DNA from: a virus
IMG/VR virus record: IMGVR_UViG_3300010885_088860
Coordinates: 1-58,532 of that record
Direction: 5' to 3' (one strand)
DNA length: 58,532 nt
Part shown: positions 1 to 58,532 of the stretch, piece after piece
Layout of the letters: each line of letters starts with the position of its first letter
How positions within the stretch are numbered: the stretch's first letter is position 1
The notes under the pieces: generated by a model
What the model was told of the DNA's origin: nothing
Databases searched by the model: none
Seen by the model: only the letters and a program-made list of their open reading frames with translations
Position numbers and translations under genes: made by a program

Positions 1-51
1 CTGGGCTTTGTGGCGCAGCTAGTGTTGGTGGCATTTGTATTCTTTGGTTGA
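1..51 (+). CDS. C-terminal end of a small, probably membrane, protein (truncated by window edge)
   Basis: Frame 1 is open from the window edge to a TGA at 49-51 and encodes 16 residues that are almost all hydrophobic (Leu, Val, Phe, Ala), as at the end of a transmembrane helix. A ribosome binding site and another short membrane-protein gene follow at once, so this looks like the end of a gene in the same operon. Without the upstream part no family can be named, and the open frame could be chance. Confidence 0.45.
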   Translation: MGFVAQLVLVAFVFFG

Positions 52-77
52 CCCTAAACTTGTTCAAGGAGAACATC

Positions 78-194
78 ATGGTAGAAACACTGTTCTGGAT
101 TGTTGTTGGCGCCGTCATTGGCTGGGTTGTTCCGCAACCGGCCTGGGCTGCACCTCTGGTGGAGCGAGTCAGTAAATTCTGGCCGGGCCGATAG
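78..194 (+). CDS. Small single-pass membrane protein (38 aa), unknown function
   Basis: The ATG at 78 is preceded by AAGGAG at 66-71, a strong ribosome binding site with 6 bases of spacing. The 38 residues contain one hydrophobic segment (about residues 5-18, rich in Val, Ile, Gly, Trp) followed by a Pro/Trp patch and a basic tail ending in Arg. This fits an inner-membrane peptide with one helix. The next gene starts 3 bases after the stop, so the two are probably co-translated. I recognise no family; tiny membrane proteins of this kind are common in T4-like phages and some act in lysis or superinfection control, but nothing here shows that. Confidence 0.7.
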   Translation: MVETLFWIVVGAVIGWVVPQPAWAAPLVERVSKFWPGR

Positions 195-197
195 ATC

Positions 198-494
198 ATG
201 GATCTCGCCAGCGTGCCCAACATCAAGGCCATGCTGGCATTTCTGGCTGGGCTAGGATGCCAACCTAACCCTACGGTTGAATACGATGACCAATTGGCCT
301 GGCCCGGCCTGTATCGCAATGGCGTCATGTATCTGCGGTCTGCGCAGACACCAGACAGAGTCATAGTGCATGAACTGGTGCATGCCTGTCAGGAGCCGGC
401 CCTCAGCCGACAGGAATGGTTACAAAACGAAATACAGGCGCATCATATCGAACAGCTCTGGATGATTCGCCAGGCTGACCAAGAAAATCATTAG
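198..494 (+). CDS. Small HExxH-containing putative zinc metallopeptidase (98 aa)
   Basis: The product carries the motif HELVH at residues 58-62, the signature of zinc-dependent peptidases in which two His bind zinc and Glu is the general base. A Glu at residue 78 in the following helix (NEIQAHHIE) could be the third ligand, as in small gluzincins. The N-terminal half has a short amphipathic helix and a strand-like stretch leading to the motif, which is about the minimum size of a minigluzincin fold. It starts 3 bases after the small membrane protein and lies directly upstream of the pqqA unit. Function is unknown; it could be a structural protease-fold protein without activity. PqqF/PqqG-type PqqA peptidases have the inverted HxxEH motif, so this is not one of them. 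Confidence 0.75.
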   Translation: MDLASVPNIKAMLAFLAGLGCQPNPTVEYDDQLAWPGLYRNGVMYLRSAQTPDRVIVHELVHACQEPALSRQEWLQNEIQAHHIEQLWMIRQADQENH

Positions 495-516
495 CCAGAG
501 CTAATAACAAGACAGC

Positions 517-546
517 ATGACAACCAGGTATCATTCAATACATAAT
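517..546 (+). promoter_or_regulatory. sigma70-like promoter of pqqA
   Basis: ATGACA (517-522; 5 of 6 to TTGACA) and CATAAT (541-546; 5 of 6 to TATAAT) are separated by 18 bases. The predicted start of transcription is near 553, about 40 bases before the pqqA start codon. No late-promoter motif is present in this gap, so expression probably uses the host sigma factor early in infection. Confidence 0.6.
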
Positions 547-552
547 TGTATT
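537..552 (+). repeat. Perfect inverted repeat over the pqqA -10 box
   Basis: AATACA (537-542), TAAT (543-546) and TGTATT (547-552) form a perfect 6-base inverted repeat around 4 central bases. It covers the proposed -10 element, so it could be an operator for a repressor, or simply a cruciform/A+T-rich promoter core. No binding protein is known to me. Confidence 0.45.
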
Positions 553-570
553 CGGATCAACGTCGATCCG
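553..570 (+). promoter_or_regulatory. 5'-end hairpin of the predicted pqqA transcript
   Basis: CGGATC (553-558) pairs with GATCCG (565-570) across AACGTC. The stem begins at the predicted transcription start. Hairpins at the very 5' end protect short bacterial mRNAs from 5'-end-dependent decay, so this may stabilise a single-gene message of about 158 bases. Confidence 0.5.
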
Positions 571-593
571 ATGTTTATGTTAAGGAGTAAACC

Positions 594-665
594 ATGTGGA
601 CCAAGCCCGCTGCCGCTGATCTTCGCTTCGGCTTCGAAGTCACCATGTACATCGCTGCTCGCTAA
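594..665 (+). CDS. pqqA: PqqA, ribosomal peptide precursor of pyrroloquinoline quinone
   Basis: The 23-residue product begins MWTKPAAADLRFGF and continues EVTMYIAAR. It matches the PqqA family in length, in the N-terminal MW-KPA, in DLR-GFE and above all in the E-V-T-M-Y core. In the 23-residue PqqA proteins, Glu15 and Tyr19 are joined by the radical-SAM enzyme PqqE with the chaperone PqqD and then become PQQ; both residues are present here at exactly those positions. AAGGAG at 582-587 lies 6 bases before the ATG. The gene has its own promoter, 5' hairpin and terminator and is flanked by phage genes. No pqqB-E, pqqD or pqqF gene is in the window, so the host would have to supply the enzymes. 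PQQ serves periplasmic methanol, ethanol and glucose dehydrogenases; a boost to host PQQ supply is inference. Confidence 0.92.
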   Translation: MWTKPAAADLRFGFEVTMYIAAR

Positions 666-686
666 GCAGCTGTACTGGCATTAACT

Positions 687-710
687 GGGACGGCTTGCGC
701 CGTCCCTTTT
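687..710 (+). terminator. Rho-independent terminator after pqqA
   Basis: GGGACGGC (687-694), loop TTGC (695-698), GCCGTCCC (699-706) and TTTT (707-710): a perfect 8-base GC-rich stem followed by a T-run, 21 bases after the pqqA stop. It closes pqqA off as a separate transcription unit from the downstream early operon. Confidence 0.9.
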
Positions 711-768
711 GTTGTGTGTATTGAATCTAACCAAAAAGATGATAACTCATGGGAAACCCAGTTCCCTA

Positions 769-797
769 TTGACTCTTTGTATCAGAATCTTTATAAT
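769..797 (+). promoter_or_regulatory. Strong sigma70-like early promoter
   Basis: TTGACT (769-774; 5 of 6), 17-base spacer, TATAAT (792-797; 6 of 6). Predicted start near 804. A short inverted repeat GGGAA (751-755) / TTCCC (762-766) lies just upstream of the -35 box. It would drive the glycosyltransferase-gp33-gp59 operon with the host polymerase. Confidence 0.8.
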
Positions 798-800
798 CCG

Positions 801-808
801 CATAAATA
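801..808 (+). promoter_or_regulatory. T4-type late promoter CATAAATA
   Basis: CATAAATAAC differs from the T4 late consensus TATAAATA at the first base only. It overlaps the predicted start of the sigma70 promoter just upstream, giving a tandem early/late arrangement 68 bases before the 877 start codon. Confidence 0.65.
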
Positions 809-876
809 ACTGGTACGTTGACGTTTGTGTTGACCAGATTATTCACACTTTTGCCCTGACATGGAGAATGGCATCA

Positions 877-1815
877 ATGAAAATTAAGCCGCCGGCTAAG
901 AAGGAAATGAGCAAGCTGCAGCAGCAGATGTTCCAGAACAATCCCCTGTTTATCAATAAACCCAAGGAAAAGCGCCCGCCCAGTCTGTTCATCGCCACGC
1001 CCATGTTTGGTGGCCAGGCCAACTACATGTACATGATCAGCCTGATCAATCTCCTGACCAAGCTGGGCCAGCATGGCATTCCCAGCATGTTTGAGATTGC
1101 CGCCAATGAGAGTCTGATCACCAAGGCTCGCAATATTCTGGTGGAAGGGTTTTTGAAGAGCAATGCCACGCATCTGCTGTTCCTGGATGCTGACCTGGGC
1201 TTTGACGGCGATGATGTCATTCGCATGATTCAGGCCGACCGTGACATCATTGGTGGCCAGTATGCCAAGAAGAAGATCAACTGGGATGTGGTGAAGCGTG
1301 TGGTCAATGCTGTACCCGACATCCCCGGCCCGCACATCAATGCCGTGATTGCGGAAAGCACCTTCCGTCCCATTGGTGACAGCCTGACCTTTGACATCAA
1401 TCAGCCTGTGGAGGTTGAGAGCATTGCCACGGGCATGATGTTGGTCAAGCGCGAAGTATTTGAGACCATGGCGCAGCGCATGCCCGAGATTGAAATCATC
1501 AGCGGCGGCAGCGAGACCATGGACCCCAAGACCATGACTCGCATCACAGACCCGCATCGTAAGAGCCATGCCTTCTTTGACACCAGCATTGACCCTGTGA
1601 CCAAGGCCTACACCAGCGAAGACTTTACTTTCTGCAAACGCTGGCGTGAACTGGGCGGCCAGGTGTTCCTGGCTCCCTGGACTCGTACTGTCCACGTTGG
1701 TACCTACGAATACGTCTGCGATTTGGGCGCCATTGCTCGCTATACCAGTCAGATGATGGATCATAGCCCACAACAGGCCAACGCCGACATCAACCCCGTG
1801 GAGGTCCCGGCGTGA
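877..1815 (+). CDS. Glycosyltransferase-like protein (GT-A type fold), 312 aa
   Basis: After a disordered basic N-terminus the protein reads LFIATPMFGG, then helices, then THLLFLDADLGF. The D-A-D triplet in a hydrophobic strand is the DxD-type metal/nucleotide-sugar site of GT-A glycosyltransferases. A second half with VESIATGMMLVKREVF and a C-terminal EDFTFCKRWRELGG resembles the acceptor-side elements (ED near the end, GM-L-KR) of family-2-like enzymes. The frame is open back to 709, but promoters at 769-808 and the GGAG at 863-866 (10 bases from ATG 877) favour 877 as the start; ATG 868 is too close to the GGAG. It overlaps the gp33 gene by 4 bases. The target is unknown: phage DNA bases, virion protein or host surface are all possible. 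Confidence 0.8.
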   Translation: MKIKPPAKKEMSKLQQQMFQNNPLFINKPKEKRPPSLFIATPMFGGQANYMYMISLINLLTKLGQHGIPSMFEIAANESLITKARNILVEGFLKSNATHLLFLDADLGFDGDDVIRMIQADRDIIGGQYAKKKINWDVVKRVVNAVPDIPGPHINAVIAESTFRPIGDSLTFDINQPVEVESIATGMMLVKREVFETMAQRMPEIEIISGGSETMDPKTMTRITDPHRKSHAFFDTSIDPVTKAYTSEDFTFCKRWRELGGQVFLAPWTRTVHVGTYEYVCDLGAIARYTSQMMDHSPQQANADINPVEVPA

Positions 1816-2162
1816 TCAAAGACGGTGTATCCGGCCAGGATGTTCTGGGCATCAAGCTCACCAGCAAGGAGGGTGAGCTTGTAGATAACCGCCTGGTGAG
1901 CCAGGGTGCCGAAGTAGTGCTTACCAATGAATTCCTGATTAGTCGTGAGTTCAGCAGCGCCAATGAGTTTAGTGTATGGGTGGAACAGCAACATGGCCAG
2001 TCTGGCCAGAGTCGCATGGACATCATCATTGGCTACTGCGCGGAACGAGACATCGACATCGAGGTCGTGGCGCCCTTGATCAATCGGGTACTCAAAGAGC
2101 AGATTCGTGTTGAAGCCGAGAACGCACACATGATGAAACCCACGGGACGTCTGCCACTTTGA
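1812..2162 (+). CDS. 33: Late-promoter transcription accessory protein, gp33-like (116 aa)
   Basis: T4 gp33 bridges the sliding clamp gp45 and RNA polymerase so that gp55-directed late promoters fire. The match here is in the C-terminal half: an acidic helix with FSVWVEQQHGQSGQSRMDIIIG, then a YCAERDIDIEVVAPLI helix pair and a LKEQIRVEAEN helix ending in RLPL, the arrangement I know from T4-type phage gp33 proteins. Length is close to T4 gp33 (112 aa). The start is GTG at 1812, in a GTGA overlap with the upstream stop, so it is translationally coupled to the glycosyltransferase. It directly precedes gp59. Many late promoters in this window give it clear targets. The first 50 residues are not recognised. 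Confidence 0.75.
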   Translation: MIKDGVSGQDVLGIKLTSKEGELVDNRLVSQGAEVVLTNEFLISREFSSANEFSVWVEQQHGQSGQSRMDIIIGYCAERDIDIEVVAPLINRVLKEQIRVEAENAHMMKPTGRLPL

Positions 2163-2164
2163 AC

Positions 2165-2755
2165 ATGACTGACTATGAAGCCTATCGCATGTATCTGGCG
2201 TTGAGGGCGCATTTTCAGACCGACGACTACGATGTCGTAGCCAGTCGGGGCCGTATCCGAGCCAGACGCAGCCAGTTTACTGGTGGCAAGGTCTATACCT
2301 TTGCGCGGCTGGCTCGGGACTACACAGACTCTGAGATCTGTAACTTCATGGTTGCCAACTTTGTGGCAGGTAACCACTGGGGTGGGGTGTTCGATGCCAG
2401 CGCCACGCAGAACTACACGGACTGGCAGCGACGCAACCAGAGTCTGCGCTATATGTTTCAGCAGGAGCTGCAGGCTCTGTTTAACGAAGCACAGGACCAG
2501 GGCGTGAACAACGTGTTCGCGGCCGAACCAGGACAGCATCCCCTGGTGGTGCGAGCCTATCTGCGGCGCACCATTGGCCCAGAAACTCTGGTCATACTGC
2601 AGGAGCTCACGGGCTGGGCCAATGACATGGAGCTGCCCCGTGACGTAGTCTGGCAGAATCTGCACCGCCTCATGATCAAGTATCGCCCCTTTGTACGGTT
2701 CGACCGAATCCAATTTCAGGACATACTCGATGAGTTCACTGCCCACCAAGCATGA
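2165..2755 (+). CDS. 59: Loader of the replicative helicase, gp59-like (196 aa)
   Basis: gp59 loads the gp41 helicase onto gp32-coated forks. The N-terminal domain aligns well with the T4 protein: YRMYLALRAHF, then YDVVASRGRIRARRSQF, then FARLARDYTDSEICNFMVANFVAGN and a W-G-V-F-D motif, followed by an all-helical C-terminal domain. Length is 196 residues against 217 in T4. ATG 2165 is two bases after the gp33 stop; an in-frame TTG at 2159 overlaps that stop (TTGA) and could be used instead, adding two residues. Placement with gp33 and gp32 fits the replication/late-transcription module. Confidence 0.88.
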   Translation: MTDYEAYRMYLALRAHFQTDDYDVVASRGRIRARRSQFTGGKVYTFARLARDYTDSEICNFMVANFVAGNHWGGVFDASATQNYTDWQRRNQSLRYMFQQELQALFNEAQDQGVNNVFAAEPGQHPLVVRAYLRRTIGPETLVILQELTGWANDMELPRDVVWQNLHRLMIKYRPFVRFDRIQFQDILDEFTAHQA

Positions 2756-2966
2756 AATTGATGAGGAAATTCAGGACGAACGTCTTCGTCGTCTAGAAGA
2801 AGAATGTCTGAGTCTCCAGACCCAGGTCACGGCCCTGCAGGACAACATCACGGATCTACATCGCGCCTGCGTGGACATGCAGCGCATGATGGTGAAGATT
2901 GCCGCCAGCCAGCAGCAGGTCATAGATCGAGTTCAACACTGGCCCTTTGTACGGGCCGATTACTAG
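2730..2966 (+). CDS. Small coiled-coil protein (78 aa), unknown
   Basis: The ATG at 2730 lies inside the end of gp59 (26-base overlap). The product is acidic and helical, with a heptad pattern from about residue 15 to 60 (ERLRRLEEECLSLQTQVTAL and onward) that predicts a parallel coiled coil. An open frame extends upstream to 2691 inside gp59, but the downstream part from 2730 has the coiled-coil composition. No family recognised. Its place between gp59 and gp32 suggests an early, possibly replication-associated accessory protein. Confidence 0.7.
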   Translation: MSSLPTKHEIDEEIQDERLRRLEEECLSLQTQVTALQDNITDLHRACVDMQRMMVKIAASQQQVIDRVQHWPFVRADY

Positions 2967-2987
2967 GAAATCAGTAGCAGGTTCATC

Positions 2988-3179
2988 ATGGGACATACCC
3001 GCCGTTTTGACCGCGAAGATGCAGCTCCGCGTCGCCCTATAAAAAAGATGCGCAGTGGCATTGACAAACATACAAAAAATCTATATACTGAGGCTTCCAA
3101 GGTACTGAGTCATTACAGTCAGTCACTGGAAGAATATGATGATGCCGACATTGATGACTTTTGGAATGAACCCAAGTAG
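2988..3179 (+). CDS. Small charged protein (63 aa), unknown
   Basis: The product has a basic N-terminal half (GHTRRFDRED, RRPIKKMRSG) and an acidic C-terminal tail (LEEYDDADIDDFWNEPK). This bipolar charge is common in small nucleic-acid-associated phage proteins, but no family is recognised. The start ATG follows CAGGTTCATC with no strong ribosome binding site. The gp32 promoter (3061-3089) lies within this gene, so it belongs to the upstream operon while gp32 can be transcribed on its own. Confidence 0.65.
   Translation: MGHTRRFDREDAAPRRPIKKMRSGIDKHTKNLYTEASKVLSHYSQSLEEYDDADIDDFWNEPK
3061..3089 (+). promoter_or_regulatory. Consensus sigma70 promoter for gp32
   Basis: TTGACA (3061-3066; perfect), 17-base spacer, TATACT (3084-3089; 5 of 6). 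It lies inside the 2988-3179 gene, with a predicted start about 120 bases before gp32. A dedicated strong early promoter suits a protein needed in very large amounts. Confidence 0.8.
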
Positions 3180-3214
3180 ACAACACCTATACAACGCTAT
3201 ACAAGGAGATACAA

Positions 3215-4135
3215 ATGGCATTTAGCAGCCTATCCGATCTACGCAGCAACCGCGGTAACTTCGACAACCTCATGAAAGAGGTCGAGAAACTTGGTAACCC
3301 CCAGGGCAACAGCGATAGTCGCGACGACGAACGCGTCTGGAGCCCCGAGGTTGACAAGGCTGGCAACGGCTATGCCGTGATTCGTTTCCTGCCCGCACCC
3401 CGAGGTGAAGAACTGCCCTGGGTTCGAGTCTGGAGTCATGGCTTCCAAGGCCCCACGGGCAAGTGGTACATTGAAAACAGTCTCACCACTATCGGCAAAC
3501 CCGACCCCGTGAGCGAACTCAACAATGAACTTTGGAACAGCGGCAGCGAAGCCAACAAGGAAATCGCTCGCAAGCAGAAGCGCCGTCTGAACTATGTGTG
3601 CAATGTGCTGGTTCTGGAAGACCCGGCTCATCCGGAAAACGTGGGCAAGGTCAAGCTGTTCAAGTTTGGCAAGAAGATCTTTGACAAGATCAAGGATGTC
3701 ATGCAACCGCAGTTCCAGGACGAAAAGCCCGTGAATCCCTTTGACTTCTGGGCTGGTGCGGACTTCAAGCTCAAGATTCGCAAGGTCGAAGGTTATCGCA
3801 ACTACGACAAGAGCGAATTTGGCACGGTTCGTCCCCTGCATGAAGATGATGCCAAGATCGAGGCCGTCTGGAATCAGCAGCATAGTCTGCAGGACTTCCT
3901 GGATGCTCGTCACTTCAAGAGCTACGAGGAACTCAAGCGCAAGCTCGACACCGTGCTAAGCGGGGTTCCGGCAGCGGTGCGTCATGCCGAAGAAGTTGAT
4001 CTCGAGGTTCCGGCTCAGCCACGAGCCAGTGCCCCGGCTCGGACTGCTCAGACTCAGAGCAAGCCTGCTGCGCCGGCCTATGACGATGATGACGATACCC
4101 TGAGCTACTTTGCCAACCTGGCAGCCGACGACTAG
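3215..4135 (+). CDS. 32: Single-stranded DNA-binding protein gp32 (306 aa), zinc ligands lost
   Basis: gp32 coats ssDNA in replication, repair and recombination and recruits gp59. The core aligns with T4 gp32: WSPEVDKAGNGYAVIRFLP, VRVWSHGFQGPTGKWYIEN, then NYVCNVLVLEDPAHPENVGK, KLFKFGKKIFDKI and F-W-G-A-D-F-LKI. The N-terminal basic cooperativity segment (LSDLRSNRGNFDNLM) and an acidic C-terminal tail rich in Asp are present. The T4 zinc site (His64, Cys77, Cys87, Cys90) keeps only the His; the three Cys positions read Ser, Val and Leu in my alignment. I recall the same loss in cyanophage gp32. AAGGAG stands 7 bases before the ATG. Its stop overlaps the stop of the convergent tape-measure gene in a shared CTAG. 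Confidence 0.95.
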   Translation: MAFSSLSDLRSNRGNFDNLMKEVEKLGNPQGNSDSRDDERVWSPEVDKAGNGYAVIRFLPAPRGEELPWVRVWSHGFQGPTGKWYIENSLTTIGKPDPVSELNNELWNSGSEANKEIARKQKRRLNYVCNVLVLEDPAHPENVGKVKLFKFGKKIFDKIKDVMQPQFQDEKPVNPFDFWAGADFKLKIRKVEGYRNYDKSEFGTVRPLHEDDAKIEAVWNQQHSLQDFLDARHFKSYEELKRKLDTVLSGVPAAVRHAEEVDLEVPAQPRASAPARTAQTQSKPAAPAYDDDDDTLSYFANLAADD

Positions 4136-6069
4136 TAGAAGTTGCTGCCCCGAGCCACGTAGCGTTCCAGAGCACTTTCTGTGGGACGCACGCTGCCTCG
4201 GGGCAGCGCCATGCCCGACCCACTACCGCTTGGGCTAGGTGCGGCCGTGGGCTGCGGCGGCATCACAATCTGGGGTCGAACGGTTTGAGCACGAAGTCCT
4301 TCGTTGGCGGCACTGCTCTGTGCAATCTGCGACCCGCGCTGGCCCTGCATCTGCTGCTTGAGTTCAGCGCGCTCTGGCGCCAGGCTGGCATCAGATCGTT
4401 TGGCGGCAGCAGCATAGTCTTCCCGACTTACTTCCCGGCTGTTGAGATAGTACTTGCCACCCTTGGTTTCACCCTGGATGCGTTCCTGCCCTGTCTCCTT
4501 GTAGGAGAAGTTTGACGGTAGTTTCTCAGAGCCACCCAGTCCCACTAGGCTGCCCAGGTTACTGAGAATTCCTTTATTGGGATCTGCATACTGCTCATAG
4601 GCACCAACAACACCGCCCACTGCGGCACCAACACCGGCGCCCACAGCGGTACCAACACCGGGAACTATGGTGCCCAGGGCTGCACCGTAACCAGCGTATT
4701 CTCCGGCTCGGCCCAGGGTTCCCACGGCTTTGCCAGCTCCCTGGTATCCTGCCTCTTTGAGCCCGCCACTGGCCCAGTCCCCGGCTCGTCCTACACCATA
4801 GCCCAGGGCACCCAGACCCAGAGCAGTACCCGCCGTGGCCAGCATGCCTCCAGCGGCACCGGCACCACCAGCAGCGCCTCCAGCGGCACCGGCACCACCA
4901 GCAGCGCCTCCAGCGGCACCGGTACCGCCCAGGGTGCCTAGCCAATCCTTGGCCATGTCCAGAATTCCGCCGCCCTGGCTGGCTTCTGCTGCGCCACCCG
5001 CGGCGCCACCGCCACCAAAAACGCCGGCTACTTTTTCCTTGACTCCATCGGACGAGCTACGCGGAGCCTCGGCGGTAGCAGGTGCCGCTGGTGATGCAGT
5101 AGTGGCCGGGGCCGCTGCAGGGCGGCCAGCGCGAGTAGATCCCGACACATTGACGGTACGGGCGGTGATGTTGACAACGTTGGCAGTCTGCCGAGCTCGG
5201 TCCAGCGACATGACCCGAGCCGACCCTGGTTTAACCGCGGGCTGGTCGGCTCGTAGAACATTGCCCTGTGGCGAGGCCATGGCAGTGGCCACGGGCGCAG
5301 AGAGTTTTTCCTGCAGTTGTTGTTGCTCACCGCCTAGCCGGGCGACTTCTTCGCCCTGAGGCCGCGTGCGAAAGTTTCGGTCCAGAAAATCCTGGAAGCC
5401 CGGACTGCGACGTTTTTCAACATCGGCTTCGACGCGCTCACCCAACCAGCCCATGAAGTGGCCGGCCGCACTGGCCACGCGCCCTCGACCAGCATCCTTT
5501 TCGCTGACGAACCGACCAGTGCGAGTGTCTCGTACGTTGAGTCCTTCCCGAGCATAGCCTTCACGCAGCAGCTGACTGCCTCGCTCGCCTTGCAGGCTGG
5601 CCAGCACTGATCCCAGGTTGCTGGGACGAGCATTGGTGCGAGCAGAGTCGATCTGATAGCCAATGCGACCTCGAGCGCCAGTATCTGCCGTGGCTTCAAG
5701 TTTGCCACCCAGTTCGGCCAGTTGTTTACGCAGTCGTTCGCTGTCTTCGCTGCCGGCTTCGCGCAGCTCAATCAGGGTCTTTTCCAGATCGGTAAAAATC
5801 TTGCGTTGCTCGTCCGTGGCATCGCTCAGCAGTTTTTCTCGGTCCTGGGTCTGCTGCACGAACTGGTCAAAGGTTCGGGCATTGGCAGCGTTCATGCTTT
5901 CGTTGCGAGCACCGCCACGTTCAACCGCGGTCTTGGCCTCGATGGTGCTGCCAATACGCTCCAGGGTCTGAGTGCGGTCGGCTGCTGGCGCCTCGGTGCT
6001 GGCCGAGCTTGCGCTGGGCTCATAGTCTGTGCCGCCGACAATGCGCAATTTTGGTAGAGGCCGAGCCAT
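4132..6069 (-). CDS. 29: Putative tail tape-measure / baseplate hub protein (gp29-position), 645 aa
   Basis: The gene lies directly downstream of the gp26-gp51 pair, the place where the tape-measure gene follows the tail-assembly chaperones in long-tailed phages. The N-terminal third is helical and charged with long Glu/Arg/Gln heptad stretches (about residues 60-150), as in tape measures. The middle is low-complexity Pro/Ala and Ala-Gly repeats, and residues about 400-500 form a Gly/Ala-rich hydrophobic region (GYGAALGTIVPGVGTAVGAG) that could insert in a membrane on DNA ejection. T4 gp29 is 590 residues. I see no direct sequence motif for gp29, so the call rests on position, size and composition. 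AAGGA about 10 bases before the start overlaps the end of gp51. Confidence 0.6.
   Translation of the reverse strand: MARPLPKLRIVGGTDYEPSASSASTEAPAADRTQTLERIGSTIEAKTAVERGGARNESMNAANARTFDQFVQQTQDREKLLSDATDEQRKIFTDLEKTLIELREAGSEDSERLRKQLAELGGKLEATADTGARGRIGYQIDSARTNARPSNLGSVLASLQGERGSQLLREGYAREGLNVRDTRTGRFVSEKDAGRGRVASAAGHFMGWLGERVEADVEKRRSPGFQDFLDRNFRTRPQGEEVARLGGEQQQLQEKLSAPVATAMASPQGNVLRADQPAVKPGSARVMSLDRARQTANVVNITARTVNVSGSTRAGRPAAAPATTASPAAPATAEAPRSSSDGVKEKVAGVFGGGGAAGGAAEASQGGGILDMAKDWLGTLGGTGAAGGAAGGAGAAGGAAGGAGAAGGMLATAGTALGLGALGYGVGRAGDWASGGLKEAGYQGAGKAVGTLGRAGEYAGYGAALGTIVPGVGTAVGAGVGAAVGGVVGAYEQYADPNKGILSNLGSLVGLGGSEKLPSNFSYKETGQERIQGETKGGKYYLNSREVSREDYAAAAKRSDASLAPERAELKQQMQGQRGSQIAQSSAANEGLRAQTVRPQIVMPPQPTAAPSPSGSGSGMALPRGSVRPTESALERYVARGSNFY
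4851..4922 (-). repeat. 30-base tandem repeat in the tape-measure-like gene
   Basis: Two identical 30-base units (4851-4880 and 4881-4910) and a partial third (to 4922) encode a ten-residue Gly/Ala repeat (GGAGAAGGAA type). The copies are identical even at wobble positions, so the array is recent and probably varies in number. In a tape measure, repeat number would change tail length. Confidence 0.85.
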
Positions 6070-6075
6070 GATTGA

Positions 6076-6264
6076 TTATCCTTTGTTCATCTGCTGTAGT
6101 CGTTGATTTTCTTCTTTGAGATGCTGCAACAAAAGCATGACGTAGATTTCTCTTTCCCAGGGCAACATGTTTTCCAGTTCAGTCAGGCTATACTTGTGAA
6201 ACTGCATGAGACTGAAGTTGGTCTGATAGTAGTTAAACAGTGAGTCATGAGAAAGAATCAGACG
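6076..6264 (-). CDS. 51: gp51-like baseplate hub assembly protein, -1 frame extension of gp26
   Basis: This frame encodes LFNYYQTNFSLMQFHKYSL then TELENMLPWEREIYVMLLL and a Glu/Gln-rich helix, the gp51-type segment I know from T4-like phages. The only in-frame ATG (at 6207) would give 43 residues, lacks a ribosome binding site and cuts off the NYYQTNF part. The frame is open upstream into the end of gp26, where T-TTT-TTC (6270 to 6264) would allow a -1 slip just before the gp26 stop. Slippage gives a 292-residue gp26-gp51 fusion (230 + 62). It sits between gp26 and the tape-measure-like gene. If no slip occurs, the product is the 43-residue form at 6076-6207. Confidence 0.75.
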   Translation of the reverse strand, partial: RLILSHDSLFNYYQTNFSLMQFHKYSLTELENMLPWEREIYVMLLLQHLKEENQRLQQMNKG

Positions 6265-6953
6265 AAAAAACCCTGCAGTCCCTCCAGGACTGCGGTGTTG
6301 TCGGTGCTGCAGGCAGCACAGGTCCAGTGAAGTTCGTGCCGCAGCACGGGCAGCGTGTTAAAATATGATTCGAGCTGCTGCAGATTGCGAGGGCTAAGCT
6401 CTTCCACAAACTCCACGAGCTCCTTGAGTGTGTAGTCCTGAGCCGAGTACAGATCGTCGCCCTGCCAGATGGATTCAATGCACTGGGCTATGAGCTCAAT
6501 CACGGCATCGGGGCCGGGGTCGCGACGATAACGGTCCACGGCGTCGATGCCAGGGTCTCGCAGCGTCAGAGTCAGCCCTTCGAGCTCAAGCTCGCGTTCA
6601 TGTCCCAGGGGCTTGTTCACGGAGACCATGGTCAGGTCCAGACTCTGTTCGTGCGTGGCTTCGCAGGATTGACACCGCAACACCAGATCTAGATTTTCGC
6701 CGATGCTGCGAGCCCGAATCTGCAGAAACAGATATTCTACGTCATAGGCGCTGAGCTGGTCGACGTTGAGCTGACCAAAGGTACAGGTCTGTACGGTGTC
6801 CTTGAGCGCCTGCAGCTGCTGATCGGCATCGCCGCCCACGGCTATGAGCAGGTTCTTTTGTTCTCGCACCAGAAAGGGTCGATATTCTACCCGAGCGCCT
6901 GTGCTGGGCAACTGGGTCTGATACTTGGGCACGTCGATGGTGGGTAAACTCAT
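6258..6953 (-). CDS. 26: Baseplate hub assembly protein gp26-like (231 aa)
   Basis: The product starts with MSLPTIDVPKYQTQLPSTG and continues VEYRPFLVREQKNLLIAV, the N-terminal signature of the T4 gp26/gp51 baseplate family. The body is a helical domain with a CQSC (about residues 98-101) and a CAAC (about 213-216) pair that may bind a zinc ion. T4 gp26 has 208 residues. In T4 these proteins help assemble the central hub and are not abundant in the virion. GGAG about 7 bases upstream supports ATG 6953. Its last codons contain the slippery sequence leading to gp51. Its position before a tape-measure-like gene matches the tail-assembly chaperones of other phages. Confidence 0.88.
   Translation of the reverse strand: MSLPTIDVPKYQTQLPSTGARVEYRPFLVREQKNLLIAVGGDADQQLQALKDTVQTCTFGQLNVDQLSAYDVEYLFLQIRARSIGENLDLVLRCQSCEATHEQSLDLTMVSVNKPLGHERELELEGLTLTLRDPGIDAVDRYRRDPGPDAVIELIAQCIESIWQGDDLYSAQDYTLKELVEFVEELSPRNLQQLESYFNTLPVLRHELHWTCAACSTDNTAVLEGLQGFFV
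6264..6285 (-). other. Predicted programmed -1 ribosomal frameshift site (gp26 to gp51)
   Basis: On the minus strand the order is GGAGG (6285-6281), 10 bases, then TTTTTTC (6270-6264) read as T TTT TTC in the gp26 frame, then GTC TGA. The heptamer fits the X XXY YYZ slippery rule, the gp26 stop is one codon later, and an internal Shine-Dalgarno-like GGAGG at 10 bases is the stimulator layout known from E. coli dnaX. Confidence 0.72.
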
Positions 6954-6965
6954 GATAACTCCAGA

Positions 6966-7667
6966 TTATTTAATAAAGAAATCGGCCTGAGTGTCCAGTG
7001 TGGTCTGGGGCGCCAGACTTTGAGGGCGTGGCATGGGCACACCACGCTGGGGTCTGACCTGACCCAGTCCGCCCTGAGTTCGAGTGATCTCAGTCTGGGG
7101 CTGGCGCTGAGACTGTCCAGGGCTGCTGCCCGGCGGCTGAGCCTGTATCCAGTTTCTGTAGGCAAAGGTCACGGGCAGTCGATGCACGGTGTCGCGCTGA
7201 TTGAAGTCTAGCTGCAGTGGCGCCTGGCCAATGGGAAAGGCATCTATGAGCTTGATGCTGTACTGAGCTTCGTCGGCTTCATCGAGCTGGCTGATATAGA
7301 TGCTAGTCAGATAGTTGTTCTGATAGTTGGCGGTATAGGTGCTGGGCGCAATGATGCCCTGCATCCAGCTATCAAAAAACTGCTTGACCTTCATGCGACG
7401 ATCCACGAAGAAGTTCAGGGTTAGGTTATCGCCGCCGAAGTCTACGCCTGTGGGATGCAGACTGGGCGGACCAAACAGCTGCTGACGACTGGTGAGGATG
7501 CGCATCTGCGGCAACAGGGCCTGTTCGCAAAACATGCTCACCAGACGCGTGCCTTCGTTGTTGCTGACACAGGCCGGCGAGTCGATGCTGACTTCGAAAC
7601 GACAGGGACGAGCCAGACCATTGCTGGCCACCTCGCTGAGAAAATTCTCCACGTTCCATTGAGCCAT
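6966..7667 (-). CDS. 54: Baseplate tail-tube initiator, gp54-like (233 aa)
   Basis: The sequence has the tail-tube fold pattern: RPCRFEVSI strand, VSMFCEQALLPQMR, LTLNFFVDRRMKVKQFFDSW and YLTSIYISQLDEADEAQYSIKL, ending the fold with LPVTFAYRNW. gp54 and gp48 together nucleate tube (gp19) growth on the baseplate; gp48 lies just across the divergent promoter and gp19 is at 54929, so this tube-like protein is best called gp54. A Pro/Gln-rich tail of about 55 residues follows the fold, probably flexible. T4 gp54 is longer (320). It starts ATG 7667, 3 bases after the upstream gene. A diverged minor tube protein is the alternative. Confidence 0.75.
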   Translation of the reverse strand: MAQWNVENFLSEVASNGLARPCRFEVSIDSPACVSNNEGTRLVSMFCEQALLPQMRILTSRQQLFGPPSLHPTGVDFGGDNLTLNFFVDRRMKVKQFFDSWMQGIIAPSTYTANYQNNYLTSIYISQLDEADEAQYSIKLIDAFPIGQAPLQLDFNQRDTVHRLPVTFAYRNWIQAQPPGSSPGQSQRQPQTEITRTQGGLGQVRPQRGVPMPRPQSLAPQTTLDTQADFFIK

Positions 7668-7670
7668 GGG

Positions 7671-8237
7671 TTAGATCCTTGCGTTTTGGAACACCCGAGA
7701 CTTGGGCGCACCGTGAAATTGTTCTATGGGCAGCATGGCCGCGGCCAACCATTCGTCGTTGGGTATTTCCAGGAAACGACCCTGTACATGATTGATCAGG
7801 TAGTGCTTGACGCAGTGTTGTACGCCCGGAAACCGACTGGCATTGTTCAAGATCGCATAGCTAATCTTGGCACGGCTATAGGGGTTTGATACATCTGTGA
7901 CCTGGTCTAGCAGTGCACCCATGACCTTAAATCGCATGGCATAGGGTAGGTAGTGCAGGTTGATGCCTAAAAACCCACCCTCGGCGCGGTTAAAGGGCAT
8001 GACCAAGGGCAGAGCATCGTAGTAGGGCAGGGTGGCCTTGTGCTTGGGGTCATAGCGAAACAGATACAGGTCGCCAATGAATACATTGTTTCGAAGATCC
8101 CGCCCCCGCGAGAGTTCTCGATTTACACCCCGATTGAGATCCTGCAGTCGCTGTACCTGTTGTCGATACCAGGTCAGGCTACGCCGCTGCCCCGCGGCAT
8201 CGATGCGTATTTTTTGGAATGGTGATGGAGTGGCCAT
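7671..8237 (-). CDS. T4-like virion protein of uncertain role (188 aa)
   Basis: The core reads NVFIGDLYLFRYDPKHKATL then PYYDALPLVMPF and GGFLGINLHYLPYAMRFKVM, a pattern I have seen in T4-like phage structural proteins but cannot assign firmly. In T4 the neighbour of gene 4 is gene 2 (DNA end protector), so that is a positional possibility only. The basic N-terminus and Arg-rich helix (WYRQQVQRLQDLNRGVNREL) could contact DNA. A late-promoter motif lies 5 bases from its ATG, within the end of gp4, so it starts its own late transcript for the gp54-gp26-gp51-tape-measure genes. Confidence 0.7.
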   Translation of the reverse strand: MATPSPFQKIRIDAAGQRRSLTWYRQQVQRLQDLNRGVNRELSRGRDLRNNVFIGDLYLFRYDPKHKATLPYYDALPLVMPFNRAEGGFLGINLHYLPYAMRFKVMGALLDQVTDVSNPYSRAKISYAILNNASRFPGVQHCVKHYLINHVQGRFLEIPNDEWLAAAMLPIEQFHGAPKSRVFQNARI

Positions 8238-8241
8238 GACC

Positions 8242-8694
8242 TTATTTATCTAGGCCAAGCTCGTGTTCCGTGAGTATTTCAAATCGCCAGCCCCGATTCT
8301 CGCAGAAATCCCGAGCCGCCTGCCACTTGGCCTGGTTGACACCCCAGGTAAAAACTTCTTGCAGATATCGGGGTGTACGCCGCTGCGGTTGATCGGGCGG
8401 ACGTGTAAATTTACTGGGTTTAATCTCTATGAGGTAGCGCTGCGTTCGTCCGTTGCTTTCCTGGATCCGACAATAAAAGTCCACAAAATAACGATGTATT
8501 TTTCCGTCCACGGGCGATAAATAAGGGATGACAATTTCTTCACTGCCCCATTCCAGTATGCTGGGATTATGATCGCAGTATTTCATGAATTTGTATTCCC
8601 ACATACTACGAAAAATTACCTTGGTATGATCACCAGCGTATTTGCCAGGATTAACGACTCGGTATCGTCCCTTGTAGACGTTGTTGCTGTACAT
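8242..8694 (-). CDS. 4: Head completion protein gp4-like, putative nuclease fold (150 aa)
   Basis: The product MYSNNVYKGRYRVVNP with FRSMWEYKFMKYCD, ILEWGSEEIVIPYLSPVDGK, HRYFVDFYCRI, YLIEIKPSK and WGVNQAKWQAARDFCENRGW matches the T4 gp4 head-completion family over its full length (150 residues in both). The layout (E in SEEIVIPY, D in FVDFY, E-I-K in LIEIKP) is that of the PD-(D/E)xK/TnsA-N nuclease fold, so catalytic Asp and Glu-x-Lys are present. gp4 acts after packaging, before tail joining. An open frame extends to 8742, but residues before the Met at 8694 run into the divergent gp48 gene and are not conserved. A degenerate late motif CATATATA (8733 to 8726) may be its promoter. Confidence 0.9.
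   Translation of the reverse strand: MYSNNVYKGRYRVVNPGKYAGDHTKVIFRSMWEYKFMKYCDHNPSILEWGSEEIVIPYLSPVDGKIHRYFVDFYCRIQESNGRTQRYLIEIKPSKFTRPPDQPQRRTPRYLQEVFTWGVNQAKWQAARDFCENRGWRFEILTEHELGLDK
8243..8250 (-). promoter_or_regulatory. T4-type late promoter GATAAATA (minus strand)
   Basis: GATAAATA read on the minus strand (8250 to 8243) overlaps the stop codon of gp4. The ATG at 8237 begins only 5 bases after the motif, so the expected start of transcription falls on or next to the start codon. Confidence 0.65.
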
Positions 8695-8702
8695 GATAAA
8701 TA
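8695..8702 (+). promoter_or_regulatory. T4-type late promoter GATAAATA for gp48 operon
   Basis: GATAAATAACC, one base from consensus, directly abuts the divergent gp4 start codon and lies 28 bases before the gp48 ATG. It probably starts the long baseplate transcript. Confidence 0.7.
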
Positions 8703-8730
8703 ACCCGTAACCCCAGAGAATCCAGTATAT

Positions 8731-9861
8731 ATGGCTGAACAAACATCACCGTCGAAGCCCGCCTCAGGATCAGCCGAGCAGCTCAATGCCAGCACACTGA
8801 CCAAGTTCGGCGGTACCAGTGCCGCGGGCAACCAGTACAACGTGGGGTCCTATGTGTATCCCCTGGACACCAGTGCGCGTCCGGATCTGCAGCATTACGT
8901 GGGGTTTTTCATCAATATTCGGGGCAAGAGCAAATACAAGCAAAGCTATGGCAACGTCTCAGAAATCTCGGGCACTGACGAAAATCGAGTAAATCGCAGT
9001 ACCCTGGGCCAGCGCGCCAATGTCGTAGGCGGTGCAGCTGCGGCCGCGGGTGGCGCTGCCGTGGGGCGCAACGTAGCAGGTACGGTGCTGGCCAATTCGG
9101 GCCGCACCAGCACCACGGCCAAGACCATAGGCGTCATTGGCGGCGCCGTAGCCGGTGGCGTCCTGGCCGCAGGTGCGGCCACGCAGTTTGAAAGCGACAA
9201 GACATTCCGCATCAACGATGCCATCATGTTGGCCATCAACGGCGTGCCCAGTTTTCGTTATCGGGCTGATTACGATACCGTGGAGCTGGGCAGCACGGGC
9301 GGACTCTTGGCCGGCGGCAGCAGCGCCGTGGACGCCGATACACTGAGCATGGGTGCCGAGTATGCTCGAGCCCTGATGCTGCAGGCCGCGGAACTGCCCG
9401 CCAGTGTGGCCAGTGCTGTAGGCGCCAACTTGAATCCTGGCCAAATCATGAGTGTGGGCACAGGCACCACACCCAACCCGTTCCGTGAACAGATGTTCAA
9501 GAGCGTGGATAACCGTACCTTCAACTTTGAATATAGATTTCTGCCACGCAGCGCGCAGGAAGCTGCCAATGTAGAAAATATCATCAAGCGGTTCAAGTTC
9601 CACATGCATCCCGAGGTCACCGCAGGCGGACTGTTCTATGTGTATCCCAGTGAGTTCAACATTGTATACTATTTCAATGGTCAGCCCAACCGGCACATAG
9701 CCAAGATCAGCACCTGCGTGTTGACCGATCTAAGCGTGGACTATGGCGGCAGCAACGGATTCCATACCTTTGCCGATGGCACTCCCTCGGAAATCACCCT
9801 GCGGATGGGCTTCAAGGAACTGGAGACTCTGACCAAGGAACGCATCAACGTAGGTTACTAA
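8731..9861 (+). CDS. 48: Baseplate tail-tube cap protein gp48-like (376 aa)
   Basis: gp48 sits on the baseplate hub and, with gp54, starts the tail tube. The C-terminal two thirds have the tube-fold features: FRINDAIMLAINGVPSFRYR, FREQMFKSVDNRTFNFEYRF, then FKFHMHPEV, SEFNIVYYFNG and TLRMGFKELETLTKERI. Length is close to T4 gp48 (364). Residues about 95-150 are an Ala/Gly-rich stretch (VVGGAAAAAGGAAVGR, VIGGAVAGGVLAAGAA), which resembles a pair of small-residue helices and is unusual for a tube-cap protein. The gene ends 2 bases before gp53. Confidence 0.88.
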   Translation: MAEQTSPSKPASGSAEQLNASTLTKFGGTSAAGNQYNVGSYVYPLDTSARPDLQHYVGFFINIRGKSKYKQSYGNVSEISGTDENRVNRSTLGQRANVVGGAAAAAGGAAVGRNVAGTVLANSGRTSTTAKTIGVIGGAVAGGVLAAGAATQFESDKTFRINDAIMLAINGVPSFRYRADYDTVELGSTGGLLAGGSSAVDADTLSMGAEYARALMLQAAELPASVASAVGANLNPGQIMSVGTGTTPNPFREQMFKSVDNRTFNFEYRFLPRSAQEAANVENIIKRFKFHMHPEVTAGGLFYVYPSEFNIVYYFNGQPNRHIAKISTCVLTDLSVDYGGSNGFHTFADGTPSEITLRMGFKELETLTKERINVGY

Positions 9862-9863
9862 TC

Positions 9864-10610
9864 GTGAGCTATTTCAAGAACTTCCCCACCATCGTCTATA
9901 GTTTTGACACCGGCAATCTGGTCAGCACCTTTGCCATGACCGACATACTGCGCCGTGTACGCGCCGATGATGTCAACGTCGCCAATGTACTGAGCTATGA
10001 CGAATACGACATCGGCGACGACGAAACACCAGAAATTCTGGCGGACAAGCTCTATGGCGATCCGACCCTGCACTGGGTCATTTTAATCAGCAACGAAATT
10101 CTGGACCCGCGCTGGGACTGGCCTCTGCCTGTGCAGAGTCTGCAGAATTTTATCATCAACAAATATGGTGTGGACAATCAATACAGTGTGCATCATTACG
10201 AAAACACCAGCGGCGATACTGTATACTATCGAGTCTATACCGGCACAGCCAGCGCCAGTGCCACGAGCGCGGGCAGCAGCATCAGCATCACGGGCTCGGA
10301 TACAGCCTGGCTCACCCAATTCTATACGGGGCTGACCATTAGATTCGGCACCACCACCACGAGCTACACGGTGACCAGACTTCACAGCAACACCAGCATA
10401 GCCGTGAGTGGATCGGCCATTACCACGGGCGGCATCGCAAACACCACGGTACTGAACAACAACAGCGTGACAGGATCGGTTACGCCCGTGACCAATACTG
10501 ATTATGAAACTCTGCAGAACGAATCACGCCGTCGCATTCGCATACTCAAGCCCGAATATGTACCGCAGTTCGTGCGTACCTTTACTGGAATACTAAACAA
10601 TGGCCAATAA
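9864..10610 (+). CDS. 53: Baseplate wedge subunit gp53-like with a Ser/Thr-rich beta insert (248 aa)
   Basis: The N-terminal 110 residues match gp53: MSYFKNFPTIVYSFD, ILRRVRADDVNVANVLSYDEYDI, then LADKLYGDPTLHWVILISNE and DPRWDWPLP. gp53 joins neighbouring wedges into the hexagonal baseplate. The C-terminal RRRIRILKPEYVPQFVRTF is also typical. Between them, about residues 125-215, is a Gly/Ser/Thr-rich beta segment (SISITGSDTAWLTQF, GLTIRFGTTTTSYTV) that T4 gp53 (196 aa) lacks; related segments occur in other large proteins of this window. Start is GTG at 9864, 2 bases after gp48. Confidence 0.88.
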   Translation: MSYFKNFPTIVYSFDTGNLVSTFAMTDILRRVRADDVNVANVLSYDEYDIGDDETPEILADKLYGDPTLHWVILISNEILDPRWDWPLPVQSLQNFIINKYGVDNQYSVHHYENTSGDTVYYRVYTGTASASATSAGSSISITGSDTAWLTQFYTGLTIRFGTTTTSYTVTRLHSNTSIAVSGSAITTGGIANTTVLNNNSVTGSVTPVTNTDYETLQNESRRRIRILKPEYVPQFVRTFTGILNNGQ

Positions 10611-11946
10611 TGATGCAACGCAGGGTCTGCTATCGGCCGGCGACATTGAGATTGTTGAAGTAAAAATCATCAACAGCGCGGGCGAAGAATTTGACGTCAA
10701 GCTCTACCTGGCAGAACTCAACCTGTTCGAGGACATGTTTCGTCCCGGGCTCTATGGCAACATGTTGATGATCGACGCCAGCAACCTGGCCAAGACCATT
10801 CCCATCATAGGTAATGAATACATACGCCTGGCGCTCAAGACACCCACCATGGACGCAGATGTTGCGCTGATTAAAAAAACCTTCAAGATCTACAGTGTTA
10901 CTGATCGCATGATGATCAGCGACAGTGGCAAGCAGAGCTACATTGTACACTTCTGCAGTCCGGAAATGTTCATTGATATACTAAGTCCTACCTACAGGAC
11001 CTACGAGGGGCAGATAGTCCAGGTGGTGCGCACCATCTACAAGGAAAACATCGGCGAGACCACACCCTTGCAGGTGCTGGCAGCTACACCCAATGAAGTT
11101 AGATTTACCAGCCCGGGCTGGCGGCCGTTTCAATGCATCAACTGGTTGGCCAGCAAGGCCCAGGGGCTAACCTATAAAAATCCAGGCGCATTGTTTTTTG
11201 AAAGCAACAAGTCCTATTGGTTCGCCAACGTCGAGGGGTTAATCGACCTCGTGGGACGAGGCGTATATCAGGAATACAGTTATACGCCCCGCATGCTTAA
11301 CCCCGACCAAAACATGGAAGGTGGTCGCGAGGGCTATGAGCGAGACATCGAACAGGATTATCGCAAGGTCGAAGATTTTCGTGTGGTGCAGTCCTTTAAT
11401 TCCTTCAAGAATGTCCAGAATGGATACTATGCCAATCGGCTCATAACCCTGGACATGTTCAGCAAAGACTACAAGATCTATGACTATGACCATGTGGCCA
11501 GCTACGGTGAATACAAACATCTGGAAAACATTGCCGGCACCAGCAACGATGACTGTGCGCCCTTTAGCCGCAACACCTTGCGCAGTCCTGCCGGGTTCGT
11601 GCATTTCTATCCCCGACATCAGCAGCTCTACACGGACTTCAAGAACAACGTTCAGGACGTCATAGAAACTACTCTGCCGCGTCGTATCAGCACCATGAAT
11701 GAGCTTACGAATTTCAAGATTGAAATTACTGTACCGGGTCGCACCGACATTGAAATTGGACGTGTGGTTAGATTTGTGTACCCCGACGCCAGTCCTCGTA
11801 GCAATGCAGATAAAAACAAACAACTCGAGGATGATTTGTTCAGCGGCTATTACTTGGTTACGGCCATCAGACATAAATTTACTCTGAGTAAACACATGAT
11901 GACTCTGGAAATGGTTAAAGACAGTCTCAAGCGGAGACCGCAATGA
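10600..11946 (+). CDS. 27: Baseplate central hub protein gp27-like (448 aa)
   Basis: gp27 forms the trimeric hub ring that carries the gp5 spike and continues as the tube channel. The N-terminal part (IEIVEVKIINSAGEEFDVKL, LNLFEDMFRPGLYGNMLMID, IPIIGNEYIRLAL) and the middle part (GWRPFQCINWLASKA, GALFFESNKSYWFANVEGL) show the repeated tube-like domains of the hub family. The C-terminus (FKIEITVPGRTDIEIGRVV, YLVTAIRHKFTLSKHMMTLE) is typical of hub proteins with a late-control D-like fold. T4 gp27 has 391 residues. It overlaps gp53 by 11 bases and the gp5 gene by ATGA, so hub and spike are translationally coupled. Confidence 0.88.
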   Translation: MANNDATQGLLSAGDIEIVEVKIINSAGEEFDVKLYLAELNLFEDMFRPGLYGNMLMIDASNLAKTIPIIGNEYIRLALKTPTMDADVALIKKTFKIYSVTDRMMISDSGKQSYIVHFCSPEMFIDILSPTYRTYEGQIVQVVRTIYKENIGETTPLQVLAATPNEVRFTSPGWRPFQCINWLASKAQGLTYKNPGALFFESNKSYWFANVEGLIDLVGRGVYQEYSYTPRMLNPDQNMEGGREGYERDIEQDYRKVEDFRVVQSFNSFKNVQNGYYANRLITLDMFSKDYKIYDYDHVASYGEYKHLENIAGTSNDDCAPFSRNTLRSPAGFVHFYPRHQQLYTDFKNNVQDVIETTLPRRISTMNELTNFKIEITVPGRTDIEIGRVVRFVYPDASPRSNADKNKQLEDDLFSGYYLVTAIRHKFTLSKHMMTLEMVKDSLKRRPQ

Positions 11947-14579
11947 CACCTGAAAACAATATCTTTGGCCGCGACGGATTCTTTTGGTGGATTGGTGTGG
12001 TCGAAGACCGCATGGACCCCTTCAAGCTCGGTCGTATGCGAGTTCGCATACTGGGCTATCACCTGGACAACAAGGCTGTATTGCCCACGGAAGACCTGCC
12101 CTGGGCTCTGCCCATGCAGGATCTCACCAGTGCTGCCATCAGCGGCGTGGGTACGGCACCCGTGGGCCCCGTGGAAGGTACCTGGGTGCTGGGGTTCTTT
12201 GCCGATGGTAAAGAGTGTCAGCAGCCCGTGGTCATGGGCACCATAGGTGGACTGCCCAAGTCTACGGATGCCGCCGAGGACAATGCTCAGACTAAATCGC
12301 AAAACCAGCCCGGTGTGGTTCGAGGACCTTCTGGTCAGCCTTCGTTGAACCAGCAGGGACAGCCTCAGACCGCACAACCTCGTCCCGCCACGCCCGCTGA
12401 CGCTCAGAGCTCTGGCAGCAGTGTAGGCACACTGGCGCGGGCTCAGAGCATTACTGCCACGTTGCCGCCCCTGACTGCCGCCGAGGTCAATGCTCTGATG
12501 ACGGCCATAGCTCGGCGTGAAAGCAGTAGCCAGCCCGGCGGTGCGCAGAACTACAGCCTGACCAATGAGCTGGGCTATGTTGGCAAGTATCAGTTTGGCG
12601 CGGCCGCACTGCAGACCGTGGGGTTTGTTCGCAACCCTAGCCCCATGCGAGCTCGCAGCAACAGTGAGCTCAACGACAACACAATCTGGACTGGAAAACT
12701 GGGCGTGGAAAGCCTGGGCGATTGGAAGGCCAACAAGAACAACTGTCAGGAAGTGGCCATGTTTGCTCTGTTGCAGAGCAACTATCGCAGTCTTACGCCC
12801 ACGACCATAGACCCCTCGGGCGAAAAGGGTCAGGCCGCAGGCTACCTGGCCGTGGCGCATCTGCTGGGCGCCGGTGGCGCTCGCAATCTGAAAAACGGTC
12901 GCAGCGGCGCCGACGGCAACGGGGTCGATGCCAAGACCTACTATGAGCTGGGCAGCAGCGCCGTAGGTGGGGCCGCGGCGCCGGTGTTTGCCGAACCCGC
13001 ACCCAGCACCAGCCGAGAAAGCAACACACGCCAGCCTGACTCACAGGCCAGTCCCTATGGTGCGCTCAACGATCCCAAGCTGGGCCAGCCCGAACCCTAT
13101 GCCGACCCCAACAGTGTGTATCCGCAGAATGACTATGTCAATCGGCCCGACACCAACAAACTGGCCACGGCGGACAGCAGTGACACCACAATCATGGCGC
13201 AGAAACGCGAGCGTCGCATTGAAAACATAGCACTGGCCAACACCAGTGCTACCTGGAGTGAACCCACGCCGGCCTATTGTGCGCGCTATCCCTACAATCA
13301 TGTCGTAGAAAGTGAAAGCGGGCATGTCATTGAAATGGACAACACGCCCGGAGCAGAACGGCTGCATATCTACCATCGCACCGGCACCTATATAGAAATT
13401 GACCGAGACGGTACCTTGCGACAGCGGGTACAGGGCGACAACTACGAGGTGTTTGTTCGCAACAATCGCATCTATACTCAGGGCCGCTGGGACCTCACTG
13501 TAGAGGGCGCGGCTCGAGCCATGGTCAAGGATGCCCTGGACCTAGAGGTCTGGGGCGAGACCAATGTCAACATTAAAAACAACGCCAACATCAACATCAG
13601 TGGCGCAGCCAACGTCAGCGTCAAAGAAGATCTTAAATTCCGCGCCAAGAATATCTACCTGGAAAGCGATCGAACCCTGCACATCATGACCGGCAACAAT
13701 CTGCAGGTCAGCGTGGCCGGTAGCGAAAACCATAGCATCAGCGGCAACTACAACCTGGATGCCAGCAACGTACATCTGAACAGCGGACAAAGCAGCGCCG
13801 CCAGCGCATCTGGGCTGGCCACGCCCAGGGCAACCCGCACCGGCACAGGCGAGGCACCCGAGTATCTGCAGACTGTGGAATGCTCGCCCGAAGAACGAGC
13901 AGGGTTCCAGAACGATGCTGGCGAAAACGAAAACCATGCCCAGGAACAGGTCAATGCCGGGGTATACAAGCAGGAGCAGATAGATCAGGGACAGGCTCAG
14001 GTTGCCAGTGGTTGTAGCCGCAGCGATGAACGCGCGCCCAACATAGTAGCACCGCAGCGCATTGACGCTTCAGAGTTCAACAGCTACACAGACTTTAGCG
14101 ATGCCATCAGACTGAGTCGCAGCTTTAGCCTGGGCGATGTCACCACACGCGTGGCTCTGGTTAGTGAGCAGAATGCCGTGCAGGCTCAGCGCGGACTTAG
14201 CCGACAGCAGATTGTCTCTAATCTCAAGGGACTGTGCTGCAATGTGCTGGACCCCATACGAGCTCGCTATCCCAACATGTTTGTGTCCAATGCCTTTAGA
14301 CACGGCAATGGCTCCAGTCAGCACGAACTGGGCGAAGCCGCGGACCTGCAGTTCCGAGGTGCCAAGGCCAGCGAATACTACGATATTGCTCTGTGGATTC
14401 GAGACAACGTGGCCTATGACCAGCTGCTGCTAGAATACAAGACCACGGGCAGTGGACAGCCTTGGATTCATGTGAGCCATCGCATCAGCGGCAACCGCGC
14501 AGCCGGCGGCAACAAGGTCATGACCTTCATGAACCACGCCAGTGTGAAACCCTCCCTGTGTGACCTGAGCAAGAGCTAG
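11943..14579 (+). CDS. 5: Baseplate spike gp5-like with two peptidoglycan hydrolase domains (878 aa)
   Basis: Domain order: residues 1-105 OB-fold of gp5/VgrG type (FFWWIGVVEDRMDPFKLGRM, VEGTWVLGFFADGKECQQPV); about 165-335 a lysozyme/lytic-transglycosylase-like domain with Glu193 in ARRESS and YVGKYQFGAAALQTVG; about 430-610 the trimeric beta-helix (HVIEMDNTPGAERLHIYHRT then repeats such as NVNIKNNANINISGAANVSV); about 735-878 a peptidase M15-like domain with SQHELGEAAD (His794, Asp801) and WIHVSH (His843). T4 gp5 has 575 residues and a different lysozyme in the middle. The protein should pierce the outer membrane and cut both glycan and peptide bonds. Zinc binding and activities are predicted from motifs only. 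Confidence 0.88.
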   Translation: MTPENNIFGRDGFFWWIGVVEDRMDPFKLGRMRVRILGYHLDNKAVLPTEDLPWALPMQDLTSAAISGVGTAPVGPVEGTWVLGFFADGKECQQPVVMGTIGGLPKSTDAAEDNAQTKSQNQPGVVRGPSGQPSLNQQGQPQTAQPRPATPADAQSSGSSVGTLARAQSITATLPPLTAAEVNALMTAIARRESSSQPGGAQNYSLTNELGYVGKYQFGAAALQTVGFVRNPSPMRARSNSELNDNTIWTGKLGVESLGDWKANKNNCQEVAMFALLQSNYRSLTPTTIDPSGEKGQAAGYLAVAHLLGAGGARNLKNGRSGADGNGVDAKTYYELGSSAVGGAAAPVFAEPAPSTSRESNTRQPDSQASPYGALNDPKLGQPEPYADPNSVYPQNDYVNRPDTNKLATADSSDTTIMAQKRERRIENIALANTSATWSEPTPAYCARYPYNHVVESESGHVIEMDNTPGAERLHIYHRTGTYIEIDRDGTLRQRVQGDNYEVFVRNNRIYTQGRWDLTVEGAARAMVKDALDLEVWGETNVNIKNNANINISGAANVSVKEDLKFRAKNIYLESDRTLHIMTGNNLQVSVAGSENHSISGNYNLDASNVHLNSGQSSAASASGLATPRATRTGTGEAPEYLQTVECSPEERAGFQNDAGENENHAQEQVNAGVYKQEQIDQGQAQVASGCSRSDERAPNIVAPQRIDASEFNSYTDFSDAIRLSRSFSLGDVTTRVALVSEQNAVQAQRGLSRQQIVSNLKGLCCNVLDPIRARYPNMFVSNAFRHGNGSSQHELGEAADLQFRGAKASEYYDIALWIRDNVAYDQLLLEYKTTGSGQPWIHVSHRISGNRAAGGNKVMTFMNHASVKPSLCDLSKS

Positions 14580-14581
14580 TC

Positions 14582-16015
14582 ATGCCTACGCTATACTTGA
14601 CTAGTGCCTCGCTGATACGAGTCTACGAATGGCAACCATTCGTACATGAGTTTAGAATCTATACGAGCTCTGGTCTGGCTGTTGTACCCTTCAAGGGCAA
14701 CATTAGCAGCATTACTGTAAATTATCGAAGCGCGGCGCCATCGAGTTTAACCGCTATCTGGAACAACGATAGTTCGGTTTTATCTATAACAGGCTATCAT
14801 CAGGGTATATTTGTACAGGATAACTGGGCCGTCCGAACCGCTGAAAACACGACCAGCATCAATAACTATCAGGGCTTTGGTGCAGTGCCAGGCATCAACC
14901 AATTTTGGGCTGCCCAGGCGTTTACAGCAGATCCTCGCAGCACCAGCACCATCGCTGTAACTGTTGGGTTTTCCGACGGCGAAACCATATCCTGGGACCA
15001 GACTGTACAACACGACCGAAATCTATATCGCAACACCATCTGTGGTTGGATTGCTCGGGGACTGCAGGAACGATCTGGAGACAGTACGCGCCAGCCCTGC
15101 CCACCAGCGCTGGAGTTCCCGCAGGCCAGCACCAGCCAGGAAGTGCTGGCGTTTGCCTTCAGCACCAGCATCAGCACCACGATCTATGAGTTCAACCTAG
15201 CCACTGCAGCCACGGCCGTGGGCTGGGATGGCACCGCGCCACTGGATGCTGTAATCAGCATCGACAGCGGCGGTGCGGTTTATAGCAATTCAACCGCAAC
15301 ACCGGCCATGACCATATCTGACTTGCCCGCGGGCAGCACGGTGCTGCTAAACAATGCTGGCAACATTATTGGGCGCGGTGGCAACGGCGGCAATGGCTGC
15401 GACATTACCTTTCAAGGCAATGCCGGCACCGGTGGCAACGTGATAACCGCTGCCGCCGTGGCTGGGGGCGCTGGCGGAACAGCGATATCCTTGAACTCCA
15501 ACATTGTCATCAACAATACGGGTATTATTGCTGGTGGCGGCGGCGGTGGCGGTGGTGGTGGCGCTGGGTTTGGTACTTTATACTGTAATTCTAGCGCTTA
15601 TGGACCTGTTTATTCACATAACACCATTGGCGACGGTGGCGGTGGCGGTGGCGGCGCGGGGTTTGGGGCGGGCGCAACATTGGCGCGCACGGCTACCGAT
15701 GCCACTGCCACTGCCGGTTCCGCGGGTACCGCAGGCAAGGCCCTGCTACGATATTACACTGGCACCATCGTCAGCACGGATTATAACCGTAGCTGGACCG
15801 GCGGGTCTGGCGGCGCTGGTGGGGGGCTAGGCACTGCCGGCAGTGCCGGCGGGATTGGTGTTAACCAGGGAAGCCCAGGGTGTCCGTATGAAGGGGGGGC
15901 TGGCGTTGGCGGTCGTGAACCTGCGGCTGGCGGAGCCGCGGGCCGCGCCATCAATCTCAATGGCAATTCTGTTACATACACCAACGTTGGTTCTATTTAC
16001 GGCACTGTTAGTTGA
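14582..16015 (+). CDS. Glycine-rich receptor-binding adhesin (477 aa)
   Basis: Residues 1-200 are beta-rich with no motif I can name, while residues about 255-470 hold runs of Gly with NNxGxIxGxGG motifs (NNAGNIIGRGGNGGNGCD, VINNTGIIAGGGGGGGGGGA, TIGDGGGGGGGAGFGAG). Such runs make polyglycine-II sandwiches in the gp38-type adhesins at the fibre tips of T2/S16-like phages, where the loops between Gly runs bind the host receptor. It lies 2 bases after gp5 in the spike operon, an unusual place for an adhesin; it may bind at the spike or a short fibre. Cysteines in the loops (residues near 275, 335, 430) could form disulfides. Confidence 0.75.
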   Translation: MPTLYLTSASLIRVYEWQPFVHEFRIYTSSGLAVVPFKGNISSITVNYRSAAPSSLTAIWNNDSSVLSITGYHQGIFVQDNWAVRTAENTTSINNYQGFGAVPGINQFWAAQAFTADPRSTSTIAVTVGFSDGETISWDQTVQHDRNLYRNTICGWIARGLQERSGDSTRQPCPPALEFPQASTSQEVLAFAFSTSISTTIYEFNLATAATAVGWDGTAPLDAVISIDSGGAVYSNSTATPAMTISDLPAGSTVLLNNAGNIIGRGGNGGNGCDITFQGNAGTGGNVITAAAVAGGAGGTAISLNSNIVINNTGIIAGGGGGGGGGGAGFGTLYCNSSAYGPVYSHNTIGDGGGGGGGAGFGAGATLARTATDATATAGSAGTAGKALLRYYTGTIVSTDYNRSWTGGSGGAGGGLGTAGSAGGIGVNQGSPGCPYEGGAGVGGREPAAGGAAGRAINLNGNSVTYTNVGSIYGTVS

Positions 16016-16023
16016 GGTAAGAT

Positions 16024-16362
16024 ATGCACATAAGCTACAAGGTTCTAAACATCATGACCGGTCAGTATGTTGCGGCACAGACGCCGGAACAAATAATTCA
16101 ATTGCTGGGCGAGTTTGCCTGGAAATTCTATCAACAACAGAGCCAAAACGGCGCCGTGATACGTGTGCTCAACGATGATTGCGGCCATGAAGTTTGGCAG
16201 GCATTGACCCCGGACGCTGAAGAAATCTGGGGCGCCGATCATATATTCAATGCCCAAAATAATACACTAACTCCATTGCAGTTTACCGATGCTCTGTCGC
16301 AGCAATCAAGTCTAAGCAGCCTCACACAACCGGCTTCTTTAATTCCCGTAACTGAACTCTAG
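16024..16362 (+). CDS. Hypothetical protein in the spike operon (112 aa)
   Basis: The product MHISYKVLNIMTGQYVAAQT with a helix FAWKFYQQQSQNGAV and an acidic end is not recognised. It has GAGGTAAG before the ATG, lies 8 bases after the adhesin gene and 7 bases before a cupin gene. Its size and place would suit an adhesin chaperone or a small baseplate accessory, but no feature shows this. Confidence 0.7.
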   Translation: MHISYKVLNIMTGQYVAAQTPEQIIQLLGEFAWKFYQQQSQNGAVIRVLNDDCGHEVWQALTPDAEEIWGADHIFNAQNNTLTPLQFTDALSQQSSLSSLTQPASLIPVTEL

Positions 16363-16369
16363 GAATATC

Positions 16370-16765
16370 ATGGCCATACAGATTAGCATAAATCAAGTTG
16401 ATAATGTCTGGGTCAAGCAGCACCTGTTTGAAAATGCCAATGACCAACTCGAGGGACACCTGCATACCCACAATCATTTAACGCTGTTGGCCGCGGGTCG
16501 GGTACGAGTAACTGTCAATGGTGTTGATACAGAGTTTGCGGCACCACACATGATTTTTATTCGCAAGGACTCGGTGCATGGTATGACTGCGCTAGAGCCA
16601 GGCACAGTGACCTATTGTATACATGCACTGCGAGAACCTGATACTGGCGATATCATTGGCGACGAGTGCATGCCCCTGACATCCATAACCGGTCGCGTTA
16701 GTTGGAACTATGAGCCGCTTGTATCAGTTCCCGAGAGTCAGATTTTGGGTCTTTCTGGAGAATAA
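16370..16765 (+). CDS. Cupin-fold metal-binding protein, first copy (131 aa)
   Basis: Motif 1 of a cupin is seen as GHLHTHNHLTLLAAGRVRV: His30, His32, His34 and His36 followed after seven residues by Gly43. Motif 2 is PHMIFIRKDSVHGM with His70. This gives a plausible His-rich metal site inside a small beta-barrel. The gene is in tandem with the PAAR tip gene (3 bases to the next ATG). The protein could be an enzyme, a metal-binding structural protein or a decoration of the baseplate; similar single-domain cupins exist in all cells, so function is open. Confidence 0.75.
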   Translation: MAIQISINQVDNVWVKQHLFENANDQLEGHLHTHNHLTLLAAGRVRVTVNGVDTEFAAPHMIFIRKDSVHGMTALEPGTVTYCIHALREPDTGDIIGDECMPLTSITGRVSWNYEPLVSVPESQILGLSGE

Positions 16766-16768
16766 CAC

Positions 16769-17056
16769 ATGGCAGCGTCAGCAAGACTGGGAGATATTTG
16801 TACGGGGCATGGCTGTTACCCACCGCGGGCCGGAGTTGCAGCCAGCAACAATGTATTTGTCAACGGCATCGCCGCGCATCGCATCAACGATACCTGGGGC
16901 ATACACTGCTGTGATGGCGAGTGTCATCCTAGCACCGTGGCGCGTGGTAGCAACAGTGTGTTTATCAATGGGCTGGCCGCGGCCCGTCTTGGTGATAGCA
17001 TAGCCTGCGGTAGTGTAATTGCTCAGGGCAGCAACAATGTCTACATAGGTGGATAA
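16769..17056 (+). CDS. 5.4: PAAR-repeat spike tip protein, gp5.4-like (95 aa)
   Basis: PAAR proteins cap the beta-helical spike of contractile tails with a zinc-binding cone. The features are clear: ARLGDICTGHGCYPPR at the start, then two motifs NNVFVNGIAAHRINDTW and NSVFINGLAAARLGDSIACG, with His/Cys residues (HGC, HCC, CH, CG) available for zinc, and a third NNVYIGG at the end. Length matches T4 gp5.4 (97). It lies downstream of gp5 and should sit on its tip. Its final codons overlap a late promoter. Confidence 0.92.
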   Translation: MAASARLGDICTGHGCYPPRAGVAASNNVFVNGIAAHRINDTWGIHCCDGECHPSTVARGSNSVFINGLAAARLGDSIACGSVIAQGSNNVYIGG

Positions 17057-17059
17057 ATA
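17052..17059 (+). promoter_or_regulatory. T4-type late promoter GATAAATA
   Basis: GATAAATAACGG overlaps the PAAR gene stop codon (TAA at 17054-17056) and lies 33 bases before the second cupin gene. Confidence 0.65.
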
Positions 17060-17092
17060 ACGGCAGGCTGCGATTGAACTGGAAAACGTTTC

Positions 17093-17383
17093 ATGGTTAC
17101 TAGTAAACTACCCAGCAATGTCTGGAGTTTTGCCGGCGCAACCTCACAGGTCTATCAGCTTGAGCCTGGTGAGGGGCTGCCCCGTCACGAGCATGGGTTT
17201 GCACACACCACGGCCTGCTACGCCGGCGCCGTGGTAGTTCGCAAAGAAGGGCGTGAACGTACACTGACCGTGGACACGCAGCCTCTGTTGCTCGTGGCCA
17301 ATGAATGGCATGAAATCGAGGCCCTGAGCAGCGGCACCGTGTTGGTAAACACCTTTGCCAGCATAAATCGGGACGCATACTGA
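17093..17383 (+). CDS. Cupin-fold metal-binding protein, second copy (96 aa)
   Basis: A short cupin: motif 1 LPRHEHGFAHTTACYAGAVV has His32, His34 and His38 with a Gly at 45, and motif 2 is VANEWHEIEAL with His73. It is smaller than the cupin at 16370 and only weakly alike, so the two are not a recent duplication. Both flank the PAAR tip gene. The gene has its own late promoter. Function unknown; linkage to the spike and gp25 suggests a virion or assembly role rather than metabolism. Confidence 0.72.
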   Translation: MVTSKLPSNVWSFAGATSQVYQLEPGEGLPRHEHGFAHTTACYAGAVVVRKEGRERTLTVDTQPLLLVANEWHEIEALSSGTVLVNTFASINRDAY

Positions 17384-17391
17384 GATAAATA
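17384..17391 (+). promoter_or_regulatory. T4-type late promoter GATAAATA directly before gp25
   Basis: GATAAATAACTCC ends 5 bases before the gp25 ATG (17397). No Shine-Dalgarno sequence lies between, so a transcript started here would be nearly leaderless. Confidence 0.65.
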
Positions 17392-17396
17392 ACTCC

Positions 17397-17789
17397 ATGG
17401 CGCGAAATACTCGAACCTTCACGGACCTGGACGCGGCGTTTACTCGCAATCCCCGTACACGCGACGTGGCCACAAAAACCGATGACAACGCGGTGCGGAG
17501 TGCGCTACGTAACCTCATACATACGCGCCACTATGAACGCCCATTTCAGCCTGGCCTGGGCTGTCAGATCCATAATCTGCTGTTCGATCAACTGGACATA
17601 CTGACCACGGCCGTGGCAGAACGAGTCATACGCGATGCTATTGTCAAGCACGAGCCCCGCGTGGAGCTACTGGATGTTCAGGTCACGGCGGGCGCTGACA
17701 GCAACGATGTCTACATACAGATCGATTATCGAATTCGCAACACCGTAATTCCCACTACCTTTACCACAACCTTTACCCGGATACGATAA
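17397..17789 (+). CDS. 25: Baseplate wedge subunit gp25-like (130 aa)
   Basis: gp25 (GPW/gp25 family) nucleates the sheath on the baseplate and starts the wedge core with gp6 and gp7. The family pattern is complete: TDDNAVRSALRNLIHTRHYE, RPFQPGLGCQIHNLLFD, the helix TTAVAERVIRDAIVKHEPRV and the last strands VQVTAGADSNDVYIQIDYRI. The EPRV motif is the conserved loop of the family. Length equals T4 gp25 (132). The stop overlaps the gp6 start by one base (TAATG). Confidence 0.95.
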   Translation: MARNTRTFTDLDAAFTRNPRTRDVATKTDDNAVRSALRNLIHTRHYERPFQPGLGCQIHNLLFDQLDILTTAVAERVIRDAIVKHEPRVELLDVQVTAGADSNDVYIQIDYRIRNTVIPTTFTTTFTRIR

Positions 17790-19645
17790 TGGCCAGCAAC
17801 ATCAGAGTCACGGAACTTGATTTTGAACAAATCAAGGACAACCTACGTAACTTCCTGCGCAGCCAGAGTCAGTTCACGGACTATGATTTTGATGCCAGTA
17901 ATCTCAGTGTGCTTGTGGACCTCTTGGCCTACAATACACACTACAATGCCGTACTGGCCAACATGGTGGCCAATGAAATGTTCCTGGACACCGCCATCAA
18001 ACGCAGCAGTGTGGTGAGTCTGGCCAAGTTGCTGAACTACACGCCCCGCAGCGCTCGCAGTGCTCGCAGCAGCGTAAACATTGCCCTGCAGGGCGTCTCG
18101 GGATCACCCAACTTTGTCACACTGGAACGCTACACGCCCTTTACCACCAACATCGACGGTACGGCCTATACCTTTTACAACGTGGACAGCTACACTACTA
18201 CACCAGTGAGCGGCGTGTACACGTTTCAGGGCGTGGAGCTGTACCAGGGACGTAAACTGGACTACTTCTACAGCGTGACCACACCAGGGCCCGCGGAAAA
18301 GTATGTTATACCCAACGACAGCCTGGACACCCTGACGCTGGCAGTGAGTGTACAGTATGGCGGTACCGGAAGTTTCAGCGATACCTTTGTGCGCAGCGAC
18401 AACGTCATGAACGTCACAGCCACTAGCCAGGTCTATTACCTGCAGCAAAATACCCAGGGTCTGTACGAAATCTATTTCGGTGATGATGTACTGGGGCAGA
18501 AGCTCAGTGCTGGCGATGTAGTCAAGGTCAGCTATCTGATCAGCGATGGCGAAAACGCCAATGTCAGCAACAACATCAACGTGACCTGGAGCACCAACAG
18601 CATAGCCGGTGAAAGTTCCGGTGGTCGTAGCATCACCACGGTGAGCAACCCCAGTGGCGGTGCTGCTGCCGAAGACATCGAAAGCATACGTTTCCGTAGC
18701 ATCAACACCTATGCTGCGCAGAATCGCGCCGTGACCAAGAACGACTATGCCAGCATCATCAGCACCAACCTGCCGGGCGCCAAGAGTGTGAACGTCTGGG
18801 GTGGCGAACTCAACGATCCGCCTCAGTACGGCAAAATCTTCATCAGCGTGGCGCCCAACACGGGCTATGTTCTGACCGATGCCGAAAAGACTCGGGTCAT
18901 CGATGAAATTCTGCGTCCTCGCAGCATGGTTACTGCCCAGCATGAATTCGTGGACCCAGTCTATACAGATCTGCAGTTCCGAATTCACGTCCGCTACAAC
19001 ACCACGCGCACCAATCGCAGCAGCGGTCAGATCAGTCAACTCATCAATGATAAAATCACAGAATTCATCGACAACAATCTGGAGCAGTTCAATGCTCCGT
19101 TCTATCGCAGCCAGCTCGAAGAACAGCTCATGGACGTGGACGACGCCATAGTCAGCGTCAACGTGCTGTTTGACCTGGTCAAGTCCATAGCCGTGCCCGT
19201 GGGAGTAAGATTTACTGGCGGCCAGCTCAAGGTTCCCAGTAAAATACATCCCAACGAAGTACGCACCAGCTACTTTTATTTCGACGTTGACGGCACCGTG
19301 TACACGGGTCAGGTTCGGGACGTGCCCGATGAATCACCGCCGGACTACGAGGGCACGGGCACGTTGAAAACCTATGACATCAACACGGGCGAGCTGGTCG
19401 AAGACAATGTCGGCACCGTGGACTATGGTACTGGACTGTTACAGTTCAACTCCACGGCGCAGCTGTCATTGTCGGGCTACATAGGCACCACACAGGCCGT
19501 GTATTTTTACTTTGGTGTGCAGGAAAGCGTGGGCGACATCTTCCCGGACTTCAACGAAATTCTCAGGCAGGACAGCAATACAGCCGAGGGTATCAGCGGT
19601 CGCCGAGCCGGCATTGTCATTGACATTGAAGCGGTGAACAGTTGA
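17789..19645 (+). CDS. 6: Baseplate wedge subunit gp6-like (618 aa)
   Basis: gp6 dimers form the inner baseplate ring and hold gp25 and gp7. The N-terminal part LDFEQIKDNLRNFLRSQSQF with YDFDASNLSVLVDLLAYNTH and NEMFLDTAIKRSSVVSLAKL is diagnostic. The middle (SIRFRSINTYAAQNRAVTKN, DYASIISTNLPGAKSVNVWG) is the baseplate J-like region shared by contractile tails. T4 gp6 has 660 residues. It is coupled to gp25 upstream and overlaps gp7 (TGATG). Confidence 0.95.
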   Translation: MASNIRVTELDFEQIKDNLRNFLRSQSQFTDYDFDASNLSVLVDLLAYNTHYNAVLANMVANEMFLDTAIKRSSVVSLAKLLNYTPRSARSARSSVNIALQGVSGSPNFVTLERYTPFTTNIDGTAYTFYNVDSYTTTPVSGVYTFQGVELYQGRKLDYFYSVTTPGPAEKYVIPNDSLDTLTLAVSVQYGGTGSFSDTFVRSDNVMNVTATSQVYYLQQNTQGLYEIYFGDDVLGQKLSAGDVVKVSYLISDGENANVSNNINVTWSTNSIAGESSGGRSITTVSNPSGGAAAEDIESIRFRSINTYAAQNRAVTKNDYASIISTNLPGAKSVNVWGGELNDPPQYGKIFISVAPNTGYVLTDAEKTRVIDEILRPRSMVTAQHEFVDPVYTDLQFRIHVRYNTTRTNRSSGQISQLINDKITEFIDNNLEQFNAPFYRSQLEEQLMDVDDAIVSVNVLFDLVKSIAVPVGVRFTGGQLKVPSKIHPNEVRTSYFYFDVDGTVYTGQVRDVPDESPPDYEGTGTLKTYDINTGELVEDNVGTVDYGTGLLQFNSTAQLSLSGYIGTTQAVYFYFGVQESVGDIFPDFNEILRQDSNTAEGISGRRAGIVIDIEAVNS

Positions 19646-22302
19646 TGAACACTGACTATCAAAATCAACAACTGACTACGCTGCTGGGCGAGCAGATACC
19701 CGACTACGTGCAGCAGTTCTATCCGCTGTTTGTGATTTTTGTCACCAAGTATTTTGAGTTTCTGGAAACCAGCAGCAACAGTGTGCAGACCACGCTGCAG
19801 CAACTGCAGCTGCAGCGTGACATCGACACCACGGCCAGTAACCTAGTGGAACGATTCCTCAACACCTATGTCCCCGAACTGCCCAACAGCAGCGCACTGG
19901 ACAGCACCATGCTGGTGAAATTCTTCAGAGAATTCTATCAGCGCAAAGGCAGCGAAGATAGTTTCAAATTCTTTTTCCGTAGTTTTTTCGCCGACGACAT
20001 CGAGGTACTCTATCCCCGAGATCGCATGTTCCGCACCAGTGCCGGTGACTGGTATGTAGGGCGCAGCCTCAGAGTCAACCGTGGCGCCGCAGATCGCAGC
20101 CCAGAACTTTGGCTGCATACTCAGATTTCCGGCAACAGTAGCCAGGCCACGGCCGTGGTGGACAGCGTATCGGAAATCGCAGGGCTAAGCAATCAACGGC
20201 TCTACGAGTTGGTGATGAGCCCGGGCTCGGTGCAGGGTAGCTTCGTCAGCGGAGAAACCATCACTGGCACCTATTATCCAGCCTGGGATGATTCGGCCAC
20301 AACTACTGCCAACATTACCTTTGGACTCACTGCAGCCGGCCCCTTGGTTACTGAGACTGGGCTATATCGTAACACACGTAGTCAGCTCAGCTTGGACCAG
20401 GTACTGCAGGACAGCCTGTACTTTCAGCAATTCAGCTATGTGATTCGCACTCGCGAGGATCGCGCCGGCTGGGCCGACAGCGTGCTGAAGATGATACACC
20501 CTGCGGGCACGGTGCTGTTCAATGAAGTCTACAGTCAGGACATGGTTAGCAGTGCCAGTACCTCAAATTTCGTTCGCAGTTTCCAAAATGAAACCTCGGT
20601 GCGAATTCCAGTCATCAAGACCTTTCTCGATCTGCGAAAGTTTGGATTCGACCGAGTTGGAGATCTATACACGGGCACCAGCAATACTCTGGTGGCCACA
20701 AGCACGGGATTCACTACGGTAGCCTACTCCAGCATAGGCAACATAGTCTATGACCAAGACTATGATTATCCGGGCGAAAATATCACCTGGGCTCTGATGC
20801 GTACTCAGGATAATTTTGGGTTTGTTACTGAAATGGTTCGTACCGACGGCGCAACCTTTGACAAAGATCTAAGTACTGTGGATCTAGACACTCAGGTCAT
20901 TAACTGGCCGTTGAGTGTCAACACCAGCACGGTCAATACCAGGTTGGTGCTGGTCAGCAGTATAGCCACGGCCAATACGGCGTTGCTGAGCTTTAGTTCC
21001 AACACGCTGAGTCGGGGCACCACGGGCATGATACTGCTCATAACCTGGATGAAAAATGCGCAGGGTAACAGTCCGGCGGGCGAAAGCAACAACACCGTGG
21101 TACTGACCTTTAGCAGCACTGCATCTGTTGTGCCCTACTTTGACGAAGACTATCAGAATCGCTACAAACGTATTGCTCTGGGGCGTAGTCTGGAATACAA
21201 CAATCTGGTATACTATCACAGCAGCAACAGCATACAGAGCATCAACAGCAGTCTGACCTCAGGGTCGAGCTTTAGCAGCTGGAACTTCACCACCAGCACG
21301 GGGCAAATTCTGTTCAAGCCCTATAATTGGGAGCGTGGTGTTACCTACGACCGTGTGGCTATTTGGTTCGAGGTAGATCAGGATCTGCAGCTCAATACCA
21401 GTATAACCGAACTTTTTGAAAACGTCAATCTTTCCAGCACCAGTTTCGCTGGGATTTTCAGCGCCACGGGGCTCATAACCACGGGTCAGGGCATCTATGT
21501 CAGCAGCTCAGCCACCTATGGATTCAGCACCAGCGTCACGGGCACACAGTACACGTTCAGCAGCGGTGCCGTTGTGTTCAATGCCGACACCAACAGTAGC
21601 CGATTTGTTCGCAGCCGAACCTTCGGCAGCGCCAACACCGTGACTGTGAATCTTCGCTACATTGTTGGTGACAGTGCTCAGGGCAATCAGGGCGACGTAC
21701 CGGACGCTAACGAAACCCTTATATTAGAGCATAGTTTCGATGGCGGCAGTAGCTGGACTACATCTACCACAATCTGGAACCCCAGCAATTTTTGGAGTCC
21801 AGGCTGTCGTATTCTTACTGGCACGGTACAGACCACAGCCGGTGATTCCAGAGTTACAGGTTCTGGTACACTGTTTGGTACCGATACTGTAGTTGGCGAT
21901 CGGTTGAGTTTTGGTGGTAGCAGCACAGCCAGCACGGCCTACACGATTACCAGCATCATCAGCAACAACGAAATTCTGGTTTCGCCAACGCCAGTAAACA
22001 ACACCAGCACTGCCACGGTGTTTTTCAAAGTCTATACCCGAGACCAATGGGTCAACACCAGTGTTACAGTCTACAACTCAGCCTCGACCAGCACCAGCGT
22101 GACTGTGCAGATTCGACAAAATCTTCCTGGCTCCACGGCACTGAACAACGACCTATATGCCATAGATAACTTCGGTGTGGACGTCTGGCGACTGCAGAGC
22201 AGCTCAGCCGTAATCAATTTTGGGCTAGCTGTAAGCAGCGGGACTGGCAGGCTAAATATTCGCGATACAGACTTTTTCAACGTAACCACCATTGGTGCGT
22301 GA
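19645..22302 (+). CDS. 7: Baseplate wedge subunit gp7-like (885 aa)
   Basis: The N-terminal 130 residues carry the features found in gp7 of cyanophage-like myoviruses: IPDYVQQFYPLFVIFVTKYF, EFLETSSNS, FLNTYVPELPN and LVKFFREFYQRKGSEDSFKF followed by DDIEVLYPRDRMFR. gp7 with gp6 and gp53 builds the wedge. The remaining 700 residues are Ser/Thr/Asn-rich beta domains, including VTGSGTLFGTDTVVGDRLSF with ITSIISNNEILVSP at about 730-775, a module seen in other proteins here. ATG 19645 (overlapping the gp6 stop) is preferred over TTG 19642. T4 gp7 is 1032 residues; only the N-terminus supports the name. Confidence 0.78.
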   Translation: MNTDYQNQQLTTLLGEQIPDYVQQFYPLFVIFVTKYFEFLETSSNSVQTTLQQLQLQRDIDTTASNLVERFLNTYVPELPNSSALDSTMLVKFFREFYQRKGSEDSFKFFFRSFFADDIEVLYPRDRMFRTSAGDWYVGRSLRVNRGAADRSPELWLHTQISGNSSQATAVVDSVSEIAGLSNQRLYELVMSPGSVQGSFVSGETITGTYYPAWDDSATTTANITFGLTAAGPLVTETGLYRNTRSQLSLDQVLQDSLYFQQFSYVIRTREDRAGWADSVLKMIHPAGTVLFNEVYSQDMVSSASTSNFVRSFQNETSVRIPVIKTFLDLRKFGFDRVGDLYTGTSNTLVATSTGFTTVAYSSIGNIVYDQDYDYPGENITWALMRTQDNFGFVTEMVRTDGATFDKDLSTVDLDTQVINWPLSVNTSTVNTRLVLVSSIATANTALLSFSSNTLSRGTTGMILLITWMKNAQGNSPAGESNNTVVLTFSSTASVVPYFDEDYQNRYKRIALGRSLEYNNLVYYHSSNSIQSINSSLTSGSSFSSWNFTTSTGQILFKPYNWERGVTYDRVAIWFEVDQDLQLNTSITELFENVNLSSTSFAGIFSATGLITTGQGIYVSSSATYGFSTSVTGTQYTFSSGAVVFNADTNSSRFVRSRTFGSANTVTVNLRYIVGDSAQGNQGDVPDANETLILEHSFDGGSSWTTSTTIWNPSNFWSPGCRILTGTVQTTAGDSRVTGSGTLFGTDTVVGDRLSFGGSSTASTAYTITSIISNNEILVSPTPVNNTSTATVFFKVYTRDQWVNTSVTVYNSASTSTSVTVQIRQNLPGSTALNNDLYAIDNFGVDVWRLQSSSAVINFGLAVSSGTGRLNIRDTDFFNVTTIGA

Positions 22303-22308
22303 TAAATA
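22301..22308 (+). promoter_or_regulatory. T4-type late promoter GATAAATA
   Basis: GATAAATAACC overlaps the gp7 stop codon and stands 25 bases before gp8. Confidence 0.65.
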
Positions 22309-22333
22309 ACCAAACAATCAGGAACAAAACGTC

Positions 22334-23779
22334 ATGGCCATTGTATCCAGTAAATTTCGTGTTAGCGCAGCCAGCGGGTTTGCCAGTACGTTTCTCACCG
22401 ACAACATCTATCTGATTCTGGGTCGGCCACAGAGCTGGGACAATGCTCTGAGCACAAACTTCTCAGCACAGGCCAGCGGCACAGTTACAGACAACAACCC
22501 GCCCAACCCGACCGACAATTGGTTAAATGAATATGCCATGTGGCGCGATGCCATGGCAGGCGTGAAGCTCAACTTCAGCAACGTCAAACTGGCCATACGA
22601 CGCAACAACTGGCAGAGTGGTATCAAATACGACATGTATCGGCACGACATTGGTGGAAGCCGTACTACAGATTTTGGTCGTAGCGATCTCAGTGACAGCA
22701 ACTTCATTGTCTACAACACCAGCAATGGTTCAGTCTACAAGTGTCTGTTCAATGGTCGAGATGCCAGCAACACCACGGGCGTGGTCAGCACCGTGTTGCC
22801 CAGCACCACGGGGTCGGCGCCGCAGACCACAGCCGATGGTTATATCTGGAAGTATCTGTACACAATTTCAGCCAGCGATGCGGACTTTGTCACTGCCAAC
22901 TACATACCAGTAAATTCTAACACTAGTGTCAGCAATGTCAACGGCATCGACGTTGTGGTAGTTGAAGATGGCGGTGCGAGCTATACTGGCGTCCCACAGA
23001 TTACGATCTATGGCGACGGTACGGGCGCCACGGTCACGGCCACGACCAGTGCCAACAAGGTTAGCCGCGTCACTGTTACCAATGCCGGCAGCGGCTACAC
23101 CTGGGCCAAGGTTGTGTTCAGCGGTGGTGGCACTCCCACCACAGCCAATGCCACGGCCATTATCGCTCCCTCGGGTGGTCATGGTAGTAACCTGATGTTT
23201 GAGACCTATGCTCATAACATCATGCTGGCTGGCACAGTCACGGGTTACGAGCAAAATGACTTTCCAGTAAACCAGGACTTCCGCACCGTGGCCATTGTGC
23301 GCAATCCCCTGACCTATAACAGCAGCGTGGGCTACTATGTCACCAGCAATCTGGGCACTGTGTATTCGGCCGCCTCGGGCAGAATTATGCGTACCCTGAC
23401 CATGACCAGCAGTGCCACGACAGCACCAGCCAACGATCTCACCATTACCGGCGGCAGCAGCGGTGCCAGCGGCCTGTTTGTATTCCAGAGCAGTGGCACC
23501 ACACGGCTGGAATACATTCAGCCTGTTAACAGCGACGCGCCCGCCAACATCGGCGATACCCGCATCGATATAGCAGGTACTCGACAGCTCAAGGCCTTTG
23601 TTAGCAGCGAAAACATCACAGCCACGGGTTACAGCCAGAACGTTACTGGCAATGGCATCACGGCCACCCTGCCAGAGATTCACCCCTATACTGGTCAAAT
23701 GCTGTATCTGGATTATCGTCAGCCCGTGACACGCAGCTCGGGTCAGAACGAGAAGATAAATATCGTCATCAATTTCTAA
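22334..23779 (+). CDS. 8: Baseplate wedge subunit gp8-like (481 aa)
   Basis: The first 190 residues match gp8: MAIVSSKFRVSAASGFASTF, NIYLILGRPQSWD, WRDAMAGVKLNFSNVKLAIR, GIKYDMYRHD, NFIVYNTSNGSVYKCLFNG and ADGYIWKYLYTISASDADFV. gp8 dimers sit on gp7 in the wedge. Residues about 210-290 form inserted Gly/Thr-rich repeats (VVVEDGGASYTGVPQITIYG then VTVTNAGSGYTW), the YTGVPQ and GSGYTWA repeats found in many phage structural proteins. T4 gp8 has 334 residues. The C-terminus QMLYLDYRQPVTRSSGQNEK is again typical of gp8. Confidence 0.9.
   Translation: MAIVSSKFRVSAASGFASTFLTDNIYLILGRPQSWDNALSTNFSAQASGTVTDNNPPNPTDNWLNEYAMWRDAMAGVKLNFSNVKLAIRRNNWQSGIKYDMYRHDIGGSRTTDFGRSDLSDSNFIVYNTSNGSVYKCLFNGRDASNTTGVVSTVLPSTTGSAPQTTADGYIWKYLYTISASDADFVTANYIPVNSNTSVSNVNGIDVVVVEDGGASYTGVPQITIYGDGTGATVTATTSANKVSRVTVTNAGSGYTWAKVVFSGGGTPTTANATAIIAPSGGHGSNLMFETYAHNIMLAGTVTGYEQNDFPVNQDFRTVAIVRNPLTYNSSVGYYVTSNLGTVYSAASGRIMRTLTMTSSATTAPANDLTITGGSSGASGLFVFQSSGTTRLEYIQPVNSDAPANIGDTRIDIAGTRQLKAFVSSENITATGYSQNVTGNGITATLPEIHPYTGQMLYLDYRQPVTRSSGQNEKINIVINF
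23755..23762 (+). promoter_or_regulatory. T4-type late promoter GATAAATA
   Basis: GATAAATATCG lies in the end of gp8, 33 bases before the 2345-residue gene. Confidence 0.6.
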
Positions 23780-23795
23780 GCGGCAAGGCTCTTCC

Positions 23796-26700
23796 ATGAA
23801 TTTTAATCAGGCCCCGTATTTCGACGACTTCGACGAACAGAAAAAGTTCTATCGTGTGCTGTTCCGACCCGGTGTGGCAGTACAGACTCGGGAAGTCAAT
23901 CAACTGCAGAGCATACTGCAGAATCAGATCACCAAGTTTGGTGACCACGTTTTCAAGAATGGCAGCATGGTCATACCGGGCCAGGTCAACTACAATGACA
24001 AGCTGCAGTATCTCAAGATCACCAGCACCAACCTGGGCAGCGAAACCCTGGACTGGTTGGTGGACAAAACACTGACCGAAAATAGCAACGGCACCGGTGT
24101 GCGGGCCCTGGTCATTGCTGCCTTGGCCGCCACCAACACCGACCCCACGACGCTGGTGCTGCTCTACACACAGAGCAATCAGGACGTGGCTGGCGTCAGC
24201 GATCTGCAGGTGTTTGATGCCAGCAGCACCGTGTATGTTCTGGAAAATCCGCTCAAAACCCTCACGGTAAGCACTGGTAACGACATCAATGGTCGCAGCG
24301 TGGCCGCAGCCGTGCAGGCCGGTGTTTACTACTACAATGGTTATTTTGTTAGTGTTGACAGTCAGGTTGCTGTGGTCAAGAAGTATGCCGACGAACTCAC
24401 GGACATCAATGCTCGGCTGGGCCTGCAGTTTACTGAGAGCATCATCACGGCCGATGACGATGTTTCACTCTATGATAACGCTGCCGGAACACCCAATGCA
24501 GCAGCACCGGGCGCGCATCGCTACAGCATCGATGCCAATTTTATTCAGATTGGCCTAAATGACACACCTGAAAACTTTTTTGAATTGATGCGAGTGCAGG
24601 ACGGTGTTCTGCAGAACTTAGTCAATGCCAGTCAGTACAACATTCTGGAAGAAACCCTGGCACGCCGCACCTTTGACGAAAGCGGCAACTATGTTGTAGA
24701 CAACTTTAAGTTTGAGCTGCGCGAGGCCCGCAACAACAATCGAGGCGCCTGGAGTGCCACCAACGCCTATCAGGTAGGTGACTATGTGCAGGGTACGGCA
24801 GGACGTTATTTTGAGTGTCTGCAGAGCGGTACCAGCACCAGTAACGAGCCCACTCAGTTCAGCGACACCACTGCCGACGAAACCGTGGTAATCACTGACG
24901 GAACTGTGCGTTGGCGCTATACCACCAATGTGCTAAGCAATCGAGGACTAAGCCAGGCTGGCGACAGCAGCAACCTCGTGGCCGTGTATGGACTGGGCAA
25001 GGCCTATGTTCAGGGCTATGAAGTTGATAAACTCACCAACAGCAACATCACCATACCCAAGGCGCGAAACACTCGCAGTCTCAACAACACCACGATCTAT
25101 ACACCAGTAGGCAACTACGTCTGGTTGGACAAACGCTACATGAGTGGTGTTATCGATGTCAGCAGCGGGCCCACGGTTAATTTGTTTGACCGAACCTCGG
25201 CTGCACGCAGCGGTAACCGATTTGGGTTTGGCCAGCACGTGGGTACAGCTCGAACTAACTGGGTAGAGTCCGATGGGCGTGGCGGCGTGCGTGTTGGCTT
25301 AAGCGATATTCAAATGAAGGCCGGCAAGAGCCTGGACCGCGATGCCAACTCCCTGGTGGTCTACGACAGTGTTACTGGTACCACCGTGACAAGTTTTACG
25401 CTGACCGGCAACGTCAAGTATGCCGGCGGCAGCACCAGCAGCTACCTGCAGATTTCTGGTCTGATGTTCAGTACCAGCCAGGGGGCCACAACCATGGCCG
25501 TGACCGGCCAGCTTACGGCCTATCTGAGTGAAATCAGTGTGGGCGACAGTGTGACCTTTGGTAACAGTAGCCATGCCACGACCTGTAGCTGGACAGTGGT
25601 CAGCGTGGGCGGTAACACTTCGCTGACGCTCACTGGGCCGCCCATTACCTTGGCCGCGGCTGCCACGACTTCGATTTTTATTCGTGCTGCTACCCAGGTT
25701 GTTTTGGGTGCGGGCACAGGGCTTGCCACTCGATTCCAGAGTGAATATCGAGTGGGCGACACCATGTTCATTGGTAGCACCAACACGTCATTGGGTACAG
25801 TTGTTAGCATCATCAGCGAAACCCGCATGCTGGTAAGCAGCGTGCTGGGCCGGCAGATTGCCAACACCAGCCACGGTGCCTACTATTCGGGTCGCAACGC
25901 TAGCTTTGTCGGTGACGTCTGGGAAAACTATCAGCTAGGCATCAATGCTCGCAAACTCACTGGTCTGTTCCAGATCCAGGACTACACGGGCGGCACCACG
26001 TTGGTGCAGGCGCATGGTGCAATTCGCATTCAGGGCACCAACGATGCCAGATTGTTAAGTGAAACCGTCATTAACGACTTCGTGGACATCAACAACAATC
26101 GGATCTTCATCACCAAGATCAGCAGCAACAGTGTGGCCTATGGTGTATGTCTGGACAGCGCGGTCTCAGGCAGCACCACGCAGTATCCGGCGTTCAGCGT
26201 CAGCAATTCCGTTGTTGACAGTCGTTACAACACCCTGCTGTTCCCCGTGGCTAGTTCGCCAGTTAGCAGCATTGTTGATAACATATACACGGTGTACAAG
26301 ACACAGCAGGTTGCTGTTACCATTGGTACCAGTGGCGTTACAGTAACTCTGGCCGCGGCCAGTGGTAATGCCGCGGCCGAACAGCTGGCCAGCTCGGACC
26401 CCAATGCATTCTTCGTGGCACAGGATAGCGTTTCTACCCTGAGTGGTCCCATCACAGTCAACAGTGTCAACGTAGCAGGCCTCAACGTCACGCTGTCGGT
26501 CAACAGTACGTTTAGCAGCGCCTCGGTGCGAGTCATCTACCCCGTGGTGCGAGCCGCGGCCTCGGGTACGGTACTGGGTCGGGTTCGCAGCAAGACGCTG
26601 ACTCTGGGCGTGAGTGATGAATTCCTGACCACCAGCGTGGTGGCGCAGCGCGAGCTGGTGCTGAGCCGCACCGACATTTACCGTGTGGCCAAGATCCTGC

Positions 26701-29700
26701 AGGCCACAAGCATCGTGGCCGCCTGGACCACGAGCGTGCAGACCACAGCTCGAGACATCACTAACCAGTACACGTTGGATCCGGGTCAGCGCGACACCTA
26801 TTACGATCTAGGCCGGCTTACCCTTCGCCCTGGAATCAGCACACCGCAGGGCAGCATCAAGGTGTTCTACGACTACTTTGAACATGGTGCCGGAGACTTC
26901 TTTGCTCGTAACAGCTACAATCCTGTCAACGTACCAGCAGAATTGATTCCGGTCTACAATGGTGTTGTGAATCTGGGCAATGTTCTGGACTTCCGCACCA
27001 GCGTCAACAGCAGCACTGGTTTGTTGCAGACTGCTGCGCCGCCACGGTTTGGCACTAACTTCGTGGCTGACATCAGCTTCTATCTGGGCCGCAAAGAAAA
27101 AATCTTCCTGGACCGCACCGGCGAATTCTACAGCGTGGCCGGTGCCAGCGATCTAAATCCCGTGGAGCCCTTGGCCACAGCCAACAACAACAGCATACAT
27201 CTCAACACCATCACCCTCAAGCCCTATACCAATTCGGCTGAATATCCAGACGTCGCGGTCAAGAGTATAGACAATCGTCGCTACACCATGCGTGATATCG
27301 GCGGCATTGAACGTCGAGTGGTGAACCTGGAAGAAGCCACGGCCCTGAGTCTGCTGGAAACCAAGACCAGTGCGCTGCAGATTCGAGACAATCTGGACAG
27401 TACCCTGGAGCGCTACAAGACCGGCTTCTTTGTGGACAACTTCAGTGATGCCAGCAACGCCGACCACACCAACGATGGTCGTTTCAGCCTGGATGATCGT
27501 ACTCGCACCATATTGCCGTACGTGGAATACTTTAGTTTGCCCCTGGTGGAAAAGATCAACTACCTGGACGCCGTGACCACAGCTTCGGAATTCAATCCCG
27601 TGCGCCTGGCTCGACTCAACGAAAACTATGCCATCACTGGCGATTTGCTGACCCTGAACTACACCACCAGCGTGCTGCTGGAACAGAGCCTGGCTACCAC
27701 CAGCATCAGCGTGGCGCCTTTCTTGACTGCCACCTTCCTGGGTCGCATGAAGATTGTGCCCGACCAGGACATCTACGAAAACATCACCACGGTAAACCAG
27801 GTCATTGGCAGCGAAACTAACAATACCATAGCCGAAGCCGTTGCCGCCTACAGAGCCACGGGTAACTGGCGACCGTATCGCATCGCTGTAGTAGAAGGTC
27901 AGCGGCTTGTGGGGACCGACCGCACCGCAGAACTGATTCCGTTCTGTCGCGCCAATACTATACTCATGGTGGCCAAGGGGCTCAAGGCCAATGGTCGTCA
28001 CTATGTGTTCTTTGACGATATCAACGCTGCCAATTATGTCACTGGTGCCATGAAGTTTACCTTTGACAGCATGCCCATACTGGACTTTGACGGTGTTCGC
28101 GCCGCAGTCAAAAATGAGGTGCCGCGTCGTCGTAGCGCGTATCAGACCCTGGATGTGCAGGAAGTAGTCCGAGCCATTTTGGTGCGGCGACGTCGTCGCC
28201 GGCGTCGTTGGGCCTGGCGCTATGAATTTGGTTGGTTCCGCCGTACCTGGTCGCCGGCTTCGAGGGAAACCACACTACCCAGCGCCGCCACTCGCGACTC
28301 CTACAAACAGGCTCTGGGCGCTGGTCCCAGCGTATGGTATTACGAGGGTCGTAGCCTGGTAGGCACTGCCGTGGCCGCACATCAGGACGGCACCACGCTG
28401 TATCTGGTGAACTGCCGAGGTAAACTTAGTCCGTCGTTCCTGCGTGCTCAAGCCAGTCAAAGTTATACCTATGGTGGTACTTTCTACGTCAGCGTGGATA
28501 GTGTAGATCCCAAGTATGTGCCCAGTAATCCTGTGACCGTGGCCAGCGCCTGCACCAGCAACACAGCCGGCGAGTTGTTCAGCGACGCACAGGGCACCGT
28601 AGTGGCGCTATTTGATCTACCCGATACTGACGATGTCAAGTTCCTAAGTGGCCGACGTCCTGTTGTAATTACAGACCACCCCAGCAACGATCCGGACCTC
28701 TGGACCAGTCGCAGCGAAGCCACGTATTTTTGCGAAGGTTTCGATGTCACCATCACCAAGAATTTCATCAGTACCAAGGTGTTTGTGGCTCGACCCTATG
28801 ACCCCATCGCGCAGAGCTTCAAGCTGCCCACGCAGTATGGAAACGGGGCCTTTATCACCGACATCGATGTCTACTTCCAGAACAAACCCGTGGCAGAACA
28901 GGCTCCGGTCATGATGGAGGTTCGAACCTGCGACAGCACGGGCCGGCCCAGCGCCACGGAGATTCTGCCGGGCAGCGAGGTCATCAAGTATCCCAACGAT
29001 GTCACCATCGATGCTACTCGAGGTCAGGCGGCCACGAAGTTTACCTTTAAGAACCCCCTGTACCTGTTGCCCGAAAAGAACTATGCCTTCGTGCTCAAGA
29101 GCGACACCAAGAACTATCGAGTATGGATTGCCACCCTGGGTCAGCTCGATGTCAATACGCCCACCAGCAGCTACAGTACTCAGGCCACGCTGGGCAGCTT
29201 GTTCAAGTCTCAGGATGGTACACTTTGGACCGAGGACCAACTCAGCGACATTAAGTTCCGCGTCAACCGAGCCGTGTTCAACACTGCGAACGCGGGCGCG
29301 CGAGTGCATGTTGTGAATCACAACATTGAGAACGCTCAGCTGCCCAGCAATCCCCTGACCTTTGTGCATGGCAGCAACAAGATTCGGGTTGGCCAGCGCA
29401 ATCACGGCATGAGCGTGGGCGATGTCACCAGGCTGTATAGTGCCTATTGGAACGCTCAGTATGCTGCCAACCAGGCCGTGACCATCAACGGCATCCCCGT
29501 GAGCGAAATCTTTGGTAGTTATGTGAGCAGTAACGTCACTAGCTTCCAGCCCTTGCCCACGGACCCCCGACTCACGGTCAGTGATGTCACCATGGACACC
29601 TATACCATTACCACTACTACGGTTGCTAACCTGGGGGCCAATGCTGTAACCGGTGTCACCAACATCACGGGCGGTGGTGATGACCTTGTTGCTCAAAGCA

Positions 29701-30833
29701 ACGTCCTGTATCACGTTGCCAAGCCCCGTGCCACGGTGTTGATGAGTAAACCCACCACACTGACCATGCAGGGCAAGATGTTGAAAGGATTCACCTATGA
29801 CACTGATGCCAGCGCTCCAGCCTATCCTTATACCTGGACCACCCTGGACCTGAACATCAATGCCGATACCCTGTTGGACAGCAGTTCCATTATACTTACT
29901 GACGTCAACGAGTACGACCGAGTAGATACCAGTGTGAACATCACCGCCGGCGGAACCGGTAGTATCTGGACCGATAGTTTTATTGGTATTCTGAACCTCA
30001 AGACTACTACGGACCATGTTAGCCCGGCCGTGGACATGAGTACCTTTAATCTGGATCTCATACAGCATCGCATCACCAATCCAGGCTATAGTTCTCGTTA
30101 TCCTACTCCTTTGCCCAGCATTGGTAGCGTCAGCAACTTAATTTTAATGAGCAACATTGCCACCAGCAACACCACGATTTGGTTCGATGGCTCCTTGGAA
30201 ACCATCAACACCAACACACTGGGGTTGTTCAGCAATGTTACTCCGGGCAAGTATCTCATGGTCAGTGGCAGCACAGTTTCTGCCAACAATTACATGACCA
30301 CGGGCCTTTTGGTGCTGAGTGTGACACCCGATGGTCAGACCATTACGGTTAGCGGTAACCTTACTTCGACGGCCGGTGGCGATGCAATTTACATCTGGCA
30401 GCTTGAAGATTTTATCGAAGAGACCACGGACGATGCTGCTTCGGGTGAGAGCAAGTACATCACCAAACAAGTGGATCTGCAGAACCCCGCGGCTCAGCTC
30501 AAGATGATTGTGGAGGTTAACTGTCCCAGCTCCGCGGACTTCGATGTGTTCTATCGAACTGGCGCTGCTGGTACAGATCTTACTGATACCATATGGCAAC
30601 GCTTTGTGGCACCCTTGCAGAGCAATCCGCTGAGCAGCTATGCCACCATTGTTAAGAGTGAAAATCGCAATGAGTTCACCGACGTAGAATTCAATATCAG
30701 TAACTTTGACAGCACGGGTACACCGCGCGATCTGAATCCCTTTACGGCCTTCCAGGTCAAGATCGTGATGCGCAGCAGCAACGCGGCTCGGGTGCCCAGG
30801 TTCCGTAATCTGCGAGTCATTGCACATGCTTGA
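23796..30833 (+). CDS. Giant baseplate structural protein, DUF4815-like (2345 aa)
   Basis: The N-terminus NQAPYFDDFDEQKKFYRVLF, RPGVAVQTREVNQLQSILQN, QITKFGDHVFKNGSMVIPG is the signature of the DUF4815-type virion proteins that follow gp8 in cyanophage-like myoviruses, where T4 has gp9-gp10-gp11. The protein probably links wedge and fibres. Further on are Ser/Thr-rich beta modules (about 550-710), a helical part with IGGIERRVVNLEEATALSLL (about 1165), and carbohydrate-module-like C-terminal domains (DIDVYFQNKP, AFQVKIVMRSSNAARVPRFR). Residues about 1464-1471 are eight consecutive Arg followed by an aromatic-rich stretch. One uninterrupted frame of 7 kb shows it is intact. The exact role of each domain is not known. 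Confidence 0.85.
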   Translation: MNFNQAPYFDDFDEQKKFYRVLFRPGVAVQTREVNQLQSILQNQITKFGDHVFKNGSMVIPGQVNYNDKLQYLKITSTNLGSETLDWLVDKTLTENSNGTGVRALVIAALAATNTDPTTLVLLYTQSNQDVAGVSDLQVFDASSTVYVLENPLKTLTVSTGNDINGRSVAAAVQAGVYYYNGYFVSVDSQVAVVKKYADELTDINARLGLQFTESIITADDDVSLYDNAAGTPNAAAPGAHRYSIDANFIQIGLNDTPENFFELMRVQDGVLQNLVNASQYNILEETLARRTFDESGNYVVDNFKFELREARNNNRGAWSATNAYQVGDYVQGTAGRYFECLQSGTSTSNEPTQFSDTTADETVVITDGTVRWRYTTNVLSNRGLSQAGDSSNLVAVYGLGKAYVQGYEVDKLTNSNITIPKARNTRSLNNTTIYTPVGNYVWLDKRYMSGVIDVSSGPTVNLFDRTSAARSGNRFGFGQHVGTARTNWVESDGRGGVRVGLSDIQMKAGKSLDRDANSLVVYDSVTGTTVTSFTLTGNVKYAGGSTSSYLQISGLMFSTSQGATTMAVTGQLTAYLSEISVGDSVTFGNSSHATTCSWTVVSVGGNTSLTLTGPPITLAAAATTSIFIRAATQVVLGAGTGLATRFQSEYRVGDTMFIGSTNTSLGTVVSIISETRMLVSSVLGRQIANTSHGAYYSGRNASFVGDVWENYQLGINARKLTGLFQIQDYTGGTTLVQAHGAIRIQGTNDARLLSETVINDFVDINNNRIFITKISSNSVAYGVCLDSAVSGSTTQYPAFSVSNSVVDSRYNTLLFPVASSPVSSIVDNIYTVYKTQQVAVTIGTSGVTVTLAAASGNAAAEQLASSDPNAFFVAQDSVSTLSGPITVNSVNVAGLNVTLSVNSTFSSASVRVIYPVVRAAASGTVLGRVRSKTLTLGVSDEFLTTSVVAQRELVLSRTDIYRVAKILQATSIVAAWTTSVQTTARDITNQYTLDPGQRDTYYDLGRLTLRPGISTPQGSIKVFYDYFEHGAGDFFARNSYNPVNVPAELIPVYNGVVNLGNVLDFRTSVNSSTGLLQTAAPPRFGTNFVADISFYLGRKEKIFLDRTGEFYSVAGASDLNPVEPLATANNNSIHLNTITLKPYTNSAEYPDVAVKSIDNRRYTMRDIGGIERRVVNLEEATALSLLETKTSALQIRDNLDSTLERYKTGFFVDNFSDASNADHTNDGRFSLDDRTRTILPYVEYFSLPLVEKINYLDAVTTASEFNPVRLARLNENYAITGDLLTLNYTTSVLLEQSLATTSISVAPFLTATFLGRMKIVPDQDIYENITTVNQVIGSETNNTIAEAVAAYRATGNWRPYRIAVVEGQRLVGTDRTAELIPFCRANTILMVAKGLKANGRHYVFFDDINAANYVTGAMKFTFDSMPILDFDGVRAAVKNEVPRRRSAYQTLDVQEVVRAILVRRRRRRRRWAWRYEFGWFRRTWSPASRETTLPSAATRDSYKQALGAGPSVWYYEGRSLVGTAVAAHQDGTTLYLVNCRGKLSPSFLRAQASQSYTYGGTFYVSVDSVDPKYVPSNPVTVASACTSNTAGELFSDAQGTVVALFDLPDTDDVKFLSGRRPVVITDHPSNDPDLWTSRSEATYFCEGFDVTITKNFISTKVFVARPYDPIAQSFKLPTQYGNGAFITDIDVYFQNKPVAEQAPVMMEVRTCDSTGRPSATEILPGSEVIKYPNDVTIDATRGQAATKFTFKNPLYLLPEKNYAFVLKSDTKNYRVWIATLGQLDVNTPTSSYSTQATLGSLFKSQDGTLWTEDQLSDIKFRVNRAVFNTANAGARVHVVNHNIENAQLPSNPLTFVHGSNKIRVGQRNHGMSVGDVTRLYSAYWNAQYAANQAVTINGIPVSEIFGSYVSSNVTSFQPLPTDPRLTVSDVTMDTYTITTTTVANLGANAVTGVTNITGGGDDLVAQSNVLYHVAKPRATVLMSKPTTLTMQGKMLKGFTYDTDASAPAYPYTWTTLDLNINADTLLDSSSIILTDVNEYDRVDTSVNITAGGTGSIWTDSFIGILNLKTTTDHVSPAVDMSTFNLDLIQHRITNPGYSSRYPTPLPSIGSVSNLILMSNIATSNTTIWFDGSLETINTNTLGLFSNVTPGKYLMVSGSTVSANNYMTTGLLVLSVTPDGQTITVSGNLTSTAGGDAIYIWQLEDFIEETTDDAASGESKYITKQVDLQNPAAQLKMIVEVNCPSSADFDVFYRTGAAGTDLTDTIWQRFVAPLQSNPLSSYATIVKSENRNEFTDVEFNISNFDSTGTPRDLNPFTAFQVKIVMRSSNAARVPRFRNLRVIAHA

Positions 30834-31056
30834 GCGAGCTCTCATTCCGGTACAGGATCACTCTAACCTGGTTCGGGATGGGAGCAGCAACGCCATCATC
30901 GACGTTGATGACGAGGCCTATACACGTTACATAGCCACGCGCAATGCCCGTCGTGAACAGCAGGAGCGAATAACACGGCTTGAAAATCGTATAAATAACT
31001 TCGAGTCCGATCTTCAGGACATCAAAGCCCTTCTGACTCGTCTGCTGGAAAAATAA
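30826..31056 (+). CDS. Small coiled-coil protein (76 aa)
   Basis: The C-terminal half has a clear heptad pattern (REQQERITRLENRINNFESD then LQDIKALLTRLLEK), a trimer- or dimer-forming coiled coil. The N-terminus ALIPVQDHSNLVRDGSSNAI is a pattern I have seen in small conserved proteins beside baseplate genes of cyanophage-like phages. ATG 30826 overlaps the end of the previous gene by 8 bases; TTG 30820 is an alternative. A late promoter lies within it. Confidence 0.75.
   Translation: MLERALIPVQDHSNLVRDGSSNAIIDVDDEAYTRYIATRNARREQQERITRLENRINNFESDLQDIKALLTRLLEK
30990..30997 (+). promoter_or_regulatory. T4-type late promoter TATAAATA (perfect)
   Basis: Perfect TATAAATA followed by ACTT, inside the coiled-coil gene, 58 bases before the 31056 gene and the giant fibre gene that follows it. 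Confidence 0.6.
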
Positions 31057-31394
31057 TGGCCATTCAACAAAATCTGGTGATGGAACAGGGAACTGATTTC
31101 ACTGCCAGCATCAAACTTTTTGCCTCGGCTACTGAAGCACTGAATCTGCAGGGCTACGCCGCATACAGTCAGATGCGGCGCAGCTATGACAGCGTAAGTG
31201 CCAGCGCCACGTTGACGGTCACGATTCCAGTGCCGACCAATGGCGAATTGGTGTTGACTCTGAGCGATAGCAGCACTGCTGCGCTTCGCTACGGCCGTTA
31301 CCTCTATGACGTTCTACTCGAACAAACCAGCACGGGTACACGCACTCGTGCAGTCGAAGGAATCATAACAGTTACACCTCGCGTCACCCGGTAG
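31056..31394 (+). CDS. Small beta-rich virion protein (112 aa), fibre-associated
   Basis: The sequence MAIQQNLVMEQGTDFTASIK with QGYAAYSQMRRSYDSVSASA, TLTVTIPVPTNGELVLTLS and GRYLYDVLLEQTSTGTRTRA is a single immunoglobulin-like beta domain as in the N-terminal part of baseplate upper proteins. I have seen such proteins beside fibre genes of marine T4-like phages. ATG overlaps the upstream stop by one base (TAATG) and it lies 4 bases before the giant fibre gene, so it may act as a connector or chaperone for it. Confidence 0.7.
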   Translation: MAIQQNLVMEQGTDFTASIKLFASATEALNLQGYAAYSQMRRSYDSVSASATLTVTIPVPTNGELVLTLSDSSTAALRYGRYLYDVLLEQTSTGTRTRAVEGIITVTPRVTR

Positions 31395-31398
31395 GACC

Positions 31399-34300
31399 AT
31401 GTCGATCTTCAAGATCACAGGCTCCACCTCGGCGCTGATCCGTGCCGCTACAACTACTGGCTCGGCGCTGGTCGTCAAGGTCGCGCAGCAACGCACTGGC
31501 TTGGCCTTTGCGGCTCAGGTACTGAGTTCTGTCTCCATCACCAAATCTGCGCAGGTCACGCCCGAATTTATTCGGCGGGTGACCTATGCTCCGCTGCCGC
31601 AGGGAAGTCGAGATCTGCGCAGCCTGCAGCTCATAGACGATCTCATCACGTTGTTGCTGGGCCGGAATCAGTCCGATGTTGTGGCTCTGGCCGATGTTAT
31701 TGCATTGTTTCGGGGGCGTGCACTGCTGGACAGCACTGTCATCGCCGATGCCATCAACGTCATTATTATTGGTACTGTCTATCGATTGATCGACGATACC
31801 GTGTTGATGGAAGATCTACGGCTCAGGTTGGGCGTTGTGTTGAGTCGAGCCAGTGCTACTGAGCTGCAGGACGCGTTGGCGCTGCAGCTGCAACAACGGC
31901 AGCGAGACATCAATCCAGTACTGGATAGACTTGCACTCACGATTGACCTGGTCAGACAGGATATCACCAGACTCAGTGATTTAACCAGAACTGCGTTGGG
32001 TCGATTTATTCCGGATCAAACACAGATCGGAGATATCAATCAGCTAGGCATACAAACCCGTTATTCCGATGCTGCGCCCATATCTGAAGCCCTGGCGCAA
32101 TTCATGCAGACCGTGCGGCGTGATGTTGTTATCTCAACCGATGTCTCTGCGCGTGGGGCGACACTGGGACTGAAGGATCAGTCAGCCACGCAGGATGTGC
32201 TGCTTACACGCAGCAACTATCGACGCGAGCTCAGCGATCTAGTGTCCATGCGAGAATTGGAAACCGAAATCAGCGATGGTTTCCGTATCTACAAACAATT
32301 CTATCGCTTCGATGAGTTCGCTACCTCAGATGAGTTTAGCCGAATGGTTTATGCTTCACGGTCATTGAACCATGAAGTATTGACGCTGGATGGCAAATCT
32401 CTGTACTTGGAACTGCCTCGCGCCGACGATGTCCAGGAATTTGACCTAGTTTCTCTGTATGCGCGACTGGCCAAGGCCGAACAACAGTCCCTGCTGGACT
32501 TTGCGACGTTGCAGCTGGGGCAAACCATAGCCCAGGTACTGAACACAGCCGAGGTTAAGTTCTGGATACTCGACAAAGTCGCGGCATCGGAGCTGGCAGC
32601 AGTGGATGCCAGTGCCCGACTGGTGGACAAATCCACCAGCGACCAACAACTGTTGGCTGATGTTACCACACGGGATTTGGGCAAGGCCATTGCCGACAAT
32701 CAATTACTAGTGGATCTGCTCCAACGCGATGTTAACAAACTCATTGCCGACGACCAATTACTGGTTGAGCGTGCTAGTCTGGGTGTCAGCAAACCTCTGT
32801 CACATGACCTGTTCATGCTGGACGCCGACACTCGTGTCTCGGGCAAAACCCTGGGTGATGCGCAATCAGTAGCAGACGTTCTGACCCGTGATCTGTCCAT
32901 GCTGCGGCAAAGCCTGTTACTCATGCAGGACGAGTTTGTGCCCAGTGCTGGTTATAGCCGAGCATTTGCCGATTCCACGGAGCAACCTTCAGACTTTAGC
33001 ACGCTCGCAACCACACTGAATCGAAACCATGCCATAGACCTCGCTGACAAATTTCTGCGCACCCTGTCTGTGTTCCGAGTTTTCCAGGACCCCGTGGCGG
33101 TCGAGGAAACCATTACGCAAATCAGCGATGGTTTCCAGATTCAGTATCAGTACAATCGACAGGAGCAGCAGGACATTCTGGACGACATCGTGCAGGAGTT
33201 CCAGGCTCAGCGAATCTTCAAAGAGTTGGTTCAACAACTGGACCAGAGCAACCTATTGTTTGGCGCCCAGTACAACGAACAACTGCAATCGGTTGATGCT
33301 CTGGCGCTGGATGTTGCCCTGGACAAACAACACAATGTTCAGCCTGACGACGCACTGCAACAGATTGTAGCGCTGCTGCGCAGCGAACAGCAGTACGTGC
33401 TGGACGAGATTCTGATAGCTCAGGCGCGGTTGCTCAAACTGTCACACGATGCTCAGATCGTGGATAAGCGCAGTCTGCAACTAGGACTGGCGCGACAACA
33501 TGCTCTGAAGTTGCTTAGCCGTGCTCGATTTGACATCGGTAACAGTCTGGCAGACTCAACGCAGCTGGCGTCGGCACAAAACTGGTATCTGGAACGCACC
33601 AACGCCGCTCTGGATGTAAATGTACAGGATAAACTTCGCCTGTTTCGCAATTTTAACTTTGCCGACGACATTGCCCAGGATGATGTCCTGATCAGAGTCT
33701 TTGATGCTCGTCGCAGTTTTGCAGATTCAGTTTCTGCGTTTGAAACTGCAACCGATATCGGCGACGACTTTGCGGTTCAGTCATACCTGAACCGTGTAGA
33801 TAGTGTAGCAGTTTTGGATGTTTTTGTCAAGCTGTTTTTGGCGAAACGAAACTTCCAACATGCTCTGGATCTACTCAGCACGCTCAATCTACAGATCCAG
33901 CTACAACAAAGCCAGCCAGTACTGCTTACCGATGCCAGCGCGCTGAGTCTGGTTCTTCCACGAGTCGATCAAATATTCGGCGACGATCGCCAACAGTTGC
34001 AGATTGGGGCTGCGTTCAGCGATGCTGCCGACATCGCAGATACATTGGCCAAGAGCGTGAAGCAGCTGCTGCAGGAACAGTCAGCGATTTTGGACTCGGC
34101 GCCGAGATTGCTGATATCACTGAGCGCGGTCGATGGTCTGGCGGCGCTGGAACAGCTGACCCTGGTACTCCTGGGTGCTCGGGTCATCGAGGACAGCGTG
34201 AAACTGTTGGATGCGCGACAGTTTATTGTGGACAAAACTCCGAGTCCGGACTCCACTGTTTTCTCGGACAGCACGCAGTTTGCGGTAAATCTGGACAGGG

Positions 34301-37300
34301 CACATGATGTAACCCTGCTGGATCTGACTCAGCTGCTGACTCGGGTACAGCGCCAATTTAACGATGCCGTTACAGCCGCTGAAACTAAAACCGATGTTAG
34401 CGACAATTTTGCGGTTTATTCATATCTGAACCGCGTAGATAGCATAGCAGTTCTGGACGTTCTGGCCAATCTTTTCCTGGCAACGCGCGATGTACAGGAT
34501 TCACTGAATACGATCAGCGAGCGTTTGTTGAAGTTTGGCGCAACACGGCAGGATAGCACTGCGCTGAGTGATGCTCAGGCTCTGAGTCTGGACCTGCTCC
34601 GCGCCGAGGCACTGCAGCCACTGGACGTCAATCAACTGTTGATGGGTACTGCGTTGCAGGATAGCAGCAGTGCACAGGATGCCCAGAGTCGAGACCTATT
34701 GCGGGCCTCGCGGGACGATGCTGTGCTGTTGGATTTCAATCAGTTGTTGGTAGCGCAGAACCTGAACGATGCCCAGAGTCTTCTGGACCAAACCACGCTG
34801 GTGCGCATGAGTATGCGCATCCTGGCCGAGGTGCTGCTGGCAGAAGATGCTCGCAGCTTCCTGGTGCTCAACTCAGCAACACCAGAGCTTGCCAGCGCGC
34901 TGGACAGCATGCAGCTGCAGATCGATCTGCAACGCGCCGAGAACATGGTCACGCTGGACCAGACTGCGTTGTTGAACGCACGCACACTGGTCGACGCATT
35001 GCTGCTGCAGGACAACCGTAGCTCTCTGGTGCTTAAAAATCTAACGCCAGATTTCAACACGGAGCTGGCCAATGCACTGGATCTGGTGCAACTTCGGTCT
35101 GTGCTGGTTCGTAACGAGGTCCTGACTCTGCTGGACCTGACCCAATTGCTGTCTCAGGCACAGCGTCGCATTGACGATGCTGTTTCGGCATTTGAAACCC
35201 AGACCGCAATCAGCGATGGTTTCCAGATTGAACAACGCGTGAATTTGCAAAATCTCATCGTTCAGTTAGACGATGCCAAAACCAGTTCTAGATACTTCAG
35301 AAGTCTGGACGATGATCAGACCATGCTGGATGTTCGAGTCTGGCAGTTGACCAAGCCTGTGGTTGATGTTCTGAATCAGGACGATGTTCAGCAACGCAAC
35401 ATGGATAAACAGCTACGTGACACGCAGTCACTGGTGGACGTCCGAGCCTGGCTACTGGCTGGCAATCTTGCCGATGCTCCCAGCGCCCTGGACCGTATCG
35501 CGACCCGTACGGTCAAGTCTCTGAGCGAACCCCAGTCCGTGCTGGATGTTCAAACCTTGCTGCTGGATCGAGCCCCGCAGGATACACTGACCGAATCAGA
35601 CCGCCGAGTCTGGAGTCTAACCAAGGCCTTGGGTGATATCATCACCGCCGTGGATGCACTGGACGAAATCAAGCTAATTGGCAGAAACGCAACGCTGTTG
35701 CTGGACACCCTGGCATCCTCGGACTCTAGGTTCTTTGTGATCAGCAAACTGTTGGCCGACAGTACCAACGCCCTGGACCTCGTGGGCGTGGGCGATGGCC
35801 TGGTGTTTGACTGGTATGATCAAGAGTTTGATTACTTGACGATTTCTGATGCCGCTACCTTTGTGGGCACTGCTGGCCGTGTATTGGACGATGCCGTACG
35901 GTTGACTCGCAGCGCTGGTGGGGAGGGCGATCTTGCGGCCCTGCGCCTTGCCAAGCCCGTGGCCGATGAAACGCCTGTTTTGGACTCCCAGCAACGCAGC
36001 ATGAACAAGCTTCTACGTGACACACAGTCACTGGTGGATGACCAGCAACGCAGCATGAACAAGCTTCTACGTGACACGCAGTCACTGGTGGATGTCCGAG
36101 CCTGGCAGTTGACCAAACCCGTGGCCGATACTGCCAGTGCACTAGACCGCACACAAGTACGGTCAGGGCTGCTGCGCGCCGAAACCCTGACTCTGCTAGA
36201 TCTGACCCAATTGCTGTCTGGGGCGCAACGTCGTGTGGATGACACCGTCTCGGCATTTGAAACCCAGACCGCAATCAGCGATGGGTTCCAGATTGAACAG
36301 CGCGTGAATCTACGAGACATTGCGGTTCTGCTGGACAGCATCAGAACTAGCTCTGGATATTTCAGAAGTCTGGCCGATGTTCAATCCCTGTTGGATGTTC
36401 GGGTCTGGCGCTTGACCAAACCTGTGGTTGATGTTCTGAATCAGGACGATGTTCAGCAACGCAACAGCATCAAGGGCATAGTAGATGCTCAGGTACTGGT
36501 GGACGTCCGAACCTCGCGGGTGACCAAACCCGTGGCCGATACTGCCAGTGCACTGGACCTTGCTGCCCGAAATACAGCCAAGAGTCTAAGCGAAGCTCAG
36601 TCCGTGCTGGATGCTCGAAACTTGCTGCTGGGTCGAGCCCCGCAGGATAGTCTAACCGGGCTGGACACTCGAGTCTGGCGTCTGACCAAGGCCCTGGGCG
36701 ATATCATCACCGCCGTGGATGCACTGGACGTAGTTAGTCTCACTGGTGGAAAGAATCGTCTGGTATCAGATACAATAACTGCGCTGGATCAAAAATTCCT
36801 GCTGATTGGCAAGCCCAGCAACGACAGCCTGGTCGTGGCTGACATTCGTAATAGCTTTGTGAATCTGCAGGCTCGGCGCGGCGCTGCCACCCTGATACCC
36901 AACTTGATTCGCACCAACTATCTGCCCTACAGTGATAGTTTCCCAAGCTGGAACGTAGAAAATTCACAGGTCATTGCTGCTGCCACGACCTCGACTCCGA
37001 CTGGATTCAGCACCACGGGCAGCACCATAACCAATGCCAATTTAGTGGCCGATGTCTTTGCCCTGGACAATCCTGGCCCCTGGTACCAGGATGCGGATCT
37101 AACCAGTGTCATCAACACAGATGCGGCCGATCTGGTGCGAGAAGATACTACCACAGGTCAGCATGGTATCTGGTACACGGTGCCAAACCTCGTGGCCTCG
37201 GGTACCAATCGGTTTGCTCTGGCCGTGTATCTCAAGCACAGCGGCCGCAACGCTGAACTCAGAATCAATGGTCAGTGCTGGGGTCGTTTCGACCTTGCTG

Positions 37301-38925
37301 CTGGCACAGTACTGGGCACCAATAACTGCGCGGCCACCATCAATGCCGTTGGCAATGGCTGGTACCTGTGTCGCATCACGGGGCTGGTGCAGCATGATCT
37401 GGCACCCAGTCTGCAGGAACTGGCCGGTTTGTTCTGGAACAGTCCCAACAGCGTCTGGGCTCTGAACAATCTGAATCTGGTCAATGTTGAAAACTATCGG
37501 GTAGCAATTCGCACCATACTTGGCGCCGACGATCACTATGCTGGCGACGGTGCCAGCGGCGTACTGGTGTTTGGCGCCCAGCTTGAGCTGGGCGACATCA
37601 TCTGGCAGGAATTGAGCGATCTTCGTTATATACGCACCCGAGGTCAGATTGGCACCGTGCTGGGTTACACGGCCATGCCCCAGGACGCCGACGGCGTCTG
37701 GGCCACGGATTCAGTGTTGCGTGGTTTAGTTGACTCCAAGACCCCAGCCGACGCTCAGAGTCTCACCGATACCCTGACTCTGATTGGTAGCTATGCGCCC
37801 GCGCAAGATCGCGTGGGCGTTGGCGATGGTCTGAGATTTTCCTGGTACGATCAGGAAAATGACAACATCACAGTGACCGATTCCACGCAGTTCTTGAAAC
37901 GAATATTCAGAACCTTTACTGAACCACAGTTCACCAACGATGGTGGTTTGATAACACTTGTCAATCTGGGTCGGGACTATGCCACGGACTATTTTGCCGA
38001 GGACTATGTTAGTGTCGCCCGCGCCTTTGGTACATTTACTGTGACTGGTGTTGTCCTAACTGATACTGTAGCAACAACGGATGTGGCTACCCTGATATTG
38101 ACCTATACGCCAACATCGGTCGTCATTACTGGCGACCTCAACAATACCTGGTATGCCGGCGCTGGAGCTCTTAGCCTGAGCAGTTCTGGCACCTACTATC
38201 TGACGCCCAGTACCTCAATCACGGTGAACGCCAAGCTCTGGGGTGCCGGCGGCGGAAATAATGGGGGTTCGGCCGGCGCCGGTGGTCATGGTGCTGGCAC
38301 CATGACGCTGGTGGGTGGTGTGACCTATGCAGTAGTCGTCGGTGGGGCCGGCAGCAACAGCGCGGGGGAGGCCTCCGGCGGCGGTGGATTCAGCGGCATA
38401 TTTAGCAGCAACAGCATCAGTCAGAGTACGGTCATGCTCATGGCCGGCGGTGGCGCCGGCGGCATGGCTGACCCCAGTGGTGGGCAGGGCGGCGCCGGTG
38501 GCGGCACCGCGGGCCAGGCCGGCACGGGTTATAGTGGCAGCCCCACGGGCGGTGGCGGTGGTACCCAAAGCGCCGGTGGTGCCAGCGGCGGTAACCAGGC
38601 CACGGCTGGCTCGGCGCTGCAGGGTGGCACCACGGGCAATGCCGGGGCTGCCGGCGGCACACCCGGTGGCGGTGGTGCGGGCAGTTCCGGAAGCTGGGGC
38701 GGTAGCGGCGGTGGCGGTGGATTCTGGGGCGGCGGTGCCGGTCAGAGCAACGTCAGCCTCGCAAAGGGCCATGGTGGCGGTGGCAGCGGCTATGCCAATT
38801 CCTCCGTGGTTACCAGTGCAGTACTGACCGCGGGGTCAGGCGGCACACCAGGTAACTCTGCAGACGGCGATCGCGGGCTTGCGGGCGATCCGGGCATACA
38901 GGGCCGCGTCTGGTTGTCCCTATAA
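31399..38925 (+). CDS. Giant repetitive tail fibre with carbohydrate-binding and glycine-rich tip domains (2508 aa)
   Basis: Residues about 80-1800 are built of many degenerate units of roughly 20-25 residues with a D-x-x-x-L-L-D pattern (ALDSMQLQIDLQRAENMVTL, QSLVDVRAWQLTKPVADTAS) punctuated by a longer unit ISDGFQIEQRVNL or DDFAVQSYLNRVDSVAVLDV that recurs several times. This suits a long rod. Residues about 1830-2075 form a carbohydrate-binding-like domain (LIRTNYLPYSDSFPSWNVEN, NGWYLCRITGL, VLVFGAQLELGDIIWQE). The C-terminal 270 residues are a glycine-rich domain beginning SGTYYLTPSTSITVNAKLWG, as in other adhesins here. Two near-copies of VGVGDGLxFxWYDQExD flank the rod end. It should be the main long fibre. 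Confidence 0.85.
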   Translation: MSIFKITGSTSALIRAATTTGSALVVKVAQQRTGLAFAAQVLSSVSITKSAQVTPEFIRRVTYAPLPQGSRDLRSLQLIDDLITLLLGRNQSDVVALADVIALFRGRALLDSTVIADAINVIIIGTVYRLIDDTVLMEDLRLRLGVVLSRASATELQDALALQLQQRQRDINPVLDRLALTIDLVRQDITRLSDLTRTALGRFIPDQTQIGDINQLGIQTRYSDAAPISEALAQFMQTVRRDVVISTDVSARGATLGLKDQSATQDVLLTRSNYRRELSDLVSMRELETEISDGFRIYKQFYRFDEFATSDEFSRMVYASRSLNHEVLTLDGKSLYLELPRADDVQEFDLVSLYARLAKAEQQSLLDFATLQLGQTIAQVLNTAEVKFWILDKVAASELAAVDASARLVDKSTSDQQLLADVTTRDLGKAIADNQLLVDLLQRDVNKLIADDQLLVERASLGVSKPLSHDLFMLDADTRVSGKTLGDAQSVADVLTRDLSMLRQSLLLMQDEFVPSAGYSRAFADSTEQPSDFSTLATTLNRNHAIDLADKFLRTLSVFRVFQDPVAVEETITQISDGFQIQYQYNRQEQQDILDDIVQEFQAQRIFKELVQQLDQSNLLFGAQYNEQLQSVDALALDVALDKQHNVQPDDALQQIVALLRSEQQYVLDEILIAQARLLKLSHDAQIVDKRSLQLGLARQHALKLLSRARFDIGNSLADSTQLASAQNWYLERTNAALDVNVQDKLRLFRNFNFADDIAQDDVLIRVFDARRSFADSVSAFETATDIGDDFAVQSYLNRVDSVAVLDVFVKLFLAKRNFQHALDLLSTLNLQIQLQQSQPVLLTDASALSLVLPRVDQIFGDDRQQLQIGAAFSDAADIADTLAKSVKQLLQEQSAILDSAPRLLISLSAVDGLAALEQLTLVLLGARVIEDSVKLLDARQFIVDKTPSPDSTVFSDSTQFAVNLDRAHDVTLLDLTQLLTRVQRQFNDAVTAAETKTDVSDNFAVYSYLNRVDSIAVLDVLANLFLATRDVQDSLNTISERLLKFGATRQDSTALSDAQALSLDLLRAEALQPLDVNQLLMGTALQDSSSAQDAQSRDLLRASRDDAVLLDFNQLLVAQNLNDAQSLLDQTTLVRMSMRILAEVLLAEDARSFLVLNSATPELASALDSMQLQIDLQRAENMVTLDQTALLNARTLVDALLLQDNRSSLVLKNLTPDFNTELANALDLVQLRSVLVRNEVLTLLDLTQLLSQAQRRIDDAVSAFETQTAISDGFQIEQRVNLQNLIVQLDDAKTSSRYFRSLDDDQTMLDVRVWQLTKPVVDVLNQDDVQQRNMDKQLRDTQSLVDVRAWLLAGNLADAPSALDRIATRTVKSLSEPQSVLDVQTLLLDRAPQDTLTESDRRVWSLTKALGDIITAVDALDEIKLIGRNATLLLDTLASSDSRFFVISKLLADSTNALDLVGVGDGLVFDWYDQEFDYLTISDAATFVGTAGRVLDDAVRLTRSAGGEGDLAALRLAKPVADETPVLDSQQRSMNKLLRDTQSLVDDQQRSMNKLLRDTQSLVDVRAWQLTKPVADTASALDRTQVRSGLLRAETLTLLDLTQLLSGAQRRVDDTVSAFETQTAISDGFQIEQRVNLRDIAVLLDSIRTSSGYFRSLADVQSLLDVRVWRLTKPVVDVLNQDDVQQRNSIKGIVDAQVLVDVRTSRVTKPVADTASALDLAARNTAKSLSEAQSVLDARNLLLGRAPQDSLTGLDTRVWRLTKALGDIITAVDALDVVSLTGGKNRLVSDTITALDQKFLLIGKPSNDSLVVADIRNSFVNLQARRGAATLIPNLIRTNYLPYSDSFPSWNVENSQVIAAATTSTPTGFSTTGSTITNANLVADVFALDNPGPWYQDADLTSVINTDAADLVREDTTTGQHGIWYTVPNLVASGTNRFALAVYLKHSGRNAELRINGQCWGRFDLAAGTVLGTNNCAATINAVGNGWYLCRITGLVQHDLAPSLQELAGLFWNSPNSVWALNNLNLVNVENYRVAIRTILGADDHYAGDGASGVLVFGAQLELGDIIWQELSDLRYIRTRGQIGTVLGYTAMPQDADGVWATDSVLRGLVDSKTPADAQSLTDTLTLIGSYAPAQDRVGVGDGLRFSWYDQENDNITVTDSTQFLKRIFRTFTEPQFTNDGGLITLVNLGRDYATDYFAEDYVSVARAFGTFTVTGVVLTDTVATTDVATLILTYTPTSVVITGDLNNTWYAGAGALSLSSSGTYYLTPSTSITVNAKLWGAGGGNNGGSAGAGGHGAGTMTLVGGVTYAVVVGGAGSNSAGEASGGGGFSGIFSSNSISQSTVMLMAGGGAGGMADPSGGQGGAGGGTAGQAGTGYSGSPTGGGGGTQSAGGASGGNQATAGSALQGGTTGNAGAAGGTPGGGGAGSSGSWGGSGGGGGFWGGGAGQSNVSLAKGHGGGGSGYANSSVVTSAVLTAGSGGTPGNSADGDRGLAGDPGIQGRVWLSL
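35989..36096 (+). repeat. 54-base tandem duplication in the giant fibre gene
   Basis: Units 35989-36042 and 36043-36096 are almost identical (first differences are single bases, for example cacaca against cacgca) and encode QQRSMNKLLRDTQSLVD twice. In-frame duplication like this changes rod length by 18 residues. A related more diverged copy (QRNMDKQLRDTQSLVDVRAW) lies near 35395. Confidence 0.85.
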
Positions 38926-38928
38926 ATA
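38921..38928 (+). promoter_or_regulatory. T4-type late promoter TATAAATA (perfect)
   Basis: TATAAATAAC overlaps the stop codon of the giant fibre gene, 111 bases before the 39039 start; first of two perfect late motifs in this gap. Confidence 0.7.
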
Positions 38929-38966
38929 ACAGACCACCCTCACCCCTGGGTTGAAGCCGCCTCTGA

Positions 38967-38974
38967 TATAAATA
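38967..38974 (+). promoter_or_regulatory. T4-type late promoter TATAAATA (perfect), second copy
   Basis: TATAAATAATCGG, 38 bases after the first copy. Two perfect late promoters in tandem point to high late expression of the 39039 gene. Confidence 0.75.
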
Positions 38975-38987
38975 ATCGGAGCATGAC

Positions 38988-39003
38988 GACCAGGTGACTG
39001 GTC
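38988..39003 (+). promoter_or_regulatory. 5'-leader hairpin with GTGA loop
   Basis: GACCAG (38988-38993), GTGA, CTGGTC (38998-39003) lies within the first 30 bases of the transcript from the 38967 promoter, before an AGGAG ribosome binding site at 39027-39031. A GNRA-type loop would make it stable; it may protect an abundant late mRNA. Confidence 0.5.
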
Positions 39004-39038
39004 ACAGTTATCAGAGTTTAACAACAAGGAGTATGACA

Positions 39039-39569
39039 ATGTTGGATACCAACGAAACATTCAAACTTCGGGGCAGTGTTGACATCAAGGTCATTGGCGC
39101 CGACGGTGAAGTCAAGGACAACCGCTTCATCCCCAACCTGGTGGTTCAGACTGGCAAGAACTACATTGCTACCCGCATGATTGGTACTGCCACCAGTGTC
39201 ACCGCAGTGAGCACCACGGCCAGCGGTACCAGTTGCATGACGCACATGGGCATCGGCACTTCGAGCACCACGGCTGCCAACGCCGACACTTCCCTGGGTA
39301 CTGAAGTCACCGTGGCCGGCGATATCGCAGCCTATACCCGAGCGCCGATTGCCACCACCACGCAGACCACGGGTGTGGTTACCTATGTTGCAGTGTTTGG
39401 CGTCAACAACCCGCAGCGCACCATCACCAGCAACACCACGGCCATTACCGAAGCCGGCATCTTCAATGGCTCTACGGTGGGTACCATGCTGTGCCGCACC
39501 ACGTTCAATGCTGTGAACAAGGGCAACGACGATACCCTGCAAATCACCTGGACCATCACGGTCAGCTAA
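39039..39569 (+). CDS. Abundant late virion protein, fibre/neck type (176 aa)
   Basis: The product starts MLDTNETFKLRGSVDIKVIG and continues NRFIPNLVVQTGKNYIATRM, then SCMTHMGIGTSSTTAANADT and ends DTLQITWTITVS. This order (short N-term, VPNLVVT-GKN-IA-RM, M-IG-G-T) is one I recognise from conserved structural proteins of many marine phages, but the role is not established. Of two in-frame ATGs, 39039 has the right distance (7 bases) to AGGAG; 39033 is too close. Two perfect late promoters upstream and a strong terminator downstream make it a single-gene, highly expressed unit. Confidence 0.8.
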   Translation: MLDTNETFKLRGSVDIKVIGADGEVKDNRFIPNLVVQTGKNYIATRMIGTATSVTAVSTTASGTSCMTHMGIGTSSTTAANADTSLGTEVTVAGDIAAYTRAPIATTTQTTGVVTYVAVFGVNNPQRTITSNTTAITEAGIFNGSTVGTMLCRTTFNAVNKGNDDTLQITWTITVS

Positions 39570-39587
39570 TCGTACAGCAGTGACCTC

Positions 39588-39618
39588 CGAGGAGTGTGAG
39601 AAATCACACTCCTCGTTT
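39588..39618 (+). terminator. Rho-independent terminator
   Basis: CGAGGAGTGTGA (39588-39599), loop GAAA (39600-39603), TCACACTCCTCG (39604-39615), then TTT. A perfect 12-base stem with a GNRA loop, 18 bases after the 39039 gene. The T-run is short but the stem is very strong; it insulates the gene from the adhesin cluster. Confidence 0.85.
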
Positions 39619-39620
39619 CA

Positions 39621-39628
39621 TATAAATT
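39621..39628 (+). promoter_or_regulatory. Late-promoter-like TATAAATT
   Basis: TATAAATTAC, one base from consensus, 2 bases after the terminator and 27 bases before the 39656 start. It would start the adhesin cluster. Confidence 0.55.
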
Positions 39629-39655
39629 ACGTAGTATTTTGATGAGCAAACTGGC

Positions 39656-40012
39656 ATGGCACTGATTACAACTCGGGTTAGCACAGGCGGAACAGGCGTC
39701 ACCGTCAAGGGCACACCTCTGACCAATGCCGAGGTTGATGCCAACTTCATCAACCTCAACACCAACAAGGCCGAACTGGCAGTAAGCTCCTCGGCCACGA
39801 GCGGCTCCTTGGCCTCGGGCTATCTGTACTGGGACACCAATACAGGTATTGCCAGCATCTACTACACGGACATCAACAGCTCTCAGTGGGTCACGTTGCA
39901 GCCCAGCGCGCCCGGACATGTATTGGATACTCTGGATGGCGGTTCGGCCTGGGACACGGCCACCAGCAACGTGCTTAGTGCCTTCATCATCAACTGCGGG
40001 GGTGCTCGATAA
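39656..40012 (+). CDS. Fibre-like protein with phage tail-fibre N-terminal motif (118 aa)
   Basis: Residues 1-45 (LITTRVSTGGTGVTVKGTPL then TNAEVDANFINLNTNKAEL) form the short N-terminal motif found at the start of many phage fibre proteins. The rest, SGYLYWDTNTGIASIYYTDI and NSSQWVTLQPSAPG, is a small beta domain. The protein is too short to be a fibre by itself; it may be an adaptor that attaches the adhesins encoded next. It overlaps the following gene by one base. Confidence 0.7.
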   Translation: MALITTRVSTGGTGVTVKGTPLTNAEVDANFINLNTNKAELAVSSSATSGSLASGYLYWDTNTGIASIYYTDINSSQWVTLQPSAPGHVLDTLDGGSAWDTATSNVLSAFIINCGGAR

Positions 40013-40794
40013 TGGCACAGATACAGTTCCGTCGAGACACTGCTGCAAACTGGACTTTATACAACTCCAAACTGGCTGAGGGAGAACTTGGCTACGAAAC
40101 CGATACAGGACTGTTCAAGATTGGTCGCGACGGCACGGGCTGGAACAGTCTGCCCTATTACTACGGGCTAAGCTCTACACGGTTTTCAAACATCACCACC
40201 AGCATCACCACTACCGGCAGTAGTTCCTGGACCGTGCCAGCTGCATTGCAGGTCCTGGGTATGACCTGGCGGGTAACCCTGGTGGGCGGCGGCGGTGCCG
40301 GCGGCACCACGGGTGCCACAGCTGGTCAGGTTGGCTGCGGCGGCGGCAGTGGCGCCGTGGTGCAGGGCATCTATAGCTATGCACTTGGTCAGAACACCAT
40401 GGGGGTCTTCGTTGCAGCGGCGTCGGCGGGCGCCGGCGCCACCACCACCACCACCTACAACAGCGTGACCTTTACGGCCGGTGGCGGCGGTGCCGGCAAT
40501 GGTATTGTCAACGACGGCGGCGGCGCCGGTGGAACTGCCTCGGGCGGCAGCGTGAACATCAATGGCAACAAGGGTGACAGCGGTGGCACCATGGCCGCCG
40601 GTGTGATCTATCGAGGTGCCGGCGCAGATACGCCGCTGGGGTTTGGCGTGGGTGGCACGCCACCCGGCGCCACAGGTGCCGGCAATCCCGGTGGCAGCTA
40701 TGGAGGCGGTGGCGCCGGCGGCAACAACAAGGCCACGGCCACGGCTCGCTCTGGCGGCAGCGGTTCGCAGGGCATCATCATCATCGAGTACTAA
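40012..40794 (+). CDS. Glycine-rich adhesin with Mtd-like N-terminus, paralogue 1 (260 aa)
   Basis: Residues 3-50 (QIQFRRDTAANWTLYNSKLA then EGELGYETDTGLFKIGRDGT, WNSLPYYYG) match the N-terminal domain of the major tropism determinant type, a trimerising attachment domain. From WTVPAALQVLGMTWRVTLVG on comes a glycine-rich domain with GGGGAGG runs, ending GSQGIIIIEY. This two-part build repeats in the next two genes. Such Gly-rich domains occur at fibre tips and bind host receptors. No reverse transcriptase or template repeat is in the window, so no diversity-generating system is implied. Confidence 0.8.
   Translation: MAQIQFRRDTAANWTLYNSKLAEGELGYETDTGLFKIGRDGTGWNSLPYYYGLSSTRFSNITTSITTTGSSSWTVPAALQVLGMTWRVTLVGGGGAGGTTGATAGQVGCGGGSGAVVQGIYSYALGQNTMGVFVAAASAGAGATTTTTYNSVTFTAGGGGAGNGIVNDGGGAGGTASGGSVNINGNKGDSGGTMAAGVIYRGAGADTPLGFGVGGTPPGATGAGNPGGSYGGGGAGGNNKATATARSGGSGSQGIIIIEY
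40525..40560 (+). repeat. 36-base identical block shared with 42154-42189
   Basis: From gccggtggaactgcc to gtgaacatc the 36 bases are identical to 42154-42189 in the third paralogue, including wobble positions, though flanking parts of the two genes differ. It encodes GGTASGGSVNI. Confidence 0.85.
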
Positions 40795-40798
40795 CGAC

Positions 40799-41617
40799 AT
40801 GGCATACATAACCCTGCAGGTTCGTCGAGACACGGCCAGTAACTGGACCAGCAACAACCCCACGTTGTTGGCGGGTGAACCCGGAGTGGAAACCGATACT
40901 GGCCGACTCAAGATCGGCAATGGGTCCACGGCCTGGACCAGTCTGGGCTACTATGGCTACAACAGCTATCAGTATCAGCGCACCATAGAAGCCTATACCA
41001 CGGGCACCAATACCACCTGGAGCGTGCCCACGTCGCTGAGAGTCACGGGCGGTCGCTGGCGAGTAACAGTGCTGGGTGCCGGCGGAGGTGCTGGCGGAAC
41101 CACGGCGGTCGCTGGCCAAACCAGCAACGGCGGCGGTGCTGGCGGCGTCACCGTGGGCGTGTACACCTATGCCTCCGGTGTAAACAGCATGACCTACAGC
41201 GTGGGTGCTGCTGGCACAGCCGGCGCAGCCAGCGGTGCCGGTGGTGCTGGTGGTAGCAGCATCACAACCTACAATAGTGTGACCTATACCGGCAACGGCG
41301 GTGGCAATGGTGCTGTAGGTACTACGGCCAGTGGTGGCGGTACTGCTGGCTCGGGTAGCGGCGGTGTCTACAGCATTAGTGGGCAGCCCGGTGGCGGAGC
41401 CGGCACCAATGCCGCCACCAATAACTTCGACGGCCTCGGTGGCAATGCTCCCCTGGGGCTGGGCTGGGGTGGTCGAGGCCCCAGCACCGGTGCTGGGGCC
41501 GATGGTCTGGCTGGTCAGGGCTATGGCGCCGGTGGTAGCGCGGGCCGCAACGGCAGCTCGACGACGACGCGCGCCGGCGGCGCCGGCACGGGCGGCATCA
41601 TCATTATTGAATACTAG
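40799..41617 (+). CDS. Glycine-rich adhesin with Mtd-like N-terminus, paralogue 2 (272 aa)
   Basis: N-terminus LQVRRDTASNWTSNNPTLLA, GEPGVETDTGRLKIGNGSTA, WTSLGYYG; then TTWSVPTSLRVTGGRWRVTV and a glycine-rich domain ending GTGGIIIIEY. It has the same domain plan as its two neighbours but differs in length and in the loops between Gly runs. The frame is open upstream to 40616, but ATG 40799, 4 bases after the previous stop, begins the conserved domain. Together with its paralogues it probably makes alternative or mixed receptor-binding tips. Confidence 0.8.
   Translation: MAYITLQVRRDTASNWTSNNPTLLAGEPGVETDTGRLKIGNGSTAWTSLGYYGYNSYQYQRTIEAYTTGTNTTWSVPTSLRVTGGRWRVTVLGAGGGAGGTTAVAGQTSNGGGAGGVTVGVYTYASGVNSMTYSVGAAGTAGAASGAGGAGGSSITTYNSVTYTGNGGGNGAVGTTASGGGTAGSGSGGVYSISGQPGGGAGTNAATNNFDGLGGNAPLGLGWGGRGPSTGAGADGLAGQGYGAGGSAGRNGSSTTTRAGGAGTGGIIIIEY
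41249..41274 (+). repeat. 26-base identical block shared with 42061-42086
   Basis: The 26 bases beginning ggtggtagcagc and ending acctacaa are identical in paralogues 2 and 3 and encode GGSSITTYN. With the 36-base block shared by paralogues 1 and 3 this makes paralogue 3 look like a mosaic. Confidence 0.8.
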
Positions 41618-41625
41618 GATTCAAC

Positions 41626-42429
41626 ATGGCTCTGATTCAAATACAGCTACGACGTGACCTAAGTGTAAGCTGGAACACCAGCAATCCCGTGTTGGCTCAG
41701 GGTGAAATTGCGCTGGAAGAAGATACAGCAAAGTTCAAGATCGGCGACGGCAGCACGAGCTACACCAATCTGGTGAGCTATGGCAACCGTCAGTACCAGA
41801 ACACTGTAGAATTCTACAGCAGCACCGGAACCTGGACCGTACCTGTGTCATTGCGCTACACGGGCGCCACCTGGCGAGTAACCCTAGTTGGTGCCGGCGG
41901 AGCCGGAGGCGGCACGCCAGCCACGGTCAGTCACATTGGCAATGGCGGCGGCAGCGGCGGACTGGTCATTGGAACCTATACCTATGCCGCGGGTGTAACC
42001 ACCATGAGCTACAGCGTGGGCACAGGTGGCACCGGCGCGGCCAATACCGCGGGCACTGCCGGTGGTAGCAGCATCACAACCTACAACAGCACCACCTTCA
42101 CCGCCAACGGTGGCAGCGGCGGCGCCAACAGCGGCACCGTCAACGGCGGTGGTGCCGGTGGAACTGCCTCGGGCGGCAGCGTGAACATCGCAGGCTGGAC
42201 CGGCGATGGCGGCGGTGTGGCTGCCACAACCCTGGCCATATATGGAGCCGGAGCGTCGGCGCCTCGATTATTGGGCTGGGGACAGCAACTGCGGGGCGCT
42301 GCCGCCACGGGCACGGGCATCGATGCTCAGGGCTACGGTGCCGGTGGCAGCGGCGGTAAAAACGGAGCCACGGCCACGAGTCGAGCCGGCGGTGCAGGTG
42401 CGCGCGGCGCTATAATCATCGAGTACTAG
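41626..42429 (+). CDS. Glycine-rich adhesin with Mtd-like N-terminus, paralogue 3 (267 aa)
   Basis: N-terminus IQIQLRRDLSVSWNTSNPVL, AQGEIALEEDTAKFKIGDGS, YTNLVSYG; then GTWTVPVSLRYTGATWRVTL and the glycine-rich domain ending GARGAIIIEY. It shares an exact 36-base block with paralogue 1 and an exact 26-base block with paralogue 2. The start ATG is 8 bases after the previous gene. Function as for its neighbours: probable fibre-tip receptor binding. Confidence 0.8.
   Translation: MALIQIQLRRDLSVSWNTSNPVLAQGEIALEEDTAKFKIGDGSTSYTNLVSYGNRQYQNTVEFYSSTGTWTVPVSLRYTGATWRVTLVGAGGAGGGTPATVSHIGNGGGSGGLVIGTYTYAAGVTTMSYSVGTGGTGAANTAGTAGGSSITTYNSTTFTANGGSGGANSGTVNGGGAGGTASGGSVNIAGWTGDGGGVAATTLAIYGAGASAPRLLGWGQQLRGAAATGTGIDAQGYGAGGSGGKNGATATSRAGGAGARGAIIIEY
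42154..42189 (+). repeat. 36-base identical block shared with 40525-40560
   Basis: Second copy of the block described at 40525-40560, about 1.6 kb apart. It could act as a substrate for recombination between adhesin genes. Confidence 0.85.
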
Positions 42430-42430
42430 C

Positions 42431-43285
42431 ATGCCCATACTAAATTTCCCCAATAGCCCAGGTCAGGGGCAGCTCTATGTAGACAGTGACCGAGCCTGGG
42501 TATTCACGGGTTCGGTCTGGACCAACCTGGGCAGCAGAACCTCAGAATACTGGATCACGGGCGGCAGCATCGACGCCGGCTCGGCCACGAATAATTCTGC
42601 CACCATGGTGTTGTCTCAGGTACTGAGCCCCCAGGATGCTCGGCAAAGCGGTCGATACCGCCAAAGTGTGACCTTCAGCACTGCTGGCACCTATAGTCTT
42701 ACAGTACCGCCTGGCGTCAACTACTGCACAGTTGAGGTCTGGGGTGGCGGTGGCAGCGGTGGCGGCGCCAGCACCAACACCAGCCTCCCCGGCGGCAATG
42801 GCGGCGGTGCTGGCGGCTTTGCCAGTCTGATTATACGGGGCGTGCGCCCCGGCACTGTGTTTTCTAATTTTACCGTGGGCGCCAATGGCACTCAGGTTGC
42901 CATTAATACTAACGGAAACGCCGGCGGCAGCAGCTCATTCACCTACAATGGTGTGACTCTGACCGCCACGGGCGGCGCCGGCGGTGTAGCGGCTGGTGGT
43001 GGCGGTGGCAGCAGTGGCGGCACAGGTTCCATGAACATTGGTACTTTGATACCAGACGCAACTTCATCAACTGGCACCAGTGGCACAACTGGCTCCTTCG
43101 ACAGTTGTGCTGGCGCACAGATCGGTGGAACTGGTGGCGCCGCCTACAATATCAACGGTACTGGCTATGGGGGTGGTGGCACTGGCGGCGGCGTGGCCAG
43201 TCCAGGCGTTACAACCGGCGCCGCCGGTACTGCTGGTGCCATTAGATTTACGTTTGACTACAATCTCTATTACTCACTGGGCTAG
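42431..43285 (+). CDS. Glycine-rich adhesin with a different N-terminus (284 aa)
   Basis: The N-terminus ILNFPNSPGQGQLYVDSDRA with WVFTGSVWTNLG is the short strand motif seen at the start of many phage fibre proteins, not the Mtd type. A linker follows, then GTYSLTVPPGVNYCTVEVWG and a glycine-rich domain with GGAGGVAAGGGGGSSGGTGS, ending RFTFDYNLYYSLG. It starts one base after the upstream gene's stop. It is therefore a fourth adhesin joined to a different attachment module. Confidence 0.75.
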   Translation: MPILNFPNSPGQGQLYVDSDRAWVFTGSVWTNLGSRTSEYWITGGSIDAGSATNNSATMVLSQVLSPQDARQSGRYRQSVTFSTAGTYSLTVPPGVNYCTVEVWGGGGSGGGASTNTSLPGGNGGGAGGFASLIIRGVRPGTVFSNFTVGANGTQVAINTNGNAGGSSSFTYNGVTLTATGGAGGVAAGGGGGSSGGTGSMNIGTLIPDATSSTGTSGTTGSFDSCAGAQIGGTGGAAYNINGTGYGGGGTGGGVASPGVTTGAAGTAGAIRFTFDYNLYYSLG

Positions 43286-43293
43286 GAGACATC

Positions 43294-43554
43294 ATGCAGG
43301 CGCTGATCAGCAAACAGGAACCCCGCTGCACGGGCTATCGCGTGGCTCAGGTGGTGCAGGACCACGAGGTATTCATCGTGGCCGAGCCCATGCTGTTCTG
43401 GTGGCCCTGCGAGGACCATGTCGAGGCCGATGCCTACTGGTGGTGTCCTGAAACACAGGCTCTGCTGCCCATGCCTCCGCCTGAGCCCCTGCCCCTGGAC
43501 AGCGCCACTGCCACCACGGCTACCACCACGGTGTCTGGTCTGGAGTCGTTCTGA
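43294..43554 (+). CDS. Hypothetical protein (86 aa)
   Basis: The product LISKQEPRCTGYRVAQVVQD with FWWPCEDHVEADAYWWCPET and a Pro/Thr-rich end has two Trp/Cys patches (WWPCED, YWWCPE) that could form a disulfide or metal site. AGGAG lies just before the ATG. It ends the adhesin operon; a late promoter follows. I have seen small Trp-rich proteins of this type next to fibre genes but know no function. Confidence 0.65.
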   Translation: MQALISKQEPRCTGYRVAQVVQDHEVFIVAEPMLFWWPCEDHVEADAYWWCPETQALLPMPPPEPLPLDSATATTATTTVSGLESF

Positions 43555-43564
43555 TGATCTGTCC

Positions 43565-43572
43565 GATAAATA
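43565..43572 (+). promoter_or_regulatory. T4-type late promoter GATAAATA
   Basis: GATAAATAACACG lies 29 bases before the 43602 start and begins the neck-terminase transcript. Confidence 0.65.
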
Positions 43573-43601
43573 ACACGAATAATTGAACGTCGGAGTCTGG
43601 C

Positions 43602-46511
43602 ATGGCCAAACGCGTACTGCACGAACCCTATACCTTTAATCCCGCGACTCGCACCGTAACCATATCCAATCGCATAGTACAGCGAGAGGGTCTGCTGTTG
43701 GTTACAGACGTAAGCAGCAACACGGTGTTGTTTAACTTTGCCGACCCCAATCTTCGCACCACGGCCTATACGGTACCCTACAGCAGCAATGGCACACAGT
43801 TTGTGCTGCAGTTCAACACCTCGAGCCTGGCCACCAGCACTCCCCTGCTCATACTGATCGACGATCAAGAAGATCGGATACGACCCGCGGACAGCATGGA
43901 GGACGCCACCAACAAGATGCGCGTGGTGAATCCCCAGAGTCTGATCGACACAGACTTTGAGTACGGTCTGCAGCCCATCAAGTGGGAAAGCGTGGTTTTG
44001 GCGCAGAACATACCGGCCTATTACTATCGAGGCGGTGCCAACAGTCTGCCAATCACGGCTCTGTCGGGCGGCAACCAAAGCCCACTCAGTGAGGTCACCG
44101 TGACCACGGCAGAAGCGCACGGCCTGGTCACCAGCGATGTAGTCAATGTGATCAGCACTGAAAACTACCTGGCCGAGGGCGTGTTTGTTATTGCTCGTGT
44201 GCCCAGCACCACGCAGCTCACCTACACCAGCAACGGTGTCATCAACGGCAACATCCTGAACAGCAGCACCGCGATTCTGGGTGGCAGCACCTTTGACATC
44301 AACAACATACCGATTCGCATTCCGCACGCCGAAATCACCACGGACAACGGAGCTGGTTCACCGGGCAGTGTGATCACAGTGAACACTGTTGGCCGACACG
44401 GATTGCTGCGCGGTACTCCCTTACTGGTGAACAGCAGCACCACCACCAGTGCCAACGGGAACTACTATGTGTTCGATGTCCCCACGGCCACGAGTTTCAG
44501 ATATCGTACACCTGGCATCAGCACTGCCAGCAGCAGTGCCGTCATCAACAGCAGCAACATCGTAATCATGGTTCGGCCCGAGGCTAACTTTACACACCGA
44601 CCCAGCGATGGTGGTGTGATCATCAACACTGGCAACATTCAGGAAGGTATTCAGGCTATACGGCAAACCCGTCGTTACTTCCGTTATCAGAGCGGCAAGG
44701 GCCTGCAGATGAGCACGGGCACCAAGTTTTGCCCAAGCTATGACATCAATTCCATCACGGCAGCAACCTCGGTCTGCACCATTGTCACACAGCAAAGTCT
44801 GGGCCTTCAGAGCGGAGCAACCATTGTTGTCGAAGGCGTTGAAGTACAGCCCGGAACCACGAACACCTACAACGGTACCTTTACGGTGAACTCGGCCGTA
44901 AGCACCAGCAAGACGCTGACCTATGTGATGTCGGGCACTCCCACCGACACCAGTCCAGGCGGCTTCCCGCAACTGACCGTGAAGAACTGGCGGGGCAGCT
45001 CGGTGCGGTGCGGCATGTTTGATGCTCAAAACGGATTTTACTTTGAGTACGATGGTCAGCGCATGTATACTGTGATGCGAGAAAGCACACGGGAACTCAT
45101 GGGTACTATCCTTGCCACCAGCGGTAGCGTAAGCGTCGCTGGCACCAATACTCGGTTCAGCAAGCAGCTCACCGTTGGCGACTACGTTGTAATACGCGGC
45201 CAAAGCTATCTGGTCACAGACATCGCATCCGATACTGCCCTGAGCATTGCTCCGCACTATCGGGCAAACACGGTAAGCGGTGTGCGCATGAACCTGACTC
45301 GCAACACCCGCACGCCGCAGAGTGACTGGAACATCGACCGCTTTGACGGCACTGGCATCAGCGGTTTTAACCTGGACATCACCAAGATGCAGATGATGTA
45401 CATTGACTACACCTGGTATGGTGCAGGCTTTGTGCGATTTGGCATGCGCGATGCCTATGGCAATGTCAATTACTGCCACAAGGTTCGCAACAACAACGTC
45501 AACAACCAGGCCTATATGCGCAGCGGTAACTTGCCGGCCCGCTACGAGGTTGCCAACATTGGCCCCTATACTCGACTGTTGTCGGGTACCTCTAACACGG
45601 TAGGCGCCACGCTGTCCAGCACCACTACTGCCATGGTGGTCAAGGATGCCCAGTACTGGCCTGACTCTGGTCAGGTCATGCTACAGCAGGGCAACAACGT
45701 TGAAATCATAAGCTACACCAGCAAGGCACAGAACGCCACCATAGGTGGTTGGACGCTCTCGGGCCTGACTCGACGCGAGTTTGGTGGTAGCACCAGCAAC
45801 CTGACCTTTACTCCTGCAAGTTTTGACGGCGGGACTGGCAGCAGTCAATGCAGCATAAACTACATCACCTGCGATTGCGCTCCGCAGATTTCACACTGGG
45901 GCACCAGTGTGATCATGGATGGCGGGTTTGACGATGACCGAAGCATTGTTTTCAGCTACGCCAAGCGAGCCTCGGTAAGCATTGCCAACAACACCAGCAT
46001 TGCCGTGCTGAGCATACGCCTGGCACCCAGCGTGGACAACAGCATTACTGCTAACTTTGGTAACCGAGAAATTGTGAACCGCATGCAGTTGGTACCACGC
46101 AGTCTGGGCGTGAGCGCGGCCAGCTCTATTCAGGTCATTGGCGTGCTCAACACCACGTTCCCAGCCAGCGCATCGCAGCCAACGTTCCCCAGCAACTGGA
46201 CCACCACCAGCGTGGCCGGCAGCATTGGCGCAGGTAGCCTGGCTCAGGTCATTGACCACACCGGCAACACCACAATAGTCAGCGGTGGCGAGCAGATCTT
46301 TAGTTTCGTTACCTCGGCCGGCGCCGATAACTATGACCTAGGACAGGTGCGGGATCTGGGCAACAGCATACTGGCTGGTGATGGTAGCGTCAAGACCCCA
46401 GGTTTCCCCAACGGACCCGACATTCTGACCATTGTGCTCAGAAACACCAACGTCGGTACAGCAGTTAATGTTAGCCAGCTTCGGTTTAGCTGGACCGAAG
46501 CTCAGGCCTAA
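43602..46511 (+). CDS. Large virion structural protein (969 aa)
   Basis: The N-terminus AKRVLHEPYTFNPATRTVTI with SNRIVQREGLLLVTDVSSNT is of a type known to me in large cyanophage/pelagiphage virion proteins just before gp13. It contains repeated beta modules for transitions (VTVTTAEAHGLVTSDVVNVI at about 165 and ITVNTVGRHGLLRGTPLLVN at about 260), a central domain FRYQSGKGLQMSTGTKFCPS typical of this family, GTNTRFSKQLTVGDYVVIRG at about 505-540, and a C-terminal beta domain. Its position suggests a neck whisker or fibre protein (T4 has fibritin before gene 13), but the sequence is not fibritin. Confidence 0.75.
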   Translation: MAKRVLHEPYTFNPATRTVTISNRIVQREGLLLVTDVSSNTVLFNFADPNLRTTAYTVPYSSNGTQFVLQFNTSSLATSTPLLILIDDQEDRIRPADSMEDATNKMRVVNPQSLIDTDFEYGLQPIKWESVVLAQNIPAYYYRGGANSLPITALSGGNQSPLSEVTVTTAEAHGLVTSDVVNVISTENYLAEGVFVIARVPSTTQLTYTSNGVINGNILNSSTAILGGSTFDINNIPIRIPHAEITTDNGAGSPGSVITVNTVGRHGLLRGTPLLVNSSTTTSANGNYYVFDVPTATSFRYRTPGISTASSSAVINSSNIVIMVRPEANFTHRPSDGGVIINTGNIQEGIQAIRQTRRYFRYQSGKGLQMSTGTKFCPSYDINSITAATSVCTIVTQQSLGLQSGATIVVEGVEVQPGTTNTYNGTFTVNSAVSTSKTLTYVMSGTPTDTSPGGFPQLTVKNWRGSSVRCGMFDAQNGFYFEYDGQRMYTVMRESTRELMGTILATSGSVSVAGTNTRFSKQLTVGDYVVIRGQSYLVTDIASDTALSIAPHYRANTVSGVRMNLTRNTRTPQSDWNIDRFDGTGISGFNLDITKMQMMYIDYTWYGAGFVRFGMRDAYGNVNYCHKVRNNNVNNQAYMRSGNLPARYEVANIGPYTRLLSGTSNTVGATLSSTTTAMVVKDAQYWPDSGQVMLQQGNNVEIISYTSKAQNATIGGWTLSGLTRREFGGSTSNLTFTPASFDGGTGSSQCSINYITCDCAPQISHWGTSVIMDGGFDDDRSIVFSYAKRASVSIANNTSIAVLSIRLAPSVDNSITANFGNREIVNRMQLVPRSLGVSAASSIQVIGVLNTTFPASASQPTFPSNWTTTSVAGSIGAGSLAQVIDHTGNTTIVSGGEQIFSFVTSAGADNYDLGQVRDLGNSILAGDGSVKTPGFPNGPDILTIVLRNTNVGTAVNVSQLRFSWTEAQA

Positions 46512-46520
46512 GGAGATACC

Positions 46521-47489
46521 ATGGCTGCACCCAGTACACGCCAACAACTCATAGACTACTGTCTGCGCAAACTCGGGCATCCCGTAATTGAAATCAACGT
46601 AGACGACGACCAGCTCAGCGATCGTCTGGACGATGCTCTGCAGTATTTCCAGGACTATCACTATGACGGTGTTGAGCGGCTGTATCTGCGCACTCAGGCC
46701 ACGGCGAGCCGCATCTATCTGACCTCGAGCGTGGCCAGTAACTTTAGCCTGGGTGAGATTGTGGTGGGGCAGACCAGTGGCGCTCGCGCCACGGTATGTA
46801 ACGAACTGGCCGTGACCAGCAGCGGCACCAGCGTGTTGATCAAGGGCACCAGTGGCACCTTCAGCACCAGTGAGACCGTGGTGGGACAGAGCAGCGGGTT
46901 TAGCAGCACCGTGGCCAGGTTCACCCTGGGCATTGTAGACCAACAGTACATAGATCTGGACGACAGCATCATAGGTGTGGTGCGAGTACTGCCCTTCAGC
47001 GCCGTGAACACGGGCCAGAGCTACATGTGGGATGTTCGCTATCAGCTCAGACTCAACGACATGTTCAATCTGCTCAGCACCAGCATCATCTACTACGAAC
47101 AGGTCAAGCAGCATCTGGCCCTGCTGGACCAGCTACTGGTAGGCAGCAAGAGCTTTCGCTTCCAGCGTCACATGAATCGGCTATTCCTGGACATGAGCTG
47201 GGAAACCGATGTGGACCCGGGCGAATTCATCATCGTGGAAGCCTATAAAATTCTGGACCCCAACACCTGGACCGATGTCTACAATGATCGATTCCTGAAA
47301 CGCTACGCCACGGCCTTGATCAAGCAGCAATGGGGTAATAACCTGAAGAAGTTTGAGGGCATACAGATGCCCGGCGGCGTCACCCTGAACGGTCAGCGAA
47401 TCTTCGACGAGGCTGTGGTGGAGCTAGAACAGCTCGAAGTAGAGATGCGAGACACCTATGTAGAGCCACCCAACTTCTTCATGGGGTAG
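46521..47489 (+). CDS. 13: Neck protein gp13-like (322 aa)
   Basis: gp13 and gp14 form the neck collar that seals the packaged head. The match is clear: STRQQLIDYCLRKLGHPVIE, INVDDDQLSDRLDDALQYFQ, then MWDVRYQLRLNDMFNLLSTS, EQVKQHLALLDQLL, FRFQRHMNRLFLDMSWETDV and DRFLKRYATALIKQQWGNNL. Residues about 65-135 hold an insert with twin FSLGEIVVGQTSGARATV / FSTSETVVGQSSGFSSTV repeats that T4 gp13 (309) does not have at this place. AAGGAG is 7 bases before the ATG. Confidence 0.93.
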   Translation: MAAPSTRQQLIDYCLRKLGHPVIEINVDDDQLSDRLDDALQYFQDYHYDGVERLYLRTQATASRIYLTSSVASNFSLGEIVVGQTSGARATVCNELAVTSSGTSVLIKGTSGTFSTSETVVGQSSGFSSTVARFTLGIVDQQYIDLDDSIIGVVRVLPFSAVNTGQSYMWDVRYQLRLNDMFNLLSTSIIYYEQVKQHLALLDQLLVGSKSFRFQRHMNRLFLDMSWETDVDPGEFIIVEAYKILDPNTWTDVYNDRFLKRYATALIKQQWGNNLKKFEGIQMPGGVTLNGQRIFDEAVVELEQLEVEMRDTYVEPPNFFMG

Positions 47490-47492
47490 ACC

Positions 47493-48266
47493 TTGGCCAC
47501 GAACTTTTACTTTCAGAGCGGCGTACCAGGCGGACGCACCAGCGAACAGCGACTGGTAGAGGGGCTGATCATGGAAAGTATCCGGATCTATGGGTTCGAC
47601 ATCTACTATCTGCCCCGCACTCAGGTCAATACCGACACCCTGTTTCTGGATGACACTGTGTCCAGATTCGAAAATGCCATACCCCTGGAAGCCTATCTGG
47701 AGAACGTCGATGGCTTCGGCGGTGATGGTGAACTCATGAGCAAGTTTGGTATCGAAATCAAGGATACTGCTACCTTTGTTGTGGCGCGTAGTCGCTGGGA
47801 AGATGTCGTGGCCCTGGGACGCACAGATACATTGGTGTTGCCGGGCCGACCAGCCGAAGGCGATTTACTGTATCTACCTCTGACTCGCAGCTACCTGGAA
47901 ATTAAACGCGTAGAAGCACAGGACCCGTTCTATCAGTTGGGTAAGCTCTACGTCTACAAACTGCAGTGTGAACTCTGGCAATACAGCAGCGAGGAACTCA
48001 ACACCGATGTTGGTGAAATCGATAGCCTGGAGAACCAATTTGGGCTAAGCATCAACAACTATGAGCTACTACTGGAGAATGGTGGCCGACTGATCCTGGA
48101 CACCAAAGATGTATTGACCGAGGACGCCGGCATGCTACTGACCGAAGGCTGGACACTGGAAGCGCAGGACCTCATAGCCGACAACGCAGATTTTACACTT
48201 GAGGCTCTGGACATTCTGGACTTCACGGAAATCAATCCTTTTGGTGAGGTCATAAGAAATGTTTGA
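47493..48266 (+). CDS. 14: Neck protein gp14-like (257 aa)
   Basis: The product reads ATNFYFQSGVPGGRTSEQRL, VEGLIMESIRIYGFDIYYLP and then DDTVSRFENAIPLEAYLENV and MSKFGIEIKDTATFVVARSR, the gp14 signature. Length equals T4 gp14 (256). The start is TTG at 47493, 3 bases after the gp13 stop; no ATG is available. Its last 8 bases overlap gp15. The C-terminal 50 residues are rich in Leu/Glu/Asp repeats (LILDTKDVLTEDAGMLLTEG). Confidence 0.93.
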   Translation: MATNFYFQSGVPGGRTSEQRLVEGLIMESIRIYGFDIYYLPRTQVNTDTLFLDDTVSRFENAIPLEAYLENVDGFGGDGELMSKFGIEIKDTATFVVARSRWEDVVALGRTDTLVLPGRPAEGDLLYLPLTRSYLEIKRVEAQDPFYQLGKLYVYKLQCELWQYSSEELNTDVGEIDSLENQFGLSINNYELLLENGGRLILDTKDVLTEDAGMLLTEGWTLEAQDLIADNADFTLEALDILDFTEINPFGEVIRNV

Positions 48267-49017
48267 CGGCAAGGTCTGGTATCATGGCATCACTCGCAAG
48301 GCCATAGTTGCCTTTGGTGTGATGTTCAACAACATAAATGTACGACGCCGCGACAACAACGGCAACATCGTGCAGACTCTGCGAGTACCCTTGGCCTACG
48401 CGCCCAAGAATAAAATGCTGACTCGCATCCAGCAGATCCCGGATCCGGGGGTGGAACTCATCGAGGTGCAGCTGCCACGTCTGAGTTTCGAAGTCATAGC
48501 CTACGAATACGATGGCGCTCGTAAAATCAACCTAATGAACCAGGTTCGTAGCGTGGTCAGTGAGACCGAGGCCAAGCGCATCTACGGACCCGTGCCCTAC
48601 AACCTTACCGTGAACCTGTATGCCTATGTGAAAAACCAGGACGATGGTCTGCAGCTGTTCGAACAGATTGTGCCGGCCTTCAATCCGGACTTCAGCGTCA
48701 CGGTAAAGTACATACCCGACATGGGCATCAAGCATGACCTGCCCATAATCCTGAACAGCGTGACCTACGAAGATGACTACGAAGGTGCCGTGGCAGATCA
48801 CCGTATCATAACCTGGACCTATACCTTTACACTCAAGCTCTACTACTACGGTCCCATGGAGCGGCAGGACATTATTCGTACTGCCATTACCAACATCTTC
48901 AATGATCCGAATCTGGAACAACGCATAAATAACTACACAGTTTCGACCGATCCTGGCGATGCTACACCGCAGGGCGACTACAGATTCATAGAAACATTCC
49001 AGGACTATAATTTCTAA
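48259..49017 (+). CDS. 15: Tail sheath stabiliser / tail terminator gp15-like (252 aa)
   Basis: gp15 forms the hexameric cap on the finished tail to which the neck binds. Diagnostic segments are VWYHGITRKAIVAFGVMFNN, LAYAPKNKMLTRIQQIPDPG, LPRLSFEVIAYEYDGARKIN and YGPVPYNLTVNLYAYVKNQD followed by LFEQIVPAFNPDFSVTVKYI. Length is close to T4 gp15 (272). The gene overlaps gp14 by 8 bases and carries a late-promoter motif near its end. Confidence 0.94.
   Translation: MFDGKVWYHGITRKAIVAFGVMFNNINVRRRDNNGNIVQTLRVPLAYAPKNKMLTRIQQIPDPGVELIEVQLPRLSFEVIAYEYDGARKINLMNQVRSVVSETEAKRIYGPVPYNLTVNLYAYVKNQDDGLQLFEQIVPAFNPDFSVTVKYIPDMGIKHDLPIILNSVTYEDDYEGAVADHRIITWTYTFTLKLYYYGPMERQDIIRTAITNIFNDPNLEQRINNYTVSTDPGDATPQGDYRFIETFQDYNF
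48924..48931 (+). promoter_or_regulatory. T4-type late promoter CATAAATA
   Basis: CATAAATAACTAC lies within gp15, 98 bases before the 49030 gene. It has the same ATAAATAAC core as most late promoters here. Confidence 0.5.
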
Positions 49018-49029
49018 CAGGACATCATC

Positions 49030-50844
49030 ATGCCGTATCAACCCCTAGGGCTGGGAACACCCAACAACAACGACGGTGATAGCCTCTATGCCGGCGGCGT
49101 CAAGATTAACAGCAACTTTGCTGAAATCTATGCGGCGCTGGCTGGATCGAGTTCAGGCACCATCAAGGTTGCCACGGGCACGACACCCACCACGGCCTCG
49201 AGTCTGATCTGGAGTGTCTCACAGCAGAAATTCATTCCCGTGATTGCTGATAGCATACGAGCCACGGGCACCTCGGCCACGAATACATTCTTCATCACCA
49301 ATGCCGCGGGCCTGGCGGGCAATGGCGTCAATGATTTGAGCAGCAATGCCAACATCGCAGTGCTGCAACTAGAAAGTCGCAACATGTTTTTCGTGCATAG
49401 CCGGTTCAACACCAGTACCGCCACGACCCGAGGTACCCTGGACGTCAACCTGGGCAATGCCAACGTCACCAGTCTCAGTGTCTACACCACGGGCGTCACC
49501 GTACGGGGTCTGCGCGGCGTCGAAGTTTTCAGGGCCGCGGGCGAAGACAGTGCCACCTACACCAAGATGCTGGACACAACCAGCACAGCCACAGGCCTGA
49601 CCCTGTATCAGACTCCGGTCATCGATTTACCCAGCAACACCGCAGCGGTTCGCAACGGATCCGACAGCAGCAATGCCATTGCACACACGGGCTTTGTCAA
49701 GGTCAATGTTGCAGAACGAGCCCTGAGCTCAACGCAGATTACGGCGCGGCGCGGTCTGGTGGCCACGGGCAGTTCGCTGACCACGAGCTGGGCCGTGAAC
49801 ATCGACGGCATCTACCACCCCAAACACATTGAGGGGCTGATCTACAGCTACAACACAGTTGTCAACAAGATCACCCTGGTCACGGGCGCGGCCTCACACT
49901 GGAGCTACAGCACCAGCGGTGTTGCTGGCATCGACGGTACCAGTGCCATTGCCATAGTGGCCAGCTATACGCCCATCATTCGTACCTTTGCCACAGGCTG
50001 GACACCGGAATACAACTCCGCTGGCTCAACACCTGCGCTTATTGATGCCAGTATCTCGGCCAACACCTGGTACTATCTGTACTATCTGGGCGCACTGGCG
50101 CAGCATACCGTGGGCTCGCAGACCTTCTATCCAGGCAGCAGCAACGTAGTAATCAGCAGCAACCGAGACATTGCATCCGTAAACTCGCAGCTCAACGCCG
50201 CGGGCTATGGTGCGCAATGGGCTGTCTGTCGGCGTCTGGGTCCGGTGCGCAGCAACAGTGCCGGCACGGGCCTGGTGGCCTTCAACGTCAAACGCATTGA
50301 CCACGGTGGTTTTGAATTCTACTGGGGCCTGCAGCCCAACGGCAGCGGTGCCAGCGGCGGCGCCGACACCAGCTATACGCTGACCATCAACACAGCCGCA
50401 CAGCTCAAGGTTGTGGGCAGTGCTGCAACCTTTACCCTGCAGGACTACAACAGTGCGGTTCTGACCACGGTTCCGCCGCTGCCTGGTATTACTGCACACC
50501 TCACACTTAGACATCGCAACGCGGGTAACCTTCCCGAACTGCGTTTGTTTGGCGAAAGCTGGACCGTAAACAGCAGCATCAGCGCGCTGAATCCCCCGTT
50601 CGAGGTAGTGCGCAGTACCACCACGGGTATTACCTGTCTGCACAACATACAGCTGCCCATGAGCCCCGACGGCTGTTATATTCCCGATGGTGAATATGGT
50701 GGCGCTGGTATTCTGCGAGTCACCACCAGCACGGGACTGATTTTGCGCTACATCTTCCAGAATCCTACCGAAGAAGGCAACAAGGCTCTGACCACCAGTG
50801 CATTGCTGCAGATCATTACCACGGGGTTCAGAATTGCAAGATAA
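49030..50844 (+). CDS. Fibre-like structural protein (604 aa)
   Basis: Residues 1-40 (YQPLGLGTPNNNDGDSLYAG then GVKINSNFAEIYAALAG) are the N-terminal motif of phage fibre and attachment proteins. The rest is Ser/Thr/Ala-rich beta sequence, with a middle segment of a fibre shaft type and a C-terminal globular part (GCYIPDGEYGGAGILRVTTS). It sits between gp15 and the terminase genes, where T4 has nothing. It may be a head- or neck-linked fibre. The end overlaps gp16 by 11 bases. Confidence 0.72.
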   Translation: MPYQPLGLGTPNNNDGDSLYAGGVKINSNFAEIYAALAGSSSGTIKVATGTTPTTASSLIWSVSQQKFIPVIADSIRATGTSATNTFFITNAAGLAGNGVNDLSSNANIAVLQLESRNMFFVHSRFNTSTATTRGTLDVNLGNANVTSLSVYTTGVTVRGLRGVEVFRAAGEDSATYTKMLDTTSTATGLTLYQTPVIDLPSNTAAVRNGSDSSNAIAHTGFVKVNVAERALSSTQITARRGLVATGSSLTTSWAVNIDGIYHPKHIEGLIYSYNTVVNKITLVTGAASHWSYSTSGVAGIDGTSAIAIVASYTPIIRTFATGWTPEYNSAGSTPALIDASISANTWYYLYYLGALAQHTVGSQTFYPGSSNVVISSNRDIASVNSQLNAAGYGAQWAVCRRLGPVRSNSAGTGLVAFNVKRIDHGGFEFYWGLQPNGSGASGGADTSYTLTINTAAQLKVVGSAATFTLQDYNSAVLTTVPPLPGITAHLTLRHRNAGNLPELRLFGESWTVNSSISALNPPFEVVRSTTTGITCLHNIQLPMSPDGCYIPDGEYGGAGILRVTTSTGLILRYIFQNPTEEGNKALTTSALLQIITTGFRIAR

Positions 50845-51262
50845 ACACGTGTTTGCTGCGCTGGATGCCAAGTTTGGGTCTGAGCCCACGCAGCTGCCTG
50901 CTGTACCGCAGCCCGAGGAGCTCGTGGACGACGACTTTGAACAGGCTCGTGGCGCACTCAAACGCATGATTAGTCGGGGCGAACAGGCCGTAGAGGAAAT
51001 CATCAACATTGCCCGGCAAAGCGACCACCCCCGGGCCTTTGAGGTCACGGGCCAGCTTATCAACACCGTGGCCAACACCGCCAAGGACCTGCTGGCCCTG
51101 CAAAAGGCTCGCCGCGACCTAGTGCAGGCCTCGGCGCCGACACCGCAGCAGATTGGTACACAAAACAACATTGTTTTTACAGGCAGTACCCAAGAGCTGC
51201 TGAGCGCGCTAAAGAATGAACATACCATTGATCACGAAACGCCTGACTCGAGCCAGCTATAA
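50834..51262 (+). CDS. 16: Small terminase subunit gp16-like (142 aa)
   Basis: gp16 recognises DNA ends and stimulates the packaging motor. The central part DDDFEQARGALKRMISRGEQ, AVEEIINIARQSDHPRAFEV and TGQLINTVANTAKDLLALQK is the helical oligomerisation core typical of gp16, followed by a short beta/loop tail (NNIVFTGSTQELLSALK). T4 gp16 has 164 residues. No ATG fits; TTG 50834 (LQDKHVFAALDAKFG) is the likely start and GTG 50849 the alternative. It overlaps both neighbours, including gp17 by 47 bases. Confidence 0.88.
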   Translation: MQDKHVFAALDAKFGSEPTQLPAVPQPEELVDDDFEQARGALKRMISRGEQAVEEIINIARQSDHPRAFEVTGQLINTVANTAKDLLALQKARRDLVQASAPTPQQIGTQNNIVFTGSTQELLSALKNEHTIDHETPDSSQL

Positions 51263-52916
51263 CGGCAACACCCGGCTCAAACAGCTGGGATTCAGCATTG
51301 ACTATACTCCTGAGCAAATACAGGAGATTGTTCGCTGCAGTCAGGACCCCATCTACTTCATAGAAAGCTACTGTCGCATTGTAAGCCTGGATCGAGGTCT
51401 GGTGCCCTTCAAGCTCTATGATTGTCAGAAGGAAAAAGTACTGACCATCATCGAGAACCGCAAGGTTATACTCATGGAGGGGCGGCAGCAGGGCAAGACC
51501 ATTACGTCAGCAGCCTGCATACTCTGGTACACGTTGTTCCAGGACAACAAGACCGTGGCCATCTTGGCCAACAAGGCCGCGGCAGCGCGGGAAGTACTGA
51601 GTCGCTATCAGGGCATGTACGAAAACCTGCCGCTGTGGATGCAGCAGGGAGTCAAAGAATGGAACAAGGGTAGTCTGGAACTGGAGAACGGTAGCAAGGT
51701 GTTCTGCGCAGCCACTAGCCAGAGCGGTATTCGGGGCAAGTCCGTAAACTGGTTGTACATCGACGAAGCCGCCATCATACCCAACAACATAGCCGAAGAG
51801 TTTTTCACCAGTACCTATCCTACCATCATGGCCGGTGAGACCACCAAGGTGCTGCTAAGCTCTACGCCCATGGGCTACAATCACTTCTGGAAGTTCTGGA
51901 ACGACGCCGAGCAGGGCATCAATGACTTTGTGCGCCTGTACATATCCTATGACCGCATCCCAGGACGTGACAGTCGCTGGGCGCAGGAACAAAAGGCCAT
52001 CTTGGGTGAGGTCAAGTTTGCTCAGGAAGTACTGTGCAGTTTTCTGGGATCCAGCTACACCTTGCTCGACGCCGACACGCTGAGCCGTCTCAGTCCTCGC
52101 AGCTACATGTACAGCAAGGACGGGCTCGATGTGCTGGCTGAACCAGTACGAGCCATGCAGGGCGCTGACGGCAAAGAGGTCACCGCCGGGCACAGCTACA
52201 TCGTGGTGGTGGATACAGCTCGGGGTGTGGGTGGTGACTATAGCGCCTTTGTAGTCGTGGACATTAGCACCAACCCCTATGAAGTCGTGGCCAAGTTTCG
52301 AGACAATCGCATCGCGCCCTTGCTTTACCCGAGCGTGGTGCACACCGTGGCTCGCAACTACAACAATGCCTGGGTGTTGGTGGAAATCAATGACAATGGT
52401 CAGCAGATTGCCGACATTCTGCATGGCGAACTTGAGTATGAAAATCTGCTGTTTGTGAATCGCAATGCTCGGCAAGGGCAGATCATCAACGGCGGGTTCG
52501 GCGGTGGTACTACAGTGCCGGGCGTGCGCACCGACAAAAAGGTCAAGCGCGTGGGCTGTACTCAGCTTAAGACTCTGGTGGAAAACCAGCGGCTCCTGAT
52601 ACAGGACCGAGACATCATCAGTGAGTTCAGCACCTTTATTGAAACCAAGGGCAGCTATGCTGCCGACGAAGGCTACCATGACGACCTAGTCATGACCCTG
52701 GTGCTGTTTGGATGGTTAACTACTAACCCGTATTTCAAGGATCTACACGATGTCAATCTGCGAGAGAGCCTGTTTGCCAATCGCATTCAGCAGATTGAAG
52801 ATGAACTAACGCCGTTTGGCTTCATCGAAGATGGTCGAGAAGATGAAACACAACGCTACATCCTCGAGGATGGAGATCTATGGACCGTTGAACCACGGGG
52901 TCGCAACTGGCTCTAG
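51216..52916 (+). CDS. 17: Large terminase subunit gp17-like packaging ATPase/nuclease (566 aa)
   Basis: gp17 pumps DNA into the prohead and cuts it. The ATPase domain has Walker A GRQQGKT (Lys94), an ILWYTLFQDNKTVAILANKA segment, Walker B WLYIDEAA (Asp183, Glu184) and the coupling motif LLSSTPMG. The nuclease domain has VVVDTARGVGGDYSAFVVVD (Asp333), VLVEINDNGQQIADIL and DEGYHDDLVMTL with the acidic residues of an RNase H-like site. Length is close to T4 gp17 (610). A headful-type packaging mechanism follows from the family. Confidence 0.97.
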   Translation: MNIPLITKRLTRASYNGNTRLKQLGFSIDYTPEQIQEIVRCSQDPIYFIESYCRIVSLDRGLVPFKLYDCQKEKVLTIIENRKVILMEGRQQGKTITSAACILWYTLFQDNKTVAILANKAAAAREVLSRYQGMYENLPLWMQQGVKEWNKGSLELENGSKVFCAATSQSGIRGKSVNWLYIDEAAIIPNNIAEEFFTSTYPTIMAGETTKVLLSSTPMGYNHFWKFWNDAEQGINDFVRLYISYDRIPGRDSRWAQEQKAILGEVKFAQEVLCSFLGSSYTLLDADTLSRLSPRSYMYSKDGLDVLAEPVRAMQGADGKEVTAGHSYIVVVDTARGVGGDYSAFVVVDISTNPYEVVAKFRDNRIAPLLYPSVVHTVARNYNNAWVLVEINDNGQQIADILHGELEYENLLFVNRNARQGQIINGGFGGGTTVPGVRTDKKVKRVGCTQLKTLVENQRLLIQDRDIISEFSTFIETKGSYAADEGYHDDLVMTLVLFGWLTTNPYFKDLHDVNLRESLFANRIQQIEDELTPFGFIEDGREDETQRYILEDGDLWTVEPRGRNWL

Positions 52917-52927
52917 TTCTGGTTACT

Positions 52928-52935
52928 TATAAATA
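52928..52935 (+). promoter_or_regulatory. T4-type late promoter TATAAATA (perfect)
   Basis: Perfect TATAAATA between gp17 and gp18, 57 bases before the sheath start codon. It fits the need for hundreds of sheath copies per virion. Confidence 0.8.
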
Positions 52936-52992
52936 TCGGAACCAACGAATCTGATTGTGCGTCAGTGAATGGTCTAATACAAGGAGAATAAC

Positions 52993-54906
52993 ATGGCTTT
53001 CCAAGTTTCGCCTAATGTCCTGGTTCAGGAACGCGACGTTAGCTTGTTTGTGCCGCAGGTTGCCACCACGGCTGGCGCTTTCGTCGGACAATTTAACTGG
53101 GGTCCTGCCGAGGTTTTTGTAACTCTGGACAGCGAAAAGACGCTGTTCAATACCTTTGGTCGCCCCGACAGTAGCGTGGCCAAGTACTGGTTTACCGCAG
53201 CCAACTTCCTGAGCTATGGCAACAACCTGCAGGTCAGCCGCGTCTGCGACACCGTGGCTCGCAACAGCGTGGCCGCGGGCACTGCAGCGTTGGTTCGTAA
53301 CGAAGACAACTACAACGGCGTCAACGGCTATACCGCACCTACCCTGACTAGCACCGAATTCGTGGCCAAGTATCCGGGTACCCTGGGCGATAACCTCAAG
53401 GTCAGTATGTGCGACTACAACAGCTACCAGTTTACCGCCACGATGAGCAGTGTAACTGCCACCAGCGCAGGCGTGGCTGCACTGAGCCGCCCGGTACCCA
53501 AGGGTAGCTGGCTGGAAGTCACCCTGAGTGGCAGTACCTATCGATTCCAGACCACGACCGATGCTGCCCTGAGTGCCACTACACTGACCTTCACCAACAA
53601 CACAGGCCTGACCTCGAGCAGCAGCGCTTCTGCTACAGTACTCTGGGAGTTCTGGGATCAGGTTGAGAGTCGCCCCAGCAACACTCGCTTCGCGCTGAGC
53701 AAGACCGGCGCTAGCAGCAGTGCTACAATCTACGACGAACTGCATGTCGTGGTGGTGGACGAAGATGGTGGCATCACTGGTACTGCCGGTACTGTCCTGG
53801 AAAAGTGGCAGGGCCTAAGCAAGGCCAGCGACGCTGTTGGCACCGACGGCACCAACATCTATTATACTGCCTTCCTCAATCTCAACAGTAGCTGGATCTG
53901 GTACGGTAGCCATACTGCTCTGACTGGCGCGGCTCAGATTGCCTGGGGCAGCGCAGTACCGGCAGCCAGCACGGGCTTCACCACCATGAGTCAGGTGCTG
54001 AGCCGCAGCCTGAGCAGCGGTGTCAATGTCACCGCCACGGACGGACTCATGCAGACCGAATATGCCAAGCTGGCCAATGCCGAACTCTACGACGTCAGTT
54101 TGATGCCTGTAGTAGGTGTGTCCACAGACAATGCCACGGCTCGTTGGGTTGTTGACAATGTTGCCGATGTGCGTCGCGACTGCGTGGTGTTCACCAGCCC
54201 CAGCACCAGCACACTGATTACTGCTCAGGCCGTGGTCAATGACCGCAACACCAACTTCAACAAGGACAGCACCTATGCTGTCATGGACAGCGGCTGGAAG
54301 TATCAGTATGACCGCTACAACGATACCTATCGCTGGATACCCCTGGCCGCAGACACCGCGGGCCTGTGTGTGCGCACCGATCTCGTGGCCGACCCCTGGT
54401 ACAGCCCGGGTGGTTATACCCGCGGCCAGGTCAAGAATGTTGTGCGTCTAAACTGGAGCCCCAACAAGACCGATCGTGACAACCTGTATCGTTTCCAGGT
54501 CAATCCCATAATCAACCAGCCGGGATTTGGCACCATACTGTTCGGCGACAAGACGCTGACCCAGAAGCCCAGTGCTTTTGACCGCATCAATGTGCGTCGA
54601 CTGTTCATTGTGCTGGAAAAGGCCATTGCTACCGCAGCCAAGTTCCAGCTGTTTGAGTTCAATGATGCCTTTACCCGCAGCCAGTTTGTGGCTCTGGTGG
54701 AACCCTTCCTCCGCGACGTTCAGGGCCGCCGAGGCATCACGGATTTCCGAGTAGTGTGCGACGACACCAACAACACAGCCGAGGTCATTGACCGCAACGA
54801 ATTCGTGGCCGATATCTATATCAAGCCCGCTCGAAGCATCAATTTCATCACGCTGACGTTCGTGGCCACGCGCTCGGGCATCAATTTCGAAGAAATCGGC
54901 GCCTAA
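52993..54906 (+). CDS. 18: Tail sheath protein gp18-like (637 aa)
   Basis: gp18 forms the contractile sheath. The N-terminal FQVSPNVLVQERDVSLFVPQ and GAFVGQFNWGPAEVFVTLDS, then LFNTFGRPDSSVAKYWFTAA, and the C-terminal RINVRRLFIVLEKAIATAAK with FEFNDAFTRSQFVALVEPFL and RGITDFRVVCDDTNN are diagnostic of the family. The middle is an insertion domain typical of T4-like sheaths. T4 gp18 has 659 residues. A strong AAGGAG lies before the ATG and gp19 follows after 22 bases. Confidence 0.97.
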   Translation: MAFQVSPNVLVQERDVSLFVPQVATTAGAFVGQFNWGPAEVFVTLDSEKTLFNTFGRPDSSVAKYWFTAANFLSYGNNLQVSRVCDTVARNSVAAGTAALVRNEDNYNGVNGYTAPTLTSTEFVAKYPGTLGDNLKVSMCDYNSYQFTATMSSVTATSAGVAALSRPVPKGSWLEVTLSGSTYRFQTTTDAALSATTLTFTNNTGLTSSSSASATVLWEFWDQVESRPSNTRFALSKTGASSSATIYDELHVVVVDEDGGITGTAGTVLEKWQGLSKASDAVGTDGTNIYYTAFLNLNSSWIWYGSHTALTGAAQIAWGSAVPAASTGFTTMSQVLSRSLSSGVNVTATDGLMQTEYAKLANAELYDVSLMPVVGVSTDNATARWVVDNVADVRRDCVVFTSPSTSTLITAQAVVNDRNTNFNKDSTYAVMDSGWKYQYDRYNDTYRWIPLAADTAGLCVRTDLVADPWYSPGGYTRGQVKNVVRLNWSPNKTDRDNLYRFQVNPIINQPGFGTILFGDKTLTQKPSAFDRINVRRLFIVLEKAIATAAKFQLFEFNDAFTRSQFVALVEPFLRDVQGRRGITDFRVVCDDTNNTAEVIDRNEFVADIYIKPARSINFITLTFVATRSGINFEEIGA

Positions 54907-54928
54907 GACCTAAAAGGAGAAACATAAC

Positions 54929-55537
54929 ATGGCAGAACGGTCAATTTTTAACGTTGATCAATTCAAGGCCGCAATGGTTGGTGGCGGTGCTCGCGCCAAC
55001 CAGTTTTTTGTGACGCTGAACTTCCCCAGCTATGTTACGCTGGGTGGGGCCGCGGCGGCACAGGCAGCCTTCTTGGTCAATGCCACCACACTACCGGGCA
55101 GCACGGTTAACCCCACGGTTGTACCCTATCGCGGTCGTGAAGTCAAGTTTGCGGGCGAACGTACCTTCACGCCCTGGACCGTCACGGTGTTGAACGATGT
55201 CAGCTTCAACATTCGTAACAGTCTGGAAGCGTGGATGGAGGGCATGAACGGCCTGGTCAACAACAACGGCCGCACCAACCCTCGCGACTATCAGGTCAAC
55301 CTGAGCGTGACCCAGCTGGATCGCAACAACAACCCGCTCAAAAGCTACACCCTGGCCAGCGCCATGCCCGTGGAGCTCAGCGAAATCGGCCTGAACTTCG
55401 GCGAAAATGACACCATTGAAACCTATACCTGTACCTTTGTCTATCAGCACTACACCACTACCCTGGACAGTGCACTGAGCCTGGGCAACACCGTGAACCA
55501 GGTCGCCAACGCTGGTCGCGGTATCTTTGGTATCTAA
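54929..55537 (+). CDS. 19: Tail tube protein gp19-like (202 aa)
   Basis: The tube fold is clear: FNVDQFKAAMVGGGARANQF with FFVTLNFPSYV, AAFLVNATTLPGSTVNPTVV, PYRGREVKFAGERTFTPWTV, FNIRNSLEAWMEGMNGLVNN and YQVNLSVTQLDRNNNPLKSY followed by VELSEIGLNFGENDTIETYT. It is longer than T4 gp19 (163), mostly through a C-terminal tail that may line or coat the tube. An AAAAGGAGA ribosome binding site precedes the ATG. It is co-transcribed with gp18. Confidence 0.96.
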   Translation: MAERSIFNVDQFKAAMVGGGARANQFFVTLNFPSYVTLGGAAAAQAAFLVNATTLPGSTVNPTVVPYRGREVKFAGERTFTPWTVTVLNDVSFNIRNSLEAWMEGMNGLVNNNGRTNPRDYQVNLSVTQLDRNNNPLKSYTLASAMPVELSEIGLNFGENDTIETYTCTFVYQHYTTTLDSALSLGNTVNQVANAGRGIFGI

Positions 55538-55556
55538 GGTTCAGGACAACTAGATC

Positions 55557-57212
55557 ATGGCTGATTTTACATTATTTGGTTACACTCTGACCAAGCAGAA
55601 GCCTGAGCCCAAGGGGGCTCAGAGCTTCGTTATGCCTCAGGACGACGACGGCGCACAAAACATCAATGCCAGTGGATTCTTTGGAACCTACCTGGACATT
55701 GACGCCACGGCCAAGAGCGAAAATGACCTCATCAATCGATACCGAGACATAGCTCTGTATCCGGACTGCGACAGCGCCATCGAAGACATTGTCAACGAGG
55801 CCGTGGCGGCCCAGGACAACGAAGCCGTGGTGCAGGTTAATCTGGACAAGGTTAACCTCAGCGCCAATGTCAAGCGCATGATTGAAGAAGAGTTTGGCAA
55901 CATTCTCAAGTTGCTGGACTTCAACAGCAAGTCACATGACATCTTCAAACGCTGGTATGTAGACGGTCGCATCCCCTATCACAAGATTGTGGATACCAGC
56001 CGACCCAAGCAGGGCATACAAGAATTACGCTACATTGACCCTCGCAAGATCAAAAAGGTCCGCAAGGTCAAGAAGCAAAAGGACCCCAAGACTGGCGTTG
56101 AATTCATTCAGGAAATTCAGGAATTCTACGTCTATAACGAAAAGGGGCTAGTGGCCAGCACCAACAACTACAACAGCACCGGCACGGGCATACAGATCGC
56201 GCCCGATGCCATAGCCTACTGCACCAGCGGCTTGATTGATCTGGACAAGAACATGGTGCTGGGCCATCTGCACAAGGCCATCAAGGTTGTGAACCAGCTT
56301 CGCATGGTGGAAGACAGCCTGGTCATATATCGCATGAGCCGGGCGCCCGAGCGTCGCATCTTCTACATCGATGTGGGCAATTTACCCAAGGCCAAGGCCG
56401 AGCAGTATGTGAAAAGCATCATGGACCGTTATCGCAACAAGGTCACCTATGATGCCAGTACCGGAGAGATTCGGGACGAAAAGAAGACCCTGAGCATGCT
56501 GGAAGATTTCTGGATGCCGCGTCGCGAAGGTGGCAAGGGCACGGAAATTACCACGCTCGAGGGTGGTCAGAATCTGGGTGAAATCAATGACATCAACTAC
56601 TTTCAGAATAAGCTCTATCAGAGTCTGAACGTGCCCGCGAGTCGTATGCGACCCGATGCCGGCATGAACTTTGGTCGCCAGGCCGAGATCACCCGAGACG
56701 AATTAAAATTCAGCAAGTTTGTGAGCCGGCTTCGCAAGAAGTTTGGCGAGCTGTTCGACGACCTGTTGCGCACTCAGCTCCTGCTCAAGGGCATCATGAA
56801 CGAGCAGGACTGGGATGCTATTCGCGAGGATATCTACTACGACTTCACGCAGGACAGCTACATGTCCGAGGCGCGCGAAGCCGAGATCATGCGCAACCGC
56901 ATCGACTTGCTCAATCAAATTCAGCCCTATGTGGGCACCTACTTCAGCCGCGAGTTTGTATACAGCGACATCCTGCAGCTGACCGAAGAAGATCGTGAAC
57001 GCATACAGAAGGAAATCGATGCCGACACCGAGCTGCAGCAGCAGATGTCTGCGCAGCAGACCGGCCCGGGGTCAATGCAGGCCGCGGCGCTGAGCAACGA
57101 AACCGGCGGTGCGGCCCCGAGCACTGATGCTGGTCCGCAACCCTATGACCCCAACAATCCGCAGGTAGAACAGCGGTTGATAAATAAATTCATGTTAATC
57201 AAGGAAGCCTGA
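55557..57212 (+). CDS. 20: Portal vertex protein gp20-like (551 aa)
   Basis: gp20 forms the dodecameric portal that starts head assembly and through which DNA is packaged. Diagnostic segments: NDLINRYRDIALYPDCDSAI, EDIVNEAVAAQDNEAVVQVN, FNSKSHDIFKRWYVDGRIPY, QGIQELRYIDPRKIKKVRKV, LGHLHKAIKVVNQLRMVEDS with LVIYRMSRAPERRIFYIDVG, and YFQNKLYQSLNVPASRMRPD. Length fits T4 gp20 (524). The C-terminal 60 residues are Gln/Ala/Pro-rich, and a late promoter for gp67 lies in the last codons. Confidence 0.97.
   Translation: MADFTLFGYTLTKQKPEPKGAQSFVMPQDDDGAQNINASGFFGTYLDIDATAKSENDLINRYRDIALYPDCDSAIEDIVNEAVAAQDNEAVVQVNLDKVNLSANVKRMIEEEFGNILKLLDFNSKSHDIFKRWYVDGRIPYHKIVDTSRPKQGIQELRYIDPRKIKKVRKVKKQKDPKTGVEFIQEIQEFYVYNEKGLVASTNNYNSTGTGIQIAPDAIAYCTSGLIDLDKNMVLGHLHKAIKVVNQLRMVEDSLVIYRMSRAPERRIFYIDVGNLPKAKAEQYVKSIMDRYRNKVTYDASTGEIRDEKKTLSMLEDFWMPRREGGKGTEITTLEGGQNLGEINDINYFQNKLYQSLNVPASRMRPDAGMNFGRQAEITRDELKFSKFVSRLRKKFGELFDDLLRTQLLLKGIMNEQDWDAIREDIYYDFTQDSYMSEAREAEIMRNRIDLLNQIQPYVGTYFSREFVYSDILQLTEEDRERIQKEIDADTELQQQMSAQQTGPGSMQAAALSNETGGAAPSTDAGPQPYDPNNPQVEQRLINKFMLIKEA
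57179..57186 (+). promoter_or_regulatory. T4-type late promoter GATAAATA
   Basis: GATAAATAAATT lies in the last codons of gp20, 27 bases before the gp67 ATG. Confidence 0.55.
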
Positions 57213-57213
57213 G

Positions 57214-57366
57214 ATGAACGACGCTATTCACGAACTCATTGACACCATTCTCATGGACCGGGGCGCCGAGGCTCAGGAAACATTTCAGGATATCATGGCG
57301 CTCAAGATGAACGACGTCCTGGACGCTCAAAAGATTGCCATGGCTCAGCAGCTGGGCCAACAATAA
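57214..57366 (+). CDS. 67: Prohead core protein gp67-like (50 aa)
   Basis: The product MNDAIHELIDTILMDRGAEA continues QETFQDIMALKMNDVLDAQK and ends MAQQLGQQ. The pattern LIDxIL, then ExxF-xxIMxxK, then a helix with A-QK is that of the small prohead core protein following the portal in T4-like phages (T4 gp67, 80 aa; shorter versions in cyanophages). Core proteins fill the prohead before DNA entry and are cut to small peptides by the gp21 protease. The start has AAGGA 9 bases upstream, and position right after gp20 is the canonical one. Confidence 0.85.
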   Translation: MNDAIHELIDTILMDRGAEAQETFQDIMALKMNDVLDAQKIAMAQQLGQQ

Positions 57367-57437
57367 ACGGAATAATTCATCAACCCGGTACACAGCCAGT
57401 ATAAGGCGATGTCAATACAGAGTCAATAGGAGATTGC

Positions 57438-58532
57438 ATGAACTACCACGACCTTCGAGAAGCCATGCGCCGCAGTCCCTATGCCATAGGCATGGCTGTG
57501 GCCAAGCGCGCCGCGGGCTACGGGGCTGAGCCTGCAGAGAACCTGCCCAAGAGCGTAATCACCAAGGCACATGAAATCGCCAAGAAGATCCGTGCCAACG
57601 AAGAGTTCGATGCCGAAATCCAAGAACTGCTGGCCGAGAGCCTGGGCGACCACGCTGGGCTCATGGACTATGCTCGCAAACTACGTCCGGACCACATGGA
57701 CCGCGACGACATGATCAAGGCCGCACATCTGATCAAGTCCGGTGACGTTCAGGCTTTGCGCACCCATGTGCGTGGCATGGACACCGACCCCCGCGACCAC
57801 GTGCTGGATCATATTCATCGTCAGCACTGGAAGGCGCTGGGCTTCAAGTCCATACGCGAAGATACCACAGAGACCTTGGACGAGGCTACTGCTCGCTTCA
57901 AGGTCATTAGCAGCGCGCTCAAGGATTCTACTCGCGCCAAGCCGCATGCTGTGGTGGACACCGCGCAGGGCTTCAAGGCCGTGAGTCGGCATGACACTCG
58001 CGACGAGGCCCTGGCACAGGCCACTGCACTCAACGATAAGCACAGCCAGCAGCGGGAAGCTGTTGAGTACATGGACGAGGACATCAAACAGGAGTACCAG
58101 GCCCTAAAAAAGCATGACATCGGCACCTTGCGCAACATGATCAAGAGTCAGCGCAAGATTGTGGATACCTCGGAATACCGAAGCAAGGACCATGCCATTT
58201 CGGCCTACCTACGCCATAAACACGGTAACCGTCGGGTGGCTGCAGCGTTTGGGCTCGCCGAAGGCTATCGCGTAGTGGCCACCACCAAGGACGGCGAGAC
58301 CTTCAGGTCCGGTGTGCATGCCACCAAGGAAAAAGCTCTGAGCCAGCACTATCGTATGTCCAAGAGCGGCCAGTACAAGAACATCGAACTGCAGAAAGAA
58401 GAAGTCGAACAGGTTGACGAAGTTTCAACACCGATGCTTGCAAGATATGTCAAAGGCGCCGCAAGAGACACCGCTGCAAGAGGTGAAAGAGATGGCAAAT
58501 CTGCACTTGATAAAAATCTGAAACGTCAAAGA
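57438..58532 (+). CDS. Head-region protein (at least 365 aa, truncated by window end), gp68-position
   Basis: ATG 57438 follows AGGAG (57429-57433). The N-terminal 110 residues (NYHDLREAMRRSPYAIGMAV, AKRAAGYGAEPAENLPKSVI, THEIAKKI-type helices) are helical; then come two copies of an approximately 60-residue beta-alpha unit, KPHAVVDTAQGFKAVSRHDT and GYRVVATTKDGETFRSGVHA. At the window edge VDEVSTPMLARYVKGAARDT begins the short VDEVS-x-x-x-L-xx-Y motif widely found in phage head and scaffold-linked proteins. In T4 this place is held by gp68 and gp21. Codon use changes near 58430 (AGA and GCA appear). The 3' end is outside the window. Confidence 0.75.
   Translation, partial: MNYHDLREAMRRSPYAIGMAVAKRAAGYGAEPAENLPKSVITKAHEIAKKIRANEEFDAEIQELLAESLGDHAGLMDYARKLRPDHMDRDDMIKAAHLIKSGDVQALRTHVRGMDTDPRDHVLDHIHRQHWKALGFKSIREDTTETLDEATARFKVISSALKDSTRAKPHAVVDTAQGFKAVSRHDTRDEALAQATALNDKHSQQREAVEYMDEDIKQEYQALKKHDIGTLRNMIKSQRKIVDTSEYRSKDHAISAYLRHKHGNRRVAAAFGLAEGYRVVATTKDGETFRSGVHATKEKALSQHYRMSKSGQYKNIELQKEEVEQVDEVSTPMLARYVKGAARDTAARGERDGKSALDKNLKRQR

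What the first reader, a model, noticed from the sequence alone, without database searches (positions are those of the whole stretch)
594..665. A phage-encoded PqqA, the peptide precursor of PQQ
A 23-codon gene between phage genes encodes a peptide with all the residues that define PqqA, including Glu15 and Tyr19 in E-V-T-M-Y, which are joined to make PQQ. PqqA is a consumed substrate, one per PQQ molecule, while PqqB-E are catalysts. A phage that wants more PQQ for host methanol, alcohol or glucose dehydrogenases needs to bring only this peptide. This would be an auxiliary metabolic gene of 72 bases, below the size cut-off of most gene finders, so it could be widespread and overlooked. The peptide match is seen directly; the metabolic role is inference. 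Alternatives: a decoy peptide for PqqD/PqqE, or a host gene captured without function.
Basis: partly seen in the sequence, partly recalled or inferred. Interest (0 to 1): 0.93.

Follow-up and report, generated by a model that had tools for sequence, protein, structure and literature searches.

The report
Phage-carried PqqA, the PQQ precursor peptide
A virus of probably methanol-using bacteria carries a 72-base gene for the small peptide that its host consumes to make the cofactor PQQ; the same gene, missed by most annotations, sits in at least 185 other viral sequences and in nine records of cultured methylotroph viruses, so it looks like a widespread way to top up the one ingredient that runs out.

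Summary
Bases 594-665 encode MWTKPAAADLRFGFEVTMYIAAR, a full PqqA (Pfam 41.2 bits, cut-off 21.1; NCBIfam equivalog 39.2, cut-off 20) in a T4-like phage fragment, with a Shine-Dalgarno site and its own terminator. The peptide is identical to PqqA of a betaproteobacterial family (5 of 5 genomes); against one of them the DNA differs by 7 synonymous and 0 amino-acid changes. In a search that did not require Glu15 or Tyr19, 120 of 120 viral contigs kept both, all at 23 codons. PqqB-E were never found beside viral pqqA; PqqE, PqqC and PQQ-dehydrogenase were absent from the viral records searched. Among 50,697 phage records the peptide occurs in nine Methylophilales/Methylophilaceae phages of unrelated lineages and one spring phage, mostly unannotated. 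Methylotroph hosts carry up to nine pqqA copies. Best reading: the phage supplies the consumed substrate to the host's PqqB-E. Decoy or dead capture is unlikely. Phage pqqA was already reported from Lake Baikal in 2020, so the gene is not new; its breadth, substrate-only form and apparent movement between phages seem to be. The metabolic benefit is untested.

The parts
594..665 (+). pqqA: 23-aa PQQ precursor peptide MWTKPAAADLRFGFEVTMYIAAR (Glu15, Tyr19)
   Evidence: identical to host-family PqqA
582..588 (+). Shine-Dalgarno AAGGAGT, 5 nt before the ATG
   Evidence: read from sequence; all 120 viral pqqA of the unbiased search have such a site
687..716 (+). intrinsic terminator, 8-bp stem GGGACGGC/GCCGTCCC with tail TTTTGTTGTG, starting 22 nt after the stop
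   Evidence: terminators follow 47 of 144 viral pqqA against 6% of other long-ORF ends
517..546 (+). sigma70-like promoter candidate (ATGACA-18-CATAAT, 10 of 12); consensus match only
552..571 (+). 7-bp stem-loop TCGGATCAACGTCGATCCGA in the leader, possibly a 5' mRNA hairpin (inference)
198..494 (+). 98-aa ORF with an HELVH (HExxH) motif, upstream neighbour; no PHROG match
877..1815 (+). 312-aa phage protein (PHROG 1574, unknown function), downstream neighbour
   Evidence: E=6.1e-40
1812..2162 (+). gp33-like late promoter transcriptional regulator
   Evidence: PHROG 254 E=6.5e-12
2165..2755 (+). gp59-like DNA helicase loader
   Evidence: PHROG 269 E=1.2e-46
3215..4135 (+). gp32-like single-strand DNA-binding protein
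   Evidence: PHROG 224 E=3.2e-117
52993..57212 (+). tail sheath (52993-54906) and portal protein (55557-57212) that mark the contig as T4-like

Best explanation
This is a substrate-only auxiliary metabolic gene. The phage expresses a short pqqA message that ends at its own terminator. The 23-aa peptide, identical to the host's, is taken up by host PqqD and PqqE, Glu15 and Tyr19 are cross-linked, and host proteases, PqqB and PqqC finish PQQ. Each PQQ uses up one PqqA while PqqB-E are reusable, so during infection, when host transcription is likely to fall, PqqA is the part that runs out. Supplying it keeps PQQ-dependent methanol/alcohol dehydrogenase loaded and the host's energy and carbon supply running. 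Shown: PqqA identity, translation signals, purifying selection, invariant reactive residues, no companion enzymes in the records searched, association with methylotrophs, PqqE and a PQQ-dehydrogenase in the candidate host. Inferred: expression, processing, a rise in PQQ and benefit to the phage.
For: Family models. Unbiased search: 120 of 120 viral contigs keep E15 and Y19, all 23 aa, all with a Shine-Dalgarno site. Codons free of the search pattern: dN/dS proxy about 0.10, and 0.013 for EVTMY. Peptide identical in 5 of 5 genomes of one betaproteobacterial family; DNA against L178 differs by 7 synonymous and 0 nonsynonymous changes. That MAG has a PQQ-alcohol/methanol dehydrogenase (E=2.1e-211) and a partial PqqE (E=3.5e-113). 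PqqB-E beside none of 147 viral pqqA and none of 45 more loci, against 44 host loci with PqqB in the same search. No PqqE above cut-off in 49 viral records, no PqqC in 47, no PQQ_2 dehydrogenase domain in 50. Only Methylophilales/Methylophilaceae phages and one spring phage hit in 50,697 phage records, also with a Pseudomonas-type query. Hosts amplify pqqA themselves: 5-9 copies in many methylotrophs. Reported by others: purified PqqA added to Gluconobacter extract was 70-80% converted to PQQ, and a methanol-grown PQQ producer has five pqqA copies (both from PMC9851590).
Against: No expression, processing or fitness data for any of these phages. Host pqqA is already multi-copy in many methylotrophs, so one more gene may add little unless phage expression is high. 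The link between window and host family rests on one short gene. The window is incomplete, so a dehydrogenase elsewhere in that genome is not excluded. PQQ is a stable cofactor and is not shown to limit an infected cell. The hosts of the second viral PqqA type are unknown.
Confidence: 0.8

Rival explanations
1. Decoy: the peptide occupies PqqD/PqqE and lowers PQQ synthesis, shutting down host respiration.
For: A short peptide with the binding part of PqqA could act this way; no in vivo data exclude it.
Against: Glu15 and Tyr19 are kept in 120 of 120 viral sequences although the search did not ask for them; the EVTMY codons are the most constrained; the window peptide equals the host family's own PqqA, so it should be processed rather than block.
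Confidence: 0.05
2. Passenger: a host gene captured by chance, without function in the phage.
For: The gene is tiny, and the window pqqA is up to 67 of 72 bases identical to host copies.
Against: Recurs in at least 185 IMG/VR contigs and several unrelated cultured lineages, with purifying selection, start sites and terminators enriched about sixfold.
Confidence: 0.04
3. The peptide makes PQQ, but the benefit is not methanol oxidation: for example PQQ as an antioxidant or for another PQQ enzyme.
For: The second viral PqqA type ([10 protein letters not shown]) belongs to unidentified hosts; the candidate host MAG has more than one PQQ-enzyme match.
Against: The known hosts of carrier phages are methylotrophs whose core energy step is PQQ-dependent methanol dehydrogenase; phages of other PQQ makers (Pseudomonas, Klebsiella) lack the gene.
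Confidence: 0.09
4. The viral contigs are host DNA misfiled as virus.
For: One phage record, Acinetobacter phage MD-2021a, is such a case: it carries pqqBCDE and other housekeeping genes.
Against: Phage isolates with deposited complete genomes carry pqqA without PqqE or PqqC; the window is packed with T4-like genes.
Confidence: 0.01

Closest known systems
pqqA in Lake Baikal virus population VP_266 (Coutinho et al. 2020, PMC7678222)
   Same: PqqA encoded by a T4-like virus assigned to Methylophilaceae, with the same proposed role: more PQQ for methanol oxidation.
   Different: That population also encodes methanol dehydrogenase. None of the 50 pqqA-bearing records tested here does, including complete phage genomes and (as far as sequenced) the window. 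The passages read treat one population and do not describe recurrence, residue conservation or the substrate-only logic. The VP_266 sequence was not compared directly here.
Cellular pqqA of methylotrophs (Methylophilaceae, Methylophaga and relatives), often several copies per genome
   Same: Same 23-24 aa peptide, often with its own terminator, often away from pqqBCDE.
   Different: Cells also hold pqqB-E; the viral gene has no partner enzymes.
psbA as cyanophage auxiliary gene (from general knowledge, not tested)
   Different: psbA encodes a reaction-centre protein that is damaged; pqqA encodes a peptide substrate that is converted into a cofactor.

Membership tests
PqqA (PF08042 / TIGR02107) | Score above the curated cut-offs | tested here: met
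   41.2 against 21.1 and 39.2 against 20 bits
PqqA (PF08042 / TIGR02107) | Glu and Tyr four residues apart in E-x-x-x-Y, the source of PQQ | tested here: met
   E15 and Y19 in the window; 120 of 120 viral relatives without being required
PqqA (PF08042 / TIGR02107) | Cross-linked by PqqE with PqqD and converted to PQQ | not testable with these tools
   Peptide identical to host-family PqqA, which makes it likely
Cellular pqq operon | pqqB-E next to pqqA | tested here: not met
   None near any of 147 + 45 viral pqqA loci tested; no PqqE above cut-off in 49 and no PqqC in 47 viral records
Viral auxiliary metabolic gene | Host-derived metabolic gene in a true viral genome | tested here: met
   T4-like genes around it; host-identical peptide; present in cultured phage genomes
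Viral auxiliary metabolic gene | Expressed in infection and changes host metabolism | not tested
   No transcript, proteome or metabolite data at hand
Baikal-type pqqA plus methanol dehydrogenase virus (VP_266) | Methanol dehydrogenase in the same viral genome | tested here: not met
   No PQQ_2 match in the window or in 49 other pqqA-bearing records; the window is a fragment

The most novel reading that the evidence does not exclude
Carrying only the consumed precursor peptide of a cofactor is a general strategy of phages that infect PQQ-dependent bacteria. pqqA moves between unrelated phages as a single gene, sometimes with the host's terminator, is kept in nearly all methylotroph phages, and sets the PQQ supply of infected methylotrophs in lakes and oceans.
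Probability: 0.6. Interest if true: 0.78.

Novelty: new member of a known kind. Interest (0 to 1): 0.62.

Why it matters
Methylotrophs oxidise methanol in lakes and seas. If most of their phages carry a 72-base gene that feeds PQQ synthesis, a main viral influence on C1 metabolism has been missed because the gene lies below gene-finder cut-offs; in Melnitz and in a spring podovirus an antisense ORF is annotated in its place. It is directly testable, since cultured phage-host pairs exist (Venkman and Melnitz on H5P1, P19250A on IMCC19250, MEP301 and MEP401/402 on FZCC strains).

Tried and rejected
The first degenerate pattern had a wrong gap and found nothing; the corrected one worked. 'Acinetobacter phage MD-2021a' was set aside as a mislabelled bacterial contig: full pqqBCDE, ppk and fur around it. 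Counting independent lineages by any shared gene failed, because single linkage joins nearly everything; a stricter network gives over a dozen groups but was not refined. The host of the second viral PqqA type ([10 protein letters not shown]) was sought in 369 genomes of one class without a match. A tree of 23-aa peptides was not attempted, for lack of signal. Decoy and passenger readings were considered and rejected on residue and codon evidence.

Full report
Observation. Bases 594-665 (+) encode MWTKPAAADLRFGFEVTMYIAAR and a stop. Pfam PqqA matches over its whole length (E=1.6e-10, 41.2 bits, cut-off 21.1), as does the NCBIfam equivalog TIGR02107 (E=4.2e-10, 39.2 bits, cut-off 20). AAGGAGT stands 5 nt before the ATG. 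A strong terminator (8-bp stem, TTTTGTTGTG tail) begins 22 nt after the stop, and a promoter-like match and a leader hairpin precede the gene. The flanks are T4-like phage: gp33-, gp59- and gp32-type genes downstream, and end protector, head closure, baseplate, sheath and portal genes in the rest of the window. The record is a 58.5-kb linear viral fragment. A second contig, L283, is the same phage at 99.93% over 4,433 bp with an identical pqqA.

Host. The exact peptide occurs in MAG L178 ('Betaproteobacteria bacterium WB4_1_1427', 66% GC over the locus) and, on a family-wide search, in 5 of 5 genomes of that family, one to three matches each. Against L178 the DNA differs at 7 of 72 bases, all synonymous (neutral chance of that about 3e-5). 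The best host copy matches 67 of 72 bases, and the copy in another phage contig, L278, 68 of 72. The L178 genome has a PQQ-alcohol/methanol dehydrogenase match (E=2.1e-211) and a partial PqqE (E=3.5e-113); PqqC was found in two of the five genomes, which are drafts. A member of this family is therefore the likely host, but the link rests on this gene alone.

How widespread. That makes at least 185 contigs, some over 200 kb. Among 50,697 phage records, tblastn with the window peptide, a phage consensus and a composed Pseudomonas-type peptide gives the same real set each time: Melnitz (four records), Venkman, MEP301, MEP401, MEP402, P19250A and one podovirus from Manatee Spring. The only other records with a nearly full-length match, 'Acinetobacter phage MD-2021a', come from bacterial DNA: the 144-kb one holds the pqqBCDE operon, ppk and fur. 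In Venkman, P19250A, MEP301 and MEP402 no gene is annotated at the place; in Melnitz and the Manatee phage an ORF on the opposite strand is annotated instead. Relatives of MEP402 that infect Roseobacter (CRP-4, CRP-5) do not hit. 2,395 phage records have a homologue of the window's gp32, yet of T4-like phages only Melnitz hits with PqqA. Whether every Methylophilales phage has it is not known: MEP431-434 and phiMB624-A are in the taxonomy but could not be located.

Selection and residues. In the search free of E15 and Y19, all 120 sequences keep both, all are exactly 23 aa, and all have a Shine-Dalgarno site. Among 107 unique genes, codons not fixed by the pattern give a dN/dS proxy of 0.10, EVTMY 0.013, and the variable codons 6-8 0.50. 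The caveat is that positions 1-5 and 11-14 were partly fixed by the pattern, and that the scan returned the first 120 hits, not a random sample. A peptide under this constraint is very likely translated and used as a substrate; a decoy would not need both reactive residues.

No enzymes. PqqB-E (Acinetobacter queries) are beside none of 147 viral pqqA loci and none of 45 further loci, while the same search finds PqqB in 44 host loci. No PqqE above its cut-off is in 49 viral records (one weak radical-SAM match of 27.7 bits), no PqqC in 47, and no PQQ_2 dehydrogenase domain in 50. The isolates' deposited complete genomes were searched whole; most IMG/VR records are fragments.

Movement and position. 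At DNA level (megablast) Venkman and the Manatee phage share only an 85-bp stretch that is pqqA with its start region. The window shares only pqqA with the stretches held of the 94-kb and 215-kb contigs behind L278 and L280. The stretch after pqqA in L278 resembles that of host copies L325 and L326 (GCGACGCG, then CCCGCGCC...GGCGCGG and a T run), which suggests capture of pqqA with its terminator. In T4-like carriers pqqA lies near gp33/gp59/gp32: upstream in the window, L279, L256 and L264, and just after gp32 in L040 and L066. Terminators follow 47 of 144 viral pqqA against 6% of other long-ORF ends.

Mechanism. PqqA is consumed one for one while PqqB-E are catalysts (established pathway knowledge). 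Methylotrophs amplify pqqA alone: 5-9 copies in several Methylophilus, Methylobacillus, Methylotenera and Methylophaga genomes. PMC9851590 reports five copies in a methanol-grown PQQ producer and cites 70-80% conversion of added PqqA peptide to PQQ by a Gluconobacter extract. So the simplest reading is substrate supply to host enzymes during infection. Expression, processing and benefit are inferred, not shown.

Prior work. Coutinho et al. 2020 (PMC7678222) reported pqqA with methanol dehydrogenase in a Baikal Methylophilaceae virus and proposed the same role. A 2026 reservoir study lists viral pqqA, pqqD and pqqE (PMC13188868). Papers on Melnitz and the MEP401/402 lineage do not mention viral pqqA, and full-text searches found no other report; subscription papers and preprints were not searched. 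The gene is thus a new member of a known kind; its breadth, residue constraint, substrate-only form and apparent mobility seem unreported.

Noticed in passing
CAKLQF020000010.1 (locus L124): A record named 'Acinetobacter phage MD-2021a' holds pqqABCDE, polyphosphate kinase and fur: a bacterial contig filed as phage.
   Followed up: yes
L285-L321 and L004, L010, L013, L017, L018: A second viral PqqA type (e.g. [23 protein letters not shown]) makes up most of 42 contigs, some of 200-340 kb, with no pqqB-E nearby; hosts unknown.
   Followed up: partly
G054, G057, G069, G076 and others: Methylotroph genomes carry up to nine near-identical pqqA copies, most far from each other.
   Followed up: partly
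L123:7961-8056 and L127:2067-2195: Deposited annotation calls an antisense ORF where the conserved frame is pqqA.
   Followed up: yes
window 198-494: 98-aa ORF with a VIVHELVHACQE (HExxH metallopeptidase-like) stretch next to pqqA, without a PHROG match.
   Followed up: no
L278, pqqA at 1315-1386 (- strand) and its downstream side: Viral pqqA followed by a terminator region similar to that of host pqqA copies, as if captured together; the same 94.5-kb contig has two pqqA copies.
   Followed up: partly
window 23796-30833 and 31399-38925: Two very large ORFs (2,345 and 2,508 aa) among the tail genes, not examined.
   Followed up: no
window 769-797: Near-consensus sigma70-like promoter (TTGACT-17-TATAAT, 11 of 12) between the pqqA terminator and the next gene.
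   Followed up: no
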